64,000 bases of DNA from Polaromonas sp. YR568 (GTDB lineage: Bacteria; Pseudomonadota; Gammaproteobacteria; Burkholderiales; Burkholderiaceae_C): contig CAMCUN010000010.1 of the NCBI GenBank assembly GCA_945878995.1, forward strand, positions 1 to 64,000. Direction: 5' to 3'. Position 1 is the stretch's first letter, and each line of letters opens with the position of its first letter. The notes below the pieces were generated by a model. The model did no database searches and was not told the DNA's origin. It was given only the letters and a program-made list of their open reading frames with translations. The translations under genes and the position numbers were made by a program. Below are positions 1 through 64,000 of this stretch, piece after piece.

Positions 1-1503
1 CAGGAACAGGTCCAGCTCCTTGGTCTTGTCGGGCCAACCCAGCGATGAAAAAGGCACCAGCGCCGAGGAGTACCAGGTGTCCAGCACGTCGGGGTCGCGG
101 CTGAGTGTTTTGTCCGGTGCCTGGGCTTGGGCGGCGGCTTCGGTCTCGGCCACGTAAATGCGCCCGTCTTCGTCGTACCAGGCCGGAATTTGGTGGCCCC
201 ACCAGAGCTGGCGCGAAATGCACCAGTCCTGGATGTTGCCCATCCACTGGTTGTAGGTGTTGACCCACTGCTCGGGCACAAACTTCACCTCGCCGGACTG
301 CACCGCGTCTATGGCTTTTTGCGCAATGCTTTTGCCCGTGGGGTCCTGCGGGCTGAATTGGTTCATGGCCACAAACCACTGGTCGGTCAGCATGGGCTCG
401 ATCACCTGGCCTGTGCGGGCGCAGCGCGGCACCATGAGCTTGTGCTTTTTCACTTCAACCAAGAGGCCCAGGGCCTCGAGGTCGGCCACCACTTGCTTGC
501 GGGCTGCAAAGCGGTCCATGCCGCGGTAAGCGGCGGGCGCGTTGTCGTTGATGCTGGCGTCCAGGTGCAACACGCAGATCAGCGGCAGGCCATGGCGCTG
601 GCCCACGGCGTAGTCGTTGGCGTCGTGCGCGGGCGTGACCTTGACCACGCCCGTGCCAAAGACGCGGTCCACATAGTCGTCGGCAATCACTGGAATCTCG
701 CGATCGCACAAGGGCAGCTTGACCGTCTTGCCGATCAAGGCCTGGTAACGCTCGTCCTCGGGGTGCACCATCACGGCCACGTCGCCCAGCATGGTTTCAG
801 GCCGGGTGGTGGCCACAGTCAGCGAGCCCGAGCCGTCGCTCAGCGGGTAGCGGATGTGCCACAAAAAGCCATCTTCTTCCTCGCTTTCCACCTCCAGGTC
901 GCTGACGGCGGACTTGAGCACCGGGTCCCAGTTGACCAGGCGCTTGCCCCGGTAAATCAGGCCTTGCTCGTAGAGCTTCACAAAGGTGGAGGTGACCACC
1001 TTGGACATTTTCGGGTCCATGGTGAAGTACTCGTGCGCCCAGGACACCGAGTCGCCCATGCGCCGCATTTGCTCGGTGATGGTCGAGCCCGACTGCTGCT
1101 TCCACTCCCAAACTTTTTCCAGGAACTTCTCGCGCCCCAGGTCGTGGCGGCTCTGACCTTGGGCCTGCAACTGGCGCTCGACCACAATTTGCGTGGCAAT
1201 GCCCGCGTGGTCTGTGCCCGGCACCCACAGGGTGTTAAAGCCTGCCATGCGGTGGTAGCGCGTGAGCGCGTCCATGATGGTCTGGTTGAACGCGTGGCCC
1301 ATGTGCAGCGTGCCCGTCACATTGGGCGGCGGCAGTTGCACGCAAAACGAGGGCTTGCTCTCCTCCAGCGTGGGCGCGTATTGGCCGCTTTGCTCCCAGG
1401 CCGGCCCCCAGTGTGCTTCGAGCGCGGAGGGCTCGAAGGACTTGGACAGCGATTGCAGGCCGGGCTGCTGCGGGACGGCGGTCTGATCGGGGGCTTGGCT
1501 CAT
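1..1503 (-). CDS. valS: Valine--tRNA ligase, N-terminal 501 residues (runs off the window)
   Basis: Cytoplasmic class I aminoacyl-tRNA synthetase that charges tRNA-Val. The reverse-strand frame from ATG at 1503 stays open to the window edge, so only the first 501 of roughly 950 residues are present. The HIGH-type motif is seen as [16 protein letters not shown] near residue 52, the CP1 editing-domain motif [10 protein letters not shown] follows, and [14 protein letters not shown] lies near residue 435. The KMSKS loop and anticodon-binding domain are outside the window. The first dozen or so residues, rich in Q and P, precede the conserved part and look like a short unstructured extension. Confidence 0.96.
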
Positions 1504-1651
1504 GGCGTGGGAAATAAAAAACGGCGCTCGGTGGAGGCCGTTCGTCAGTGCTGGGAAAAGTGCGATTTTAGCGAGCCGCACCCCTGGCGCCCCGGCCAGG
1601 GCGCCTCCGACACAATGGAGGCTCCCATCCAGCCCTTCAAGAGGTATTGCC

Positions 1652-2635
1652 ATGCACCCCCACCGCCGTACATCCCTGTCCCTGCTCTTGCGCCTGTCGG
1701 CCTTGCTGGCCGCCTGCTGCATGGGCGCCGCCCTGGCCCAGACGCCCAAGACCATCAAGGTGCTGGTGGGCTTTGCGCCTGGTGGTGGCACCGACGTGAT
1801 CGCCCGCCTGCTCAGCGACAAGCTCAAGGACGAGCTGGGCACCTCGGTGGTCGTGGAAAACCGGCCCGGTGCGGGCGGCCAGATCGCAGCCCAAGCCCTA
1901 AAGGCCGCGCCGGCCGACGGCAGCACGCTGTTTTTGTCGCACGACCACACCATCACCATCTTGCCGCTGGTGGTCAAGAACCCGGGCTTCAACCCCGCGC
2001 AGGACTTTGTGCCGGTGGCTGGCTTTGCCACCTTCGTCAACGCCTTTGCCGTCTCGGGCGCAACGCCCGCCAAGACCTTTGCCGAGTACGTGGCCTGGCT
2101 CAAGGCCCAGGGCGGCAAGGGCTCGGTGGGCATTCCCGCGCCGGCCTCCACCCCCGAGTTCCTGGTCAAGGTCATGGGCGAAAAGTACGGCCTGGACCTG
2201 GTGGCTGCGCCCTACCGGGGCAGCGCGCCCATGATGGCCGACATGCTGGGCAACCAGATCGCCGCTGGGGTGGGTTCTGTGCCGGATTTCATTGAAAACC
2301 ACCGCGCTGGCAAGGTGCGCGTGCTCGGTGTGCTGGGCGGCGCCCGTCAGGCGGCCCTGCCCGAGGTGCCCACTTTCACCGAACTGGGCCTGGCGGGTCT
2401 GGAAGACCTGCCTTATTACGGCATCTTCGCGCCCGCCGGCACGCCCAAGCCCTTCGTGGACCAGTTCTCGGCTGCCCTGGCCAAGGTGCTGGCCCAGCCC
2501 GAGGTCCGCAGCCAGCTCACCCAAATGGGCCTGACCGTGGGCCACATGCCGTCTGACCAGTTGGGGCGGCGTGAAAAAGCCTATGCCCAGGTGTGGACGC
2601 GCATCATCAAGACCTCAGGATTTCAGCCACAGTGA
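1652..2635 (+). CDS. Bug/TctC-family periplasmic solute-binding protein
   Basis: 327-residue periplasmic binding protein of the Bug (TctC) family, which captures small carboxylates, aromatics or amino acids. ATG 1652 gives a clean signal peptide (two Arg near the start, a Leu/Ala-rich core, cleavage after ALAQ near residue 27). Family signatures are [15 protein letters not shown] just after cleavage, the [10 protein letters not shown] loop, and [20 protein letters not shown] in the second half. No TctA/TctB permease genes are adjacent, so it is an orphan and its substrate cannot be told from context. The frame is open further upstream, to 1502, but that extension is on the far side of the signal peptide. 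Confidence 0.9.
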
Positions 2636-2658
2636 GCAAGCCAGGGCTGTGAATTTTC

Positions 2659-2686
2659 TGCAGGAGCCAGCCCGCTGGCTCCTGCA
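2659..2686. terminator. Perfect 12-bp hairpin between convergent genes, REP-like
   Basis: The arms are TGCAGGAGCCAG (2659-2670) and its exact complement at 2675-2686, with a CCCG loop. It sits between two convergent Bug genes and probably ends transcription from both sides, although no long T-run follows. Its core AGGAGCCAGCC(C/T)GCTGG is nearly the same as the REP half-sites in the tandem array near 54.3 kb, so it may be a single member of the same repeat family. Confidence 0.6.
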
Positions 2687-2701
2687 CGGGGGCATCAAGC
2701 C

Positions 2702-3700
2702 TCAGTCCATGGTGATCTTGGCGGCCTTGATGGCTTTGGTCCAGTCGGCAGTTTCGCGCTCGACTTGGCGCGTGGTGTCTGCTGGCGACAAAAAGCGCAG
2801 TTCAATGCCGGCCGTGTCGGCGCGCTGGCGCGACTCGGGCAGCTCCAGGGCGCGCTTCAAGTCGGCACTGAGTTTTTGCAGCACAGGCGCGGGGGTGCCG
2901 GTGGGGGCGTAAATGGCCACCCAGGCGTCGAGCTCAAAGTTGGCCAGACCCGCCTCAGCCGCTGTGGGCACTTGCGGCATGCCCGGGTGGCGGTTTTTAC
3001 CTGTGACGGCCAAGGCCTTGAGCTTGCCGGTGTTGACGTGCTGCATCACCGAGGGCGGCGTGGTGATGAACACCTGCACCTGGCCGGCCAGCACGTCGGC
3101 AATGGCCTGGCCCGAGCCTTTGTAGGGCACATGCGTCATCTCAATGCCCACCGACTGTTTGAAAATTTCAGTGCCGATGTGGGCCACCGAGCCATTGCCT
3201 TGCGAGGCGTAGTTGAGCTTGCCGGGGTTGGCCTTGGCCCAGGTGATGAACTCGCGCAGGTTGTTCACGGGCAACGAGGGGTGGACCGCAATCACGTTGG
3301 TGGCAATGGTGGCCAGGCCAATGGGGGTGAGCTCTTTGGGGTCCCAGGGCAGCTTGTCCATCAAGATGGGGTTGGCCACGTGGTAGCCCGAGTAAGACAC
3401 CAGCAGGGTGTGGCCGTCTTTGGCGCTTTGGCGGGCCACTTGCTGGTAGGCCAAGTTACCACTGGCGCCGGGCTTGTTTTCCACCACCACCGACTGGCCC
3501 ATGACTTTGGTCATGGCGTCGCCCACCAGGCGTGCCGAGGTGTCCACCAAGCCGCCGGGCGGGTTGGGCACCAACAAGGTGATGGGCTTGCTCGGGAAGG
3601 TTTGGGCCCAGGCCGACAGGCCCAGGGGCAGCAGCAGGGCGGCTGCGCACAGCTGGCGGCGCATGTTGGGAAGGCAGTTGCTTTTGACGTCAGAGTTCAT
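2702..3700 (-). CDS. Bug/TctC-family periplasmic solute-binding protein
   Basis: 332-residue tripartite-tricarboxylate-type binding protein. Start ATG 3700 has AAAGAAG just upstream. An alternative ATG at 3664 would begin directly at the signal peptide (MRRQLCAAALLLPLGLSAWA). Mature family signatures follow: LLVPNPPGGLVDTSARLV, VVENKPGASGNLAYQQVA, and VPYKGSGQAIADVLAGQVQ. It is the first gene after an old-yellow-enzyme family gene on the same strand (35-bp gap), so the two may be co-transcribed and share a ligand. No membrane partner is present. Confidence 0.9.
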   Translation of the reverse strand: MNSDVKSNCLPNMRRQLCAAALLLPLGLSAWAQTFPSKPITLLVPNPPGGLVDTSARLVGDAMTKVMGQSVVVENKPGASGNLAYQQVARQSAKDGHTLLVSYSGYHVANPILMDKLPWDPKELTPIGLATIATNVIAVHPSLPVNNLREFITWAKANPGKLNYASQGNGSVAHIGTEIFKQSVGIEMTHVPYKGSGQAIADVLAGQVQVFITTPPSVMQHVNTGKLKALAVTGKNRHPGMPQVPTAAEAGLANFELDAWVAIYAPTGTPAPVLQKLSADLKRALELPESRQRADTAGIELRFLSPADTTRQVERETADWTKAIKAAKITMD

Positions 3701-3735
3701 GGTTGCTTCTTTAGGTGTTAAAAAATGAATTGGTT

Positions 3736-4857
3736 TTAGCGCATTCCAATGCGGGCGTCGCCAAAAATTTGCTGCACATCGCGCGGCAGACCGCGCCAGT
3801 ACTGCGGCTGCGCGCTCACCTGGCCGCCCAAGGCGGCTGCGGCCTGCCAGCCCCAGCGCGGCTGGTACATAAAGGCCCGGGCCAGGGCCACCAGGTCGGC
3901 GTCGCCACGGGCCAGCACGGCCTCGGCCTGCGCGGGCTGGGTGATCAAGCCCACGGCAAAGGTGGGCAGGCCAGAGCGCTCGCGGACCACGCGGGCCAGC
4001 GGCACTTGGTAGTCGGGCCCCAAGGTGATTTTTTGCAGCGGCGAGACGCCGCCCGAGGAAATATGCACAAACTGCGCGCCCAGGGCTTTGAGCCGCAGGG
4101 CCAGCTCGGCCGTCTCGTTTACGGTCCAGCCGCCGTCCACCCAATCGGTGCCCGAGATACGCATGCCCAGCGTGCCGCCAAAGACCTGGCGCACATCGGC
4201 AAAGACCTCCAGCGCCAGGCGAATGCGGTTGTCAAAGGAGCCGCCATACGCGTCTTGGCGCTGGTTGGCCAGCGGCGAGAGGAACTGGTGCAGCAAGTAG
4301 CCGTGGGCGGCGTGCAGCTCAATGGCGTCCAGGCCCAGCGCGTCGGCACGGCGGGCCGCGGCCACAAAGTCCTGGCGGATGCGGGCGATGTCCTGCAAGC
4401 TCAGGGCGATGGGGGCAGGCTCGGTGGGCAGGTGGGGCAGGGCGCTGGGGCCTTCTACGGGCCAGCCGCCTTGCTCGGGGGTGATGAGTGCTCCACCGTC
4501 CCAAGGCGCAGCGCTGGAGGCCTTGCGCCCGGCGTGGCTGAGCTGTATGCACACGGCAGAAGGCGGCGCCAGGCGGCGAGCGCGCGCCAAGTTTTCGCCC
4601 AGGGCGGCGGCGGTGGCGTCGTTCCACAAGCCCAGGCAGTTCGGGCTGATGCGGCCCTCGGGCGAAATGGCTGTGGCCTCCAGGGTCAACATGGCCGCGC
4701 CGCTGTTGAGCAGCTGCGTCCAATGGGTCAGGTGCCAGTCGTTGGCCAGACCGTCTTGGCTGGCGTATTGGCACATGGGCGCCACCACCAGGCGGTTGGC
4801 CAGGCTCAGGGGGCCACGCGGGGCGTCAAAGGCAAAGGGTGAAAAAAGCAGGCTCAC
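3736..4857 (-). CDS. NADH:flavin oxidoreductase, old yellow enzyme (YqjM/NamA-like) family
   Basis: 373-residue FMN-dependent ene-reductase of the YqjM subgroup. It probably uses NAD(P)H to reduce activated C=C bonds of enones or xenobiotics in the cytoplasm. The N-terminus after a GTG start, SLLFSPFAFDAPRGPLSLANR, matches the family, and APMCQYASQDG carries the YqjM-type active-site Cys. HAAHGYLLHQFLSPLANQR is the substrate/FMN signature, and VGLITQPAQAE with DLVALARAFMYQP binds the FMN phosphate. An in-frame ATG at 4896 would add 13 residues with no family support. It lies directly upstream of a Bug gene. Confidence 0.9.
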   Translation of the reverse strand: MSLLFSPFAFDAPRGPLSLANRLVVAPMCQYASQDGLANDWHLTHWTQLLNSGAAMLTLEATAISPEGRISPNCLGLWNDATAAALGENLARARRLAPPSAVCIQLSHAGRKASSAAPWDGGALITPEQGGWPVEGPSALPHLPTEPAPIALSLQDIARIRQDFVAAARRADALGLDAIELHAAHGYLLHQFLSPLANQRQDAYGGSFDNRIRLALEVFADVRQVFGGTLGMRISGTDWVDGGWTVNETAELALRLKALGAQFVHISSGGVSPLQKITLGPDYQVPLARVVRERSGLPTFAVGLITQPAQAEAVLARGDADLVALARAFMYQPRWGWQAAAALGGQVSAQPQYWRGLPRDVQQIFGDARIGMR

Positions 4858-4933
4858 GCAGGTCTCGTTCCATAGGTGGTAAGGTGGTCTGAACAATAAT
4901 TGTCACGTTGTTCGACCAGGACTGCTGTCACTT

Positions 4934-5710
4934 ATGCTTTTTCTCCTCTCACCCGCCAAGTCTTTGGACTATGAAACGCCTCTTCCAGAGCTGCCGCACA
5001 CGCTGCCGGGCTTTGTGCCGCAGTCGAGCGAGCTCATTGAGGTGCTCAGGAAAAAGTCGCCCGCCCAAATTGCCGAGCTCATGGACTTGTCGGACAAGCT
5101 GGCTGGCCTGAACGCGGCCCGCTACGAGGCCTGGGCGCCTGAATTCACGCCCCACAACTCGCGCCAGGCGGCGCTGGCCTTCAATGGCGATGTGTACGAA
5201 GGCCTGGACGCCAAGACCTTGAGCGCCGCTCAGCTCGCTTGGGCCCAGGATCGGCTGTGCATATTGAGTGGCCTTTATGGTGTGCTGCGGCCGCTGGACT
5301 GGATGCAGCCTTATCGCCTGGAAATGGGCACCACGCTGGCCACGGCCAAAGGCAAAAACCTTTACCAATTTTGGGGCGCGCAGATTGCCCAGTACCTGAA
5401 CGAACGCGCGGCCAGCCAAAAATCGCCGGTGATCGTGAACCTCGCCAGCGAGGAGTACTTCAAGGCCGTGGACCGCCGCGCCTTGCAGGTGCCTGTGGTC
5501 GCCTGCGCGTTTGAGGAGTTCAAGGCGGGCAAGTACAAAATCATCAGCTTCATGGCCAAGCGCGCCCGCGGCTTGATGGTGCGCTATGCCATTGAGAAAA
5601 AGGCCGACAGTGTCAAAAAGCTCGAAGGCTTCAACGTGGAGGGCTACGCGCTGGCGTCCGAGGTGTCCAGCCCCGAGCGGCTGGTGTTCAGGCGCCAGGC
5701 CAGCGCGTGA
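4934..5710 (+). CDS. yaaA: YaaA family peroxide-stress protein
   Basis: 258-residue cytoplasmic DUF328 protein. In E. coli, YaaA limits free iron and so reduces Fenton damage under hydrogen peroxide. The N-terminal MLFLLSPAKSLDYETPLP is the diagnostic family opening. PHNSRQAALAFNGDVYEGLD, LSGLYGVLRPLDWMQPYRLEMGT and the C-terminal FMAKRARGLMVRYAIE are also typical. It is full length. It is divergent from the flavin oxidoreductase across a 76-bp gap. Confidence 0.95.
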   Translation: MLFLLSPAKSLDYETPLPELPHTLPGFVPQSSELIEVLRKKSPAQIAELMDLSDKLAGLNAARYEAWAPEFTPHNSRQAALAFNGDVYEGLDAKTLSAAQLAWAQDRLCILSGLYGVLRPLDWMQPYRLEMGTTLATAKGKNLYQFWGAQIAQYLNERAASQKSPVIVNLASEEYFKAVDRRALQVPVVACAFEEFKAGKYKIISFMAKRARGLMVRYAIEKKADSVKKLEGFNVEGYALASEVSSPERLVFRRQASA

Positions 5711-5818
5711 GGCTCAGCTTCGAATGGACACCCTTTGGTGGGCTGGTCCTTGCGGCTGTGGTCAGACCTTGGGCCTTACTTGACTGGTCTTGCAAGGTGC
5801 AGATGCAAAAAGTTCAAC

Positions 5819-6685
5819 ATGACTGATTTTTCATCCCAAGAGCCCACGCCCGCGGTGCTGCAGTGGGTGAAGTCACAGCGCGCAGCCGGCTTTGATGCGC
5901 TGGCGCTCTACAAGTCTTTGCGCGACTCAGGCTGGGCCCACGACATGGCCTGCCGACTGGCTGACTTGCAGCCTGCGCAAGCGCCTGAGCAGGCCAGCAC
6001 ATCCAGTCCTGCAGTTGAGCCTGCCGAGCCCGCCGTCCCCTGGCCCACGGGCGCGGGTCAGCGTGTGGCGCTCGATGCGGGTGACCGCCGTGTGCAAGCG
6101 CTGGCCGTCATGCGCGAGCCCAACATCGTCGTGCTCGCCCATGTGCTGAGCGACGAGGAATGCGATGCCTTGGTGGCGGCGGCCCGGCCCCGCTTGTCGC
6201 GCTCGCTCACGGTGTCCGTCAAGACGGGCGGCGAGGAAGAAAACGTGGACCGCACCAGCCAAGGCATGTTTTTCGCGCGCGGCGAGAGCGAGACCATCGC
6301 GCGCATTGAGGCGCGCTTGGCCCACCTGCTTAATTGGCCCATGGAAAACGGCGAGGGCTTGCAAATTCTGCGCTACGGCCCGGGCGCCGAATACAAGCCG
6401 CACTACGACTACTTTGACCCCCACGAGCCCGGCACGCCCCGCATTTTGGAGCGCGGTGGTCAGCGCGTGGCCACGGTGGTGATCTACCTTAATGAGCCCG
6501 AGGCCGGTGGTGGCACGGTGTTTCCCGACGTGCAGTTTGAATGCATGCCGCGCAAAGGTCATGCTGTGTTTTTCAACTACAGCCGCCCCCACCCCGACAG
6601 CCGTTCGCTGCACGGCGGCTCACCCGTGATCAGTGGCGAAAAATGGATTGCCACCAAGTGGTTGCGCGAGCATCGCTTTGACTGA
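5819..6685 (+). CDS. 2-oxoglutarate/Fe(II) dioxygenase, prolyl 4-hydroxylase-like
   Basis: 288-residue P4Hc-type oxygenase that would hydroxylate a protein or small substrate using O2 and 2-oxoglutarate. The metal triad is visible as H195 and D197 in PHYDYFDPH and H265 in SRSLHGGSPV. K275 in GEKWIATKW is placed to hold 2-oxoglutarate. YGPGAEYKPHYDYF and the GGGTVFPDV strand fit the fold. Residues 1-75 form a helical N-terminal region followed by a Pro/Ala-rich linker. The frame is open to 5735, but ATG 5819 begins the conserved part. Substrate unknown. Confidence 0.88.
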   Translation: MTDFSSQEPTPAVLQWVKSQRAAGFDALALYKSLRDSGWAHDMACRLADLQPAQAPEQASTSSPAVEPAEPAVPWPTGAGQRVALDAGDRRVQALAVMREPNIVVLAHVLSDEECDALVAAARPRLSRSLTVSVKTGGEEENVDRTSQGMFFARGESETIARIEARLAHLLNWPMENGEGLQILRYGPGAEYKPHYDYFDPHEPGTPRILERGGQRVATVVIYLNEPEAGGGTVFPDVQFECMPRKGHAVFFNYSRPHPDSRSLHGGSPVISGEKWIATKWLREHRFD

Positions 6686-6739
6686 ACGCTGCAAGCGCGC
6701 CCCATGCGCCCCAAGCGCCCCATTTTCAAACCTTGCACC

Positions 6740-7585
6740 ATGAACACCCCTGAACAATCCGAACTGGGCAAAGCCTCAGCCTATGCCGACCAATACGACG
6801 CGGGACTGCTGTTTCCCATCCTGCGCGCGGACAAGCGCGCCGAGATCGGTGTGGGGGCGCAAGCGCCTTTTTTTGGCGCCGACCTGTGGACCGCTTACGA
6901 GCTCAGTTGGTTGAACCAGCGCGGCAAACCCCAGGTGGCCATTGCGCAGGTGGTGGTGCCTTGTGACACACCGAACATCGTGGAGAGCAAGTCCTTCAAG
7001 CTGTACTTGAACAGCTTTAACAACACGCGCTTTGCCGATGCCAGCCAAGTGCAAGCGCGCCTCAAAGCCGATCTGGGCGAGGCCGTGTGGCGCGGCTCGG
7101 CGCAGTCTGCCAGCGTGGGTGTCAAACTGGTGCTGCCCGAGATGTTTGACCGTGAGCCGATTCAAGAACTCGATGGCCTGAGCCTGGACCGCCTGGACGT
7201 GGAGTGCGAGCGCTACACGCCCGCCCCAGACTTGCTGACCACGGCCGTGGGCGAGGTGCCCGTCACCGAAGTGCTCACCAGTGGCTTGCTCAAAAGCAAC
7301 TGCTTGGTCACCGGTCAGCCCGATTGGGGCAGTGTGCGCATTGCCTACAGCGGCCCGGCCATTGAGCAGGCTGGCTTGCTGCAGTACCTGGTTAGTTTTC
7401 GCAACCACAACGAATTTCATGAGCAATGTGTGGAGCGCATCTTCATGGACCTGTGGCGCCGCTGCCAGCCCATCAAGCTGACGGTGTATGCGCGCTACAC
7501 CCGGCGCGGCGGTCTGGACATCAACCCGTTTCGCACCAGCCACCCGCAGCCCCTGCCCTCGCAGGCCCGCACGGCGCGCCAGTGA
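6740..7585 (+). CDS. queF: NADPH-dependent 7-cyano-7-deazaguanine reductase
   Basis: Converts preQ0 to preQ1 in queuosine biosynthesis. At 281 residues it is the long, E. coli-like bimodular QueF rather than the short Bacillus type. The NADPH/substrate motif [13 protein letters not shown] is at residues 82-94. The nucleophilic C188 and nearby D195 lie in [31 protein letters not shown] and the [12 protein letters not shown]-terminal motif are intact. ATG 6740 gives the usual family N-terminus. No other queuosine genes are in the window. Confidence 0.96.
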
Positions 7586-7650
7586 GCGCCAGCGCCTAAG
7601 CGCAGACAAGTTTCACGCTTTATTTCCCTCCGTCCTCAGCCCTTGACGGG

Positions 7651-7979
7651 CGGTGGGCGCTTGTCGGCCTGAGCGCGCACAGCACCTGCTGAGCCGTCTG
7701 GCCCGTCAGCTCCCGGTGGTCTTTGTCGAAGAGCCCATGACTGACGCTCGCGAGGACCACCTTGAACACTTGCAACTGGCACCGGGCATTGATGTCTTGC
7801 AACCCCATGCAACTGGGCGCCGAGATGGTGGCGGTGTCACCTTCTCGCCGCAGCGTGACCCTGGCCGACGGCTGGGTGTGTGGCTGCGACAGCCTGATCA
7901 GCACCTTGCTCTTGCCCAAGTTGGTCCAGGCCATGGGCCAGGAAGCCCCCGAGGCGGTGTGCACGCCTGCGGCCTGACG
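7651..7979 (+). pseudogene. Fused relics of a glycosyltransferase and an FAD-dependent oxidoreductase
   Basis: The 428 bases between queF and dinB hold no intact gene but show decayed coding sequence on the plus strand. In one frame (about 7653-7825) the translation contains AQHLLSRLARQLPVVFVEEP and later PGIDVLQPHA. These closely recall the N-terminal part of family-1 glycosyltransferases, which carry an RPQHLLSRLAR motif. Around 7815-7830 the coding signal moves to another frame, to 7977, reading RRSVTLADGW and DSLISTLLLPKLVQAMG. That resembles an amine-oxidase/FAD-type segment (VTLADG..., LISTLPL). Neither piece has a proper start or full domain. The most likely history is deletion and fusion of two neighbouring genes. 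This is motif recall, not a database match. Confidence 0.5.
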
Positions 7980-8013
7980 GCGCTCGGGCCCGCCGCTTCA
8001 GGCCGCGCCAGCT

Positions 8014-9240
8014 TCACAGCAGCGCCTGCTGCGCATCCTCGTCCGGCGTGGATGGCTCAGGCTCTGCCGTGGTTTTGACCAGCGAGCCCACCCGCACGCC
8101 CAGCAAGCGCAGGCGCTGCTGCAAGGGCACGCGCTTGAGCGCTTGGCCCGCCGCGCGGCGTATGGCCTGGGCGTCGGCGGTGGGTTGCTCCAGCGTGAGG
8201 TCGCGCGTGACGCTTTTGAAGTCGTCGTAGCGCAGCTTGATGCCTATGGTGCGGCCCTGGTAGCCCTTGCGCTGCAGGTCGCTGGCCACCCGCTCGCACA
8301 GTTGGGTGAATACGGCGCTCAATTCGGCTTTGTCGCGCACGGCGTGCAGGTCGCGCTCAAAGGTGGTTTCGCGGCTCATGGATACCGGCTCGCTGTGGGT
8401 CACCACGGGCCTGTCGTCGCGGCCCCAGGCAGCCTCGTGCATCCAGGCGCCGGTGGCCGGGCCAAAGCGTTCAACCAGCCAGGCCTTCTCGCAGGCGGCC
8501 AGCTCGCCAATGGTGCGCACGCCCAGGCTTTGCAGCTTGGCGTCGGCCTTGGGGCCTATGCCGTTGATCTTGCGGCAGGCCAGCGGCCAGATCAGCGTTT
8601 GCAGGTCGGCCTCGTGAACGATGGAGATGCCCTGGGGCTTGTTGAACTCGCTGGCCATCTTGGCGATCAGCTTGTTGGGCGCCACGCCAATCGAGCAGGT
8701 CAGCCCTGTGCGCTCGAAAACGCTGCGCTGAATCAGCCGTGCCAGCGAACGACCGCCATCGCGTTGGCCACCGGGCACCTCGGTGAAGTCGATGTAAACC
8801 TCGTCCACGCCCCGGTCTTCCATGAGCGGCGCAATCTCCAAAATGGTGTCTTTGAAGCTGCGGGAAAAGCGGCGAATCTCATCAAAGTCCACTGGCAGCA
8901 CGATGGCCTGAGGGCAGAGCTTGGCAGCTTTCATCATGCCCATGGCCGAGCCTATGCCGAACTGGCGGGCCGGGTAGGTGGCGGTGGTGATGACGCCGCG
9001 GCCCACATAGTCTTTCAAAAGGGGGAAGGCGTCCACCGGAACGCGGTGCAACCCGTCCTCGCCGTACGCCTGCAAGAGCGCGTCGTCGGCCCGCCTGCGC
9101 CCGCCGCCTATGACCACCGGCAAGCCTTTGAGCTGGGGGTAGCGCAGCAGCTCGACGGACGCAAAGAAGGCGTCCATGTCGAGGTGGGCAATGCGGCGTG
9201 GGGGCATGGGAGCTGAGATGCTTGCAGCGTCCAGTGACAC
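8014..9240 (-). CDS. dinB: DNA polymerase IV (Y-family)
   Basis: 408-residue error-prone translesion polymerase. HLDMDAFFASVELL (near residue 19) carries the first catalytic Asp, and EDRGVDEVYIDF carries the second Asp/Glu pair. CSIGVAPNKLIAKMAS and KINGIGPKADAKLQSLG (helix-hairpin-helix) are normal, and the little-finger domain is complete. After PVVIGG there is an insertion of about 30 residues (around 45-75) before the usual ATYPARQFGI. I recall a similar insertion in burkholderial DinB. No clear LexA box was seen upstream. Confidence 0.95.
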   Translation of the reverse strand: MSLDAASISAPMPPRRIAHLDMDAFFASVELLRYPQLKGLPVVIGGGRRRADDALLQAYGEDGLHRVPVDAFPLLKDYVGRGVITTATYPARQFGIGSAMGMMKAAKLCPQAIVLPVDFDEIRRFSRSFKDTILEIAPLMEDRGVDEVYIDFTEVPGGQRDGGRSLARLIQRSVFERTGLTCSIGVAPNKLIAKMASEFNKPQGISIVHEADLQTLIWPLACRKINGIGPKADAKLQSLGVRTIGELAACEKAWLVERFGPATGAWMHEAAWGRDDRPVVTHSEPVSMSRETTFERDLHAVRDKAELSAVFTQLCERVASDLQRKGYQGRTIGIKLRYDDFKSVTRDLTLEQPTADAQAIRRAAGQALKRVPLQQRLRLLGVRVGSLVKTTAEPEPSTPDEDAQQALL

Positions 9241-9255
9241 AGGGTGTGGGCTGCC

Positions 9256-9669
9256 TCAGTTCCAGGGTGACAGCGTGGGTACCACTTTGCGCCCGTGGCG
9301 GCGGTAGACCAAAAAATCTCGGTCCAGGGTGATCACGCGGCAGGGGTCAAACAACTCGGAAAGACGAATCAGGCAGGCGTCAGCCAGCGAGGCGGGCCCA
9401 TTCTCGTAGCGCTCAAACAACGCGCGCACGGGTCCAATGTGCTCGCCCAGGGGCAGAGCCACTTTCACCACGCCGCGTTCAATGAAGGCCAGCGCGCGGG
9501 CCGGGTCAAAGCCATGGCGCGCCAGCAAAAAACAAGTTTCTGCCACCACCGCCTCACAGGTCAGAAAGGGGGCAGGGTGGCTGGCAAATTGTTCACGCGC
9601 CCAGCTGTGATGGGCGTCATCGCGACACAGCAAAGCCACCCAGGGGCCGGTGTCCAGCAGCAGGTGCAT
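9256..9669 (-). CDS. PIN-domain ribonuclease toxin
   Basis: 137-residue PIN nuclease, probably the toxin of a type II pair. The acidic metal-binding residues are D6 (LLLDTGPWVAL), E44 (VVAETCFLLAR), D97 (SLADACLIRL) and D116 (TLDRDFLVY), in the right order for a VapC-like fold. The start ATG overlaps the stop of the upstream antitoxin gene by one base (TGATG), so translation is coupled. The frame is open to 9738, but that would run inside the antitoxin gene. Confidence 0.87.
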   Translation of the reverse strand: MHLLLDTGPWVALLCRDDAHHSWAREQFASHPAPFLTCEAVVAETCFLLARHGFDPARALAFIERGVVKVALPLGEHIGPVRALFERYENGPASLADACLIRLSELFDPCRVITLDRDFLVYRRHGRKVVPTLSPWN

Positions 9670-9917
9670 CAGCGCTGCCCGAAGTCGGCCAGGTGGGCGG
9701 GGTTGCTGGCCAGGTCTGCTGGCCCACCAGAGAAGCAACCCACGAGGTCGGACACCGCGTCCAGTGCAGTGCTGGCCGGAGCCAGGCTGTTGCGCTCGTT
9801 CACATAGGCTGACAAGGCCTGGCGCACCACCTCGGACTTGCTCAGGTGCTCGCGCTGGGCAAAGCGGGACAGCTCATCGTCCAGCGTGAAGGGCAGCTTG
9901 ATGGTCAGGGTGTTCAT
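9669..9917 (-). CDS. Ribbon-helix-helix antitoxin of the PIN pair
   Basis: 82 residues. The N-terminal TIKLPFTLDDELSRFA strand-helix and EHLSKSEVVRQALSAYV second helix form a CopG/Arc-type DNA-binding domain. The Gly/Pro/Ala-rich C-terminal tail would wrap the toxin. It is the first gene of the two-gene operon. An inverted repeat just upstream is a candidate autoregulation site. The exact family is not assigned. Confidence 0.82.
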   Translation of the reverse strand: MNTLTIKLPFTLDDELSRFAQREHLSKSEVVRQALSAYVNERNSLAPASTALDAVSDLVGCFSGGPADLASNPAHLADFGQR

Positions 9918-9925
9918 GGTGCATG

Positions 9926-9954
9926 GGTAATACAGTCTGGCATTCGATATTACC
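9926..9954. promoter_or_regulatory. Inverted repeat upstream of the RHH/PIN operon
   Basis: Perfect 7-bp arms GGTAATA (9926-9932) and TATTACC (9948-9954) with a 15-bp spacer, starting 9 bp before the antitoxin start codon in an AT-rich stretch. The placement fits an operator bound by the ribbon-helix-helix antitoxin. Inferred only from position and symmetry. Confidence 0.4.
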
Positions 9955-10042
9955 AGCAGATTAATTTATCCCTTGGGCAGGGATCAGACCTTTTTGTCTT
10001 GGAGGCTGCGTGCGTGCGTGCGAGCGTGTTCGCCGCTTTGGC

Positions 10043-11203
10043 TCAGCGGGAGCCGGGGTAAGTCCCCGGCAGCAGAATCTCGCGCCCGACTTTGCGAATG
10101 TCGGTGTGGCCACAAAAGGCCATGGTGATGTCCAGCTCTTTGTGGATGAGCTCCAAGGCTTTGCTCACGCCCGCCTCGCCCATGGCGCCCAAGCCGTAGA
10201 GCATGGCGCGGCCAATGTAAGTGCCTTTGGCGCCCAGGGCCATGGCCTTGAGCACGTCTTGGCCCGAGCGGATGCCGCCGTCCATGTGCACCTCAATCCT
10301 CGAGCCCACCGCGTCGACGATGGCGGGCAGCGCCTCTATGCTGCTTTGCGCGCCGTCCAATTGTCGGCCGCCATGGTTGCTCACGATCAATGCGTCGGCG
10401 CCCGAGTCGGCCGCAAGCTTAGCGTCTTCTGGGTCCATGATGCCTTTGAGAATCAGTTTGCCGCCCCAGCGCTTTTTGATCCATTCCACATCACCCCAAT
10501 TGAGGCCTGGGTCGAACTGCTTGGCCGTCCATTCAGACAAGCTGCCCATGTCGCCCACGCCTTTGACGTGGCCCACGATGTTGCCGAACTGCCGCCTGGG
10601 CGTGCCCAGCATGCCCAGCGCCCAGCGCGGCTTGCTGGCGATGTTGATCAAGTTGGGCAGCGTGAGTTTGGGCGGGGCAGACAGGCCGTTGCGAATGTCC
10701 TTGTGGCGCTGGCCCAAAATCTGTAAATCCAGCGTCAGCACCAGGGCCGAGCAGCGGGCGGCTTTGGCGCGGTCTATCAGGTTTTCAATGAAGACGCGGT
10801 CCTTCATCACGTAGAGCTGAAACCAAAACGGGTGGCCGTCCGTGGCTTGGGCGACGTCTTCGATGGAACAAATGCTCATGGTCGAGAGCGTGAAGGGGAT
10901 CCCGAACTTTTTGGCGGCGCGGGCGGCCAGCATCTCCCCGTCGGCGTGCTGCATGCCCGTCAGGCCCGTGGGCGCAATGGCCACCGGCATGTGCGTGGGC
11001 TGGCCGGCCATCACCGTGGCGGTGCTGCGGTTTTCCATGTTCACGGCCACGCGCTGGCGCAGCTTGATTTTTTGAAAATCGCTCTCATTGGCGCGGTAGG
11101 TGCTCTCGGTCCAAGAGCCGCTGTCGGCGTAGTCGTAAAACATGCGCGGCACGCGCTTTTGGGCGAGGACGCGGAGCTCTTCAATGTGGGTGATCACGGC
11201 CAT
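10043..11203 (-). CDS. FMN-dependent alpha-hydroxy-acid (L-lactate-type) dehydrogenase
   Basis: 386-residue member of the glycolate oxidase / L-lactate dehydrogenase (LldD) family, which oxidises 2-hydroxy acids to 2-oxo acids and passes electrons to quinone or O2. VPRMFYDYADSGSWTE is the family N-terminus. APTGLTGMQHADGE, the FQLYVMKDR segment, the KGIMDPEDA strand and ALIVSNHGGRQLDG (active-site His and Arg) are intact, and IEVHMDGGIRSGQDVLKA binds the FMN phosphate. ATG 11203 is chosen because the family starts there. The frame is open to 11257. The precise substrate is not decided by sequence. Confidence 0.9.
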   Translation of the reverse strand: MAVITHIEELRVLAQKRVPRMFYDYADSGSWTESTYRANESDFQKIKLRQRVAVNMENRSTATVMAGQPTHMPVAIAPTGLTGMQHADGEMLAARAAKKFGIPFTLSTMSICSIEDVAQATDGHPFWFQLYVMKDRVFIENLIDRAKAARCSALVLTLDLQILGQRHKDIRNGLSAPPKLTLPNLINIASKPRWALGMLGTPRRQFGNIVGHVKGVGDMGSLSEWTAKQFDPGLNWGDVEWIKKRWGGKLILKGIMDPEDAKLAADSGADALIVSNHGGRQLDGAQSSIEALPAIVDAVGSRIEVHMDGGIRSGQDVLKAMALGAKGTYIGRAMLYGLGAMGEAGVSKALELIHKELDITMAFCGHTDIRKVGREILLPGTYPGSR

Positions 11204-11405
11204 GGAGGTGTCTCTTGTGCTAACTTGATTGGGATCATGGTAGCGCTTGCACGGCATGGCCTGCTTGAAAGACGGGCCTTGGCGATTGAAATTTTTGATG
11301 GGTACAGGTTGTGCGCTGAGGGCAAGGCTCGCGCCCGAATCGGGGCTTGCGACTGGCTTTAAGCTCGCCCTGCGGCTTCACCCCCCCGGCTCTGGAAGTT
11401 TTTAA

Positions 11406-12422
11406 ATGGATTCACTGACTCAAATCGCTTTAGGCGCCTCGCTCAGCGTGGCCGTCATGGGCAGGCGCACGGCCGTCTGGAAAGCCGCCCTGTGGGGCGG
11501 GGTGGCCGGCTTGCTGCCGGACCTGGACGTGTTCATTGACCACGGCGATGCGGTGCTCAACATGGTGCGCCACCGGGCCGAAAGCCATTCGCTGTTCTAC
11601 CTCAGCTTGCTCTCGCCCCTGATGGCCTGGGCCGTGGCGTGGTGGATGGCAGGGCGGCGCCAGCCAGAACACCTGGGGCGCTGGTGCCTGGCCCTGTGGC
11701 TGGCTTTGTTCACCCACCCGCTGCTCGATTTGATGACCGTGTACGGCACCCAGGTGTTTCAGCCCTTCACCGACGAGGCTTATGGCCTGGGCAGCATCTT
11801 CATCATTGACCCGCTCTACACCCTGCCGCTGCTGCTGGGCCTGGCCATGGCCCTGCGCTGGCCAAGCCGCGCCCTTGGCTTGGCGGGCAACCGCTGGGCG
11901 CTGGCTTGGAGCACGGCCTACTTGGTCTGGAGTGCCTTGGCCCAGGCCTGGGTGCTGCAGCATGCGCGCGTGTCGCTGGCTGCCCAGGGCCTGCCCGCGG
12001 CCCAGGTGATGGTCACGCCCGCCCCTTTTCAAACCGTGCTGTGGCGCGTGGTGGTGGTGGATGGCGTGCGCTTTCACGAGGGCTATTACTCCTTCTTCGA
12101 CGGCGGCCGTGCCTTGCGTTTGACCCCTTACGACCGAGGCGGCGACTTGCTGGCCCGCCATGCCGACCACCCGCAGGTGCAGCGCATGGCGCGGTTTTCA
12201 GACGGGTTTTTCAAGCTGCACGAGCAAGCCGGTGACTTGTTCTTGAGCGATTTGCGCATGGGCCAGCAGCCCTACTATGTGTTCACTTTCAACCTGGGCG
12301 CACCCAGCGCACAGCCCCTGCCTGCGGCCCGCAACCAAGGTGTGCGCGGCGATGTGGGCGAAGGCCTGCGTTGGTTGGGCAGGCGCATTCGGGGCGAGGA
12401 CCTGCAGGCGCCGGGGGCCTGA
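11406..12422 (+). CDS. Metal-dependent hydrolase-like inner-membrane protein (YdjM/DUF457 family)
   Basis: 338 residues. The family is named for similarity to metal-dependent hydrolases, but no reaction is firmly known. MDSLTQIALGAS is the standard opening. Conserved acidic and His clusters are LLPDLDVFIDHGD (about residue 37), VRHRAESHSLFY and FTHPLLDLMTVYGTQ. About five hydrophobic segments occupy residues 60-190, followed by a soluble C-terminal part with FNLGAPSAQPLP. It is convergent with the hemerythrin gene, with 5 bp between the stops. Confidence 0.85.
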   Translation: MDSLTQIALGASLSVAVMGRRTAVWKAALWGGVAGLLPDLDVFIDHGDAVLNMVRHRAESHSLFYLSLLSPLMAWAVAWWMAGRRQPEHLGRWCLALWLALFTHPLLDLMTVYGTQVFQPFTDEAYGLGSIFIIDPLYTLPLLLGLAMALRWPSRALGLAGNRWALAWSTAYLVWSALAQAWVLQHARVSLAAQGLPAAQVMVTPAPFQTVLWRVVVVDGVRFHEGYYSFFDGGRALRLTPYDRGGDLLARHADHPQVQRMARFSDGFFKLHEQAGDLFLSDLRMGQQPYYVFTFNLGAPSAQPLPAARNQGVRGDVGEGLRWLGRRIRGEDLQAPGA

Positions 12423-12427
12423 AGTGT

Positions 12428-12925
12428 TCAGCTGACGCTGCCGCAGCCACTGAGGGTGGCCATCTGCAGCTTGGAGGGGTCGGCCAGGGTCTCTGTGCGG
12501 GTGTCAAAGCCGACCTCTTTGAGGAACTGGGCCAGGCCCGCGTCCATGCTGCCAGTGTGCTGCGGGAACCACTCGGTCAGGGCTTCGGCCATGCGGGTGA
12601 TGATGTCTTTGTCGTCGCCCTCAAAGCGCACCGCCACCGCGTTCATGGTCTCCAAGATGGTGGCGTGCTGGCCAGCGTGGCAGTGGTCACCCGGAAAGCC
12701 AGTGGCCTGCATCCAGCGCTCTTCTTGCGCAAAGTGCGCCTCGGTGTGGGCGATGAATTGGCGGTACAGCAGCAGCTGCTGGTCCACCGGCGTGGCCAAA
12801 ATTTGATTGAGCAGTTCGGTGAACTCTTGGTGCGTCTCGTCCATGCGCGCATTGCCCACGGACAGGGCAGGCGACCAGTCCAGGCTGAAGTCTGACAGGG
12901 TTTGCGGGGCGGCGGTGGTGGTCAT
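12428..12925 (-). CDS. Bacteriohemerythrin-like protein
   Basis: 165-residue hemerythrin-domain protein that would bind O2 at a non-heme di-iron site. Ligand-type residues are seen in MDETHQEF (H32), HTEAHFAQEERWM (H60, H64, E68) and the DHCHAGQH segment (H81, H83, H87), with a D/E-rich helix after. The C-terminal tail ends in GCGSVS. It could supply O2 to oxygenases or sense O2, but no signalling domain is attached. Confidence 0.88.
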   Translation of the reverse strand: MTTTAAPQTLSDFSLDWSPALSVGNARMDETHQEFTELLNQILATPVDQQLLLYRQFIAHTEAHFAQEERWMQATGFPGDHCHAGQHATILETMNAVAVRFEGDDKDIITRMAEALTEWFPQHTGSMDAGLAQFLKEVGFDTRTETLADPSKLQMATLSGCGSVS

Positions 12926-12957
12926 GAGGGGGCTCTTTGAAAGGGGTGTCTCTCGCC

Positions 12958-14412
<1,455 letters not shown>

Positions 14413-14524
14413 TGCTCACTAATTTTAGGGGGCCATCAAGGCGGGGCTTTGGAGCTCGGCCCGCGCCTGGGCGGGTATGAGGATGGGCGGCCTCGTTTTT
14501 GCACAACTGAGATGCAATCGCGTG

Positions 14525-14577
14525 TTGACATCCGCTACACACTCACTTAGTATTTGTATATTCAATGACTATACAAA
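14525..14577 (+). promoter_or_regulatory. Promoter and palindromic operator of the DUF1778/GNAT operon
   Basis: A perfect -35 TTGACA lies at 14525-14530, followed after 17 bp by TAGTAT at 14548-14553. Overlapping and downstream is a perfect inverted repeat, TTTGTATA (14553-14560) and TATACAAA (14570-14577). It sits at the expected transcription start and just before the antitoxin ATG at 14584. This is the classic arrangement for an autorepressed toxin-antitoxin operon. There is no obvious Shine-Dalgarno sequence. Confidence 0.65.
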
Positions 14578-14583
14578 TTTTCT

Positions 14584-14853
14584 ATGCGTGACGCTGCCAT
14601 CAACTTGCGAGCCCTGCCTGAGCAACGTGCCTTGATTGACCAGGCGGCGCAGCTTTTGGGCAAGAACCGCTCTGACTTTATGCTCGAAGCGGCCTGCGAC
14701 AAAGCGCAGTCTGTCTTGCTCGATCAAGTGTTTTTCACGCTGGATGCCAGCAAATTTCAGACTTTCATGGACCTGCTGGATGCGCCCCCTTCGCCCAACC
14801 CCGGGCTGGAGCGGCTGTGGAGCGTTAACGCACCTTGGGCACCTCAGGCATGA
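14584..14853 (+). CDS. DUF1778 antitoxin (TacA-like)
   Basis: 89 residues. The N-terminal DAAINLRALPEQRALIDQAA and KNRSDFMLEAACDKAQ form the DUF1778 ribbon-helix-helix DNA-binding domain. The C-terminal FFTLDASKFQTFMDLLDAP segment is the part that neutralises GNAT toxins in TacA homologues. The stop overlaps the toxin start (ATGA). Confidence 0.9.
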   Translation: MRDAAINLRALPEQRALIDQAAQLLGKNRSDFMLEAACDKAQSVLLDQVFFTLDASKFQTFMDLLDAPPSPNPGLERLWSVNAPWAPQA

Positions 14854-15323
14854 CGCTGCGGCCTCCTGCCCCTTTGGAGGCCACGCACCAAGTGAGCAGT
14901 TTTGCCTGCGGTGAGCCCGTGCTGGATGAGTGGCTCAAACGCCGGGCCTTGGCCAACCAGTCCAGCGGTGCCAGCCGCACCTTTGTGGTCACTGGTGAAG
15001 CACAGTACGTCATGGCCTGCTACGCCCTGGCCGCAGGCGCTGTGGCGCACCAAACTGCCACGCGCACGGTGCGCCAGAACATGCCTGACCCGGTTCCTGT
15101 GATGGTCTTGGCTCGTTTGGCGGTTGACGTGCGCTGCCATGGCATGAAGCTGGGCGCGGCTTTGCTCAAAGACGCCCTGCAGCGCTGCATCTTGGTGTCG
15201 CAGCACACAGGCGTGCGAGCCATGCTGGTCCATGCGCTCAATGAGCCGGCCAAGCAGTTTTATGAGCACTATGGATTCAGGCCATCGCCTGCCCATGCAA
15301 TGACCTTGATGCTCAAGCTCTGA
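14850..15323 (+). CDS. GNAT-family acetyltransferase toxin (TacT/AtaT-like)
   Basis: 157-residue GNAT protein. Known toxins of this family acetylate the amino group of charged tRNAs and stop translation. FACGEPVLDEWLKRRAL (residues 18-34) is the typical toxin N-terminus. VMVLARLAVDVRCHGMKLGAALLKDAL holds the acetyl-CoA loop; its RCHGMKLG is a weaker version of the usual R/Q-x-x-G-x-G/A. FYEHYGF carries the family Tyr. Start ATG 14850 forms ATGA with the antitoxin stop. The frame is open to TTG 14835. Confidence 0.88.
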   Translation: MTLRPPAPLEATHQVSSFACGEPVLDEWLKRRALANQSSGASRTFVVTGEAQYVMACYALAAGAVAHQTATRTVRQNMPDPVPVMVLARLAVDVRCHGMKLGAALLKDALQRCILVSQHTGVRAMLVHALNEPAKQFYEHYGFRPSPAHAMTLMLKL

Positions 15324-15332
15324 GCTTGCCAC

Positions 15333-16259
15333 TCACACCCCAAACCGCCCCGTCCACTTGCGCTCATAGCCCATCTTGTCAAAGTGCTCGACCATGAAGT
15401 CTATGAAGGTGCGGACCTTGGCCGACAGGTGTTTGCGGCTGGGGTAGGCCAGGTTGATGTTCAGGCGCGGCAGGTCCCAGTCGTCGAGCACGGGCACCAG
15501 GCGGCCGGCGACGATGTCGTCGAACAAGATGTAAGTGGGTTGCACCAAGATGCCCAGGCCGTCCAGGGCGGCAGCGCGCAGAATTTGCCCGTCGTTCGAT
15601 TCCAGCAGGCCGCGCACGGTCACCACGCTTTGAACGCCGCCCTTGGCAAAGCGCAACTCGTTGGGGTTGTTGGCATAGGTGTACAGCAGCAGTTTGTGGC
15701 GCTGCAGGTCTTCCAGGGTTTTGGGCGTGCCGTGGCGGGCCAGGTAGCCGGGGGAGGCGGCCATCAGGCGCCGGGTTTCGGCCACGCGGCGTATGGTGAT
15801 GTTGGAGTCGGGCTCAGACTCGCGGGTGCGTATGGCCACGTCGATGTTGTTGTCGATGATGTCCATGTAGCGGTTGGCCGCCTCCAGGTGCACCTGCACG
15901 TTAGGGTAGCGATTAGTGTATTCCCTGAGCAGCGGTGCCACATGGTGCATGGAAAACGACAGCGAAGCGGTGATGCGCAGCGTGCCCGTGGGGTTGAGCG
16001 CGGTAGCGTTGACCGCAGATTCTGCGTCACGCAGGTCGGCCACGATGGTGCGGGCACGGCTGAAAAACTCGCGGCCAGTGTCAGTCAGGTACAGCCTGCG
16101 CGTGTTGCGCTCGACCAGCCTGGCGCCCAGTCGCCCTTCCAGGGCGGCCAGGTGGCGGCTGGCGGCGGCGTTCGAGAGGTCCAGCGCTTCGGCTGCACGG
16201 CTCAAACTGCCGGTTTCAGCCACCTTTACAAAGAGCTCGATTTCTGTCCAGCGGTCCAT
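15333..16259 (-). CDS. LysR-family transcriptional regulator
   Basis: 308-residue regulator with an N-terminal winged helix-turn-helix (ELFVKVAETGSLSRAAEALDLSNAAASRHLAALE, residues about 7-40) and a C-terminal effector domain (GTLRITASLSF onward). ATG 16259 gives the normal family N-terminus; the frame continues open to 16358. It is transcribed divergently from the intradiol-dioxygenase cluster starting at 16438, so it is the likely regulator of that cluster, with an aromatic substrate or pathway intermediate as effector. Confidence 0.9.
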   Translation of the reverse strand: MDRWTEIELFVKVAETGSLSRAAEALDLSNAAASRHLAALEGRLGARLVERNTRRLYLTDTGREFFSRARTIVADLRDAESAVNATALNPTGTLRITASLSFSMHHVAPLLREYTNRYPNVQVHLEAANRYMDIIDNNIDVAIRTRESEPDSNITIRRVAETRRLMAASPGYLARHGTPKTLEDLQRHKLLLYTYANNPNELRFAKGGVQSVVTVRGLLESNDGQILRAAALDGLGILVQPTYILFDDIVAGRLVPVLDDWDLPRLNINLAYPSRKHLSAKVRTFIDFMVEHFDKMGYERKWTGRFGV

Positions 16260-16336
16260 AAAAGAAGTTTTTAAGGGGTTGTGCTCTGCTTTAGTTTCCC
16301 AATCGTAGCGCTTGAGGGGCTTTATCAGTGGCTTTC

Positions 16337-16425
16337 TTCCGCGCAGCGGAAAAGTCATTTGCGCCCACCGCCTTTTTATTCCACTTGGCCCTGCCTACCA
16401 TCTGGCCCACAACAACTCATTGTGG
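16337..16425. promoter_or_regulatory. Intergenic control region between the LysR gene and the dioxygenase cluster
   Basis: Two short perfect dyads lie in this 178-bp divergent gap: TTCCGC/GCGGAA (16337-16342 and 16346-16351, 3-bp spacer) and CCACAA/TTGTGG (16407-16412 and 16420-16425, 7-bp spacer). The second sits directly before the GGAG ribosome-binding site of the first dioxygenase. Either could be a regulator site or an mRNA hairpin. No convincing -10/-35 pair was fixed. Confidence 0.3.
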
Positions 16426-16437
16426 TGGAGACTCGCC

Positions 16438-17271
16438 TTGCGCAACCTGAACCAGGACACCATCACCCAGGCCGTGATTGCCGGCCTGGTTGACACGCCT
16501 GATGCCCGGCTGAAGGAGCTGATGACCAGCCTGGTCCAGCACCTGCACGCCTTTGCGCGCGACACCCGTTTGACTGAGGCAGAGTGGGCTTTGGGCATTG
16601 ATTTTCTGACGGCCGTGGGCCATCAATGCAGCCCCACGCGGCAAGAGTTTATTTTGTTGTCAGATGTGTTGGGCCTGTCCATGCTGACGGTGGCCATGAA
16701 CAACGACAAACCCCAAGGGTGCACCGAGTCCACCGTGTTTGGCCCCTTTCATGTCCCAAATGCCCCGCGGGTGCCCAATGGCGGCGATGTGGCCCAGGGC
16801 GCGGCCGGCCAGCCTTGCCTGGTGCGTGGCCGCGTGCTGTCCCGCGACCACACGCCCTTGGCCGGGGCGTGTGTGGAGGTGTGGCAGGCCGATGCCCAGG
16901 GCAAGTACGACGTGCAGTACGAGGACCTGGCACAGCCGCGCGCACGCGGCGTGCTGCAAGCCGATGTGCAAGGTCGTTTTGAGTTCCACACCATCGTGGC
17001 CGAGCCCTATCCCATTCCTACCGACGGGCCTGTGGGCGATTTGCTGCGCGCCACGCAGCGCCACCCTTGGCGGCCAGCGCACCTGCACTTCATGGTGACG
17101 GCGCCTGGTCACCAAAACCTGATCACGCATGTGTTCCGCGATGGCGACCCCTACTTGGACAGCGACGCGGTTTACGGCGTGCGCCAGTCGCTGGTGGCGC
17201 CTTGGGTGCAGCAGGCCGATGGCCTCTGCACCATGGACTTTGACTTTGTCTTGAATGCGAATCCCTCATGA
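16438..17271 (+). CDS. Intradiol ring-cleavage dioxygenase (hydroxyquinol 1,2-dioxygenase-like), copy 1
   Basis: 277-residue Fe(III) dioxygenase that would cleave a catechol or hydroxyquinol between its two hydroxyls. The four iron ligands are present: Y157 (GKYDVQ), Y191 (EPYPIPTDGP), H215 and H217 (RPAHLHFMV). The N-terminal RNLNQDTITQAV and PDARLKELMTSLVQHLH form the helical dimer domain seen in hydroxyquinol dioxygenases. No ATG fits: the family N-terminus begins at TTG 16438, preceded by GGAGAC at 8 bp. The frame is open to 16312. It is first in a cluster and overlaps the next gene by 4 bp. Confidence 0.9.
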   Translation: MRNLNQDTITQAVIAGLVDTPDARLKELMTSLVQHLHAFARDTRLTEAEWALGIDFLTAVGHQCSPTRQEFILLSDVLGLSMLTVAMNNDKPQGCTESTVFGPFHVPNAPRVPNGGDVAQGAAGQPCLVRGRVLSRDHTPLAGACVEVWQADAQGKYDVQYEDLAQPRARGVLQADVQGRFEFHTIVAEPYPIPTDGPVGDLLRATQRHPWRPAHLHFMVTAPGHQNLITHVFRDGDPYLDSDAVYGVRQSLVAPWVQQADGLCTMDFDFVLNANPS

Positions 17272-17573
17272 TTTTCAGCTTCATCCTGATTGACAAACCA
17301 GACGCGGGCGATCTTCGCCAACGCATTCGCCCCGAGCACAAGGCCTACTTGGCCGGCGTGGCCGAGCGCATAGCGTTTGCGGGTCCTTTGGTGGCCGACG
17401 ACGGCCAGACCATGCTGGGCAGCTTGCTGGCCATTGATTTCCCCAGTCGCGATGCCGCCCATGCCTGGTTGGCCGACGAGCCCTTCACCCGTGCAGGCTT
17501 GTATGCCAGCGTGACCATCCATGCTTTTGTGAACCTGTGGCCGCAGCGCGCCGGGTTTGCGCCTGCCGCTTGA
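17268..17573 (+). CDS. YciI-family protein
   Basis: 101-residue dimeric alpha/beta-barrel protein of the YciI type, related to muconolactone isomerase and Dabb folds. FSFILIDKPDAGDLRQRIRPEHKAYL and AGPLVADDGQTMLGSLLAIDF are typical. Its ATG overlaps the dioxygenase stop (ATGA), which suggests tight coupling and perhaps a role in isomerising or hydrolysing the ring-cleavage product. The reaction is not established. Confidence 0.85.
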   Translation: MIFSFILIDKPDAGDLRQRIRPEHKAYLAGVAERIAFAGPLVADDGQTMLGSLLAIDFPSRDAAHAWLADEPFTRAGLYASVTIHAFVNLWPQRAGFAPAA

Positions 17574-17885
17574 ATGACCTTGCGCATGATCAAGCACATC
17601 GTCATGTGGAATCTGCTGGGCGACAGCCCTGAAGCCAAGGTACAAGCCATTGCCCAACTCAAGCACAGCTTTGAGTCGCTGCGCGGGCTGGTGCCTGGCT
17701 TGCTGCGATTGGAAATTGGCGTGGACAGCAGCGGCGTGGACTATGCCTGCGACGTGGTGCTGTACTCCGAATTCGAGTCGCAAGCGGCACTCAACGCCTA
17801 CGCCGTGCACCCTGAACACCTGCGCGTGAAAAACGAACTCGAAGGCCTGCGAATTGCCCGCCATCAGGTGGACTACAGTGCCTGA
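17574..17885 (+). CDS. Dabb (stress-responsive A/B barrel) domain protein
   Basis: 103 residues. MIKHIVMWNLLG, the VPGLLRLEIGVD strand and VHPEHLRVKNELEGL are the Dabb signatures. It starts on the base after the stop of the YciI gene, so it belongs to the same transcript. Dabb proteins are small dimeric barrels; some act on polyketide or aromatic intermediates. An alternative ATG lies four codons in. Confidence 0.85.
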   Translation: MTLRMIKHIVMWNLLGDSPEAKVQAIAQLKHSFESLRGLVPGLLRLEIGVDSSGVDYACDVVLYSEFESQAALNAYAVHPEHLRVKNELEGLRIARHQVDYSA

Positions 17886-17908
17886 ATGTCTTTATCAAAC
17901 GGAAAAAA

Positions 17909-18526
17909 ATGAACCAAACCATGCACGATGAACTTGAAATCAGGCAAATGGTGGAGCGCTGGGCGCTGTGGCGCGACGCGGGCGACTGGGAGCGCTTTGT
18001 CACGGTGTGGCACCCCGATGGCGTGATGATGGCCACCTGGTTCCAGGGGCCGGCCAAAGACTTTATTCGCGTCACGCAAGAAGGCTGGGCCAAGGGCGTG
18101 AGCATCCTCCATTTTCTGGGCGGCAGCGCCGTGGAGGTGGCCGGTGACCGCGCTATTTCCCAAACCAAAATGACCATTTCCCAGCGCGGCATGGTCGAGG
18201 GCGAGAACGGCCCGGTGCTGTGCGACGTGGTCTGCACAGGCCGCTTTTACGACTTTGTGGCCCGCCATGAAGGCCAGTGGAAGATGCTGCACCGCCAGCC
18301 TATTTATGAAAAAGACCGCATAGACCCGGTGGACTCGACCGCCGTGCTCAAGCTCGATCAGCAGGCCCTGGCCGGGTTTCCTGAGGGTTATCGCCACCTG
18401 GCCTACATTCAGACCCGCATCGGTTACACCGTGAAGATGGACATGCCCATGCTCAAGGGCGAGGTGGTGCAGGAGCTCTACCAGCGCGGCGCGCGCTGGC
18501 TGGCCGGCGGGCCGCTGGAGCGCTGA
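17909..18526 (+). CDS. SnoaL-like / NTF2-fold protein
   Basis: 205 residues with an N-terminal SnoaL-like cone (HDELEIRQMVERWALWRDAGDWERF, VWHPDGVMMATWFQG). This fold hosts dehydratases, isomerases and ring-hydroxylase small subunits. The C-terminal 60 residues (GYRHLAYIQTRIGYTV) extend beyond the usual domain of about 130 residues. It lies 23 bp after the Dabb gene. It probably handles a pathway intermediate, but no catalytic residues can be assigned from sequence alone. Confidence 0.8.
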   Translation: MNQTMHDELEIRQMVERWALWRDAGDWERFVTVWHPDGVMMATWFQGPAKDFIRVTQEGWAKGVSILHFLGGSAVEVAGDRAISQTKMTISQRGMVEGENGPVLCDVVCTGRFYDFVARHEGQWKMLHRQPIYEKDRIDPVDSTAVLKLDQQALAGFPEGYRHLAYIQTRIGYTVKMDMPMLKGEVVQELYQRGARWLAGGPLER

Positions 18527-18558
18527 GCTTTTTTTAAAAAACACAACGGAGACAGACC

Positions 18559-19539
18559 ATGAACAAACGCCTTTTCAATACCTCTTTGCTCGCTGGCATG
18601 CTCGCCTCGCTGGGCCTGGGCTCGAGCGCCTTGGCGCAGGCCTACCCCACCAAGCCTTTGCGCGTGGTGGTGCCGCAGCCGCCCGGTGGTGGCTTTGACG
18701 TGGTGGGCCGTTTGTTGGCCGACCGCCTGGGCAAGGCCCTGGGCCAGGGCGCGGTGGTGGAAAACCGCCCCGGCTCGGGCACGTTGGTAGGCACTGACCT
18801 GGTGGCCAAGGCCGCGCCCGACGGCTACACGCTCTTGGTCGGCTCGGTCTCCAACCTGGCGCTCAACCCGGGGCTGTACCGCAATTTGCCCTATGACAGC
18901 CTGCGCGACTTTGAGCCCGTGGGTTTGGCCGTGGCCTACAGCTACACCTTGGTGGCGCGCAAGGACCTGCCCTTTAACAACCTGCGCGAGTTGATGGCAT
19001 ACGCCAAAGCCAATCCCAAAAAACTGAGCTTTGCCTCAGGCGGCAGCGGCTCTGGCCAGCATGTGTTGGCTGCGGCCTTGTGGAATTTGACCGGCGTGGA
19101 CGTGGTGCATGTGCCCTACCGAGGCGCGCAAGCGGCTTACCAAGACCTGCTGGGCGGCCGCGTGGATGTGTTTTTTGACCTCTCCCCCACGGCCAGACCG
19201 CAGGTGGAGGCGGGCAACCTCAAGGCCTTGGCCGTGTCGGGTTCCACCCGCTTGCCTTTCCACCCTGAGGTGCCTACATTGGCTGAGGCCGGTGTGGCCA
19301 ACATTGAGCTGGAATCTTGGTTTGGCCTGTTTGCACCGGCCAAGACGCCTCCGGAGTTGCTTGAGCGCCTGCGCACAGAGCTCCTTCGCATCGTGCAGGC
19401 GCCTGATTTGGTGGAGACCTTCCGCAAAGCTGGCGGCAAGCCCTTGGCGCTGAGCACAGACCAGGCCAAAGCCTTGGTCAAACGCGACGTGGACCGCTGG
19501 TCCAAGATCACCCGCGACCTGGACATCAAGCCTGAATGA
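18559..19539 (+). CDS. Bug/TctC-family solute-binding protein of the dioxygenase cluster
   Basis: 326 residues with a signal peptide (cleavage after SSALAQ near residue 28). It shows VVPQPPGGGFDVVGRLLADRL, VVENRPGSG and VVHVPYRGAQAAYQDLLGG. It lies inside the aromatic cluster, so its ligand is probably a pathway substrate, although the cluster also carries a full ABC importer. A ribosome-binding site (GGAGAC) is clear. No TctA or TctB gene is present. Confidence 0.9.
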   Translation: MNKRLFNTSLLAGMLASLGLGSSALAQAYPTKPLRVVVPQPPGGGFDVVGRLLADRLGKALGQGAVVENRPGSGTLVGTDLVAKAAPDGYTLLVGSVSNLALNPGLYRNLPYDSLRDFEPVGLAVAYSYTLVARKDLPFNNLRELMAYAKANPKKLSFASGGSGSGQHVLAAALWNLTGVDVVHVPYRGAQAAYQDLLGGRVDVFFDLSPTARPQVEAGNLKALAVSGSTRLPFHPEVPTLAEAGVANIELESWFGLFAPAKTPPELLERLRTELLRIVQAPDLVETFRKAGGKPLALSTDQAKALVKRDVDRWSKITRDLDIKPE

Positions 19540-19602
19540 GCCTGGGACCACAGGGACACGCGCTAAGCTCTGTCCTTTAACTTTTATTTAAAAATCTGAA
19601 TC

Positions 19603-20187
19603 ATGAAAATCTCCGACGCTTGCCTGGACCAAATCTTCAACAAGGCCCGCTCGGCCAACGGCTTCACCGACCAGCCCGTGTCCGTCCAATTGCTGCAAGA
19701 GGTTTACGACCTGGCCAAGATGGGGCCCACGTCCATGAACACCCAGCCCACGCGCTATGTGTTTCTGACCACGCCCGCGTCCAAAGAGCGCTTGCTGCCC
19801 GCCTTGTCACCCACCAATGTGGACAAAACCAAGTCCGCGCCTGTGACCGTGATCGTGGCCAACGACACGCGCTTTTTCGAGCACATGCCCGTGGTCTGGC
19901 ACAACCCTGGCGCCAAAGAGATGTTTGAGGGCAATGCGGTCATGGCAGGCGCCACCGCCAGCCGCAACGGCACGCTGGGCGGCGCCTACTTCATGGTGGC
20001 CGCGCGTGCGCTGGGTCTGGACTGCGGCCCCATGAGTGGCGTGGACCTGGCCAAGGTCAATGCCGAATTCTTTGCCGATGGCCGCTTCCAAGCCAACTTT
20101 TTGATCAACCTGGGTTACATGGACACGAGCAAGTTGTTCCAGCGCAACCCGCGCCTGAGTTTTGAGCAGGCCTGCCAGGTTCTCTGA
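19603..20187 (+). CDS. RutE-like nitroreductase / malonic semialdehyde reductase
   Basis: 194-residue FMN enzyme of the nitroreductase fold. KMGPTSMNTQPTRYVFL is the RutE/YdfN-type FMN signature, and AGATASRNGTLGGAYFMVAARALGLDCGPMSG and INLGYMD follow as in 3-hydroxypropionate-forming malonic semialdehyde reductases. With no rut genes present, here it may reduce a small aldehyde or unsaturated product from ring cleavage, perhaps in the role a maleylacetate reductase would play. That role is inferred from position. Confidence 0.85.
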   Translation: MKISDACLDQIFNKARSANGFTDQPVSVQLLQEVYDLAKMGPTSMNTQPTRYVFLTTPASKERLLPALSPTNVDKTKSAPVTVIVANDTRFFEHMPVVWHNPGAKEMFEGNAVMAGATASRNGTLGGAYFMVAARALGLDCGPMSGVDLAKVNAEFFADGRFQANFLINLGYMDTSKLFQRNPRLSFEQACQVL

Positions 20188-20276
20188 GTGGGTCCCCCCC
20201 TGCGGCTGACCCAGCCTCAGGGGCGCACTTGGCGCAGGTCAGCCTGACCCAAGAATAAATAGCAGGAGACAAGACC

Positions 20277-21179
20277 ATGACCCAGTTGCAGTTTGAAGGC
20301 AAAGACCTCGCCGAGGCGGTGATACAGCGCATGGCTGACAGCCCAGATGCGCGCTTCAAGCAGGTCTTGACCTCGCTGGTCAAGCATGCCCATGCCTTTG
20401 TGCAAGACGTGGACCTCCAGCCTGAAGAGTGGATGACGGCCATCGAGTTCCTCACCGCCTGCGGCAAGATGTGCGATGAAAAACGCCAAGAATTCATCTT
20501 GCTGTCTGACACGCTGGGCATCTCCATGCTGGTCGTGGCCTTGGAGCAGGCGCGCGGTGCGGCCGCGCTCAAAGCCAACCCGCCCAAAGGGACGCCCACC
20601 GAGGCCACGGTCTTGGGGCCTTTTTTCTGGGAAGGCGCGCCCGAATTGCCGCTGGGCGCTGACATCAGTGACCACCAATCCGGCGAGCCTTGCTACTACC
20701 ACGGCCAGGTCACCGACACGGCGGGCAAGCCCCTGGAAGGCGCCATCCTTGACGTGTGGTCGGGCGATGGCGATGGCTTTTACGACATGCAAAAAGGCGA
20801 TGGCAACACCATGGCCTTGCGGGCGCGCTTTCGCACCGACAAGAACGGCTACTACCACTACTGGTCCATCAAGCCGGCTTTTTACCCCGTGCCCGACGAC
20901 GGCCCCGTGGGTGGCATGCTCAGGCGCATGGGCCGCCACCCCAACCGCCCTGGCCACATGCACACCGTGCTGCAGGCCGGCGGGCATGAGCGTTTGGTGA
21001 CACATATTTTTGTCTCTGACAGCCCCTACATCGAGTCGGATGCGGTGTTCGGCGTGCGTGAGAGCCTGATTGCTCAATTCAAGTCGCATGCGGCAGGCAC
21101 GGCGCCCGATGGTCGGGTCATGGCCATGCCGTTTCACTCCGCCCACTACGACTTCCACCTGGTGCCCTCCAGCGCCTAG
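20277..21179 (+). CDS. Intradiol ring-cleavage dioxygenase (hydroxyquinol 1,2-dioxygenase-like), copy 2
   Basis: 300-residue paralogue of the gene at 16438. Iron ligands are Y169 (GFYDMQ), Y203 (AFYPVPDDGP), H227 and H229 (RPGHMHTV). The dimer domain includes PDARFKQVLTSLVKHAHAF and QEFILLSDTLGISML, close to copy 1, but the sequences clearly differ around the active site (WSGDGDGFYD against WQADAQGKYD). That suggests different substrates. AGGAGA at 20263-20268 is a good ribosome-binding site. Confidence 0.92.
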   Translation: MTQLQFEGKDLAEAVIQRMADSPDARFKQVLTSLVKHAHAFVQDVDLQPEEWMTAIEFLTACGKMCDEKRQEFILLSDTLGISMLVVALEQARGAAALKANPPKGTPTEATVLGPFFWEGAPELPLGADISDHQSGEPCYYHGQVTDTAGKPLEGAILDVWSGDGDGFYDMQKGDGNTMALRARFRTDKNGYYHYWSIKPAFYPVPDDGPVGGMLRRMGRHPNRPGHMHTVLQAGGHERLVTHIFVSDSPYIESDAVFGVRESLIAQFKSHAAGTAPDGRVMAMPFHSAHYDFHLVPSSA

Positions 21180-21259
21180 GCCTGAATTTCCTAGCCTCAG
21201 GTTTTGGCCACTGCCCGTGGCCTGTTTGAACCCCTTGCCCACCTCAAAGGAGAAAAATT

Positions 21260-22066
21260 TTGAAAATCGGAAAAGCCTCCCATGTCCGCACCGCCATCAG
21301 CACCTCCAATGCAGACGCCATCATCGTGCGCGGTCGCAACCTGTCGGACGAGCTCATTGGGCACGTCAACTTTGGCGATTACTTTCATCTGCTGCTGACA
21401 GGCCGCATGCCCGATGCGGCCACCAGCGCGGTGCTCAATGCCACCTTGGTGGCCATTGCCGAGCACGGTCTGGTGCCCAGCAACCAAGCGGCGCGCATGA
21501 CCTATGCGGCAGCTCCTGAGGCCATGCAGGGCGCGGTGGCCGCTGGCCTCTTGGGCGCCGGCTCGGTGGTGTTTGGCTCGTCCGAGGTGGCAGGGCGCCT
21601 GTTTTTGCGGGTGGAACAAGAGGCCAAGCAGCACGGCGGCGACATTCATGCGGCCGCCTATGCGGTGGTCAGCGACTTGCGCGCCAAACGCCAGTCTATT
21701 CCCGGCTACGGCCACCCCGAGCACAAAGAGCGCGACCCGCGCGTGGATGCCTTGTTCAATGTCTCGCTCAAGGCCGGCGCGTCGCAAAATTACGTGAACA
21801 TTGCCAAGGCCATCGAAGGCGTGATTCCAGGCATCGTGGGGCGCGAGCTCAAGCTCAATGTCTCGGCAGGCATTCCGGCGGTGCTGCTGGACGTGGGTTT
21901 TCCGGTGAACGCGCTCAAAGGCGTGCCGATTTTGGCGCGCACCGCCAGCTTGATTGCCCACCTCAACGAGGAAATCGCCGACCCCATCGGTTTTGCGCTG
22001 GCCTACCAAGCGCTCAATGAATTCGAGTACACGGGCGATGTGCCCACTGGCTTTAAGGCGGAGTAA
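21260..22066 (+). CDS. Citryl-CoA lyase-like (citrate-synthase fold) protein
   Basis: 268 residues, the short citrate-synthase-like form known from citryl-CoA lyases, which split a citryl-CoA type thioester into an oxo acid and acetyl-CoA. The active-site segment GYGHPEHKERDPRVDAL matches the citrate synthase His...DPR motif, and HGGDIHAAAYAVVSDLRAKR precedes it. Translation starts at TTG 21260, preceded by AAGGAG at 8 bp; there is no nearby in-frame ATG. The next gene, a CoA-transferase, begins 3 bp downstream of the stop, so the two very likely work together on a CoA thioester. Confidence 0.85.
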   Translation: MKIGKASHVRTAISTSNADAIIVRGRNLSDELIGHVNFGDYFHLLLTGRMPDAATSAVLNATLVAIAEHGLVPSNQAARMTYAAAPEAMQGAVAAGLLGAGSVVFGSSEVAGRLFLRVEQEAKQHGGDIHAAAYAVVSDLRAKRQSIPGYGHPEHKERDPRVDALFNVSLKAGASQNYVNIAKAIEGVIPGIVGRELKLNVSAGIPAVLLDVGFPVNALKGVPILARTASLIAHLNEEIADPIGFALAYQALNEFEYTGDVPTGFKAE

Positions 22067-22069
22067 ACC

Positions 22070-23227
22070 ATGGCACAAGTTTTGTCTGAGCTCAAGGTGC
22101 TGGAACACGGCACCTTCATCACTGGCCCGGCTGCGGGCATGCTGCTGGCTGATTTGGGCGCCGACGTGCTCAAGGTCGAGCTGCCTGGCACGGGCGACCC
22201 GTTTCGCGCTTTTAAGGGTGAGCTCTACAGCCCGCACTTTCAAACCTACAACCGCAACAAGCGCAGCATCACGCTCAACACCAAAGACAAGGCCGACCTG
22301 GCCCGCTTTGACGAGCTGGTCGCAGAGGCCGATGTGTACATCCAGAACTTTCGCCCCGGCGTGGCCGAGAACATTGGCGCCGGTTACGAGCGCCTCAAGG
22401 CCCTCAACCCTAAGCTGATTTACTGCGCCATCAGCGGCTTTGGCCGCGACGGTCCCTACAGCGACCGGCCCAGCTACGACTCGGTGGCCCAGGCGGCGAG
22501 CGGCTTTTTGCGCCTCTTGGTCAACCCCAACGATCCGCGCGTGGTCGGCCCGGCCCTGGCCGACGCCTTGACTGGTTTTTATGCCGCTTACGGCATTCAG
22601 GGTGCGCTGTTTGAGCGCAGCCGCACTGGCCAGGGGCGGCTGGTGGAGGTGTCCATGCTCGAAGCCATGACGCACTTCAACCTGGACGCTTTCACGCACC
22701 TGTTCTCGGCCGACGAGGTGGTGGGCCCCTTCAGCCGGCCGCGCGTGTCGCAGTCCTATGTGCTGGAGTGCGAAGACGGCCACTGGGTGGCGCTGCACAT
22801 GTCCTCTCCCCCGAAGTTTTGGGAGGGCCTGGCCCGCGCCATGGAGCGGCCGGACATTTTTCAAGACCCGCGCTTTGCCACCCGCGAGGCGCGCATTGGC
22901 AACCAAGAGGCCATGATTGAGGTGCTCTCGGCCATTTTCAAAACCCGCAAGCGCGTGGAGTGGTGCAACCGCTTGGTGGCCGAAGACGTGCCGCACGCGC
23001 CCATGTACAACACGCCCGAGGTGCCCGAAGACCCGCAGGTCAAGCACCTGCAGCTGTTTGTAGAAGCCCCGTCGCCCTTGCCCAACACCACCTTCAAGAC
23101 GGTGCGCTCGCCCGTGTCCTACGACGGTGAGCGCTCGTTGGAGGTCACGGCGCCGCCCTTGCTGGGCCAGCACAATGCGCAGATGACCAAGGGCTGGCCT
23201 GCCCGCAGCACCAAGGAATCCACATGA
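22070..23227 (+). CDS. CaiB/BaiF (class III) CoA-transferase
   Basis: 385 residues. VLEHGTFITGPAAGMLLADLGADVLKVE is the class III N-terminus, YNRNKRSITLN and the ISGFGRDGPYSDRPSYD loop bind CoA, and D165 in ALADALTGFYAAYG is placed as the catalytic Asp. It would move CoA from a donor thioester to an organic acid. Tight linkage to the citryl-CoA-lyase-like gene suggests that it activates that enzyme's substrate. Its stop overlaps the next small ORF (ATGA). Confidence 0.92.
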   Translation: MAQVLSELKVLEHGTFITGPAAGMLLADLGADVLKVELPGTGDPFRAFKGELYSPHFQTYNRNKRSITLNTKDKADLARFDELVAEADVYIQNFRPGVAENIGAGYERLKALNPKLIYCAISGFGRDGPYSDRPSYDSVAQAASGFLRLLVNPNDPRVVGPALADALTGFYAAYGIQGALFERSRTGQGRLVEVSMLEAMTHFNLDAFTHLFSADEVVGPFSRPRVSQSYVLECEDGHWVALHMSSPPKFWEGLARAMERPDIFQDPRFATREARIGNQEAMIEVLSAIFKTRKRVEWCNRLVAEDVPHAPMYNTPEVPEDPQVKHLQLFVEAPSPLPNTTFKTVRSPVSYDGERSLEVTAPPLLGQHNAQMTKGWPARSTKEST

Positions 23228-23388
23228 GCGCACGGCGCCGCGCTCTGCTGGCCTTGTCAGCCGCCAAGCTCCAAGCCCAAGGGCTGGAGCTGCGCGCCAT
23301 GCGCGCTGAAGAGATGGTGTCCTTTGGCCGCACCGAAATCACCAAATGGGCAGAGCTCGTCAAGCGCTCGGGTGCCCAGGTGGACTGA
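23224..23388 (+). pseudogene. 54-codon ORF matching the C-terminus of a Bug/TctC protein
   Basis: The ORF begins in an ATGA overlap with the CoA-transferase stop. Its translation ends in EEMVSFGRTEITKWAELVKR followed by SGAQVD. That is the typical last helix of Bug-family binding proteins (FxRxEIxKWxxLVKxSGAxxD); the preceding KLQAQGLELRAM also fits. The signal peptide and both lobes are missing. It is most likely the remnant of a deleted Bug gene whose 3' end became joined to the CoA-transferase gene. A translated microprotein is possible because the start is well placed. Confidence 0.7.
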
Positions 23389-23445
23389 GCCTTTGTTTGC
23401 CCCTGAACGTTCCCGCTTTTTCACTTTTACTTACTGGAGACACGC

Positions 23446-24648
23446 ATGAAAAAAATAGACCGCCGTTCCCTGCTGACCGCCACCGCGGCCGGCGCCGCTG
23501 CTTTGGTGGCCCCTTCATCGTTTGCACAGGGCGCGCCGATTCGCATTGGCAGCACCTTGGCGCTGACTGGGCCTTTGTCGGCCACGGGCCTGACCCACAA
23601 GTTGGTCGGTGAGATTTACATTGACCAACTCAATGCACGCGGTGGCCTGTTGGGCCGCAAGGTCGAATGGATGGTCAAGGACGACCAGTCCAAGCCCGAC
23701 CTCGCCCGCACCTTGTACGAGCAGTTGATCACCGCTGACAAGGTGGACTTGCTCATGGGCCCCTATGCCACGGGCGCCATTTTGTCGGCCATGGGCGTGG
23801 CCCAGCGCTATGGCAAGGTGCTGGTGCACCACACCTTTGGCATTCCCTCGCTGGCCAAGTACGACATGCATTTCCCGGCTTGGTCCTTGGGCCCCACGCC
23901 CCAGACCACGGTGCCTAACACCGTGTTTGATGCCCTGGCCGCCTCGCCCAAGCCGCCCAAGACGATTGCCATCGTCACCAGCAAATTCCCCTCCATCCAT
24001 TTCTTGTCGCTGGGCGGCCGTGCGGTGGCCAAGCAGCGCGGCCTGCAAGAGGTGCTGTTCCTCGAATGGGAATTTGGCAACCGCGACTTCGGCCCCATTG
24101 CCGCGCGTGTGAAAGACGCCAAGCCCGATTTGGTGTGGATTGGCGACATTGGCTTGGAGGGCAACATGCTGCTCGACGCCATGAAAAAGATCGACTACAC
24201 GCCGCCCATGAACTTCCACCTGTATCCCGCACCAGGTCCCATGACCAAGGCGCCGGAAGGCCAGGGCGCCATGTCGCTGACCATTTTTGAAGAGCACCAG
24301 CCTTTCTTGGGCAACCCAGGCGGTGCGCAGTTCGTCAAGGTCTTCAACGAGCGCGCCACGCAAGCCAAGCTGGCCGACACCAGTGTGGAAACCCAAGCCG
24401 CGGCCTCGTTCTCGGCCTGGCAAATTTTGGAAGCAGGTGTCCGGGGTGCCAACAGCCTTGACGACAAGGCCATTGCAGGCTGGCTCAAGGCCAATCGAGT
24501 GGACACCATCCACGGCCGCCTGCGCTTTGACGGCCCCAGCAACTACGGCGACGACCTGATGAAGATCAAGCAAGTGCAAGGCGGCAAGTGGCAGGTGGTT
24601 TGGCCCGCGCAGTTCGCGGCACCCGGCGTCAAGCTGCAGGTCAAGTAA
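23446..24648 (+). CDS. ABC transporter substrate-binding protein, branched-chain amino acid (LivK) type
   Basis: 400-residue periplasmic receptor. KKIDRRSLLTATAAGAAAL is a Tat-like signal (RRSLL), with cleavage after SSFAQ near residue 28. PIRIGSTLALTGPLSATG and the VKDDQSKPDLARTLYEQL segment are typical of type I periplasmic binding proteins (Peripla_BP_6). Proteins of this group often bind aromatic or other carboxylates instead of leucine. It is the first gene of a complete importer. GGAGAC precedes the start. Confidence 0.9.
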   Translation: MKKIDRRSLLTATAAGAAALVAPSSFAQGAPIRIGSTLALTGPLSATGLTHKLVGEIYIDQLNARGGLLGRKVEWMVKDDQSKPDLARTLYEQLITADKVDLLMGPYATGAILSAMGVAQRYGKVLVHHTFGIPSLAKYDMHFPAWSLGPTPQTTVPNTVFDALAASPKPPKTIAIVTSKFPSIHFLSLGGRAVAKQRGLQEVLFLEWEFGNRDFGPIAARVKDAKPDLVWIGDIGLEGNMLLDAMKKIDYTPPMNFHLYPAPGPMTKAPEGQGAMSLTIFEEHQPFLGNPGGAQFVKVFNERATQAKLADTSVETQAAASFSAWQILEAGVRGANSLDDKAIAGWLKANRVDTIHGRLRFDGPSNYGDDLMKIKQVQGGKWQVVWPAQFAAPGVKLQVK

Positions 24649-24684
24649 ACGCTTAAGCCAACCAACCGTGAAGGTGACTCGCCA

Positions 24685-25542
24685 ATGACGCTTCCGAGCC
24701 TGAATTTATTGATGCAATCGATCCTGTCCGGGATCTTCATTGGCAGTTTGTACGGTCTCATCGGTCTGGGCCTGGGCCTGACCTGGGGCCTGCTGCGGCA
24801 AATCAATTTGTCCCACTTTGGCCTGGTGTTTCTGGGGGCCTACCTCAGCTACCACATGGCCACGGTGGCCCACATTGACCCCTTGTGGGGCTTGTTGATC
24901 TTGCCGCCTTTTTTCTTTGTGTTTGGAGCGGGCATGCAGTGGGTGTTGGCGCGTTTTGCCATCACCCCCTTTAACTCGCTGCTGGCGACCTTTGGCGTCA
25001 CGGTGGTGATCGAGTCGCTGATTCAAAGCATTTGGACGGCCGACTACCGCCGCTTGGAGTCCGATTACAACGACATGAAGTTCAAGGTGGGCTCGCTGTT
25101 TGTGCCTATTCCTGAACTGATCACGCTGGTGCTGGCCGTGGGCATTGCGGTGGCCATTTGGGCTGCCATGCGCTACACCGACTTGGGCAAAGCCTTGCGT
25201 GCCATGGCCGAGGACGCACCCATTGCGGCGGCTTTTGGCATCAACCAAAAAGCACTCTCGCTGGGCTTGGCGGGCATGTGCTCGGCCTTGGCAGCGATTG
25301 CAGGCGTGTGCCTGGCGCTGACCTTCACGCTGGCGCCTTCGCAAATCTTCACCTGGGTGGGCGTGGTCTTTGCCGCCGTCATGTTGGGCGGCTTGGGCAG
25401 CCCGCTGGGCCCTTTGTTCGCCGGTATTTTGATTGGCGTGAGCGAGGCAGTCACCATGGCTGTGGCTTCGCCCTCGTGGGCACCCATCGTGTCTTTTTCT
25501 CTGTTGATCTTCATGCTGCTGCTGCGGCCCGGCAAGAGCTGA
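24685..25542 (+). CDS. ABC transporter permease, LivH type
   Basis: 285 residues with about eight hydrophobic segments. SGIFIGSLYGLIGLGLGLTWG and the cytoplasmic EDAPIAAAFGINQKALSL coupling loop are the LivH signatures, and GGLGSPLGPLFAGILIGVSE is the C-terminal motif. It pairs with the LivM part of the next gene to form the channel. Confidence 0.93.
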   Translation: MTLPSLNLLMQSILSGIFIGSLYGLIGLGLGLTWGLLRQINLSHFGLVFLGAYLSYHMATVAHIDPLWGLLILPPFFFVFGAGMQWVLARFAITPFNSLLATFGVTVVIESLIQSIWTADYRRLESDYNDMKFKVGSLFVPIPELITLVLAVGIAVAIWAAMRYTDLGKALRAMAEDAPIAAAFGINQKALSLGLAGMCSALAAIAGVCLALTFTLAPSQIFTWVGVVFAAVMLGGLGSPLGPLFAGILIGVSEAVTMAVASPSWAPIVSFSLLIFMLLLRPGKS

Positions 25543-25555
25543 ATCGAGCCCCCTC

Positions 25556-27319
25556 ATGAACAAAACCATTTCCGGCATTCTTGCCGCAGGCCTGGTGCTG
25601 GCCTGTGTGCCTTGGCTGGGTCTGCCGGCCTTTTACGAGTCGTTTCTCTATCTGATTTGCCATTGGGTGATCCTGGCCATGTCCTGGAACATCTTGTCGG
25701 GCTACTCGGGCTACTTTTCTTTTGGCCACGGCGTGTTCTTTGGCGTGGGCATGTACACCACGGGCGCGCTGGCGGGCAAGCTGGACTGGCCTTTTTTGGC
25801 CACCTTGCCCTTGGCCGCACTCTTTCCGGCTTTGCTGGGCGTGCTGCTCGGGGCGGTGGTGTTCCGCGTCAAGGCGGTGCGCGGTGAGCTGTTTGCGCTG
25901 TTGACCTTGGCCGTGACTTTTGTGGTGGCGACCATCATCATCAACACCCCGATTGACGGCGGCCCAGGCGTCTACCTCATGGCCGTGGAGGTGCCCAAGC
26001 TCGGGCCTTCTCCGGGCTCATCGCTCTACCTGTTGGCGCTGCTGGTGATGGTGGCCACGGCACTGATTGCCTACACCTTGCAAAAATCCAAGCTGGGTGT
26101 GGGTCTGTATGCCATTCATGACGACGAGGACGTGGCCGAGGTCATGGGCGTGCCCACTTACGGCTACAAGCTGCTGGCCTTTGCGGTCTCCAGCGCCTTG
26201 GCGGGTCTGGCGGGCGGCATCCATGCGCTTTTTGTGCAGTACGTCACAGTGGGTGAGACCTTCAACATCACCGTGCCGCTGACCGTGGTGCTGATGAGCT
26301 GCCTGGGCGGCTCGCGCCATTGGGCCGGTCCCGCCGTCGGTGCAGTGTTCATCACTTGCCTGCTGTATTACTTCACGGCGGGCAACAACCCGGTGTTGGG
26401 CAAGGCGGCCGTGGGTGTGGTGCTGATTGCGGTGATTTTGTTCATGCCCAACGGCGTGATGGGTTACTTCCTCAAGCGGCGCGCCAATCAGGCCGCCGAG
26501 CGCAGCCGGGCCTTGGAGGCGGCCGGCCAGGTGCACGCGTCTTTGCCGGTGGTGGTGTCCACGCCTGCTCCGCGACCCGCTCCTGGCAGCACCGAGGTGC
26601 TTCTGGAAACGCGGGGTCTGTCCAAGGCCTTCAAAGGGGTGCAAGCGCTCAGCGAGGTCAGCTTGACCGTGCACAAGGGCGAGATTTTGGGTTTGCTGGG
26701 GCCCAACGGTTCGGGCAAGTCCACCTTCATCAACGTGGTCAGTGGTCACTACGCGGCCACAGGCGGCAGCTACATGTTTGAGGGCCGCGAGTTGGCGGGC
26801 CTGCCCGCCCACCAGGTGGCGCAGTCTGGCATTGCCCGCACCTACCAAATTCCTCGCCCCTTCGCGCAAATGACGGTGATTGAAAACGTCATCATGGCGG
26901 CCATGTTCGGCAGTGCCGCCATGAACCGGCCCCAGGCCACCGAAGAGGCCATGAAATGCCTGGAGTTCACCGGTCTCAAACACAAGGCTGAAAGCCTGCC
27001 CGACGACTTGAACCTGCATCAGCGCAAGTTCTTGGAATTGGCGCGTGCCTTGGCTTCGCGGCCCAGGTTGGTGCTGCTCGACGAGGTGCTCTCGGGCATG
27101 ACGCCCAGCGAGATCAACGAGGCCATTGAGCTGATACGCCGCATCCGTGACCAGGGCTCCACCATTGTGTTTGTCGAACACGTGATGCGCGCTGTCATGG
27201 CCTTGGCCGACCGTGTGGCCGTGCTCAACCACGGCAAGCTGCTGGCCGTGGGGTCTGTGAAAGAGGTCATGAGCAACCCTGAAGTGGTCAGTGCTTACCT
27301 GGGGAAAGCCCATGCTTGA
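25556..27319 (+). CDS. Fused ABC permease (LivM) and ATPase (LivG)
   Basis: 587-residue fusion. Residues 1 to about 310 are the LivM permease (MSWNILSGYSGYFSFGHGVFFG, coupling loop DDEDVAEVMGVPTYGYK). A Pro/Ala-rich linker spans about 311-345. From about 345 it is a LivG ATPase with Walker A GPNGSGKSTFIN near 383, Walker B RLVLLDEVLSGM and a switch His in FVEHVM. The ABC signature reads LNLHQRKFLELARAL and lacks the usual SGGQ. The next gene overlaps by 8 bp. The fusion fixes permease and ATPase stoichiometry. Confidence 0.93.
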   Translation: MNKTISGILAAGLVLACVPWLGLPAFYESFLYLICHWVILAMSWNILSGYSGYFSFGHGVFFGVGMYTTGALAGKLDWPFLATLPLAALFPALLGVLLGAVVFRVKAVRGELFALLTLAVTFVVATIIINTPIDGGPGVYLMAVEVPKLGPSPGSSLYLLALLVMVATALIAYTLQKSKLGVGLYAIHDDEDVAEVMGVPTYGYKLLAFAVSSALAGLAGGIHALFVQYVTVGETFNITVPLTVVLMSCLGGSRHWAGPAVGAVFITCLLYYFTAGNNPVLGKAAVGVVLIAVILFMPNGVMGYFLKRRANQAAERSRALEAAGQVHASLPVVVSTPAPRPAPGSTEVLLETRGLSKAFKGVQALSEVSLTVHKGEILGLLGPNGSGKSTFINVVSGHYAATGGSYMFEGRELAGLPAHQVAQSGIARTYQIPRPFAQMTVIENVIMAAMFGSAAMNRPQATEEAMKCLEFTGLKHKAESLPDDLNLHQRKFLELARALASRPRLVLLDEVLSGMTPSEINEAIELIRRIRDQGSTIVFVEHVMRAVMALADRVAVLNHGKLLAVGSVKEVMSNPEVVSAYLGKAHA

Positions 27320-28025
27320 AGTTCAAAACATTTTTGTCAATTACGGCGCGGCGCCTGCCTTGTGGGACGTGTCCGTCAATGTGCAGGACAAAGAGTTGGT
27401 CTGCGTGGTGGGCCCCAACGGCGCTGGCAAAACCACCTTGATCAACGCCATGGCTGGGCTGCACGCGGTCAAAAGCGGTCAGCTGCGTTTTGGCGGTCGC
27501 GACATCACCCGACTGGAAAGCCACCGGTTTTGCGAGGCAGGCATCGCCATCGTGCCTGAAGGCCGGCGCCTGTTCACGCAAATGACCGTCATGGACAACC
27601 TGGAACTGGGCAGCTTTTTGCCTGCTGCCAAAGCCAGGCGAGCCGAGCGCTTAGAGCGGGTGCTCTCGCTTTTTCCGGCGCTCAAGGTCAAGCTGCCCAG
27701 TCCAGCGGGCTCGCTGTCTGGCGGCCAGCAGCAAATGGTGGCCATAGGCCGTGCGCTCATGGCCGGCCCCACGCTGCTGCTGCTCGACGAGCCTTCGCTG
27801 GGGCTGGCGCCCACTATTGTGTTGGACATGTTTGCCGCCATCCGCCAGATCAATGCCGAGGGCACAGCGGTGCTGCTGGTGGAGCAAAACGTGTCCATGG
27901 CGCTGGAGACGGCTCACCGCGCCTACGTCATGGAAGAAGGCCGCATCGTGGCGCAAGGCCAGGCCAAGGAAATGATGAACCGGCCCGAGATTCAACGGGC
28001 TTACTTGGGCGTAGAGGCGCACTGA
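27312..28025 (+). CDS. ABC transporter ATP-binding protein, LivF type
   Basis: 237-residue second ATPase of the importer. Walker A GPNGAGKTTLINAM, signature LSGGQQQMVAIGRALM and Walker B TLLLLDEPSLGLAP are intact. ATG 27312 starts the conserved LEVQNIFVNYG strand and overlaps the livMG stop by 8 bp. It completes the transporter of the aromatic cluster. Confidence 0.95.
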   Translation: MLEVQNIFVNYGAAPALWDVSVNVQDKELVCVVGPNGAGKTTLINAMAGLHAVKSGQLRFGGRDITRLESHRFCEAGIAIVPEGRRLFTQMTVMDNLELGSFLPAAKARRAERLERVLSLFPALKVKLPSPAGSLSGGQQQMVAIGRALMAGPTLLLLDEPSLGLAPTIVLDMFAAIRQINAEGTAVLLVEQNVSMALETAHRAYVMEEGRIVAQGQAKEMMNRPEIQRAYLGVEAH

Positions 28026-28096
28026 CCTGCAGGGGGGCTTGGGCAAGAAGCCAGACTTGCTTGGCAGGTCATTGCTGTGCGCTGAAGCTTGAGCCT

Positions 28097-28942
28097 GTGA
28101 GCATCCGTTGGCCAGAGCCGTCAAAGGCCTTGCCCTTGGTTTGCGATTCACCGCACAGCGGCACTTTTTACCCGGCAGACTTTCAGCCTGCTTTGCCCAT
28201 GGCCTTGTTGCGCCAGGGTGAAGACACCGATGTCGATGCGCTGTGGTGCTCTGCCGTGGACGTGGGGGCCACCTTGATTGCCGCCTGCTTTCCGCGCAGC
28301 TACATTGGTCCCAACCGGGCCTTGTCAGACCTCGACCCTCTTTTGTTGGACGGTCCCTGGCCAACGGCGCTGGCGCCGGGTGAAAAGTCCCGCCTGGGTT
28401 TTGGGCTGGTCTGGAGCAAAGTGGACGCAGACCATCCCATTTATGACCGCCGCTTGTCGGTGGCCGAGGTGCAGCAGCGCATTGCATCTTGTTGGCAGCC
28501 CTACCGCGATGCGCTGGCCCAGGAAATTGAAGGCGCCGCTCAGCAATTTGGGGCGGTTTGGCACCTGAACCTGCACTCCATGCCTGACAACGCCTATGCC
28601 CGCTTGGGGATCAAGCCCCATCGGCCGCTGGCTGACTTTGTCTTGGGGGACCGAGACGGCACCACCTGTGAGCCTGATTTCATCGACGTGGTTGAACGCA
28701 GTTTGCGCAGCTTTGGTTACAGCGTGGCCCGCAACGACCCCTACAGGGGCACGCCCTTGCTGTTGCAAACCGGTCAGCCCGCCTTGGGGCGCCACAGCCT
28801 GCAAATTGAAATTCGACGCCCGCTTTATATGAATGAGGCCACGCGCGAGAGAAACGCCCTTTTCCATGTGCTGCAGTGGCAAATGAGCCACACCCTGCGC
28901 AATGTGGCGCACAACTCGCCTGCCATCTCATGCGCTGACTGA
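28097..28942 (+). CDS. N-formylglutamate amidohydrolase-family protein
   Basis: 281 residues from GTG 28097; TTG 28061 would add 12 residues, and no start has a strong ribosome-binding site. LVCDSPHSGTFYPADF near residue 16 and GPNRALSDLDPLLLD are the family's zinc-site motifs. WHLNLHSMP, DFVLGDRDGTT and GRHSLQIEIRRPLYMNE are also conserved. Family members hydrolyse N-formyl-L-glutamate or related N-acyl acids. It lies 71 bp after livF on the same strand and could act on imported material, but no hut genes are near. Confidence 0.85.
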   Translation: MSIRWPEPSKALPLVCDSPHSGTFYPADFQPALPMALLRQGEDTDVDALWCSAVDVGATLIAACFPRSYIGPNRALSDLDPLLLDGPWPTALAPGEKSRLGFGLVWSKVDADHPIYDRRLSVAEVQQRIASCWQPYRDALAQEIEGAAQQFGAVWHLNLHSMPDNAYARLGIKPHRPLADFVLGDRDGTTCEPDFIDVVERSLRSFGYSVARNDPYRGTPLLLQTGQPALGRHSLQIEIRRPLYMNEATRERNALFHVLQWQMSHTLRNVAHNSPAISCAD

Positions 28943-29093
28943 GCCCTTTGGGGGCGGCCATGTGGCTGTGACACGAGCGAGCCTGGCAGCGCTTGGCCAG
29001 GCGCAAGCCGCCAGGCTTTGCGCCTTGCTGGGCGCTCAAACGGCGGGGAGGGAAATTCAGACTATTCTTGAGATCGTTTTTTTGACCTTTCCC

Positions 29094-29849
29094 ATGTCCC
29101 TGCCTTTAATCACTGACCCTTTTTTTTACGCCGTGGCCATTCCGGCGACCTTGTTGATGGGGGTGAGCAAAAGTGGCTTTGGCACGGGTTTTGGCTCCCT
29201 GGCCGTGCCCTTGATGGCGCTGGCAGTGACGGTGCCCGAGGCGGCCGCCATCATGATGCCGGTGTTGTTTTTCATCGATGTGCTGGGCTTGGCGGCATTT
29301 CGCAAGAACCTGGACTTCAAGCTGCTTAAGTTTTTGGTGCCCTGCGGCCTGCTGGGCACGCTGATGGGCTATTTGCTGTTCAAGGTGCTGGATGCGCGCG
29401 TGGTGGCTGCCATGGTGGGTGGCTTTACCTTGCTGTTTTTGGCCCAGCGCATGCTTTTCCCGCCCAAGGCCGATGCCCCGCCGCCGCCGCGTTGGGTGGG
29501 GGCTTTTCTGACGGTGACATCAGGCTTTACCAGCTTTGTGGCACATGCCGGTGGCCCGCCTCTGAGTGTGTACGTGATCCCCTTGCGACTGTCTCCTTTG
29601 TTGTTCGCGTCCACCATGTCTTTTTTCTTTTTTTCCATCAATTTGTCCAAGTGGATTCCTTACGGGCTCTTGGGGCTGCTGGACTGGCGCAACATGGTCA
29701 CCTCACTGGCTTTGCTGCCTTTTGTGCCCTTGGGGGTATGGACAGGGGTGCGCTTGGCCAAGCACATCAGGCCGGAGCTTTTTTACCGTTTTCTGTATGC
29801 CGGAATGTTTCTTACAGGCGCCAAGCTGCTCTGGGATGGCTTGCAATGA
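29094..29849 (+). CDS. TauE/SafE-family membrane exporter
   Basis: 251-residue integral membrane protein with about eight segments. Its two internal repeats are recognisable (MGVSKSGFGTGFGSLAVPLM in the first, GFTSFVAHAGGPPLSVYVI in the second). The family moves sulfite, sulfonates or other organic anions. ATG 29094 follows an open but non-conserved stretch. It is convergent with trmL. Confidence 0.88.
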   Translation: MSLPLITDPFFYAVAIPATLLMGVSKSGFGTGFGSLAVPLMALAVTVPEAAAIMMPVLFFIDVLGLAAFRKNLDFKLLKFLVPCGLLGTLMGYLLFKVLDARVVAAMVGGFTLLFLAQRMLFPPKADAPPPPRWVGAFLTVTSGFTSFVAHAGGPPLSVYVIPLRLSPLLFASTMSFFFFSINLSKWIPYGLLGLLDWRNMVTSLALLPFVPLGVWTGVRLAKHIRPELFYRFLYAGMFLTGAKLLWDGLQ

Positions 29850-29877
29850 CGCCAAGGCTGAGGGGCTTGGGGCTTGA

Positions 29878-30357
29878 TTAAGACTGCAACAGGGCGCCGG
29901 CAAAGCCGCATTGGCGCCACGCTTCAAACACGGTCACCGCCACCGCGTTGGAGAGATTGAGGCTGCGCTGATCGGCCAACATGGGCAGGCGCAGCCGCTG
30001 CGCCAGGGGAAATTGTTCTCGCACCTCGGCCGGCAGGCCAGCAGTTTCAGAGCCAAACACCAGCCAGTCACCGGCTTTAAAGCGCAAGTCAAAGGCCGAG
30101 CGTGAGCCCCGCGTGGTCAGCGCAAACATGCGCTCCGGCGGAGGTTGCTGGTCTTGCAGCAAAGCCTGCCAACTGCCGTGCCTGCGCACCGTCGCGCTTT
30201 CGTGGTAATCCAGCCCAGCGCGGCGCAGGTGTTTGTCGTCCATGGCAAAGCCCAGAGGCTCGACCAAATGCAATTGGCAGCCGGTGTTGGCCGACAGCCG
30301 GATGATATTGCCGGTGTTGGGCGGAATCTCAGGGGCCACCAAGACGATGTGAAACAT
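29878..30357 (-). CDS. trmL: tRNA (cytidine/uridine-34 2'-O)-methyltransferase
   Basis: 159-residue SPOUT methyltransferase acting on the wobble base of tRNA-Leu. [20 protein letters not shown] at the N-terminus, [11 protein letters not shown] (knot/SAM loop) near residue 103 and [17 protein letters not shown] at the C-terminus are diagnostic. It is full length. Confidence 0.96.
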
Positions 30358-30381
30358 GACATCAATTATCAGTGGCGTGCC

Positions 30382-31173
30382 TCAGGGCGGGGTGCGCGCC
30401 ACCACCAGGCCAGTGACACTGCGGGCGCCGGCGTTTTTCAGCGCCAGAGCCGCCGCCGCCAGGCTGGCACCACTGGTCATCACATCGTCCACCAGCACCA
30501 CTTGTTTGCCAGACAGCAGGTGGGCCTGCAAAGGCTCGGCCGCAAAAGCACCCTGCACGTTATCGAGCCGCTGTGCGCGCTTGAGATCGCTTTGCGGCAG
30601 CGTGTGGCGCAGCCTCAGCAGCAGCCCAGCGCTTAACCTAGCGGGGCTGCTGCTGCCCTGGTGCAAGGCCTTGGCCAATTCCCAGGACTGGTTGAAGCCG
30701 CGCTCGGCCAGCCGTTCTCGGGACAGCGGCAGCGGCAGCAGCCAATCGTCAGCACCTAGCCCCGTCAAGCGCTCGGCCACGTCTGGCTGGGCCAGCAGGC
30801 GGTCCGCAAAAAAACAGGCCCAAGCTGTTTGCTGCTGAAATTTGAACTTGGTCAGCAGCTCTGACCAGGGGTAGCGGTAGTCCAGCGCGGCAAAGCAGCC
30901 GTCCAGGGGGAGCGGCTGGCGCAAACACTCGGGGCAGCGTTGTGGCCCGCCAGGCAAAGCTGTCCAGGCCAGTGCGCAGCCCGGACAGCGGTGTTGCGGC
31001 TGCAGCAAGCGCTTGAGGCAGGCCGGGCACACGGGCTGGCTCGGCCAGCTGCGGCACACCGCGCATTGGCTGGGCAGTGCCGGAGCCCCTGTCCGTCTCA
31101 AAAGCAGGCGCAAGCGCTGCTGCCAAGGCGCTGGGCCAGCTTTGCCAGGCGCCTGGGTGTGGGGGGACGGCAT
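30382..31173 (-). CDS. comF: ComF-family phosphoribosyltransferase-like protein
   Basis: 263 residues. Four CxxC pairs in the first half (CAVC, CPAC, CPGC, CPEC) form a zinc ribbon. The C-terminal half has the PRPP-type loop VVLVDDVMTSGASL near residue 225. ComF/GntX proteins take part in DNA uptake or purine-related functions. Start ATG 31173 shares the palindromic CATG with the divergent methyltransferase start. The frame is open further, to 31359, through that gene, which is not credible. Confidence 0.88.
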   Translation of the reverse strand: MPSPHTQAPGKAGPAPWQQRLRLLLRRTGAPALPSQCAVCRSWPSQPVCPACLKRLLQPQHRCPGCALAWTALPGGPQRCPECLRQPLPLDGCFAALDYRYPWSELLTKFKFQQQTAWACFFADRLLAQPDVAERLTGLGADDWLLPLPLSRERLAERGFNQSWELAKALHQGSSSPARLSAGLLLRLRHTLPQSDLKRAQRLDNVQGAFAAEPLQAHLLSGKQVVLVDDVMTSGASLAAAALALKNAGARSVTGLVVARTPP

Positions 31174-32122
31174 GCGGTCAATATACTCAGCAGCCCTGCC
31201 GCAAACCATCTGGACATACCCTTTGCCCGATCCCGCACCGCCCACACTGGACCCTGTTGCATTGGCGCGCTGGCACCGAGCGGCGCCCTTGGAGACCCCT
31301 TGGTTGCACGAGGAGGTGGCGCGGCGCATGCACGAGCGTCTGGCCTGGATCAAACGCAAACCTCAAAACTGGACCGATTGGGAGCCTGTGCGCGGGGGTG
31401 TGGAGGCGCATGAGGCCTTGATGCGCGATTTCGGCCCGCACGGCTTGGTGATTGAGCGTCTGCCTCACCGTCAGCAAGTGGCCCGCCAGCGCTGGCAGCC
31501 CAGTTGGTGGCAGCCTAGGCGCTGGCGCAGGGATGCAGCCTCCTTGCAGCCTGCACCGGCCAGCCAGGACATGGTTTGGGCCAACATGGCACTCCATCTG
31601 GAGGCCGAACCTCAGTCCTTGATGGCGCAATGGCACCAGTTGCTTAAAGTCGATGGTTTTGTCATGTTCTCCTGTTTGGGGCCAGACAGTGCGTTGGAGT
31701 TGCGCCAGCTTTACCAGGCCCTGGGCTGGCCACCGGCGGGCCACGAGCTCACCGACATGCACGACTGGGGCGACATGCTGGTACACAGCGGTTTTGCCGA
31801 GCCGGTGATGGACATGGAGCGCCTGACGCTTACCTTCGAGTCGCCCGAGCGATTGCTCCAAGAGCTCGCCGGTTTGGGCCGCAATTTCCATCCGCAGCGC
31901 TTTGCCGCCCTGCGCGGGCGCCACTGGAAGGCCCATTTGCTGGCAGCCATGCTCGAGCTGATGCCGCGCCAGCCAGACGGGTCTTGGCCGCTGAGTTTTG
32001 AGCTGATTTATGGCCACGCCATCAAGCCAGCGCCCAGGTTCAAGCTAGAAGCCACCAGCCAAGTGTCCTTGGACGAGATGCGGCGCATGCTCAAAGCGGC
32101 AGACCCCTCATCGGGGGCATGA
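31172..32122 (+). CDS. BioC-like SAM-dependent methyltransferase with a degenerate motif I
   Basis: 316 residues. LHEEVARRMHERLAWIKRKP is the opening typical of BioC (malonyl-ACP O-methyltransferase, biotin synthesis). WANMALHLEAEPQSLMAQWHQLL, GFVMFSCLGPDSALELRQLY and FELIYGHA also match. Where BioC has its glycine-rich SAM loop, this protein reads NWTDWEPVRGGVEAHEAL, so motif I is not recognisable. It may be a divergent functional form or may have lost methyl transfer. GGGGGA precedes ATG 31172. No other bio genes are here. Confidence 0.75.
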   Translation: MRSIYSAALPQTIWTYPLPDPAPPTLDPVALARWHRAAPLETPWLHEEVARRMHERLAWIKRKPQNWTDWEPVRGGVEAHEALMRDFGPHGLVIERLPHRQQVARQRWQPSWWQPRRWRRDAASLQPAPASQDMVWANMALHLEAEPQSLMAQWHQLLKVDGFVMFSCLGPDSALELRQLYQALGWPPAGHELTDMHDWGDMLVHSGFAEPVMDMERLTLTFESPERLLQELAGLGRNFHPQRFAALRGRHWKAHLLAAMLELMPRQPDGSWPLSFELIYGHAIKPAPRFKLEATSQVSLDEMRRMLKAADPSSGA

Positions 32123-32304
32123 CAGCGCGTGCGCAGGCCAGCAAATGCCTCATTTCAGCGCAATCTGCGGCAAAACTTGTGGGAATGTTCAGCCCTCATC
32201 ACACGGGGCAACTGATGCGAATTAAACTTACTCTATGCTTTGCCGGGTATGGTCCCTAGGAAAAGTGCAGCGGCTTCTCGCCGCCAGCTTGTGGGTTTGA
32301 TGCT

Positions 32305-32802
32305 GTGTCGACTTCTTCCCCTTTTCGATTCGCCACCTCCAGTCACCTGGCCGATGGCCGCTACCAAGCGGTTCAGTGGTTGATCAAGCGCAATTGCTCG
32401 GTCACGCCGACCCAACTGGTGCGCCTCTACATTTCTTTGTGTGTGGTTTCTCTGGGCATTGCCTTGTTTTTCTGGATGCAAGGGGCGCGCATGATCATGC
32501 CTTTTGCTTGGCTGGAGTTGTTGGCGGTGGGCGCTGCTTTTTTGGTTTATGCCCGCCATGCCCGTGATGGCGAAAAAATTACGCTGCATGGCCCAAGCCT
32601 CGTGGTGGAGTTGGAAACCGGCGGTCGCACCGAGCGCGCAGAGTTTTCCCGGGAGTGGGTGCGTGTGGAGCCCCGCAGCGGGGATGGCTCCTTGATCCAG
32701 GTCTCTGGACAAGGTCGCACTGTGGTGGTGGGGCGGCACTTGCGCCCTGAACTCAGACCGGCTTTGGCCCGCGAAATTCGGTTTGCCTTGCGCGGTTGTT
32801 GA
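32305..32802 (+). CDS. DUF2244 membrane protein
   Basis: 165 residues from GTG 32305, the only start codon between an in-frame TAG at 32257 and the conserved part. Two transmembrane helices (LYISLCVVSLGIALFFW and AWLELLAVGAAFLVYA) are followed by a soluble beta domain (EKITLHGPSLVVELETGG, GRTVVVGRHL). The family is often found next to cytochrome oxidase genes, as here. Function unknown. The 182 bp upstream hold no other gene that I can see. Confidence 0.85.
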   Translation: MSTSSPFRFATSSHLADGRYQAVQWLIKRNCSVTPTQLVRLYISLCVVSLGIALFFWMQGARMIMPFAWLELLAVGAAFLVYARHARDGEKITLHGPSLVVELETGGRTERAEFSREWVRVEPRSGDGSLIQVSGQGRTVVVGRHLRPELRPALAREIRFALRGC

Positions 32803-32886
32803 GCTGTGGCCATTCATGCCACTGCAGCACCTTATTCCTGACGTGAAGCTTGCTCCATGGCCGCGATTTCACGCTTGAGGACTCCC

Positions 32887-32892
32887 TATAAT
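32887..32892 (+). promoter_or_regulatory. Candidate -10 element of the cytochrome oxidase operon
   Basis: A perfect TATAAT lies 45 bp before the coxB start. The -35 region at 17 bp spacing (CGATTT) is poor, so an activator may be needed. Directly after it are two copies of TTGACTRGT in direct repeat (32892 and 32902), which could be a regulator site. Confidence 0.4.
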
Positions 32893-32936
32893 TGACTAGT
32901 TTTGACTGGTCCTAGATCCCCCAAATAGCAAAGACG

Positions 32937-34178
32937 ATGAACGAGAGCAACAACATGGCCCAGGGCTTGAAGTGCGCGCAAGCGCTGTCGAAGTCGGTGC
33001 GACACACCGCACTGTCACTGTCTTTCAAGGCGAGTGCCTGGCTGGCCATGGCAGGCACCTCCTTGTCATCTGCCGCAGCCGAGCTGAATTTGCCAGGCGG
33101 GCCGCAGGTCTATCAGCTGAATTTGCCCATGCCTGCCACGCAGATTGCGGCCGAGCAAAATTGGCTGCATTGGGCCATGATGATCATTTGCTTGGTGATC
33201 TTCATCGCCGTTTTCAGTGTGATGTTTTATTCCATGTGGAAGCACCGCAAGTCGGTGGGACACAAGGCGGCCAACTTTCACGAGTCCACCACGGTAGAAA
33301 TTGCTTGGACCATCGTTCCCTTTTTGATCGTGATTGGCATGGCCCTCATGGCCACCAAGCTCTTGGTGGCGCAAAAAGACACCTCGAACGCCGACCTGAC
33401 CATCAAGGCCACCGGTATTCAGTGGAAGTGGGGTTATGAGTACATCAAGGGCGAAGGCGAGGGCATTGCCTTTGTCTCCACACTCGATGCCAGCCACCGC
33501 GCCCTGTCCAATGCGGGCGGCCCCAAAAAAGGTGAGGTGGTCAGCGACTACCTGCTCAAGGTCGACCAGCCATTGGTGGTGCCAGTCAACCAGAAAATCC
33601 GCATCATCACCACAGCCAACGATGTGATTCACGCTTTTGCGGTGCCTCAGTTTGGCATCAAGCAAGACGCTATTCCCGGTTTTGTGCGCGACACCTGGTT
33701 CAAGGCTGAAAAAACCGGTGATTTTTACGGTCAGTGCCAAGAGCTTTGCGGCAAAGAGCATGCCTATATGCCCATTCACGTGAAGGTGGTCACAGCCGAG
33801 CAGTATTCAGAGTGGACCAAGGCCAAATTCAAAGAAGCCGCAGCCAAGGCGGATGACCCCAGCAAGGTGTGGGTGCAGGCCGATTTGATGGCCCGTGGAG
33901 AAAAAGTGTTTGCCGCCAATTGCGTGGCATGCCACCAAGCCACTGGCAAAGCGGTCGGCCCCATCAAAGCGCTCGACGGCTCTGCTGTGGTGCTTGCGGA
34001 CGATCACCTGCTGCAAACCAATATTTTGCTCAATGGCGCCGCCAATGGCGCTATGCCAGCCTGGAAGCAGTTGAGCGACACCGAAATAGCTGCCGTCATC
34101 ACCTACACCAAAAACAACTGGTCCAACAAAACGGGCCAGCTCGTTCAGCCTGCTCAGGTGCTGGCAGCGCGCAAGTAA
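32937..34178 (+). CDS. coxB: Cytochrome c oxidase subunit II with fused cytochrome c domain
   Basis: 413 residues. It has a signal/anchor region, two transmembrane helices (WLHWAMMIICLVIFIAVFSVMF, EIAWTIVPFLIVIGMALMA) and the periplasmic CuA cupredoxin domain with CQELCGKEHAYM near residue 267. The C-terminal cytochrome c domain has heme motif CVACH near residue 325 and a Met ligand in NGAMPAW. It accepts electrons for the aa3 oxidase. A second in-frame ATG lies 6 codons in. Confidence 0.96.
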   Translation: MNESNNMAQGLKCAQALSKSVRHTALSLSFKASAWLAMAGTSLSSAAAELNLPGGPQVYQLNLPMPATQIAAEQNWLHWAMMIICLVIFIAVFSVMFYSMWKHRKSVGHKAANFHESTTVEIAWTIVPFLIVIGMALMATKLLVAQKDTSNADLTIKATGIQWKWGYEYIKGEGEGIAFVSTLDASHRALSNAGGPKKGEVVSDYLLKVDQPLVVPVNQKIRIITTANDVIHAFAVPQFGIKQDAIPGFVRDTWFKAEKTGDFYGQCQELCGKEHAYMPIHVKVVTAEQYSEWTKAKFKEAAAKADDPSKVWVQADLMARGEKVFAANCVACHQATGKAVGPIKALDGSAVVLADDHLLQTNILLNGAANGAMPAWKQLSDTEIAAVITYTKNNWSNKTGQLVQPAQVLAARK

Positions 34179-34220
34179 TTTCTTCCAAGTCTCAAGTTCA
34201 AGTCATCAGAGGTAACCCAA

Positions 34221-35837
34221 ATGAGTGCAGTACTAGATCACCACGATCATGCGCATGACCATGAGCACCACGCGCCCAGCGGCTGGCGCCGTTGGGTCTT
34301 TGCGACCAACCACAAAGACATAGGCACGTTGTATTTGTTGTTCAGCTTTGCGATGTTGATGTTCGGTGGCGTGCTCGCCTTGGGCATTCGCGCTGAGCTG
34401 TTTCAGCCTGGTTTGCAATTGGTCAACCCCGAGTTGTTCAACCAGTTGACCACCATGCACGGCCTGATCATGGTGTTCGGCGCCATCATGCCCGCCTTTG
34501 TGGGTTTTGCGAACTGGATGATCCCGCTGCAAATTGGCGCAGCCGACATGGCATTTGCGCGCATGAACAACTTCAGCTTCTGGCTGATGATTCCTGCCGG
34601 TTTGATGCTCGGTAGCTCGTTTTTCATGCCCGGTGGTGCCCCTGCGGCGGGCTGGACGCTCTATGCCCCCTTGACGCTGCAAATGGGGCCGTCCATGGAT
34701 GCGGGCATTTTTGCCCTGCACATTTTGGGCGCGTCGTCCATCATGGGCTCGATCAACATCATCGTGACCATCTTGAACATGCGCGCTCCCGGCATGACGC
34801 TGATGAAGATGCCCATGTTTGTGTGGACTTGGCTGATCACTGCCTACCTGCTGATTGCAGTGATGCCCGTGTTGGCAGGCGCCATCACCATGACGCTGAC
34901 GGACCGCCATTTCGGCACCAGCTTTTTCAACCCCGCAGGAGGTGGTGACCCAGTGATGTACCAACACATCTTCTGGTTCTTCGGTCACCCTGAGGTGTAC
35001 ATCATGATCTTGCCGGCCTTCGGCATCATCAGCCAAATTCTTCCGGCCTTCTCTCGCAAGCGCCTTTTCGGTTACGCCTCCATGGTGTATGCCACGGGCT
35101 CCATTGCCATCTTGAGCTTTGTGGTGTGGGCTCACCACATGTTCACCACCGGCATGCCGGTGACAGGCCAGCTGTTTTTCATGTACTCGACCATGTTGAT
35201 TGCAGTTCCCACGGGAGTGAAGGTTTTCAACTGGATTGCCACCATGTGGAAGGGCTCGATGACTTTTGAGACCCCCATGTTGTTTTCGGTCGGATTTATC
35301 TTTGTTTTCACCATGGGTGGCTTCACGGGTCTCATCCTGTCTGTGGCTCCTGTCGATGTTCAACTGCAAGACACTTATTACGTGGTGGCTCACTTCCATT
35401 ACGTGTTGGTGGCCGGCTCGCTGTTTGCCATGTTTGCCGGCTTTTACTACTGGGTGCCCAAGTGGACGGGTGTGATGTACAACGAAACACGAGGCAAGAT
35501 TCACTTTTGGTGGACGCTGATCTCCTTCAACATCACCTTCTTCCCCATGCACTTCTTGGGTTTGGCTGGCATGCCCCGCCGTTATGCCGACTACCCCATG
35601 CAGTTTGCTGATTTCAATGCACTGGCTTCGGTGGGCGCCTTTGCGTTCGGTTTTGCACAGGTTTACTTCTTCGTTTTTGTGGTTCTGCCCACCATGCGCG
35701 GCCAAGGTGAAAAAGCACCTGCTAAGCCATGGGAAGCAGCCGAGGGTTTGGAGTGGGAAGTGCCCTCTCCTGCGCCTTTCCACACCTTTGAGACCCCGCC
35801 CAAGTTGGATGCGACAGCAACCAAAGTGATTGCTTGA
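34221..35837 (+). CDS. ctaD: Cytochrome c oxidase subunit I
   Basis: 538-residue, twelve-helix catalytic subunit holding heme a and the heme a3-CuB centre. HGLIMVFGAIMPAFVGFANWM carries a heme a His. FFGHPEVYIMILPAFGII (CuB His and cross-linked Tyr), WAHHMFTTGMP (two CuB His) and VVAHFHYVLV (heme His pair) are intact. The N-terminus is His-rich (DHHDHAHDHEHH), possibly a copper-binding tail. GAGGTAA is its ribosome-binding site. Confidence 0.98.
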   Translation: MSAVLDHHDHAHDHEHHAPSGWRRWVFATNHKDIGTLYLLFSFAMLMFGGVLALGIRAELFQPGLQLVNPELFNQLTTMHGLIMVFGAIMPAFVGFANWMIPLQIGAADMAFARMNNFSFWLMIPAGLMLGSSFFMPGGAPAAGWTLYAPLTLQMGPSMDAGIFALHILGASSIMGSINIIVTILNMRAPGMTLMKMPMFVWTWLITAYLLIAVMPVLAGAITMTLTDRHFGTSFFNPAGGGDPVMYQHIFWFFGHPEVYIMILPAFGIISQILPAFSRKRLFGYASMVYATGSIAILSFVVWAHHMFTTGMPVTGQLFFMYSTMLIAVPTGVKVFNWIATMWKGSMTFETPMLFSVGFIFVFTMGGFTGLILSVAPVDVQLQDTYYVVAHFHYVLVAGSLFAMFAGFYYWVPKWTGVMYNETRGKIHFWWTLISFNITFFPMHFLGLAGMPRRYADYPMQFADFNALASVGAFAFGFAQVYFFVFVVLPTMRGQGEKAPAKPWEAAEGLEWEVPSPAPFHTFETPPKLDATATKVIA

Positions 35838-35860
35838 ATCTATCACCGAGCCCTGACGCC

Positions 35861-35971
35861 ATGACACCTGAGCAATCTAAAAATAACCGCCGCTTGGCAT
35901 GGATTTTGGCGTCGGTGGTTTTTGTTTTCTTCACCGGTTTCATGGCCCGCATGGTTCTGGTGAACGGCTGA
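35861..35971 (+). CDS. Small cytochrome oxidase assembly protein
   Basis: 36 residues with one transmembrane helix (LAWILASVVFVFFTGFMARM). It sits between ctaD and ctaG, where burkholderial cox operons commonly carry such a single-helix assembly protein. The ATG is 23 bp after the ctaD stop. Identification rests on size, helix and position. Confidence 0.75.
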   Translation: MTPEQSKNNRRLAWILASVVFVFFTGFMARMVLVNG

Positions 35972-36001
35972 ATGTCGTGGCCAGCCCTTTGAAAGACTGA
36001 C

Positions 36002-36631
36002 ATGGGTGTGAAGCGCGAAAATATTCGCATGATGGGCAAGCTCGGTGTGATCGTGCTGGGCATGTTCGGCTTTGGTTACGCCCTGGTGCCTCTGTACATC
36101 GCCATTTGCGAGATGACAGGCATCAATGTCTTGGCCCTGGGCGACAAGCTCATCCCAGGAGCCAGTTCTACCCAAGCGGCCAATTCACAGGTGGACCGCA
36201 GCCGCTTGATCACGGTGGAGTTTGACGTCAATGCTCGCGGACCTTGGGATTTCAAGCCCGCGGTGCGTTCTCTTCAAGTCCATCCCGGCGAGTTGACCAC
36301 GGTGATGTACGAGTTTCAAAACATACAAAACCGCACCATGGCCGCCCAAGCCATACCGAGTTATGCGCCCAAGCAGTCGAGCGCGCACTTCAACAAGCTC
36401 GAATGCTTTTGCTTCACCCAATACACCTTGGCCCCTGGTGAGAAAAAGGCTTGGCCCGTGGCGTTTGTGATTGACGCCAAGCTGCCCAAAGACGTGACCA
36501 CCATCACCTTGTCGTACACCTTTTTTGAAGTGGGCGGTAAGACACCAGCGGCGCCAGTGGGCCCCTTGACTGTTCCCAAAGCGGCATCGGCGCCAGCGGG
36601 GATTTTGGGTCTGGCCGGAGCGGGTGCGTGA
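36002..36631 (+). CDS. ctaG: Cytochrome c oxidase assembly protein CtaG/Cox11
   Basis: 209-residue membrane-anchored copper chaperone that delivers copper to CuB of subunit I. The N-terminal helix (LGVIVLGMFGFGYALVPLY) ends in the conserved YIAICEMTGIN. The periplasmic domain carries FDVNARGPWDFKPA and the copper site KLECFCFTQ. The Ala-rich C-terminal 20 residues are variable. Confidence 0.96.
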   Translation: MGVKRENIRMMGKLGVIVLGMFGFGYALVPLYIAICEMTGINVLALGDKLIPGASSTQAANSQVDRSRLITVEFDVNARGPWDFKPAVRSLQVHPGELTTVMYEFQNIQNRTMAAQAIPSYAPKQSSAHFNKLECFCFTQYTLAPGEKKAWPVAFVIDAKLPKDVTTITLSYTFFEVGGKTPAAPVGPLTVPKAASAPAGILGLAGAGA

Positions 36632-36840
36632 ATATGCAGACAGAGCCTCCTGTGAAGCCCTCGTTTTGGCTCAGCGTGAAGGCGGTTGTTTGGTCTTTTG
36701 TGGGTTTGCGCAGCCGCCTAGCCTTTGAGCAAGATACCCAACGCATCAATCCGCTGCATGTGGTGCTGGTCGGTTTAATGGGTGTTTTTGTCTTTGTCGC
36801 CGGTTTGATGGCTTTGGTCAATTGGATCGTGCCGGGCTGA
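36628..36840 (+). CDS. DUF2970 single-helix membrane protein
   Basis: 70 residues. SFWLSVKAVVWSFVGLRSR and the helix HVVLVGLMGVFVFVAGLMALVNW define the DUF2970 family, usually found in cox operons. GTG 36628 overlaps the ctaG stop and has GGAG upstream; ATG 36634 is the alternative. It is probably an assembly or stability factor of the oxidase. Confidence 0.85.
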   Translation: MNMQTEPPVKPSFWLSVKAVVWSFVGLRSRLAFEQDTQRINPLHVVLVGLMGVFVFVAGLMALVNWIVPG

Positions 36841-36926
36841 GCGAAAAAGCACAGTTTGATCGAACGCCGAGGCGGCGAGTCAACATAGTTTTTGAAGTGA
36901 ATTTGAGAGAACCAAGAGGAATGAGT

Positions 36927-37808
36927 ATGTCGTCAGTCACACACGGGTCCACGCCCTACTATTTTGTACCCAGCCCGTCCAGCCATCCGGTGATGGCGGC
37001 GATTGGTTTGTTCTTTGTGATTCTGGGTGCGGGTCAGTGGGTCAATGGGGTGGGTTGGGGCGCTTACTCCCTGGCTTTCGGTTTGGTCTGGTGGTTGGGT
37101 GTGCTTTTTCAGTGGTTTAAGCAATCTATCTCAGAAAGCGAAGGGGGACTCTACAGCGACCGCATAGACATGTCTTTCCGCTGGAGCATGAGCTGGTTCA
37201 TCTTCTCTGAGGTGATGTTTTTCGGCGCCTTTTTTACCGCTTTGTGGTGGGCCCGCTCGCATTCGGTGCCCGCGTTGGGCAGCTTGGAAAATTCATTGCT
37301 TTGGCCTGATTTCCGCGCCATTTGGCCCACCGCAGAAATTGGTGTCACTGCTTCGCCTGCCGGCATCGTCGAGGCCTTCTCCACGGTGGGTCCTTTCTGG
37401 CTGCCCACCATCAATACGGCACTGCTGCTGACCTCCGGCGTGACCTTGACCATTGCGCACCATGCTTTGCGTGAAGGTCATCGAGCCAAGACCATTTCAT
37501 ACATGTGGTTGACGGTGCTCTTGGGCTTGGTGTTTCTGGGTGTACAGGGGTACGAGTACTTTCACCTGTACAACGATTTGAACCTCAAACTCAACTCCGG
37601 CATTTATGGTTCGACCTTTTACATGCTCACCGGCTTTCACGGCTTTCACGTGTTTGTGGGCATGTTGATGCTGCTCTTCATCACCTTGCGTTTGCAAAAA
37701 GGTCATTTCACGCCGGAACGTCACTTTGGTTTTGAGGGCGCGGCCTGGTACTGGCATTTTGTCGATGTGGTCTGGCTCGGCCTTTACATCTTGGTTTACT
37801 GGCTGTGA
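36927..37808 (+). CDS. coxC: Cytochrome c oxidase subunit III
   Basis: 293-residue, seven-helix subunit. It shows PYYFVPSPSSHPVMAAIGLF, RWSMSWFIFSEVMFFGAFF, TGFHGFHVFVGMLML and a C-terminal FEGAAWYWHFVDVVWLGLYI. ATG 36927 has AGAGGA at an ideal 7 bp; ATG 36921 would put that motif too close. A rho-independent terminator follows. Confidence 0.96.
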   Translation: MSSVTHGSTPYYFVPSPSSHPVMAAIGLFFVILGAGQWVNGVGWGAYSLAFGLVWWLGVLFQWFKQSISESEGGLYSDRIDMSFRWSMSWFIFSEVMFFGAFFTALWWARSHSVPALGSLENSLLWPDFRAIWPTAEIGVTASPAGIVEAFSTVGPFWLPTINTALLLTSGVTLTIAHHALREGHRAKTISYMWLTVLLGLVFLGVQGYEYFHLYNDLNLKLNSGIYGSTFYMLTGFHGFHVFVGMLMLLFITLRLQKGHFTPERHFGFEGAAWYWHFVDVVWLGLYILVYWL

Positions 37809-37847
37809 GTTTGGCAGGGCCATGGCCCTGTGCTTGGTTTGACGAAC

Positions 37848-37875
37848 AAAAAAGGCCGCAAAGCGGCCTTTTTTT
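37848..37875 (+). terminator. Rho-independent terminator after coxC
   Basis: AAAAAAGGCCGC (37848-37859), loop AAA, GCGGCCTTTTTT continuing as a T-run to 37875. The stem is perfect, and because of its A-tract it can work on both strands. It also faces the small gene read from the other side. Confidence 0.9.
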
Positions 37876-37921
37876 GTTGAACTTCACACGCCATGAAGTT
37901 GGTTTTTTTGTGGCTTTATTC

Positions 37922-38140
37922 TCAGCCCAGTGGCAAGCCTTTGGGTTGGATGTAGCCGAGCTTGTAAGCGATCAACACGCACAGGAACAAGAGCACTGAA
38001 AAGCCGACTCGGAACGCCAAAGCCTTGGCCATGTGGCTGGTTTTGGGCTTGCCTTGGGTGCCATCTTTCATCATGAAATAAAGGGCGCTGGCCAGCGCCC
38101 CGAAAATGCCAACAAAGGCCAGTGCGATCAGGTAAGACAT
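37922..38140 (-). CDS. DUF2909 twin-transmembrane protein
   Basis: 72 residues with two helices (SYLIALAFVGIFGALASALYF and AFRVGFSVLLFLCVLIAYKLG) separated by a short polar loop (KDGTQGKPKTS). This small gene is read against the cox operon and is divergent from SURF1, with only 18 bp between the start codons. Small proteins of this type are common beside SURF1 in Burkholderiales. Function unknown. Confidence 0.85.
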   Translation of the reverse strand: MSYLIALAFVGIFGALASALYFMMKDGTQGKPKTSHMAKALAFRVGFSVLLFLCVLIAYKLGYIQPKGLPLG

Positions 38141-38158
38141 ACCTTTAATTATCAACCC

Positions 38159-38941
38159 ATGACAGATTCTGCGCACGCCAGCCCACTCGCAAGCCCGTTG
38201 CCGCGTTGGCGAACCGCACGCTTTTGGGTGTTGACTGTGGCCACCTGGGCCATGGTGGCATTGACTTTTTCGCTGGGCCGGTGGCAAATGAGCCGGGCCG
38301 ACTACAAGCTGGAACTGACCCTGGCCGTGGCCGCCCGGGGGCAGGAGCCCGCCCTGAGCGTGAGTGCCTTGATTGGCAGCACCGATTTGCCGGCACAACT
38401 GCACAGGCGAGTGGCACTGCAAGGGGAGTGGCTGAGCGCCCACACCGTTTATCTGGACAACCGACCCATGCAGGGGCGGACTGGCTTTTGGGTGCTCACG
38501 CCCTTGAAGTTGGCAGGCTCGTCGCGTGTGGTTTTGGTGCAGCGTGGCTGGGTGCCTCGCGACTTTGCAGACCGCAGCCGCTTGGTGCCTGTGGTCACAG
38601 CTGAGGGCACTGCAGAAGTGCTGGGCCGCATGGCCCTGTCGCCTGGCAAGCTATACGAGTTCAAGGGGGAGGAGCAGGGCCGAATCCGGCAAAATCTGCG
38701 TTTGGATGCGTTTCGCACGGAGACCGGCTTGGACCTGCTGAGTGCCTTGGTGGTTCAAACTGGCGAGCCCAGCGAAGGTTTGCTGCGCCAATGGGATGCA
38801 CCCAACACCGGCGTTGACAAGCACCATGGTTACGCTTTTCAGTGGTTTGCCTTGTCAGCGTTGCTGGCCGGTTTGTACGGCTGGTTTCAAGGGCTTGCAC
38901 CCCTCTTTCTGCGCAGAAAAAACAAGCGCTCACACGATTGA
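38159..38941 (+). CDS. SURF1-family cytochrome oxidase assembly protein
   Basis: 260 residues with an N-terminal helix (FWVLTVATWAMVALTFSLG) and a C-terminal helix (YAFQWFALSALLAGLYGWF) flanking a periplasmic domain. LGRWQMSRADYK, VYLDNRPMQGRTGFWVLTPL, VLVQRGWVPRDFADR and HHGYAFQWFALS are the SURF1 motifs. It helps to place heme a into subunit I. Confidence 0.93.
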   Translation: MTDSAHASPLASPLPRWRTARFWVLTVATWAMVALTFSLGRWQMSRADYKLELTLAVAARGQEPALSVSALIGSTDLPAQLHRRVALQGEWLSAHTVYLDNRPMQGRTGFWVLTPLKLAGSSRVVLVQRGWVPRDFADRSRLVPVVTAEGTAEVLGRMALSPGKLYEFKGEEQGRIRQNLRLDAFRTETGLDLLSALVVQTGEPSEGLLRQWDAPNTGVDKHHGYAFQWFALSALLAGLYGWFQGLAPLFLRRKNKRSHD

Positions 38942-38957
38942 TTTTCACCTCTTGAAC

Positions 38958-39653
38958 ATGTCTTCAGCACCTCAATCACCTCTGCCTATGGACCAACCTT
39001 TAGGTTTGACCGTGCACGCCATGCCTACCCCAGACCAAGCCGCAGTGGCGCAGCGCTCCCGTATGGGCCGCTGGAAAATGGTGTTTATCTTGCTGGTCTG
39101 CGCCTCGCCGGTGATTGCGTCCTACCTGACTTATTACCTGATCAGGCCCGAAGGCAGGCGCAATTTTGGTGAATTGATCGCGCCTTCACGCCCCTTGCCT
39201 GAACTGCAAGCCACCCGCTTAGACGGTGTGTCCGTGGCGCTGAACACCTTGAAAAACCAGTGGCTCTTGGTGTCCGTGGCACCCGCTGCCTGTGATGCGG
39301 TGTGCCAAGAAAATCTGTACTTTCAGCGCCAAATGCGCGAATCATTGGGCCGAGAAAAAGACCGCATGGACCGTGTCTGGCTGGTCAGTGACAATGCGCA
39401 AGTGCCTGCATCACTGGCGACTGCGCTGGAGGGAGCCACCGTGTTGCGCGTGCCTGCCGACAGCTTGGCCGCTTGGCTGGCGCCTGCGCCCGGCCATCAA
39501 CTGGGCGAACACCTTTACGTGGTCGATCCCATGGGCAATTGGATGATGCGTTTTCCTGCCAAGCTGGACTTGGGCACTGCGGCCAAAGCCAAAAAGGACT
39601 TGGAGCGGCTGCTGCGTGCCTCGAGCAGCTGGGACCAGCCCGGACGACCTTGA
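38958..39653 (+). CDS. Membrane-anchored thioredoxin-fold-like protein of the cox region
   Basis: 231 residues. One N-terminal helix (KMVFILLVCASPVIASYLTYYL) is followed by a periplasmic domain with LKNQWLLVSVAPAACDAVCQENLYFQRQ. Its position and spacing resemble SCO/thioredoxin proteins, with two Cys separated by three residues (CDAVC). The C-terminal VVDPMGNWMMRFP also looks thioredoxin-like. It probably helps copper or thiol handling during oxidase assembly. It lies 16 bp after SURF1 and 17 bp before ctaA. Confidence 0.75.
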   Translation: MSSAPQSPLPMDQPLGLTVHAMPTPDQAAVAQRSRMGRWKMVFILLVCASPVIASYLTYYLIRPEGRRNFGELIAPSRPLPELQATRLDGVSVALNTLKNQWLLVSVAPAACDAVCQENLYFQRQMRESLGREKDRMDRVWLVSDNAQVPASLATALEGATVLRVPADSLAAWLAPAPGHQLGEHLYVVDPMGNWMMRFPAKLDLGTAAKAKKDLERLLRASSSWDQPGRP

Positions 39654-39670
39654 GCCATTGAACACCTGAC

Positions 39671-40843
39671 ATGCCTGAACAAGTTCTCTACGATTTTGGT
39701 CCTACCGGTCGCCTGATGCTCACGGGCGTGCTGCTGGCTCTGGGGCCATTGGTTTGGGTCTGGCTGCGCTACCGCCATGCTCCACCCGCCAAGCGCCTGC
39801 GTGTGCTGACTTTGCTCACTTTGTTTTTGACCTTTGACCTGGTGCTTTTTGGCGCCTTTACGCGCCTGACCGACTCCGGCCTGGGTTGCCCCGACTGGCC
39901 GGGCTGCTACGGCAGCGCCAGCCCTTTGGGTGCCAAGCAAGAAATCTCCCAAGCCCAGGCCGCCATGCCCACGGGTCCAGTCACGCCTGCCAAAGCCTGG
40001 ATTGAAATGATTCACCGCTACTTGGCCACCGGCGTGGGCGTGCTGATCATGACCCTGGCCCTGGCCACTTGGGTGGTCTGGCGCCGTGCAAAGCAAAACC
40101 CCGGACAGCTTTTGCCAGCGGTCACACCGCTTTGGCCCGCCGTCACGCTGGTTTGGGTTTGCCTGCAAGGCGCATTTGGAGCGCTGACCGTGACCATGAA
40201 GCTGTTTCCCTTGATCGTCACCGTGCATCTGTTGGGTGGCATGGGGCTGCTGGCCCTGCTGCGCGCACAGTCGGTGCGCTATGCCCTGGCCAGCGGCGAG
40301 CTGCGCCAAACGCTTTTGCCGACTGCCTTGCGGGTCTTGCTGCTGGCCGGCACGGCTTTGCTGTGGTGGCAAATTGCGCTGGGCGGCTGGGTCAGCACCA
40401 ACTATGCAGTCTTGGCGTGCACTGAATTTCCCAGCTGCCAAGGCTCTTACTGGCCGCCCATGGATTTCAAACAGGGCTTCACACTGTGGCGGGAGTTGGG
40501 TCAACTCCAAAGTGGCGAGAGCATCAGCTTTCAGGCCCTGACCGCCATTCACTATGTGCACCGCCTGATGTCTTATGTGCTCATTCCCGTGCTGATGGTG
40601 CTGGCCTGGTGGCTGGGCCGAGCAGGTTTGCGCGGAACCAGCCGCGCCTTGGCACTGCTGCTGGCCTGGCAATTTTTCAGCGGCCTGAGCAATGTGGTCT
40701 TGGGCTGGCCCTTGGTGGCGGCCGTGGCCCACACCGCAGGCGCCGCAGGGCTGGTGATGGTGCTGACAGGCGCTATTTCATCGACCCGCGCAGCGGCTGC
40801 GCATCAACCGACCCGCCTGAACACAGGCGCTTTGCCCGTATGA
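39671..40843 (+). CDS. ctaA: Heme A synthase (Cox15/CtaA)
   Basis: 390-residue, eight-helix enzyme oxidising the methyl group of heme O to give heme A. It shows [38 protein letters not shown] (heme His) and the second-half repeat [23 protein letters not shown] and [11 protein letters not shown]. Stop and next start overlap (ATGA) with ctaB. Confidence 0.95.
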
Positions 40844-41757
40844 CCACGTCAAAAACTTCGCCTGCTGCTGTGGTGGCTCTGCCTTTGAGTTCACGTTGGT
40901 CCCAGTTTTATGCATTGACCAAGCCACGCGTGGTGCAGCTCATTGTGTTTTGCGCGCTCATTGGCATGGTTTTGGCCGTGCCCGGACTGCCAAATCTGGC
41001 CGAGCTCAAGCTGGCAGCGCTGGCCTGCGCGGGCATTTGGCTGGTAGCGGGCGCCGCCGCCGCTTTCAATTGCATTGTGGAGCAGCACATTGACGCGCGC
41101 ATGCGCCGCACGGCGTGGCGGCCCACTGCCAAAGGCCAATTGAGCAACACCGAAACACTGGCCTTTTCAGCGGCCTTGTGTGCGGCAGGCTCCTTCATTC
41201 TTTATGTGTGGGTCAACCCGCTGACCATGTGGCTGACTTTTGCCACCTTTGTGGGCTATGCGGTGATCTACACCGTGGTGCTCAAGCCCATGACACCGCA
41301 AAACATCGTGATTGGCGGGGCCTCGGGTGCCATGCCGCCCGTGCTGGGCTGGGCCGCCATGACAGGTGAAGTGGGCCACGAAGCATTGATCCTTTTCCTC
41401 ATTATTTTCTTGTGGACGCCACCGCATTTTTGGGCCTTGGCACTCTACCGTGTGGAGGACTACCGCAAGTCTGGCCTGCCCATGCTGCCCGTGACCCATG
41501 GCAATGAGTTCACTCGCCTGCAAATTTTTCTCTACACACTGGTCTTGTTTGCAGCATGTGTGATGCCCTTTGTGTTCCAGATGAGCGGCTGGCTCTACCT
41601 GGTGGCGGCGGTGGTGCTCAGCATCATGTTCACTTGTTATGGCTATAAGCTTTGGCGCGAGTATTCAGACGAGTTGGCGCGCAAAACCTTTCGCTTTTCG
41701 CTGATCCACCTGACGGCGCTGTTTGCTGCCTTTTTACTGGACCATTACCTTCGATGA
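40840..41757 (+). CDS. ctaB: Protoheme IX farnesyltransferase (heme O synthase)
   Basis: 305-residue UbiA-family prenyltransferase converting heme B to heme [20 protein letters not shown] is the family N-terminus. [19 protein letters not shown] carries the first Asp-rich motif, and [24 protein letters not shown] follows. The frame is open far upstream inside ctaA, but ATG 40840 overlaps the ctaA stop and fits the family. Confidence 0.97.
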
Positions 41758-42353
41758 CGACTTTTTTGCCCTCTCGCTGGCTGTGCCTTTGGACTGCGGC
41801 GGCCTTGACTTTGGCGGCATGCGCTCCTGACAAGCCGCAGTTCAAGAGCATTGACATCACGGGCGCCGACTATGCCCGCGACTTCAAACTGGCCGACCAC
41901 CACGGACAGCTGCGCAGCATGGCCGATTTCAAAGGCAAGGCGGTGGTGGTGTTCTTTGGCTTTACGCAATGCCCAGACGTTTGCCCCACGGCCATGGCCG
42001 AACTGGCCCAGGTCAAGCTCCAATTGGGTGCGGACGGTCAGCGCCTGCAAGCCATCATGGTGTCGCTGGACCCCGAGCGCGACACGCCAGAGGTGCTCAA
42101 AGCCTACATGACCAACTTTGACCCTGGCTTTTTGGCCCTCAGGCCCACGCTTGAACAGCTGCCGCAGCTGGCCAAGGACTTCAAGATTTTCTACAAGAAA
42201 AACGAAGGTAAAACGCCCAGCAGCTACACCTTGGACCATTCGGCGGGCAGCTATGTCTTTGACCCCCAGGGCCGGGTGCGGCTGTACACCCGCCAGGGTG
42301 TGGGCGTGCCAGCCATGACCGCCGACCTCAAGCTGCTGCTGGCCGGCAAGTGA
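41754..42353 (+). CDS. SCO1/SenC copper chaperone lipoprotein
   Basis: 199 residues. The signal ends in a lipobox (LTLAAC, Cys near 22). [21 protein letters not shown] carries the copper-binding CxxxC, and the distal His is in [15 protein letters not shown]. It delivers copper to or reduces the CuA site of subunit II. It is the last gene of the cox assembly run, overlaps ctaB by 4 bp, and ends 9 bp from a convergent Bug gene. Confidence 0.95.
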
Positions 42354-42362
42354 GTCAGGTGC

Positions 42363-43352
42363 TTACTGCTGGATGTTTTGCCGGCGGATGATGTCCCCCA
42401 GCGCCTGCGTGTCCATTTGAATGCGGTGGCGCAGGCCCTCGGGCGCCGCGCCTATGACCTGCCAGCCCTGCTGGAACAACCTCGCGCGCATCTCTGGCGC
42501 ACGCACAATCTCGGTCACCGCCGCCGCCACTTTGCGAATGTGGGCCTCTGGCATGGAAGCCGGGGCGGCCACGGCATTCCATATTTCAAGCTGGTAGTTT
42601 TTCACCCCCGCCTCGGCCAGGCTGGGCACCTCGGGCGCGAGTATGCTGCGGCCCGTGGCGGTGGTGGCCAGCAGCTTGAGCTTGCCGCTGCGGGCCTGGG
42701 CTGAAGCCAGTGCGGGTGGCAACAAAGCCGCCTGAATCTGTCCGCCCAGCATGGCAGTGATCACCTGGGGGTTGCCAGGGTAGGGCACGTGCACCGGGCT
42801 CAAGCCCGCGCGCGACTTGAGCAGTTCCATGCCCAAGTGCGCCACCGTGCCCACGCCCGGTGAGCCGTAGCTCCAGCGCTCACCGGCTTGCTTGGCTTGG
42901 TCCAGCCATTGCGCGGCCGTCTGGCCTGGGGCGTCGGCGGGCACGGTCAGCACCAAGGGGGCAGAGCCAATCAGGCTGATTGCTGCCAAGTCTTTGAGCG
43001 GGTCATAGTTCAGTTGCGGATTGAGGATGCGGGCAATGGTCATGTTGCCGTTGATCATCAAACCCAGGGTGTGGCCATCACTGGCTTTGGCCACTTGATC
43101 GGCTGCCACGTTGCCGCCTGCACCCACCTTGTTCTCCACAATCACCGTTTGGCCCAGGGCGCGCCCCAAAGGCTCGGCCAGCAAGCGCGCCGTGAGGTCG
43201 GGGCTGGAACCAGGTGGGAAACCCACCACCAATTTGACAGTTTTGCTTGGCCAGTCGGCCGCTTGGACCCAGGGCGTGCCAAGGCAGCAGGCCAGCAAGG
43301 GCAGGGCGATCAGCGCGCGGCGTGTGCGGCTGGGTTGAAAGAGCAGGCGCAT
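42363..43352 (-). CDS. Bug/TctC-family periplasmic solute-binding protein
   Basis: 329 residues with a signal peptide (cleavage near TPWVQA, residue 31). It shows LVVGFPPGSSPDLTARLLAEPL, VIVENKVGAGGNVAADQVA and VHVPYPGNPQVITAMLGGQI. It is an orphan binding protein between the cox region and rpoH, with no membrane genes. GGAGACC precedes its ATG. Substrate unknown. Confidence 0.9.
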   Translation of the reverse strand: MRLLFQPSRTRRALIALPLLACCLGTPWVQAADWPSKTVKLVVGFPPGSSPDLTARLLAEPLGRALGQTVIVENKVGAGGNVAADQVAKASDGHTLGLMINGNMTIARILNPQLNYDPLKDLAAISLIGSAPLVLTVPADAPGQTAAQWLDQAKQAGERWSYGSPGVGTVAHLGMELLKSRAGLSPVHVPYPGNPQVITAMLGGQIQAALLPPALASAQARSGKLKLLATTATGRSILAPEVPSLAEAGVKNYQLEIWNAVAAPASMPEAHIRKVAAAVTEIVRAPEMRARLFQQGWQVIGAAPEGLRHRIQMDTQALGDIIRRQNIQQ

Positions 43353-43433
43353 GGTGGTCTCCTGGGGGTAGAAACTGTCAGCTTATCAGTCTGCAAAAAA
43401 GTGGCAGGAACTCAGGCAGACCCAACCCACATG

Positions 43434-43455
43434 AAAAACCCGGCCTGGGCCGGGT
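43434..43455 (-). terminator. Rho-independent terminator of rpoH
   Basis: Read on the reverse strand: ACCCGGC, loop CCAG, GCCGGGT, then TTTTT. It lies 24 bp past the rpoH stop. Confidence 0.85.
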
Positions 43456-43478
43456 GAGGAGTGGGTCAAAAGCCGAGA

Positions 43479-44414
43479 TCAGGCAAAAGCGGCCAAGCTC
43501 TGGCGCATTTTCTTCATGGCCGCCACCTCAATTTGGCGAATTCGCTCGGCGCTCACCTGGTACTCGGCGGCCAAATCGTGCAGCGTCATGCCGCCCGTGC
43601 CGTCGTCGTTCACTTTGAGCCAGCGCTCTTCCACAATGCGGCGCGAGCGCGGGTCCAGGTCGGCCAAGGCGGCTGCAATGCCGTCGCTGGCCAGCACATC
43701 ACGCTGGTGCGATTCGATCAAGGCCGTCGGTTCGTGCCGCGCGTCCGACAGGTAGGCAATAGGGCCAAAGGCGTCTTCGCCGTCCTCGCTGGGGGCCGGG
43801 TCCAAGAGCACATCGCCACCGGCCATGCGTTGCTCCATCTCTATGACTTCTTCACGCTTGACATTCAGCGTCTGCGCCATGGAGTCAATCTGGTCTTCGC
43901 TCAGAGTGTCGCGGTGGGTGGCCACGTCCAGGTCGTCTTTGAAGCCCTGCTTCATGGAGCGCAGGTTGAAAAACAACTTGCGCTGCGCCTTGGTGGTGGC
44001 CATTTTGACCATGCGCCAGTTCTTCAAGATGTACTCGTGGATCTCCGCCTTGATCCAGTGCAAGGCAAAGCTCACCAAACGCACGCCTTGGTCAGGGTCA
44101 AAGCGCTTGACGGCTTTCATCAGGCCAATGTTGCCTTCTTGAATCAGGTCACCATGCGGCAGGCCGTAGCCCAGGTACTTGCGCGACACCGACACCACCA
44201 AGCGCAAGTGCGAGAGCACCAAGCGGCTGGCGGATTCGAGGTCGTTTTGGTCTTTGAGGCGGCGCGCGAAACTTTGCTCTTCTTCCAAGCTGAGCATGGG
44301 AAAGCGGTTCACGGCCGAGATGTAGGCCTCCAAGTTGCCCAAAGGCGGCAACAGGCTGCCCCCCCAGGTGTTGGCCATCGTCAGGGTGCCGGAACTCACA
44401 GCGGTGCTGGTCAT
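43479..44414 (-). CDS. rpoH: RNA polymerase sigma-32 (heat shock sigma factor)
   Basis: 311 residues. Region 2 is seen in LVLSHLRLVVSVSRKYLGYG and GNIGLMKAVKRFDPDQGVRL. The RpoH box QRKLFFNLR, which sets it apart from other sigma factors, lies near residue 145. Region 4 ends in YQVSAERIRQIEVAAMKKMR. ATG 44414 has AAAGGAG upstream; the frame is open to 44450. A perfect CIRCE operator lies 30 bp before the start, so HrcA repression of rpoH is expected in addition to any control of RpoH itself. Confidence 0.96.
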   Translation of the reverse strand: MTSTAVSSGTLTMANTWGGSLLPPLGNLEAYISAVNRFPMLSLEEEQSFARRLKDQNDLESASRLVLSHLRLVVSVSRKYLGYGLPHGDLIQEGNIGLMKAVKRFDPDQGVRLVSFALHWIKAEIHEYILKNWRMVKMATTKAQRKLFFNLRSMKQGFKDDLDVATHRDTLSEDQIDSMAQTLNVKREEVIEMEQRMAGGDVLLDPAPSEDGEDAFGPIAYLSDARHEPTALIESHQRDVLASDGIAAALADLDPRSRRIVEERWLKVNDDGTGGMTLHDLAAEYQVSAERIRQIEVAAMKKMRQSLAAFA

Positions 44415-44443
44415 GGGTGGCTCCTTTCGGTCAGGATTTAATT

Positions 44444-44470
44444 TTAGCACTCTCTGCTTGCGAGTGCTAA
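44444..44470 (-). promoter_or_regulatory. CIRCE operator (HrcA site) with embedded promoter upstream of rpoH
   Basis: TTAGCACTC (44444-44452), a 9-bp spacer and GAGTGCTAA (44462-44470) match the CIRCE consensus exactly. On the reverse strand the element overlaps TTAGCA and, 18 bp on, TAAAAT, a reasonable sigma-70 promoter whose -10 runs out of the operator towards rpoH. HrcA bound here would block initiation directly. Confidence 0.9.
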
Positions 44471-44505
44471 TTGACCGATTTGAGATGAAAAACGCATTGA
44501 CTTGA

Positions 44506-45723
44506 TCACCATTTGTAGCCCAATCGAAGACCTGTGGCCCAGGCAGTGATTGTTCCAGGAAGGTAGCTCACGGTAGAAAAATCATCGTTGTAGAACACGG
44601 TGGCTCTGGACAGGCTCCATTGCAATGCAGTGAACCAGTGCTTGTCCCAGTCCCGGCGCCAGGAGGTCGAGACACTTTGGTTGGTTTTTTTGTAGACCTG
44701 GGATTGCGAAAAAGGAAATTTCAACACCGCCAGTGAGACCGTGTCAGCCGCACCGGGTTGGTAGTTCAATTCCAGCACGGTGGATTTTTTCCCAACGCGG
44801 GTCACGCAGGCCGGCGCGGCTTGGGGCGTGAGCAATTCGCAATGGGCCTTCAGGTCGTTGTGCATGTGCGTCAATCGGGACCGTAAACGGGGGCTGAGTT
44901 GCCAAGACACACCTGCAAAAAAAGTATCCGCCTTTTGGCGGTAGTTCAATTGGGTGCCAGCGGCGTACTCTGGAAAACTGAGCGAGGCTTGGGGGTCGAA
45001 CAAGCCTTGGTCCAGTCCCATCCAACTCAGGCGCCACTCCGTGGAACTGGCTTTGTTGAGCACGTTCAAGGACAGGCCTTGCTTGTGGTTTTGGGTGATG
45101 CTCACATGGGGGGGCAAGAGGGCGGTACCAAATTCTCTGGGCGCATAACCCAGGGCACGGGGCCTGAAGATGCCTGCAATGCCTTGCACTTGGTAATCCC
45201 CCCAATCAAGGTTCACATAGACCTGCAAAGCAGGTGCTGAAGCAAAGGGCTGCTTGATGCGGTAGTTGGTGCAAAACGGATCACTCTCTCTGATCCAAGG
45301 GTTGTCCAGGTCGTATTCTCTGCACCAGGTGGATCGGAAATCGGCCACGCCAGCCCGAAAGCCAAGGTAGGGACTGATGGCATGGCTGTAGTACAGCTGG
45401 TCCAGTGAAGCGCCAGTGACCTGGTTGGCCCGTGCCAGGAGGACCACTTGGTCATGGGGCCCCCAGTCCAGCTGAGATTGCAGCGTGTACCAGGGCGACA
45501 ACGGGCGGTAAGTCCATCGGGTTTCTGAGTCTGCCAAGTACATATTGTCCCGGCTGGTTTTGTCGAATGCCGAATGCTCGACACGCCATGCGTCCACGCC
45601 CGTTTGCAAGGTGTTTTGCAGTTGCCAGTCGCTTTGGGCTTGCGCTGCTTGAAGCAGGCCCGAGCCCATCCACCATGCGATCAGCCACGGCCGCAACTGT
45701 TCAAGCGCGGCCTTCAGTAGCAA
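44506..45723 (-). CDS. Predicted outer-membrane beta-barrel protein
   Basis: 405 residues from TTG 45723 (GGTGG upstream, overlapping the previous gene by 10 bp); TTG 45696 is the alternative. It has a signal peptide (RPWLIAWWMGSGLLQAAQA) followed by many short amphipathic strands ending in aromatic residues (WTYRPLSPWYTLQSQLDW, LSLNVLNKASSTEWRLSWMGL, WFTALQWSLSRATVFY). The C-terminal LRLGYKW ends in an aromatic, as BAM substrates do. No family was recognised. It is last in a three-gene operon with a periplasmic protein and a subtilisin-like protease. Confidence 0.7.
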   Translation of the reverse strand: MLLKAALEQLRPWLIAWWMGSGLLQAAQAQSDWQLQNTLQTGVDAWRVEHSAFDKTSRDNMYLADSETRWTYRPLSPWYTLQSQLDWGPHDQVVLLARANQVTGASLDQLYYSHAISPYLGFRAGVADFRSTWCREYDLDNPWIRESDPFCTNYRIKQPFASAPALQVYVNLDWGDYQVQGIAGIFRPRALGYAPREFGTALLPPHVSITQNHKQGLSLNVLNKASSTEWRLSWMGLDQGLFDPQASLSFPEYAAGTQLNYRQKADTFFAGVSWQLSPRLRSRLTHMHNDLKAHCELLTPQAAPACVTRVGKKSTVLELNYQPGAADTVSLAVLKFPFSQSQVYKKTNQSVSTSWRRDWDKHWFTALQWSLSRATVFYNDDFSTVSYLPGTITAWATGLRLGYKW

Positions 45724-46238
45724 GGAACCACCGCCGTGTTGATGGTCTCGCGACTGAGATAACCCACCGCCGGATAGTGGCGGGCAATGCACGCTTGCAT
45801 GTCGGCCTCGTCGGTCACCAGCCACAGGTGGCTTCGAACAATGGCGCTTTTGCGCGCCTGCAGCTGCATGCTTGAGGCATTCAAGCCCAGCGCACCCAAA
45901 GCCTTCACGGTCAAGGGCGCCTCGGCAGGCATGAAGCAGGCATTGAGCCTGCGGCCGTTGATCAGCACGGGCTTGCTTTCATAGACATCCATCAAGTCCG
46001 TGAGGGTGATGCTCAGGGTGCGCATGTTGCTGACCATGGAGGCCAGTTGAAAGTCGTCGCGTTCCTCGTCGGCTTGACCCTGGCTCACTGGCTCGGGCAG
46101 GCGTGAGCAGTGCCAAATGGCCTCGGTTTGGCTTGGTTTTTGGGGTTGGGCTGGCTGGGCCCAGGCCAAAGAAGCCAGCTCTGCCGAGCTGCAGATCAGA
46201 CACAGACCTGCTGCAGCAAGCAAGACATGCTTGTTCAT
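45714..46238 (-). CDS. Periplasmic protein of unknown function
   Basis: 174 residues with a signal peptide (KHVLLAAAGLCLICSSAELA, cleavage near AWAQ, residue 28). The mature part has four Cys (CSRLP, ACFMP, QACIARHYP, VVPCY at the C-terminus), which could form two disulfides. No family recognised. Its start overlaps the protease stop by 4 bp, and its stop overlaps the barrel gene, so the three are translated as a unit. Confidence 0.75.
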   Translation of the reverse strand: MNKHVLLAAAGLCLICSSAELASLAWAQPAQPQKPSQTEAIWHCSRLPEPVSQGQADEERDDFQLASMVSNMRTLSITLTDLMDVYESKPVLINGRRLNACFMPAEAPLTVKALGALGLNASSMQLQARKSAIVRSHLWLVTDEADMQACIARHYPAVGYLSRETINTAVVPCY

Positions 46239-47380
46239 GGCTTGAGCCTGTCAGCACTCGCGGCCAAGCCCCTAGGCTGGCAATCGACGCACTTGTCTAT
46301 GGGCTCGACGGGCCTTAAAAACTGGGGCAACTCGCTCATGAGGTCTGCAGGTTTTTTATGCGGCTGGTGCGACAGCCACAGCGCAATAAAGCCCGACACC
46401 AGAGGAGCGGCAAAGCTGGTGCCTACCCCGCGGTCCAGGGCGTTGGCCCGTTCACGGCCAAAAAAGTCCAAGTCGTAAGTGGCCACGCGCAGCTTGTTGA
46501 TGCCCCAGGGCAAACCAGACTGCAGGCTTTTGCCGCCGCCTGGCGCGTAAATGGGTGTGCGGGGGTCCAGCGCGGAGTACACCTCGATGCGGTTTTCGGC
46601 ATCAATGGCCCCCACGGCTAAAACACCTTGGCAGTTGGCGGGCTCTTGCAGGGGTTTTTGAAAATTGTTGCCGGCGGCCGCCACCACAAAAATGCCTTTG
46701 GCTGTGAGTTGGTTCACCAAGGCCTGCAGGGACGGGCTGCAGTTGGCGCTGCCGCCGGCCAGGCTGAGGTTGATGATTTGCGCGGGGTGGGGGTTGAGGG
46801 CGACACCCTCGACCGGCAGGCCCGCCGCCCAGCGCATGGCGTCCAGCAGGTCGCGCCGGGTCATGCCGCAGGCGCCAATCACGCGAACAGGCAGCAGCAT
46901 GGCTTGGGGATGCACGCCCAGCACATTGTTGGCCCCATTGCCTGCGATCAAGCTGGCCACCTCGGTGCCATGGGTGCGAATCGCGCGGGAGTTGCTGCTT
47001 TGCGCGCAGCGCGAGTCCAGCGGGTCGGGGGCGTAATTGTCCGATCTTGCGCCACGCGTGTTGGCTGGCGCAGACAGCATGTCGTAGCCCGGCAAGAGTC
47101 TGCCTTTGAGGCTAGGGTGATCGGCCAAGACACCACTGTCAAGGACGGCCACCACCACCGGGTGGGGGCCAGCATCAATGCCCAGGCTGTTGATGGCGGC
47201 CGGTGCAGCCTGGGCAGCAGGGGATGCGCCCAAATGCCAGGGTGAGGCTGAAGCTCCCAGCGCTGGGAGCGCCAATACCCCTGCCAGACTCAGCACGGCC
47301 AGTGTCCGCATGGGGGCTGACTGCGTGAAAGAAGTGGACGGTCTTTTGACCAGTCCGGAGGGGGGAGGGATAGCGGGCAT
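46235..47380 (-). CDS. Secreted subtilisin-like (S8) serine protease
   Basis: 381 residues from ATG 47380; ATG 47311 would start right at the signal peptide (MRTLAVLSLAGVLALPALGA). Neither has a clear ribosome-binding site. The catalytic triad is present: Asp in VVVAVLDSGV, His in RTHGTEVASLIAG and Ser in GVGTSFAAPLVSG, with the oxyanion Asn in VVAAAGNN. A Cys-containing C-terminal tail (KCVDCQPRGL) follows. There is no long pro-domain. It leads an operon with a periplasmic protein and an outer-membrane barrel; its target is unknown. Confidence 0.9.
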   Translation of the reverse strand: MPAIPPPSGLVKRPSTSFTQSAPMRTLAVLSLAGVLALPALGASASPWHLGASPAAQAAPAAINSLGIDAGPHPVVVAVLDSGVLADHPSLKGRLLPGYDMLSAPANTRGARSDNYAPDPLDSRCAQSSNSRAIRTHGTEVASLIAGNGANNVLGVHPQAMLLPVRVIGACGMTRRDLLDAMRWAAGLPVEGVALNPHPAQIINLSLAGGSANCSPSLQALVNQLTAKGIFVVAAAGNNFQKPLQEPANCQGVLAVGAIDAENRIEVYSALDPRTPIYAPGGGKSLQSGLPWGINKLRVATYDLDFFGRERANALDRGVGTSFAAPLVSGFIALWLSHQPHKKPADLMSELPQFLRPVEPIDKCVDCQPRGLAASADRLKP

Positions 47381-47448
47381 GTCAATTTCAAATCAGCTGT
47401 TGAGCTTAGTTGAAATTGAGAAATCCTTAACTAATTTAGAACTTTTAA

Positions 47449-47477
47449 ATTATAAAAATTGTTAAAAAGAGTATGAA
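47449..47477 (-). promoter_or_regulatory. Promoter of the protease operon
   Basis: On the reverse strand TTCATA (47477-47472) and a perfect TATAAT (47454-47449) are 17 bp apart, in an AT-rich stretch of about 90 bp that stands out from the GC-rich surroundings. The leader would be about 60 bases to ATG 47380 or 130 to ATG 47311. Confidence 0.55.
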
Positions 47478-47484
47478 TGGCATG

Positions 47485-47504
47485 AAAAAGCCTCCGAAGG
47501 CGGC
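47485..47504 (-). terminator. Weak terminator after the small membrane protein gene
   Basis: Reverse strand GCCGCC, loop TTC, GGAGGC (one mismatch), then TTTTT. It lies 42 bp past the stop of the gene at 47546 and before the protease promoter. Confidence 0.5.
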
Positions 47505-47545
47505 AGCCCGTTGCCCGTCACCCACCCCATGCAGCGTGTGCGCGC

Positions 47546-47923
47546 TCAGCGGTCTTGGCGCTTGTCCGTCAGGTCGCGGGCCTCAACATCCACCACGCCC
47601 TCAGAGGGGCTGATGCGGCGCGACAGCGGCGCGTCTGTCGGCCGCAAAGGGGTCTCATGCGACGGACCTGCTTGCCTGGGCCAGGTGGCGCCGGCCTTGA
47701 AGCGCGCACTGCCAAACGCACCACTGAACTGGCGCACGCGCTCAAAGCGACCGCGCATGGCCAAATTGGGCTTGCGGCCCAGCGCCAGGCTGACCAGTGC
47801 CCAACTGAGCAAAGCCACCAAGAGCACACTGACCATGGCCAGCGAGAGCAGCGCTGCCACGGTCCACAGCACCAGGCGCAGCGCAAATTGCAGGGTGCGA
47901 GCGATAAATTCAAACATGTTCAT
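47546..47923 (-). CDS. Small membrane protein of unknown function
   Basis: 125 residues. A hydrophobic N-terminal half (residues about 5-48, LVLWTVAALLSLAMVSVLLVALLSW) makes one long or two short helices. The C-terminal half is basic and Arg-rich (MRGRFERVRQF, DLTDKRQDR) and likely cytoplasmic. It is divergent from the glycosyltransferase at 48109. No family recognised. Codon usage is normal for the genome, which supports a real gene. Confidence 0.65.
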   Translation of the reverse strand: MNMFEFIARTLQFALRLVLWTVAALLSLAMVSVLLVALLSWALVSLALGRKPNLAMRGRFERVRQFSGAFGSARFKAGATWPRQAGPSHETPLRPTDAPLSRRISPSEGVVDVEARDLTDKRQDR

Positions 47924-48108
47924 GACACCTGAGGTGGGGGGTGATCAGCCTGAAAACAAGTGCCAGGCTGCCCAGGCCCAGACTGAATGCTTGATCAATG
48001 ACAGGGTGTATTTTCTCACCGGCCATGGTACAGACATGGACATACCGAGAGGTATAAAAGGATTTGCGTGCCTGTGGGATGCAGCCTGCAGAAAGTGACA
48101 ATCCAACC

Positions 48109-48807
48109 ATGGCCGCCGCCCCTCCTTTTTTGAGCATCATCGTGCCCGTGCTCGATGAAGGTCCGCGCTTGCAAGACCAGTTGCAGGCGCTGGCGCCTTG
48201 GCGTTGTGCTGGCGCAGAAGTTTTGCTGATCGATGGGGGCAGCTCAGATGGCTCAGTGCAAGCAGCGGCCCGCTGGGTCGATCGCGTGCTCTTGGCTCCG
48301 CGTGGGCGTGCCTCGCAAATGAATGCGGGTGCGGCCCAGGCCTTGGGCGAGCTCTTGCTGTTTTTGCACGCCGACACCTCATTGCCCGACGACGCCTTGC
48401 CTCAGTTGCAAGCCTTGTCGGCAGGGCAGGCCAGGTGGGGCCGCTTTGACGTGCGCATAGACAGCCCCCGCCCCCTGTTGCGCGTGGTCAGTTGGCTGAT
48501 GAACCAGCGCTCGCGCCTGAGCGGCGTGGCCACGGGCGATCAGGCGATGTTTGTGCGGCGCCAGGTGTTTGAGGCAGTAGGTGGCTTTCCTGACATTGCG
48601 CTCATGGAGGACATTGCCTTGTCGCGGCGCCTTTTGCGCCTGGCCAGGCCAGAGTGCTTGCGCCTGCGCGTGCGTACTTCGGCGCGGCGCTGGGAAAAGC
48701 ACGGCGTGTGGCCAACCATTGCGCTGATGTGGTGCTTGCGTGCCGCATTTTTTGTGGGGGTCCACCCGGACCGCCTGGCCAGGATGTATGGCTACAAGCC
48801 CCGCTGA
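48109..48807 (+). CDS. TIGR04283-type family 2 glycosyltransferase
   Basis: 232 residues. FLSIIVPVLDEGPRLQDQL is the GT-A opening, VLLIDGGSSDGS holds the nucleotide-sugar Asp, and LLLFLHADTSLPDDAL carries the HADT variant of the DXD motif typical of this group. GVATGDQAMFVRRQVFEAVGGFPDIALMEDI is diagnostic. It is paired with the next gene, as in many genomes. The product is unknown. ATG 48079 in frame is an alternative start. Confidence 0.88.
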   Translation: MAAAPPFLSIIVPVLDEGPRLQDQLQALAPWRCAGAEVLLIDGGSSDGSVQAAARWVDRVLLAPRGRASQMNAGAAQALGELLLFLHADTSLPDDALPQLQALSAGQARWGRFDVRIDSPRPLLRVVSWLMNQRSRLSGVATGDQAMFVRRQVFEAVGGFPDIALMEDIALSRRLLRLARPECLRLRVRTSARRWEKHGVWPTIALMWCLRAAFFVGVHPDRLARMYGYKPR

Positions 48808-48808
48808 C

Positions 48809-49435
48809 ATGAACACCTTGCCCGTGGAGGTGGCCATCCTGGCCAAGGCCCCGGTGGCGGGCTTGGCCAAAACACGCCTGATTCCGGCCCTGGACGCGGC
48901 GGGGGCAGCGCGCCTGCACAGGCGCTTGGTGCTGCGCACCTTGGCGGTTGTGTTGGATGCCGGCCTGCTGCCCACGCTGTGGTGCGCCCCCTCGCCAGAG
49001 CATCGTTTTTTTCGGGCCTTGCAAGCTTGGGCTTCAATCGACTGTAAAACCCAAGCCGAGGGCGACATTGGCCAGCGCATGCACGCGGTTTTTGAGCAGC
49101 ATGCACGGCGCAGCACGGCGCCGCTGCTGCTCATTGGCAGCGACTGCCCGGTGTTCAGCGCCAGCCACCTGCGCCAAGCTGCGCTGCGCTTGCTCTGGGG
49201 CGACGAGGCGGTGGTCACCCCCGCTGAGGACGGCGGCTATGTGTTGATTGGCCTGAAGCAGCCCCAGGCCACGCTGTTTAAGGGACTGGCTTGGAGCACC
49301 AGCGAGGTGATGGCCCAAACCCGTCAAAGGCTGCATGCCGCTGGCTTGCGCTACAGCGAAATGCCCACGCTCTGGGACGTGGACACGCCGCAAGACTTGG
49401 CGCGCTGGCAGGCCTTGGCGGCAGGCCAGGCCTGA
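48809..49435 (+). CDS. TIGR04282-type nucleotidyl/glycosyltransferase-like protein
   Basis: 208 residues. VAILAKAPVAGLAKTRLIPAL is the diagnostic N-terminus (KAPxxGxxKTRL). LLLIGSDCPVFSASHLRQA holds the DxP loop and PAEDGGYVLIGLKQP follows. The family is named for arsenosugar work but is widespread and mostly uncharacterised. It starts 2 bp after the stop of its partner glycosyltransferase; ATG 48788 would overlap that gene by 20 bp. Confidence 0.88.
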   Translation: MNTLPVEVAILAKAPVAGLAKTRLIPALDAAGAARLHRRLVLRTLAVVLDAGLLPTLWCAPSPEHRFFRALQAWASIDCKTQAEGDIGQRMHAVFEQHARRSTAPLLLIGSDCPVFSASHLRQAALRLLWGDEAVVTPAEDGGYVLIGLKQPQATLFKGLAWSTSEVMAQTRQRLHAAGLRYSEMPTLWDVDTPQDLARWQALAAGQA

Positions 49436-49453
49436 GCCTGGGCCCCAAAGGGA

Positions 49454-50641
49454 TCAGCTTAAAAGCGCCTGCGCAAATTCGCGTGCGTTGAAGGTTTCGA
49501 GGTCTTCAAGCTTTTCGCCCACGCCAATGAAATACACCGGCACCGTGCGCCACTCGGGGTGTTTTTTCTGCCGCTCTGTCACCCACAGCGCAATGGCCGC
49601 CAGCACGCCGCCTTTGGCTGTGCCGTCGAGCTTGGTGACCACCAGCCCGGTCAGCTGCAGCGCCTCGTCAAAAGATTTCACCTGGGACAAGGCGTTTTGG
49701 CCGGTGTTGCCGTCTATCACCAGCAGCACCTCGTGCGGCGCCGTGGCGTCGGCCTTGGTGATGACGCGTTTGATTTTTTTCAGCTCCTCCATCAGGTGCA
49801 ACTGCGTGGGCAGCCGGCCTGCCGTGTCGACCAGCACCACGTCTTTGCCACGCGCTTTGCCGGCCGAGACCGCATCAAAACTCACAGCCGCCGGATCGCC
49901 CCCTTCTTGGCTGACGATCTCCACCGTGTTGCGCTGGGCCCACACCTGCAACTGCTCGCGGGCCGCAGCGCGGAAGGTGTCGGCGGCTGCCAGCAGCACC
50001 GAGGCGCCTCCGTCAGACAGGTGCCGCGTGAGCTTGCCAATGGAGGTGGTCTTGCCCGCACCGTTGACGCCGGCCACCATGATGACGGTGGGCTGGTGCT
50101 CGCCTATCACCAAGCGTTGCTCCAGGGGCCTAAGCAGGGTGGCGAGCGACTCAATCAAAATATTTTTGACTGCCACCGGGTGCGTGACGCCGCTGTCTTT
50201 GACCCGGCGCTTCACGTCGGCCAGCAGGTGCTCGGTGGCGCCCACGCCGGTGTCGGCCATCAGCAAGGCGGTTTCCAACTCTTCGTAAAGCGCATCGTCT
50301 ACCTGCGTGCCTGTGAATACACTGGCGATGTTGCTGCTGGTCTTTCGCAGTCCTGCGCTCAGGCGGCTGAGCCAGCGTTCACGCTCTGGGGCGGCCGCGA
50401 TGGCCTCGACGCTGATGGGCGCTACCAGGGCGCTGCCTATCAGGCTGCCGCCTGAACTCGGGTGAGGCGGGGCAGGTTGGGGCGGCTGGACCGCTGGTTC
50501 AGGTGTCGCTGCAAACAGGGGCGCTGCAGTGGTCCGATCGCTTGGAGCGGACTGGACTGGCGCTGGCGGGGGTGCTGCGGGAGCGGCCGCAGGTTCGGTC
50601 GCCGCACCGGGTTTGAGAAACTTCTTGAAGAAACTGAACAT
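49454..50641 (-). CDS. ftsY: Signal recognition particle receptor FtsY
   Basis: 395 residues. A variable Pro/Ala-rich N-terminal region (1-80) precedes the NG domain. G1 GVNGAGKTTSIGKL, G2 region DTFRAAAREQLQVWA, G3 DTAGRLPTQLHLMEEL and G4 TKLDGTAKGG are intact. It docks ribosome-SRP complexes at the inner membrane. It is divergent from the M16 peptidase operon across a 48-bp gap. Confidence 0.97.
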   Translation of the reverse strand: MFSFFKKFLKPGAATEPAAAPAAPPPAPVQSAPSDRTTAAPLFAATPEPAVQPPQPAPPHPSSGGSLIGSALVAPISVEAIAAAPERERWLSRLSAGLRKTSSNIASVFTGTQVDDALYEELETALLMADTGVGATEHLLADVKRRVKDSGVTHPVAVKNILIESLATLLRPLEQRLVIGEHQPTVIMVAGVNGAGKTTSIGKLTRHLSDGGASVLLAAADTFRAAAREQLQVWAQRNTVEIVSQEGGDPAAVSFDAVSAGKARGKDVVLVDTAGRLPTQLHLMEELKKIKRVITKADATAPHEVLLVIDGNTGQNALSQVKSFDEALQLTGLVVTKLDGTAKGGVLAAIALWVTERQKKHPEWRTVPVYFIGVGEKLEDLETFNAREFAQALLS

Positions 50642-50689
50642 TGAGTGGTCTTTACAGTCTGGTTATTCTATGAAATGCCTTTAAATGCC

Positions 50690-52201
50690 ATGTCTACCCC
50701 TTTGATCACCTTGCTGGCCCGTGCCCTCTTGCTGGCCAGCCTGTGCCACGCGCCCGCACTCTTGGCCCAACACACGCCAGCGCCAGCTGCGGCAAGCGCC
50801 TCGTCGGTGGTGGTCCCCTCGGCCCCAGGCGTGCACCAGTTCACCATGGCCAACGGCATGGGTCTGGTCATCAAGCCCGACCGCCGCGCCCCCACCGCCG
50901 TGCACATGCTCTGGGTGCGGGTGGGCTCTATCGACGAGGTCGATGGCAGCTCGGGCATTGCCCATGTGCTCGAGCACATGATGTTCAAGGGCACGCCCAC
51001 GGTGAAGGCTGGTGAGTTTTCCCGCCGTGTGGCGGCGCTGGGCGGGCGTGACAACGCCTTTACCTCGCGCGACGCCACGGCCTACCACCAGCAGGTGCCC
51101 GCCAACCGCCTGCGCGAGGTGATGGAGCTCGAAGCCGACCGCTTTGCCAGCAACAGCTGGCCCGATGAGGAATTTCGCCGCGAGATCGAGGTCATCAAAG
51201 AAGAGCGCCGCCAGCGCACCGACGACTCGCCCCGCGCCCAGCTCTATGAAATGGCTCAGGCGGTACTGTTCACCGCCTCGCCTTACCGCCGGCCCATCAT
51301 CGGCTGGATGAACGACATCGAGTCCCTCACCCCTGAAGAAGTGCGTGAGTTTCGCCAGCGCTGGTACGCGCCCGCCAATGCCGCTGTGGTGGTGGCCGGC
51401 GACGTGGACGTGGCCCAGGTGCGGGCTTGGGCCGAGCAGTACTACGGTGCCATCGCTCCCCGCGCTGTGCCCGCCCGCAAGCCCCGCATCGAGCCGCCGC
51501 AAAACGGCCCCCGCAGGTTAGAGCATCGCGCGCGCAGCAGCCAGGGCTACCTCAGCCTGATGTTCAAGGTGCCGCAATTTGAAGCCTCGGCCCTGGCGGC
51601 CGAGACCGTGCCTGCAGGCCCCAGCCGCGACGCGCTGGCGCTCACGGTGCTGGCCGCCGTGCTCGATGGCTACAGCGGCGCCCGCCTGGACCGCGCGCTC
51701 ACCCAGGGTCCAAAGCGCCTGGCCCACAGCGCAGGTGCTTACAACGGCTTGTACGGGCGCGGCCCCCAGGTGTTCACGCTGGACGGCGTGCCAGTGGAAG
51801 GCCGCAGCGCGCAAGAGGTGGTCGACGCCCTGCGGGCGCAAGTCGCTGAAGTAGCCCAAAACGGCGTCAGCGCTGCCGAGCTGCAGCGCGTCAAAACGCA
51901 ATGGATTGCCAGTGAAACCTACAAGCTCGACGCCATCTTCAACCAGGCCCGCGAGTTGGGCACGGCCTGGCTCATGGGCTTTCCGCTGGATGTGAACAGC
52001 CGCTTGGTCAAGCACCTGCGGACCATCACCGCCCAAGAAGTGCAGCAGGTTGCGCAGCGCTACTTTGGCGACGCGCAGTCCACGCTGGCCGTGCTGGTGC
52101 CTGAGGCCAACGCGACTGCCGCTGCCCCCGTGCGGGCGGCGCCGGCCGCGTCTGGCGCTACCACCTCCTTGCCTGCCATGCCCAGCACGCCAGTGCGTTG
52201 A
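50690..52201 (+). CDS. M16-family zinc peptidase, catalytic subunit
   Basis: 503 residues. Signal peptide 1-27 (LITLLARALLLASLCHAPALLA). The inverted zinc motif HVLEH lies at residues 92-96, with the third ligand in ELEADRF near 148. YSGARLDRALTQGPKRLAHS belongs to the C-terminal M16 domain. It is periplasmic and forms a heterodimer-type pair with the next gene. ATG 50675 is an alternative start. Confidence 0.92.
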   Translation: MSTPLITLLARALLLASLCHAPALLAQHTPAPAAASASSVVVPSAPGVHQFTMANGMGLVIKPDRRAPTAVHMLWVRVGSIDEVDGSSGIAHVLEHMMFKGTPTVKAGEFSRRVAALGGRDNAFTSRDATAYHQQVPANRLREVMELEADRFASNSWPDEEFRREIEVIKEERRQRTDDSPRAQLYEMAQAVLFTASPYRRPIIGWMNDIESLTPEEVREFRQRWYAPANAAVVVAGDVDVAQVRAWAEQYYGAIAPRAVPARKPRIEPPQNGPRRLEHRARSSQGYLSLMFKVPQFEASALAAETVPAGPSRDALALTVLAAVLDGYSGARLDRALTQGPKRLAHSAGAYNGLYGRGPQVFTLDGVPVEGRSAQEVVDALRAQVAEVAQNGVSAAELQRVKTQWIASETYKLDAIFNQARELGTAWLMGFPLDVNSRLVKHLRTITAQEVQQVAQRYFGDAQSTLAVLVPEANATAAAPVRAAPAASGATTSLPAMPSTPVR

Positions 52202-52231
52202 GCGGCTTCATTTTTGCTCCGAGGTGATGTT

Positions 52232-53617
52232 TTGAACCTTCTGAATTTGCCTGCTCTGGCCATCTCTGCGCTGCCCAATTCACGCCGCGCTCGTCAAGGT
52301 TTCTTGGCGCTCAGCCTGCTGGCGGCAGCCTCTTGGCCTGCGCAGGCCATGCAAGCCATTGAGCAATGGCAGCAGCCCAACGGCGCGCAAATTTACCTGG
52401 TGCGCAGTCCCTCTATCCCCATGCTGAATGTGCGCATTGACGTGGACGCCGGAACGCGCCGCGAGCCGGCCGAGCAGGTGGGCCTGGTCAGTGGCATGGC
52501 AGGCATGTTCAACAAAGGCGTGCTGGCCCGGGGCGACGCCCCGGCCCTGGATGAAAACGCCGTCAGCCAAGCTTGGGCCGACCTGGGCGCAAGCTTTGGC
52601 GCCAGTGCCAGCGCAGACCGGCTGAGCTTTTCCCTGCGCACACTCACCGAGCCCGAGCTGCTGAACCAAGCCGTGGCCTTGGCAGCCCGGCAACTGGGCG
52701 AGCCGGCCTTTCCTGCGGCTGTGTGGGAGCGCGAGCGCCAGCGTTATGTGGCCAATCTGCGCGAGTCCTACACCCGGCCGGCCAGCGTGGCCGGCCGCGC
52801 CTTCAACACCGGGGTGTATGGCAGCCACCCTTATGGCCGCGACATGACCGAGCAGACCCTGGCCCGTGTCAATGTGGAGCAGATGCGCTTGTTTTACGCG
52901 GCCTATGTCAGCCCCTGCCGCACGCGGGTCAGCTTGGTGGGCGCCATTGACCGCGACCAGGCCGATGCACTGGTGCGCCAACTTCTGGCCCGCCTGCCCC
53001 AAGTGCCGTGCAGCCGCCTTATGCCGCTGACAGCTGTGGCCGAGGTGTCCCCATTGGCGCAGGCCAGCGAGCAACGCATCCCCTTCAAGTCCACCCAGGC
53101 CAGTTTGTTGATGGGCCAGCCCGGCTTCAAGCGCGATGATCCGGACTTTTTCGCCCTGACCGTGGGCAACTACATCTTGGGTGGAGGCGGCTTTGTCTCG
53201 CGCTTGACCACCGAGGTGCGTGAAAAGCGCGGCCTCACTTATGGGGTGTCGAGCAATTTTGCGCCAGGCCTGCATGCCGGCGCCTTCACCGTGGGCCTGC
53301 AAACCCGGGCCGACCAAGTGGACCAAGCCATGGGCGTGGTGCGCCAGGTGATGCGCGATTTTGTGAGCGAGGGCCCCAGCGAGGCGGAGTTGCGCGCAGC
53401 CAAGGACAACCTCATGGGCGGCTTTCCCTTGCGCTTGGACAGCAACGCCAAGCTGCTGGAAAACGTAGCCAACATCGCCTGGTTTGGCCTGCCACTGGAT
53501 TACCTGCAAACCTGGACAGGGCAAATTGACCGCGTCACGGCCGCCGACATCAAGTCCGCCTTCCAGCGCAAGCTGCAACCCGAGCGCATGCTCACTGTGG
53601 TGGTGGGCGGGCCATGA
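52232..53617 (+). CDS. M16-family peptidase-like, non-catalytic partner
   Basis: 461 residues from TTG 52232, chosen because GAGGTG sits just upstream; the frame is open to TTG 52214. A signal-like region (GFLALSLLAAASWPAQAM) precedes the domain. At the place of HxxEH it reads GLVSGMAGMFNKGV, so zinc ligands are absent. FALTVGNYILGGGGFVSRLTTEVREKRGL is the conserved substrate-binding region of the partner subunits. It works with the upstream catalytic subunit. Confidence 0.9.
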   Translation: MNLLNLPALAISALPNSRRARQGFLALSLLAAASWPAQAMQAIEQWQQPNGAQIYLVRSPSIPMLNVRIDVDAGTRREPAEQVGLVSGMAGMFNKGVLARGDAPALDENAVSQAWADLGASFGASASADRLSFSLRTLTEPELLNQAVALAARQLGEPAFPAAVWERERQRYVANLRESYTRPASVAGRAFNTGVYGSHPYGRDMTEQTLARVNVEQMRLFYAAYVSPCRTRVSLVGAIDRDQADALVRQLLARLPQVPCSRLMPLTAVAEVSPLAQASEQRIPFKSTQASLLMGQPGFKRDDPDFFALTVGNYILGGGGFVSRLTTEVREKRGLTYGVSSNFAPGLHAGAFTVGLQTRADQVDQAMGVVRQVMRDFVSEGPSEAELRAAKDNLMGGFPLRLDSNAKLLENVANIAWFGLPLDYLQTWTGQIDRVTAADIKSAFQRKLQPERMLTVVVGGP

Positions 53618-54240
53618 AAAAGCCAGTGGCACCCAGGCTGGGCTCTCCAGCCAAGCCTTCCAAACCCGCCCGCGCCCATGCGCCGCCTGGTGAGGTGCGC
53701 ATCATTGGCGGCCTTTACAAGCGCACCAAGCTGGCCGTGCCCGACAAGCCAGGTCTCAGGCCCACGCCCGACAGGGTGCGTGAAACCCTTTTCAACTGGC
53801 TGGGCCAAGACCTCAGCGGCTGGCATTGTGTGGACCCCTTTGCCGGTACCGGCGCGCTGGGGCTAGAAGCCGCCTCACGGGGCGCAGCCGCCGTGCTGAT
53901 GGGCGAGCAAGACGCCGACTTGGTGCTGCGCCTCAAAGCCTTGCAACTTAAATTGGGCGCCTCCGCAGTGAAGGTCGAGCGCACCGACGGCGTGGCCCTG
54001 CTCAGGCGCCTGGCGCCGGCCAGCCAGCAGCTGATCTTGCTGGACCCGCCTTTTGAGTCGGCGCTGTTCGTGCCTGCTTTGGAGGCGGCAGCTCGCGCCG
54101 TGGCCGAGCCTGGTTTTATTTACCTGGAAGCGCCTGAGCCATGGAGCGAGGAGCGCCTGGCGCCGCTGGGGCTGGCGCCGTACCGCCAAGGCAAGGCGGG
54201 GATGGTGCACTTTCACCTTGTGGTGCGCCGCCCAGCCTGA
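53614..54240 (+). CDS. rsmD: 16S rRNA (guanine-966 N2)-methyltransferase
   Basis: 208 residues. VRIIGGLYKRTKL and RPTPDRVRETLFNWLG are the RsmD opening. DPFAGTGALGLEAASRGA binds SAM, and LLDPPFES is the catalytic DPPF motif near residue 146. The start overlaps the M16 gene stop (ATGA). A tandem repeat array begins 15 bp after its stop. Confidence 0.96.
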   Translation: MKKPVAPRLGSPAKPSKPARAHAPPGEVRIIGGLYKRTKLAVPDKPGLRPTPDRVRETLFNWLGQDLSGWHCVDPFAGTGALGLEAASRGAAAVLMGEQDADLVLRLKALQLKLGASAVKVERTDGVALLRRLAPASQQLILLDPPFESALFVPALEAAARAVAEPGFIYLEAPEPWSEERLAPLGLAPYRQGKAGMVHFHLVVRRPA

Positions 54241-54254
54241 GGTTTTTCTCACTT

Positions 54255-54703
54255 TGTAGGAGCCAGCCTGCTGGCGAATGTTCGCAGGAGGTAATGCCCG
54301 TTGACCGGCACGATTCGCTTGCAGGCAAGCTCCTACAAAATCAAATGCAAGATGCGCTTCCTCCTGTAGGAGCCAGTCTGCTGGCGATTCGTGGCCCGAG
54401 GTGATGCCAGTTGACCGGCACGATTCGCTTGCAGGCAAGCCCCTACAAATTCAAATGCAAGCTGCGCCTCCCCCTGTAGGAGCCAGCCTGCTGGCGATTC
54501 GTGGCCCGAGGCGATGCCAGTTGACCGGCACGATTCGCTTGCAGGCAGGCTCCTCCAAATTCAAATGCAAGATGCACCTCCCCCTGTAGGAGCCAGCCTG
54601 CTGGCGATTTGTGGCCCGAGGTGATACCTGTTTTTTGGCACGATTCGCTTGCAGGCAGGCTCCTACAAATTCAAATGCAAGATGCGCCTCCCCTGTAGGA
54701 GCC
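54255..54703 (+). repeat. Tandem array of 110-bp BIME-like (REP pair) units
   Basis: Units begin with TGTAGGAGCC at 54255, 54365, 54475, 54585 and 54694: four full copies of 110, 110, 110 and 109 bp and the start of a fifth. Each unit has a REP-like half-site, TGTAGGAGCCAGCCTGCTGG, and, about 55 bp on, an inverted one, GCTTGCAGGCAAGCTCCTACA in part. The inner stems differ but stay complementary (GCCAGC/GCTGGC against GCTTGC/GCAAGC). A constant linker, AAATTCAAATGCAAGATGCG, joins units. The layout resembles Pseudomonas-type REP/BIME elements. No RAYT transposase gene is in the window. Confidence 0.92.
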
Positions 54704-55114
54704 AAGCAAGCCGCCGATTTGCACACGCCCACTTTCAACCAGCGCTTGGTGGCCGAGGTGCTCCAGGGCGATTTTTTGGCGCGCCATGTGCCCACCATCC
54801 GCGCCCTTTATAAACAGCAATGCCAGGCCATGCTGGGCGCCTTGGCGCAAGAGATGAACGGTCTGGGTGTGCGCTGGAACCGCCCGCTGGGTGGCATGTT
54901 TTTGTGGCTACAACTGCCGCAAGGCATGGACGCGGCGGCCCTTTTGCCCCATGCGGTGGCGCGTGGCGTGGCCTTTGTGCCGGGGGCGGCGTTTTTTGCG
55001 GCCAACCCGGTGCAAGAAAACCTGCGCCTGTCTTTCACCACCGCCGACGAGACGCAGATCCGCGCTGGCATCGCTGTGTTGGCCCAAGTCATACAAGACC
55101 ACTTGCCCTGCTGA
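54704..55114 (+). pseudogene. C-terminal fragment of a PLP-dependent aminotransferase
   Basis: The frame reads AKQAADLHTPTFNQRLVAEVL, then RWNRPLGGMFLWLQLPQG and PGAAFFAANPVQENLRLSFT to the stop. These are the last 135 or so residues of a fold-type I aminotransferase of the 2-aminoadipate/MocR-like group. The large domain with the PLP lysine (about 250 residues) is missing. The coding sequence joins the last partial 110-bp repeat within AGGAGCCAAGCAAGCC near 54703. The frame continues open through the last repeat to GTG 54611, so a short chimeric peptide could still be made, but it could not bind PLP. Confidence 0.8.
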
Positions 55115-55163
55115 CAAAGGCTTGCGGTCCTCAAGATCAGGGTGTCAGGGGCATAATTTAAGC

Positions 55164-55664
55164 ATGGCCTTACCTGCTCCCCGCATTGCGGTTTACTCCG
55201 GAACTTTTGACCCCTACACCCTGGGACACGCCGACGTGGTCGCGCGCGCTGCTGGCTTGTTTGACGAGCTGGTGGTGGCGGTGGCGGTGGCGCACCACAA
55301 AAAAACCTTGTTCAGTCTGGCCCAGCGCGTGAGCCAGGTTGAAGGTGCCGTACACCACCTGCCCCATGTCAAAGTGCTGCCTTTTGAGGGGCTGATCATG
55401 GACTTTTGCGCCGCCCACGGCGCCACGGTCGTGGTGCGCGGCGTGCGCAACCTCACCGACTTTGATTACGAGTCCCAAATGGCGGCCATGAACCGCAAGC
55501 TGCGGCCCCAGGTGGAAACCGTGTTCCTGCTGCCCGACGCCCAGGTGCAGTGCATCAGCAGCACCTTGGTGCGCGAGATCAGCAAGCTGGGCGGTGATGT
55601 GACGCAAATGGTCAGCCCCGCCATCGCCCGCGACCTGCTGGCCGCCCATGTGCCTTCAACCTAA
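55164..55664 (+). CDS. coaD: Phosphopantetheine adenylyltransferase
   Basis: 166 residues, penultimate step of coenzyme A synthesis. IAVYSGTFDPYTLGHADVV holds the nucleotidyltransferase TxGH motif, VVVRGVRNLTDFDYESQMAAMN binds pantetheine phosphate, and QCISSTLVREISKLGGDV is the C-terminal ISST motif. ATG 55164 fits the family; the open frame upstream belongs to the aminotransferase relic region. Confidence 0.97.
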   Translation: MALPAPRIAVYSGTFDPYTLGHADVVARAAGLFDELVVAVAVAHHKKTLFSLAQRVSQVEGAVHHLPHVKVLPFEGLIMDFCAAHGATVVVRGVRNLTDFDYESQMAAMNRKLRPQVETVFLLPDAQVQCISSTLVREISKLGGDVTQMVSPAIARDLLAAHVPST

Positions 55665-55955
<291 letters not shown>

Positions 55956-55976
55956 GAGGCCCAGCGCTGCCTGCGC

Positions 55977-56648
55977 TTAAGTGCGGGGTGGCGCTGTGGT
56001 TGATGGGTTTGCCGCAGCAGTCGCGGTGGCATCTTTGGGCGCATCAGGTGCCTTTCTGGGCGGCTTGGGCCGGGGCGGTGCGGCCGTGTGGATGCGCTGC
56101 GTGGCTGTTTCCATTTCGCCCGCCAAAAGCAAGGGCAAAGCCTGGATGCTGCGCGCCACAGCGTCTTCCATGGCTGTGCGTTGATCGGGGCTGGGTTTGC
56201 CCAGCACCCAGTTGGAGACTTCTGATTTGTCGCCCGGATGGCCTATGCCTATGCGCAGCCGCCAGTAATCGCTCGAGCCCAGTTGCGCATGGATATCGCG
56301 CAGCCCGTTTTGACCCGCATGGCCGCCGCCAAATTTGAGCTTGACTTGCCCGGGCGGCAGATCCAGTTCATCGTGCGCCACCAAAATTTCGGCCGGCTGG
56401 ATTTTGAAAAATCGCGCCAGCGCAGCCACCGACTTGCCCGACAGGTTCATAAAGGTTTGCGGCTTGAGCAGCCACACCGTCTGCCCGCGCACCTGGCCTC
56501 TGGCGACTTGGCCGTGGTAGCTCCTGTCCATGGCCAAAGACAGTTTGAGTTCGCGCGCAGCCGAATCGGCCCACCCAAAACCTGCGTTGTGGCGCGTGCC
56601 CTCGTACTCGCTGCCCGGGTTGCCCAGGCCGACAAGAAGTTTGATCAT
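55977..56648 (-). CDS. pth: Peptidyl-tRNA hydrolase
   Basis: 223 residues. [22 protein letters not shown] gives N9 and the catalytic His near 21. [30 protein letters not shown] holds the Asp and the conserved GGGHxGHNGL-type loop (here HAGQNG). The last 35 or so residues are a Pro/Ala/Thr-rich tail beyond the usual 190. It recycles peptidyl-tRNA released from ribosomes. Convergent with the ferredoxin gene. Confidence 0.96.
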
Positions 56649-56678
56649 TTGTGGATTGTCAAGGATGCGGGTTGCTCA

Positions 56679-56718
56679 AAAAAAAGGCCCATGCCTCTTG
56701 CGAGGACACGGGCCTATT
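56679..56718 (-). terminator. Rho-independent terminator of rplY
   Basis: On the reverse strand TAGGCCCGTG pairs with CATGGGCCT (one mismatch), with an inner CCTC/GAGG stem, followed by eight T. It lies 17 bp after the rplY stop and before pth, so pth probably also needs its own promoter. Confidence 0.85.
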
Positions 56719-56734
56719 GACGGCGGCGGAAAAA

Positions 56735-57361
56735 TTACTTCTTCTTGCCTTTGCCTTTGGCGTCAGCAGCTGGTGCGGCCACTGGCGCGATTTCAACTTC
56801 TTCTTCAATCACGGTCACCGACGCCAGCACCGGGTTGGCCTGGCCTTTGACCACGAACTTCACGCCTTTGGGCAGCGTGATGTCGTTGATATGCAGCGAG
56901 CTGCCTTTTTTCATCTCGCTCAAGTCCACCGCAATGAACTCAGGGATGTCGGCGGGAAAGCAGGTCACGGTCAGCTCATTGACGACGTGGTTGACCAGGC
57001 ATTTCTCGGCCTTGACAGCGGGCGAGTTCTCTTCACCGCTGAAGTGCAGCGGCACCTTCACGGTCATGCGGGTGGTGGCGTCCACGCGCTGAAAGTCCAC
57101 GTGCTGGACCTGCTGGCGGAAGGGGTGCATGGTCAGGTCACGCAGCAAGACTTTGTACTCTTGGCCATTCAATTCCATATCGAGGATGGAGGAATGGAAG
57201 GCTTCTTTCTTGATGGCGTGGAACAGCGCGTTGTGGTCCAGCTCGATCAGAGCGGGCTCACCCGAGCCACCGTAAACGATACCGGGCGTGCGGCCCGAAT
57301 TGCGCAGACGGCGGCTCGCACCCGTACCTTGCAGCTTGCGCTCAAAAGCGACGAATTTCAT
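56735..57361 (-). CDS. rplY: 50S ribosomal protein L25 (long, Ctc form)
   Basis: 208 residues. The L25 domain ([21 protein letters not shown], then [25 protein letters not shown]) binds 5S rRNA. The C-terminal TL5/CTC domain ([37 protein letters not shown]) makes it the long form. It ends in a Lys-rich tail (KGKGKKK). GGAGAA precedes the start. It lies downstream of prs on the same strand. Confidence 0.97.
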
Positions 57362-57448
57362 GGTTTTCTCCTAAAGAGGCGGACCGCGACCAGTCAGCGC
57401 CTCGTGACAACATGGCGGCTTTTGGGCCACCGGCTTGATGTTTTCGGG

Positions 57449-58423
57449 TCAGAACAGGTGGTCCTGGTCCGAGAACAAACTCATGACCGACTCTCCCTTG
57501 GAAATGCGCTGAATGGTTTCTGCAAACAGCGGGGCCACAGAGAGTTGGCGAATCTTGCTGCACGCCTGGGCAGTGGCGTTCAGCGGAATGGTGTTGGTGA
57601 TGACAATTTCGTCCAGGGCCTCGCCCTTGGACAAGCGCTCAATGGCCGGACCCGAAAACACCGGGTGTGTGCAGTAGGCGTAGACCTTTTTGGCCCCGCG
57701 CTCTTTGAGCACCTCAGCGGCTTTGACCAGGGTGCCTGCGGTGTCGATCATGTCGTCCATGATCACGCAGTTGCGGCCCTCAATGTCGCCAATCACATGC
57801 ATCACTTCAGACACATTGGCCTTGGGCCGGCGTTTGTCAATGATGGCCATGTCGCAGCCCAGCTGCTTGGCCAGCGCCCGTGCTCTGACCACGCCGCCCA
57901 CGTCGGGGCTGACCACAATCAGATCGTTGTAATTCTTGAGCCGCAAATCGCCCAAGAGCACGGGTGAGGCGTAAATGTTGTCCACCGGGATGTCAAAAAA
58001 GCCCTGGATTTGGTCGGCATGCAAGTCCATGGTCAGCACGCGTGAAACGCCCACTGCCTGCAGCATATTGGCCACCACCTTGGCCGTGATGGGCACGCGC
58101 GCTGAGCGCGGGCGCCGGTCTTGGCGGGCATAACCAAAGTAGGGGATGACAGCTGAAATGCGCTCGGCCGACGCGCGCTTGAGCGCGTCCACCATGATCA
58201 GCAACTCCATCAGGTTGTCGTTGGTCGGCGCGCAGGTGGACTGCACCACAAACACGTCGCGGGCGCGCACGTTCTGCTGAATTTCGACGGTGACCTCGCC
58301 GTCTGAAAAGCGGCCGACTTGGGCCGAACCCAAGGTGGAGCCCAGGTGGGTGGCAATTTCCAGACCCAGGCTCGGATTGGCATTGCCAGTGAACACCAGG
58401 AAATCAGGTTGAGGAGCTTGCAT
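57449..58423 (-). CDS. prs: Ribose-phosphate pyrophosphokinase
   Basis: 324 residues, makes PRPP from ribose 5-phosphate and [18 protein letters not shown] is the N-terminus, [17 protein letters not shown] the ATP-binding flexible loop and [18 protein letters not shown] the PRPP loop. [15 protein letters not shown] is also typical. It lies between the tRNA-Gln gene and rplY, all on the same strand. Confidence 0.98.
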
Positions 58424-58515
58424 GTCTGGGCGAGGTAAAACTCAATGATGACTCGACAAAAGGCCTTTGCCCGTGCGTTGCATGGCTGCGCTCGCGGCAA
58501 AGGCCGTTGTGGCTT

Positions 58516-58592
58516 TGGCAGGGGAGGAAGGACTCGAACCCTCGCATGCCGGAATCAAAATCCGGTGCCTTGACCAACTTGGCTACTCCCCT
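58516..58592 (-). tRNA. tRNA-Gln (anticodon UUG)
   Basis: 77 nt including an encoded CCA. Acceptor AGGGGAG pairs fully with CTCCCCT, discriminator G. The D-stem is GCC/GGC, the anticodon stem CCGGA/TCCGG with loop TTTTGAT (anticodon TTG), and the T-arm GAGGG TTCGAGT CCTTC has one G-U pair. It lies 92 bp upstream of prs and downstream of ispE. Confidence 0.97.
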
Positions 58593-58660
58593 ACACAGGA
58601 CACCCGCCGAAAGCGACGGGCGACCCTTTATTTCATCGCCTAGAGACCCTATGGATGATT

Positions 58661-59530
58661 TTACCAACCCGCCAATGGATGCTTTTCCAGGTTGCTGCAC
58701 GGTCTGGCCTGCCACTGGTCCGGCAAGCCGGGAAAGCAGGCGTTGGTCTCAATCACTGCGGAAAAATCCGCAGGAATGCACGCAAACACCGCGCTGCCTG
58801 AGCCGGACATTCGCCCTTGCAAACCCTGGGCAGACAAGCATTCAAGCGCTTGGCTGATGTCCGGGCAAAGCTGTTGGGCCACCGGCTGCAAATCGTTGCG
58901 GCCAAATTTAAAAATTTGGTCAGAACTGTGTGCAGCAAAGCCGATCATTGTAGCAGCTTCAGAATCTCGCTTGAGGCTCGACGAGCCAAATATTGACGGC
59001 GTGGACAAGCCACTGGCCGGCTTGATGACCCAAAAGCGGGCTGCCGGCAAAGCGATGGGGCTGAGCTGTTCGCCCACCCCCTCCACCCAGGCGTGGCTGC
59101 CAAAAAGGAAAAAAGGCACATCGGCGCCCAAGCTCAGCGCCAGAGCCCCAAGCTCTCCCGCGGGCAGCCGCACGCCCCACAGGCGCTGCAGGGCCAACAA
59201 GCAGCTGGCCGCATCAGACGAGCCGCCACCCATGCCCGCCTGAGCGGGAATGTGCTTTTCCAAGTGAATGTGAGCGCCCAAGCGCGTGCCCGTGGCCGCT
59301 TGCAAGGCACGCGCGGCACGCACGCACAGGTCGTCGGCGGGCAGCGGTTGGGCGCTGGTGTCGGAGCGGCTGATGATGCCGTCACTGCGCAATTCAAAGT
59401 GCAGCCTGTCGCACCAGTCGATCAGCATGAAGACCGACTGCAGCAGATGATAGCCGTCGGCGCGGCGACCGGTGATGTGCAAAAAAAGGTTGAGCTTGGC
59501 CGGTGCCAGCACGTCGTAGAGGGCTTTCAT
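58661..59530 (-). CDS. ispE: 4-diphosphocytidyl-2-C-methyl-D-erythritol kinase
   Basis: 289-residue GHMP kinase of the MEP isoprenoid pathway. APAKLNLFLHITGRRADGYH is the N-terminus, HIPAQAGMGGGSSDAASCLLAL the ATP-binding loop near residue 97, and LQGRMSGSGSAVFA the C-terminal motif. ATG 59530 starts the family match; the frame is open to 59704 through lolB. Confidence 0.96.
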   Translation of the reverse strand: MKALYDVLAPAKLNLFLHITGRRADGYHLLQSVFMLIDWCDRLHFELRSDGIISRSDTSAQPLPADDLCVRAARALQAATGTRLGAHIHLEKHIPAQAGMGGGSSDAASCLLALQRLWGVRLPAGELGALALSLGADVPFFLFGSHAWVEGVGEQLSPIALPAARFWVIKPASGLSTPSIFGSSSLKRDSEAATMIGFAAHSSDQIFKFGRNDLQPVAQQLCPDISQALECLSAQGLQGRMSGSGSAVFACIPADFSAVIETNACFPGLPDQWQARPCSNLEKHPLAGW

Positions 59531-59571
59531 GGCTAAGCGTGCTTGCAAAAAACCGAAGTCAAATTCCGGCC

Positions 59572-60072
59572 TCAGAGGTCCAGCAAAAGCCGCAACTCCA
59601 CCAGAGGCGCCGGGCTTGAGCGGCGGGCGACCAGACGGCCGTTCGCACTTTGGGCAAGGTCCGCTTCCCAGCCCTGCGCCTGAGTGGGGATGCCGCGCAG
59701 CCAATCAAAAAGCGCTGCCAGCGGCAAACTGGTGCCCGTGAGCTCGCGCAAGAGTTCATCAATGGAGTTAAAGCGTCGCTTTTGCGCGCCTGAGACCAAC
59801 AAAGCCTGGCCGGGGCTCCAGCGGGCCTGGGCCAAGGTGGTGCCCAGGGGGGTACTCAGCAGCAACTCGCCCGCTTCGGGGCGACCACTGAGCTCAAAAC
59901 CAGCCGAAAAGGATTGCGCAGGCTCGCTGCGCACCGACAAACTCAGCCTGCCGCTCCAGAGATCAGGCGGCCTGGGCCCTGGTGGTCTGAGTGGCGCGCA
60001 GCCCATAAGCAGGAGTGCCGCACCGGTGCCGCCCAGCAGCAGATTGCGGCGTGGCATGCGCATGGCATTCAT
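59572..60072 (-). CDS. lolB: Outer-membrane lipoprotein receptor LolB
   Basis: 166 residues. A signal with Arg-rich n-region (RMPRRNLLLGG) ends in a lipobox LLLMGC, so the mature lipoprotein starts at that Cys. LWSGRLSLSVRSEPAQSFSAGFEL and the RFNSIDELLRELTGTSLPLAALFDWLRG region fit LolB, which inserts lipoproteins into the outer membrane. TTG 60087 and ATG 60063 are other possible starts. It lies between the TPR gene and ispE. Confidence 0.88.
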   Translation of the reverse strand: MNAMRMPRRNLLLGGTGAALLLMGCAPLRPPGPRPPDLWSGRLSLSVRSEPAQSFSAGFELSGRPEAGELLLSTPLGTTLAQARWSPGQALLVSGAQKRRFNSIDELLRELTGTSLPLAALFDWLRGIPTQAQGWEADLAQSANGRLVARRSSPAPLVELRLLLDL

Positions 60073-60083
60073 GACCAAAGGGC

Positions 60084-61814
60084 TCAAAGCTTGACCTGCA
60101 AGCGCTTAAGGGTTTCCAGCAGGGTGTCGTTCTCGGCGTTGAGTTGCAGCCCTTCGCGCCAGATCAGCTGCGCCCGCTCGCGCTGGCCCAGGCTCCACAA
60201 AATTTCCCCAAAATGCGCGGCAATTTCGGCGTCTGGCCTGGCTTTGTAGGCGATCTCTATCACCCGCAAGGCTTCTTGGCGGTTGCCCAGGCGAAATTCC
60301 ACCCAGGCCAAGCTGTCTTGAATGAAAGGGTCCGCAGGTGCAAATTCCAAGGCCTTTTGGATCAGTTGCTTGGCCTCGGGCAGGCGCAGGCCGCGGTCGG
60401 CCAGGGAGTAGCCCAGGGCGTTGTAAGCGGCGTGGTAGTCGGGCTTGGCCTGAATCACGCGCCTGAGCAGCCGCTCCATGTCGTCCAAGCGGTTCATTTT
60501 TTCAGCCAGCATGGCCTGCTCATAGGCCAGGTCCACATCGTCGGGCGCGGCGGCCAGCGCAGGAGTCAGCAGGTCGTAAGCGGCCGCGTACTGCTTGAAT
60601 TCGCGCAGCAAGTTCGCTTCTGCCAGCAGCTTGGTGCGGGCGTCACCTGGCTCGCGCACGGGCAGCGTGCGAATCAACTCGCGGGCCTCGTTCATCTTGC
60701 CTTGGCGGGCCAAGAGTGCCGCACGCCGGCTTTGGGTTTGCATCGCCAGTTCGCTGCTGCCCACCATGGCCAACCAACGTTCAGCACCGGCGAGGTCGCC
60801 CTTTTTTTCAGCCAATTGCGCGAGCATCAGGTGCGCCTGGGCCCGGCCACGTTGGTTGGCCGCTTGCGGCGGGCTGAGCTCCAAAAAACGCTGGAGTGAT
60901 GCCTCGGCCTGGGCCTGGCCAGGCATGTCCAGCTGCAAAGAGCCCAGCAGCAGCCAGCCTTCGGCCAGGTCGGCCCGCTCGCGGGTCAGCTGTTCCAGCT
61001 GCGATTGCGCGTCGCGCAGGCGCTGCAAATCCATCAGGCTGCGGGCATAGGCCAGGCGCACCTGGGGGGCGGGTGCGGCGGTGCTGTCCAGGTATTTTTT
61101 AACGCGTTGCTCGGCCTGGGGACGGTTTTTGTCCATCAGGTCAACAGCCGTCAGCGCGGCGGGCACGTGTTGGGCATTGACTGCTTGCGCGCGCCCAATG
61201 GCGTCAAGTGCGGCGGGGAAGTCGGAGGCGCCCGCGCGCATTTGCGCCACGCTGGTCCAGGCCGAAGCGGCGGTTTTGGCATCGGCCAGTGCGTTGACAA
61301 GCGCTTGCTCCATCACTTGGGCGGCAAGTTTTTTATCGCTGGCTCGGCTAAACAGTGAAGGCAATGAGCCCAGCAGGCCGCCTCGCTCTATCTCGGGCGT
61401 CAATTCAAGCAAGGTCTTCAAGGGCTCCTGGGCCTCGCCCAAGCGGTTCAGGGCCAGCAAAATCTGCAGCACATAACGAGTCGCTTCAGCCGAGCGGGGC
61501 AGGGCTTGACGCCAGCTGCGCGCCACTTGGAGCGCGTTTTCGCCGGCGCGGGCGCTCAGGGCCAGGTCGGTGGCCCGCTTGTAAATCTGGGCATTGCCGC
61601 TCTTGCGGGCCGCGTCTAGCAGCAAGCTCACGGCCGAGCCCACGTCACCGTTGGCGGCGCTCATTTCTGCGACCAAGAGCTGGTAAAAAAGCTGCGCGCT
61701 CGATGAGGCGTTGGCACGGGCTTCTTTGGTTGTCAGCGGCGCTGAATTCTGTGCCCAAAGCACAGGCGTGCACAGTCCCCAACCGAGCAAGGCGCAGATC
61801 AGCGATTTCTTCAT
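60084..61814 (-). CDS. Periplasmic or secreted tetratricopeptide-repeat protein
   Basis: 576 residues with a signal peptide (KKSLICALLGWGLCTPVLWAQ). About a dozen TPR-like helical pairs follow, clearest near the C-terminus (YHAAYNALGYSLADRGLRLPEA, DPFIQDSLAWVEFRLGNRQEAL, AHFGEILWSLGQRERA). TPR arrays are protein-binding scaffolds. Its place just upstream of lolB is conserved in related bacteria, but a joint function is not proven. Confidence 0.88.
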   Translation of the reverse strand: MKKSLICALLGWGLCTPVLWAQNSAPLTTKEARANASSSAQLFYQLLVAEMSAANGDVGSAVSLLLDAARKSGNAQIYKRATDLALSARAGENALQVARSWRQALPRSAEATRYVLQILLALNRLGEAQEPLKTLLELTPEIERGGLLGSLPSLFSRASDKKLAAQVMEQALVNALADAKTAASAWTSVAQMRAGASDFPAALDAIGRAQAVNAQHVPAALTAVDLMDKNRPQAEQRVKKYLDSTAAPAPQVRLAYARSLMDLQRLRDAQSQLEQLTRERADLAEGWLLLGSLQLDMPGQAQAEASLQRFLELSPPQAANQRGRAQAHLMLAQLAEKKGDLAGAERWLAMVGSSELAMQTQSRRAALLARQGKMNEARELIRTLPVREPGDARTKLLAEANLLREFKQYAAAYDLLTPALAAAPDDVDLAYEQAMLAEKMNRLDDMERLLRRVIQAKPDYHAAYNALGYSLADRGLRLPEAKQLIQKALEFAPADPFIQDSLAWVEFRLGNRQEALRVIEIAYKARPDAEIAAHFGEILWSLGQRERAQLIWREGLQLNAENDTLLETLKRLQVKL

Positions 61815-61915
61815 TGGCTCATGATAATGGATGGTTTTTCCCCACGGGTCTGCGTCCGGCTTGACCCACCCTGGCGCAGGTGCCTTTTTTTAAAAGCCTT
61901 CTTATTTTCATTTAA

Positions 61916-62734
61916 ATGCCTGAACTCCCCGAAGTCGAAGTCACCCGACTCAGTTTTGCCGACCGCATCGCCGGCGCCCAGGTGCTGGGCGTGAGCCTGG
62001 GCAAGCCCTTGCGCTGGCCGCTGGGCTGCCCGCCGGACAGCCTGGTGGGCCGGCAGGTGCAGTCGGTGCGCAGGCGCGGCAAGTACCTGTTGATTGACCT
62101 TGAGCCCCAGGGCCTGCTGCTGATGCACCTGGGCATGTCGGGCAGCGTGGTGTTTGACCGCTACTTGCCGCCTGCGGGCAAGCACGACCACTTTGAGCTG
62201 CAGACCAGCCTGGGCAACTTGCGCCTGAACGATCCTCGCCGTTTTGGCGCCGTGGTGTACGCCGAGCACCAGGCCGATGCAGTGGCGCTCAAGCTGCTCT
62301 CGCGCCTGGGCGTAGAACCTCTGGGCGAGGACTTTGTGCTGGCGGATTTTCAGCGTGAGCTCAAAGCCCGACACACGGCCATCAAGCAAGTGCTGCTGGC
62401 GGGGGAGGTGGTGGTGGGCGTGGGCAATATTTATGCATCAGAGGCCTTGTTCATGGCCGGCATTCGGCCCACCTTGCGCGCCCACCTGATCAGCCGGGCG
62501 CGCGCGGCCAAATTGCACGCGGCCATCCGGCAGGTGTTGGCCGAGGCGGTGCACCAGGGCGGCAGCACCCTGCGGGATTTTTCCAACGCCTTGGGGGAAA
62601 GCGGCCACTTTCAGCTGAGTGCCCAGGTCTACGACCGGGCCGGCCTGCCTTGCCGGTTGTGCGAGACACCCATCAAGCGCATGGTGCAGCAACAGCGCTC
62701 GACCTATTACTGCCCGCAATGCCAGACGTTTTAA
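61916..62734 (+). CDS. mutM: Formamidopyrimidine-DNA glycosylase
   Basis: 272 residues, removes 8-oxoguanine and nicks the strand. The catalytic N-terminus [10 protein letters not shown] is exact (Pro2, Glu3). [10 protein letters not shown] and the H2TH region [12 protein letters not shown] are present. The C-terminal zinc finger is CRLC...CPQC. It overlaps mutY by 16 bp; the two enzymes act in the same 8-oxoguanine repair system. Confidence 0.98.
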
Positions 62735-63780
62735 AGGCCGCCAACCCCGGCTTGGTGCTGGAATTTGCCCCGCGCCTGGTGCAGTGGCAGCGCTCGCACG
62801 GCCGCAGCCAGTTGCCCTGGCAGCACACGCGCGACCCCTACCGCGTGTGGCTGTCTGAAATCATGCTGCAGCAAACCCAGGTCAGCACCGTGCTGGGCTA
62901 CTACGCGCGCTTTTTAGAGCGCTTTCCCAGCGTGGCAGATTTGGCGGCCGCCCACCCCGACGAGGTGCTGGGCCTGTGGAGCGGCCTGGGCTACTACAGC
63001 CGTGCGCGCAACCTGCACCGCTGCGCGCAGGCGGTGGTCAGCGACCATGGCGGCGAGTTTCCCCGCAGCGCTCAAGGGCTGGCGAGTTTGCCCGGCATTG
63101 GCCCTTCGACCGCTGCGGCGGTGGCCTCGTTTTGCTTTGACGAGCGCGCCGCCATTTTGGACGGCAACGTCAAACGCGTGCTCACGCGGGTGCTGGGCTT
63201 TGAGGACGATCTGTCCCGCAGCGCCGCTGAAAAAGAGCTGCTGGCTTTGGCGCAGGAGCTGCTTCCCGCGCAGGGCCAGGACATGCCCGCTTACACCCAG
63301 GGCATCATGGATTTGGGCGCCACCGTGTGCCAGCAAAAAAAGCCGCAGTGCCTGCTGTGTCCCATGAACGCCTTGTGCGCGGCCCGCGCCCAGGGCCAGC
63401 CCGAGCGCTACCCGGTCAAAAGCCGCCGCATCAAACGCTCCAGCCACAGCCTGTGGCTGCTTTGGGCCCAGCGGGCAGACGGCAGTGTGTGGCTAGAACG
63501 CAGGCCAGACCAAGGCATTTGGGGTGGGCTATATTGCCTGCCGGTGTTTGACAACGAAGAGGCGCTGGCGCAGCGCTTGACGCCGGGGCAACTTAAAAAA
63601 GCCCAAGTGCTGCAGCCTTTTTTGCATGTGCTCACGCACCGCGACTTGCACCTGCACCCCGTGCGCTTGCCTTGGCCGCAGGCGGCTGACCTGTCTGAGG
63701 GGGGGCAATGGTTCAGCCAACCCAAATGGGTGGCAGCTGGCTTGCCCGCGCCGGTGCGCAAGCTGCTCTTGAGCGCTTGA
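62719..63780 (+). CDS. mutY: A/G-specific adenine glycosylase
   Basis: 353 residues, removes adenine paired with 8-oxoguanine. [24 protein letters not shown] carries the catalytic Glu, and [18 protein letters not shown] is the helix-hairpin-helix. [15 protein letters not shown] and C-x6-C-x2-C-x5-C ([17 protein letters not shown]) bind the 4Fe-4S cluster. The C-terminal NUDIX-like domain ([16 protein letters not shown]) reads the 8-oxoguanine. ATG 62719 lies inside mutM. Confidence 0.97.
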
Positions 63781-63783
63781 GGC

Positions 63784-64000
63784 TCAGACTTTGGGGTTCA
63801 AGGCATCCAGTTCCCGGTGTCTTTTGAGCGTGGGCCAGCTCGCGCTGAAAGCCTGGGCCAGCGCCTCGACCAAGTACACCGAGCGGTGCTGCCCGCCCGT
63901 GCAACCTATGGCCACGGTCACGTAGCTGCGGTGATCACGGGCCAGGGCGCCCAGCCAGCGGTTGATAAAACCCTCAATGCCCGCCAACATGTCGGCCACT
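63784..64000 (-). CDS. rapZ: RNase adapter protein RapZ, C-terminal part (5' end outside the window)
   Basis: The last 72 or so residues of the nucleotide-binding RapZ/YvcJ family. [19 protein letters not shown] is the diagnostic C-terminal motif, and [17 protein letters not shown] precedes it. The P-loop N-terminal domain lies beyond position 64000. The stop is 3 bp from the convergent mutY stop. Confidence 0.92.

Follow-up and report, generated by a model that had tools for sequence, protein, structure and literature searches.

Gene content and organization of the locus

The window analyzed here is a stretch of 64,000 nucleotides from Polaromonas sp. YR568, a freshwater-type bacterium (assembly GCA_945878995.1, contig CAMCUN010000010.1, positions 1 to 64,000 of the forward strand). 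The genes named in a preliminary description of this DNA, namely two intradiol dioxygenases (IDO1 and IDO2), YciI-family, Dabb and SnoaL-like proteins, a Bug receptor, a RutE-like reductase, a citryl-CoA-lyase-like protein, a class III CoA-transferase (CoAT), a Liv-type importer and a LysR regulator, are all tightly spaced open frames, and profile matches confirmed the families assigned to them (Table 1). The IDO1 start is a TTG as assigned in that description, and the open frame extends back to 16312. Intergenic gaps from IDO1 to LivF range from -29 to +89 bp, with the exception of 218 bp before the Liv binding protein. Because scans for promoter-like (3 observed vs. 2.4 ± 1.6) and terminator-like (25 observed vs. 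19.3 ± 4.1) features were at chance level, operon limits were judged by spacing; no long repeats were found at the locus.

Table 1. Features of the locus, in window coordinates.
Feature	Module	Position	Strand	Family match or remark
LysR-type regulator	A	15333..16358	-	HTH_1 + LysR_substrate (Pfam); divergent from IDO1
IDO1, probable hydroxyquinol 1,2-dioxygenase	A	16438..17271	+	Dioxygenase_N + Dioxygenase_C
YciI-family protein	A	17268..17573	+	PF03795 (YCII)
Dabb-domain protein	A	17574..17885	+	PF07876
SnoaL_4 protein	A	17909..18526	+	PF13577
Bug/TctC periplasmic binding protein	A	18559..19539	+	PF03401
RutE-like nitroreductase-family FMN enzyme	A	19603..20187	+	NF003768
IDO2, hydroxyquinol-type intradiol dioxygenase, lyase-linked clade	B	20277..21179	+	Dioxygenase_N + Dioxygenase_C
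Citrate-synthase-fold protein annotated citryl-CoA lyase	B	21260..22066	+	NF004868, PF00285
Class III CoA-transferase (CoAT)	B	22070..23227	+	PF02515, whole-length match
Liv-type periplasmic binding protein		23446..24648	+	Peripla_BP_6
LivH-type permease		24685..25542	+	BPD_transp_2
LivM-LivG fusion		25556..27319	+	BPD_transp_2 + ABC_tran
LivF-type ATPase		27291..28025	+	ABC_tran
FGase, between LivF and TauE		28061-28942		in 0/80 related loci
TauE/SafE-family membrane protein		28902..29849	+	PF01925; in 33/80 related loci

The gene run consists of two joined modules: module A, from LysR to the RutE-like gene, and module B, comprised of IDO2, the lyase-like gene and CoAT. The locus had been described as a single cluster coupling ring cleavage to a CoA step; the coupling is supported, while the single run is in fact a junction of two units. 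The TauE gene, outside the span first described, belongs to the conserved neighborhood. FGase was rejected as a pathway member on its count among related loci.

Module A and the hydroxyquinol-type enzymes

Both dioxygenases match hydroxyquinol-type enzymes far better than catechol enzymes. The best PDB match of IDO1 is the hydroxyquinol 1,2-dioxygenase 1tmx (288.5 bits, compared with 126.9 for the best chlorocatechol enzyme), and its pocket is identical to that of 1tmx at 15/15 compared positions; these positions, used for IDO1 and IDO2 alike, are presumed to represent the pocket. The IDO1-type pocket set held 69 rows, the best match per locus, and includes some IDO2-type rows. On sequence grounds, IDO1 is a probable hydroxyquinol 1,2-dioxygenase. 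A protocatechuate 3,4-dioxygenase was rejected, as the genome has only three intradiol matches and no pcaGH pair, and so was a catechol ortho pathway, with no cycloisomerase among the genes; among the cluster genes, both muconate cycloisomerase and muconolactone isomerase are absent.

The accessory proteins have relatives in similar settings. For the YciI-family protein, the best PDB match is TftG, a 5-chloro-2-hydroxyhydroquinone dehydrochlorinase (E 3.7e-8), and a relative of the Dabb protein (46%) sits between an intradiol dioxygenase and a remnant of maleylacetate reductase (MAR) on a Variovorax SRS16 plasmid. Relatives of SnoaL (58-65%) occur in groups with MAR and an intradiol dioxygenase in 4/4 annotated plasmid regions viewed, and this grouping was seen in Caballeronia, Shinella, Rhodococcus, and Sinorhizobium; the SnoaL structure model (mean pLDDT 40.3) was set aside. 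The RutE-like protein scores 267.9 bits against the NCBIfam RutE model NF003768 (cut-off 152), no other rut genes were identified among the genes scanned, and in Variovorax RA8 a relative (54%) is flanked by an HpaB-type monooxygenase on one side and MAR on the other, with an intradiol dioxygenase alongside. This context points to a role other than malonic semialdehyde reductase, and the enzyme may be a quinone reductase.

We examined the recurrence of module A, counted at ≥55% identity, in 80 named loci selected by SnoaL, many of which end at contig boundaries. Homologs were found for lysR in 48, IDO1 in 49, YciI in 51, Dabb in 61, Bug in 72, and RutE in 50 of these loci, an association that exceeds chance, and the ring-cleavage neighborhood recurs in other Comamonadaceae as the preliminary description had anticipated. 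RutE and FMN_red alternate, with RutE only in 50 loci, FMN_red only in 17, neither in 13, and both in none.

The same description had noted that the span lacks MAR and cycloisomerase genes, and neither was found among its genes; the absence of MAR is nevertheless not a trait of the pathway. MAR occurs near 36 of the 80 SnoaL-selected loci, and the genome has its own (68% identical) on contig C40, directly preceded, here (L138) and in relatives, by a 3-hydroxyisobutyrate-dehydrogenase-like (HIBDH-like) gene. Contig C52 encodes PcaI (371.9 bits, cut-off 128.5), PcaJ (282.7 bits, cut-off 243.55), and PcaF (691.6 bits, cut-off 597), and with them the route from 3-oxoadipate to central metabolism. 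For IDO1, then, MAR and a standard lower pathway are present elsewhere in the genome, a finding that the preliminary description had named as one that would refute its reading. An FAD monooxygenase on C15 is 65% like the enzyme of related clusters, and nothing links it to the locus.

This gene set resembles the chlorophenol hydroxyquinol pathways, tcp of Cupriavidus necator JMP134 and tft of Burkholderia AC1100, which, in the sections of the source drawn on here, share with this genome a hydroxyquinol-type intradiol dioxygenase, MAR and a 3-oxoadipate end, and whose nitroreductase-like (TcpB in tcp) and YciI-type (TftG in tft) partners have counterparts at the locus (PMC3975901). In contrast to those systems, as far as they are covered there, this locus has no chlorophenol monooxygenase, MAR lies outside the window, and SnoaL, Dabb, Bug, Liv, and module B are added. 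A YciI-family partner is also common to the p-nitrophenol (pnp) clusters, where the figure legend of a review places pnpX1 beside MAR and a hydroxyhydroquinone dioxygenase; unlike the pnp clusters shown there, the genes identified at this locus include no hydroquinone dioxygenase (PMC6063337).

Module B and its altered lyase-like protein

Among 26 lyase-bearing loci in other genomes, IDO2 is present in 23 and CoAT in 24, and in both loci without CoAT a CoA ligase adjoins the lyase, which bears out the proposed tie between a CoA-activating gene and a ring-cleaving dioxygenase. A module B LysR regulator occurs in 21 of the 26. In relatives this LysR gene lies between RutE and IDO2, on the opposite strand (L052 6281-7165), so that module B has its own regulator there; a 326-aa "gene X" at this site was discarded as a wrong-strand reading with no PDB match. 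Of 399 genomes sampled from the family, 27 carry the lyase, and a class-wide search among 369 genomes recovered it in this genome and one other. The lyase/CoAT pair also stands beside a LigB-type extradiol dioxygenase in two Rhizobiales plasmids (Aminobacter MSH1 and Sinorhizobium B11). Module B is a real, conserved three-gene unit, separately regulated in relatives and functionally uncharacterized, and no paper naming the IDO2/lyase/CoAT combination was found among open-licence PubMed Central papers. The IDO2-lyase-CoAT linkage, the replacement by CoA ligase and the LigB pairing support a CoA step that follows ring cleavage.

IDO2 matches 8r2x (255.3 bits) and 1tmx (254.5 bits) best in the PDB, and falls within a lyase-linked clade of 45 rows (support 100/99) in a tree that included 20 of 61 available IDO1-type rows and the IDO1 of the window. 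Its pocket keeps 13/15 hydroxyquinol-enzyme residues, with L rather than F at position 108, a position occupied by Q or E in 22 of 27 lyase-linked rows and by F in none. Rows from tblastn that contained an in-frame stop, or that fell short of 225 to 330 columns, were excluded from the pocket and active-site alignments and from the tree.

The lyase-like protein scores 319.9 bits against NF004868 (cut-off 193) and 97.7 bits against the Hydrogenobacter citryl-CoA lyase (PDB 6hxp), whose fold family and length it shares; 6hxp was also the best fold match of a structure model of modest quality (pLDDT 61.6) used solely to confirm the fold. We take His264, His305, and Asp362 (E. coli citrate synthase numbering) to be the catalytic residues, and all three are present in 6hxp and in the citrate synthase that this genome encodes on C90. 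In contrast, the equivalents of His264 and Asp362 are missing from the lyase-like protein and from 54/54 aligned relatives, where these positions are V/I and S, respectively; only His305 is kept, with an extra His three residues beyond it. The protein combines a citrate-synthase fold and lyase length with an active site that, judged from its residues, is non-canonical. With two of three catalytic residues lost in 54/54 proteins, the retro-Claisen cleavage of a citrate-like acid proposed earlier rests on the name only.

CoAT resembles class III (CaiB/BaiF) CoA-transferases in its whole-length PF02515 match and a conserved Asp, Asp165 (48/48 aligned), presumably catalytic as in Frc. It differs from the named members in falling below the cut-off of every NCBIfam transferase it matches, including the mesaconate and glutarate CoA-transferases.

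A composite reading and its alternatives

We favor, with a probability of about 0.6, a composite hydroxyquinol-type catabolic locus in which a near-ordinary module A is joined to a CoA-thioester module B; the basis is the gene content and its conservation, the modules, the genomic MAR and pcaIJF genes, the IDO1 pocket and the lost lyase residues. A hydroxylase whose gene lies elsewhere would convert an aromatic compound, imported or made locally, to hydroxyquinol (1,2,4-trihydroxybenzene) or a closely related compound, and the RutE-like enzyme may return hydroxybenzoquinone to the quinol, keeping the ring substrate reduced. Minor dehydrations or proton transfers, on the quinol or on the acid formed by ring opening, could be the task of YciI, Dabb, and SnoaL. 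IDO1 would cleave the ring to 3-hydroxymuconate/maleylacetate, which the C40 MAR would reduce to 3-oxoadipate, and PcaIJ and PcaF would complete the degradation. IDO2 would act on a related, differently substituted trihydroxybenzene; CoAT would convert the ring-opened acid, perhaps further modified, to a CoA thioester, on which the citrate-synthase-fold protein would perform non-canonical chemistry, most likely C-C cleavage to central metabolites. More tentatively, and at somewhat less than even odds, module B may represent a lower pathway that is widespread and so far undescribed, with a ring-cleavage product made into a CoA thioester and processed by a neofunctionalized citrate-synthase-fold enzyme without the canonical enolate-handling His and Asp. 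For its particular substrate this pathway would replace the beta-ketoadipate end, and it could operate behind intradiol or extradiol dioxygenases.

Several observations count against the composite reading. MAR and IDO1 lie on separate contigs, the window holds no hydroxyquinol-forming gene, and the RutE-like protein exceeds the NCBI cut-off for malonic semialdehyde reductase. At L036, L048, L092, L109, L116, L120, and L128, no dioxygenase accompanies SnoaL in the sequence covered, and none is listed within 9 kb of the Paraburkholderia F2 lyase/CoAT pair. SnoaL is absent from 3/3 and the lyase-like gene from 5/5 other searched genomes of the genus, so the locus is patchy. Finally, MAR is immediately upstream of IDO2-lyase-CoAT in two genomes (L212 and L213), which blurs the division between modules.

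That adjacency also bears on two alternatives. A MAR-free route for both dioxygenases, through a citrate-like acid, its CoA thioester and a true citryl-CoA lyase, would fit the IDO2-lyase-CoAT linkage, the CoA ligase substitution and a window without MAR; it is improbable given MAR in related clusters and beside module B, MAR and pcaIJF in this genome, and the missing His and Asp in 54/54 lyase-like proteins. A single linear pathway, in which 3-oxoadipate from MAR is reduced by the HIBDH-like enzyme, activated by CoAT to 3-hydroxyadipyl-CoA and split by the lyase-like protein into acetyl-CoA and succinate semialdehyde, draws on the uninterrupted HIBDH-MAR-IDO2-lyase-CoAT run in L213 and on the HIBDH-MAR order in this genome and relatives. 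We consider it unlikely, since PcaIJ and PcaF would act on 3-oxoadipate directly, MAR occurs without the lyase in 24/80 loci within the sequence covered, and the substrates are assigned by inference.

Other substrates for module B have to be weighed as well. Cleavage of a methyl-substituted hydroxyquinol with release of citraconate, LeuCD-type hydration to citramalate, activation by CoAT and cleavage of citramalyl-CoA to pyruvate and acetyl-CoA would follow the precedent of the methylgentisate/citramalate route. The order LysR, IDO2, lyase, FAD hydroxylase, CoAT, LeuC, LeuD on a Burkholderia glumae plasmid, LeuC and LeuD near the lyase in Cupriavidus metallidurans, and the (sub-cut-off) scores of CoAT with mesaconate and glutarate CoA-transferases agree with this scheme, which is nonetheless doubtful: beside the lyase, no LeuC match reaches 33% anywhere in L212-L237 (the one in L232 is at 32%), and the lyase-like active site is altered. 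Vicinal trihydroxybenzenes of the pyrogallol or gallate type would yield the same product by intradiol and LigB-type cleavage, which would explain either enzyme beside the same lyase/CoAT pair, as in the lyase-CoAT-LigB order of Aminobacter MSH1 and Sinorhizobium B11, and the Q or E at position 108 in most lyase-linked dioxygenases is consistent with such substrates. The probability of this is low as well, however, as IDO2 retains most hydroxyquinol-enzyme pocket residues and the LigB-associated lyases, only 52-53% identical, could act on another substrate.

If module B works as the composite reading suggests, ring fission would have a CoA-thioester exit other than the beta-ketoadipate route, one that would be present in 27/399 sampled genomes of the family, with relatives in Rhizobiales, and a function would be found for proteins annotated as citryl-CoA lyase yet unable to use the textbook mechanism. 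Module A offers an explanation for the YciI, Dabb, SnoaL, and RutE-like genes, which repeatedly accompany hydroxyquinol-type dioxygenases and MAR; through this association their roles become testable.

Gene content and recurrence of the neighbourhood

The genes named in the preliminary description are all present in the window, exactly as listed there. They fall into module A (LysR, the intradiol dioxygenase IDO1, YciI, Dabb, SnoaL, Bug and a RutE-like protein) and module B (a second intradiol dioxygenase, IDO2, a lyase-like protein and a class III CoA-transferase, CoAT). IDO1 and YciI overlap by 4 bp, and gaps of 89 bp and 3 bp separate RutE from IDO2 and the lyase from CoAT, respectively.

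With SnoaL as bait, 27 of 299 genomes sampled from the family were recovered (the window's own counted), and none of the three further genomes of its genus within that draw. A named-genome scan confirmed at least 520 relatives, and the best 80 of these were analysed; they are Comamonadaceae and Burkholderiales records (e.g., Curvibacter, Limnohabitans, Polaromonas, Hydrogenophaga, Ramlibacter, and Hylemonella). In keeping with the cluster proposed earlier, module A genes recur across these 80 loci: lysR in 48, IDO1 in 49, YciI in 51, Dabb in 61, Bug in 72, and RutE in 50. Other neighbours include maleylacetate reductase (MAR; 36/80), TauE (33/80), a 3-hydroxyisobutyrate-dehydrogenase-like gene (HIBDH; 26/80) and an FAD monooxygenase (25/80), with module B represented by the lyase and CoAT (20/80 each) and IDO2 (19/80). 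RutE and FMN_red (17 loci) never share a locus, 13 loci having neither, which suggests that both flavoproteins do the same job; likewise, Liv (20) and TRAP (18) importers never co-occur (neither in 42), suggesting that either will serve. Some SnoaL loci speak against tight coupling in that they have no dioxygenase in the available sequence (e.g., L036, L048, L092, L109, L116, L120, and L128). The SnoaL gene of L092, 85% like the window's, lies in a record titled Bordetella parapertussis MAG contig, a title that looks doubtful.

Coordinates of features in the window and elsewhere in its genome
Feature	Contig	Positions	Remarks
N-formylglutamate amidohydrolase-like gene	window	28061-28942	flanked by LivF and TauE; in 0 of the best 80 related loci
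Citrate-synthase-fold protein	C8	30059-30649
Third intradiol dioxygenase locus (L139)	C15	16000-34000
MAR gene run (L138)	C40	4801-11751	HIBDH, Amidohydro_1 (PRK08204), Bug, NMT1, CMD, HIBDH, MAR
MAR	C40	10684-11748	68% identical to MAR of related clusters

Module B and its lyase-like protein

At E 1e-60 or better, the lyase turned up in 27 of the 399 family genomes searched (the window's own counted), and in none of five further genomes of its genus in that search. The 26 other lyase loci examined comprise 25 from those family genomes and one from a genome of the class; the remaining family genome, G097 (locus L041), has IDO2, lyase and CoAT together. IDO2 accompanies the lyase in 23/26, a LysR of module B's own type in 21/26, and MAR in 4/26 (L212, L213, L221, and L225). 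Of the three loci that lack IDO2, L236 and L237 have a different intradiol dioxygenase, 44 and 41% identical to IDO1. CoAT is present in 24/26, and in the remaining two (L223 and L236) an AMP-binding CoA ligase, clustering with a scanned Cupriavidus metallidurans protein, adjoins the lyase. A CoA-activating gene thus lies near the lyase in 26/26, which supports the proposed CoA activation. Gene order and strand vary (IDO2 is divergent in L231 and L232), YciI and Dabb lie within the module B run of L215, and the IDO2s form a single clade (45 rows, support 100/99). In seven loci (L221, L223, L225, L227, L229, L233, and L234), the Liv genes accompanying module B are followed downstream by a protein that is uroporphyrinogen decarboxylase by a relative's annotation and closer to cobalamin-independent methionine synthase (PF01717).

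On plasmids, lyase and CoAT adjoin a LigB-type extradiol enzyme (two Rhizobiales), form a pair with no dioxygenase listed (one Paraburkholderia), or belong to a module B with FAD hydroxylase, LeuC and LeuD (Burkholderia glumae); gene tables of the remaining plasmid regions viewed for module B are incomplete. Among open-licence papers, none was found to describe this lyase-like protein in an intradiol or hydroxyquinol route.

The lyase-like protein has a citrate-synthase fold. An alignment with Hydrogenobacter citryl-CoA lyase (6hxp) and with the citrate synthase of the same genome shows that it keeps His305 and Arg387 (E. coli citrate synthase numbering), but that His264 is replaced by V or I and Asp362 by S. 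This pattern is shared by 54/54 lyase-like proteins aligned and speaks against the retro-Claisen cleavage proposed earlier; a HMMER alignment gave an identical register. All 54 carry His three residues past His305, where 6hxp has Tyr. Because it is conserved, the family is probably active, although its residues predict that the textbook mechanism is not used, and the name "citryl-CoA lyase" is best taken to describe the fold. Another lyase-like protein encoded in the genome (C8) has F and T at the His264 and Asp362 positions, and three more citrate-synthase-fold proteins, on C38 (L172 and L173) and C8, lack the full catalytic triad.

Module A and maleylacetate reductase

Among solved structures, IDO1 best matches hydroxyquinol 1,2-dioxygenase 1tmx (288.5 bits, versus 126.9 for the top chlorocatechol enzyme), and is identical to it at all 15 pocket positions compared. 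The closest match of YciI is TftG. Outside the family, module A partners recur with MAR: annotated plasmids carry flavin reductase, HpaB-type monooxygenase, RutE, MAR and IDO (Variovorax RA8), trichlorophenol-type monooxygenase, MAR and IDO (Variovorax VAI-C), IDO, Dabb and a MAR remnant (Variovorax SRS16), or IDO, MAR and a YciI-family gene that the window's YciI did not match (Paraburkholderia PGU16). SnoaL, MAR and IDO form a group in Caballeronia NK8, Shinella WSD5-1 and Rhodococcus R138, and inside a single cluster in Sinorhizobium Rm41. One review describes TftG, a hydroxybenzoquinone reductase step and a nitroreductase-like TcpB (PMC3975901); a figure legend in another gives pnpX1 as a YciI-family protein (PMC6063337). 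Taken together, these matches, neighbourhoods and accounts lead us to read module A as a putative hydroxyquinol-type lower pathway.

The preliminary description had envisaged a MAR-free pathway. It gave a MAR and a standard beta-ketoadipate route elsewhere in the genome as grounds for refutation, and in gene content both are there: the genome has a MAR on C40, and PcaI, PcaJ and PcaF of the 3-oxoadipate end route, all above cut-offs, on C52, which could serve IDO1. Among named PDB entries, the C40 protein scores highest with maleylacetate reductases (387.1 and 386.4 bits); an entry labelled just iron-containing alcohol dehydrogenase heads the list at 490.6 bits. CMD- and HIBDH-type genes precede it, the same MAR partners as in relatives, and in L052, the nearest relative examined whose cluster is almost complete, lysR has HIBDH and MAR directly upstream.

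Elsewhere in the genome, the third intradiol dioxygenase (L139) adjoins a binding protein of Liv type (61% like that of the window), with Bug, a second class III CoA-transferase and a TPP enzyme matching oxalyl-CoA decarboxylase and acetolactate synthase, both below cut-off; this is possibly a further CoA-dependent ring-cleavage locus.

The gene order of the C40 run is also found upstream of module B in L213, and the window's genome therefore seems to carry a single ancestral cluster, now in two pieces.
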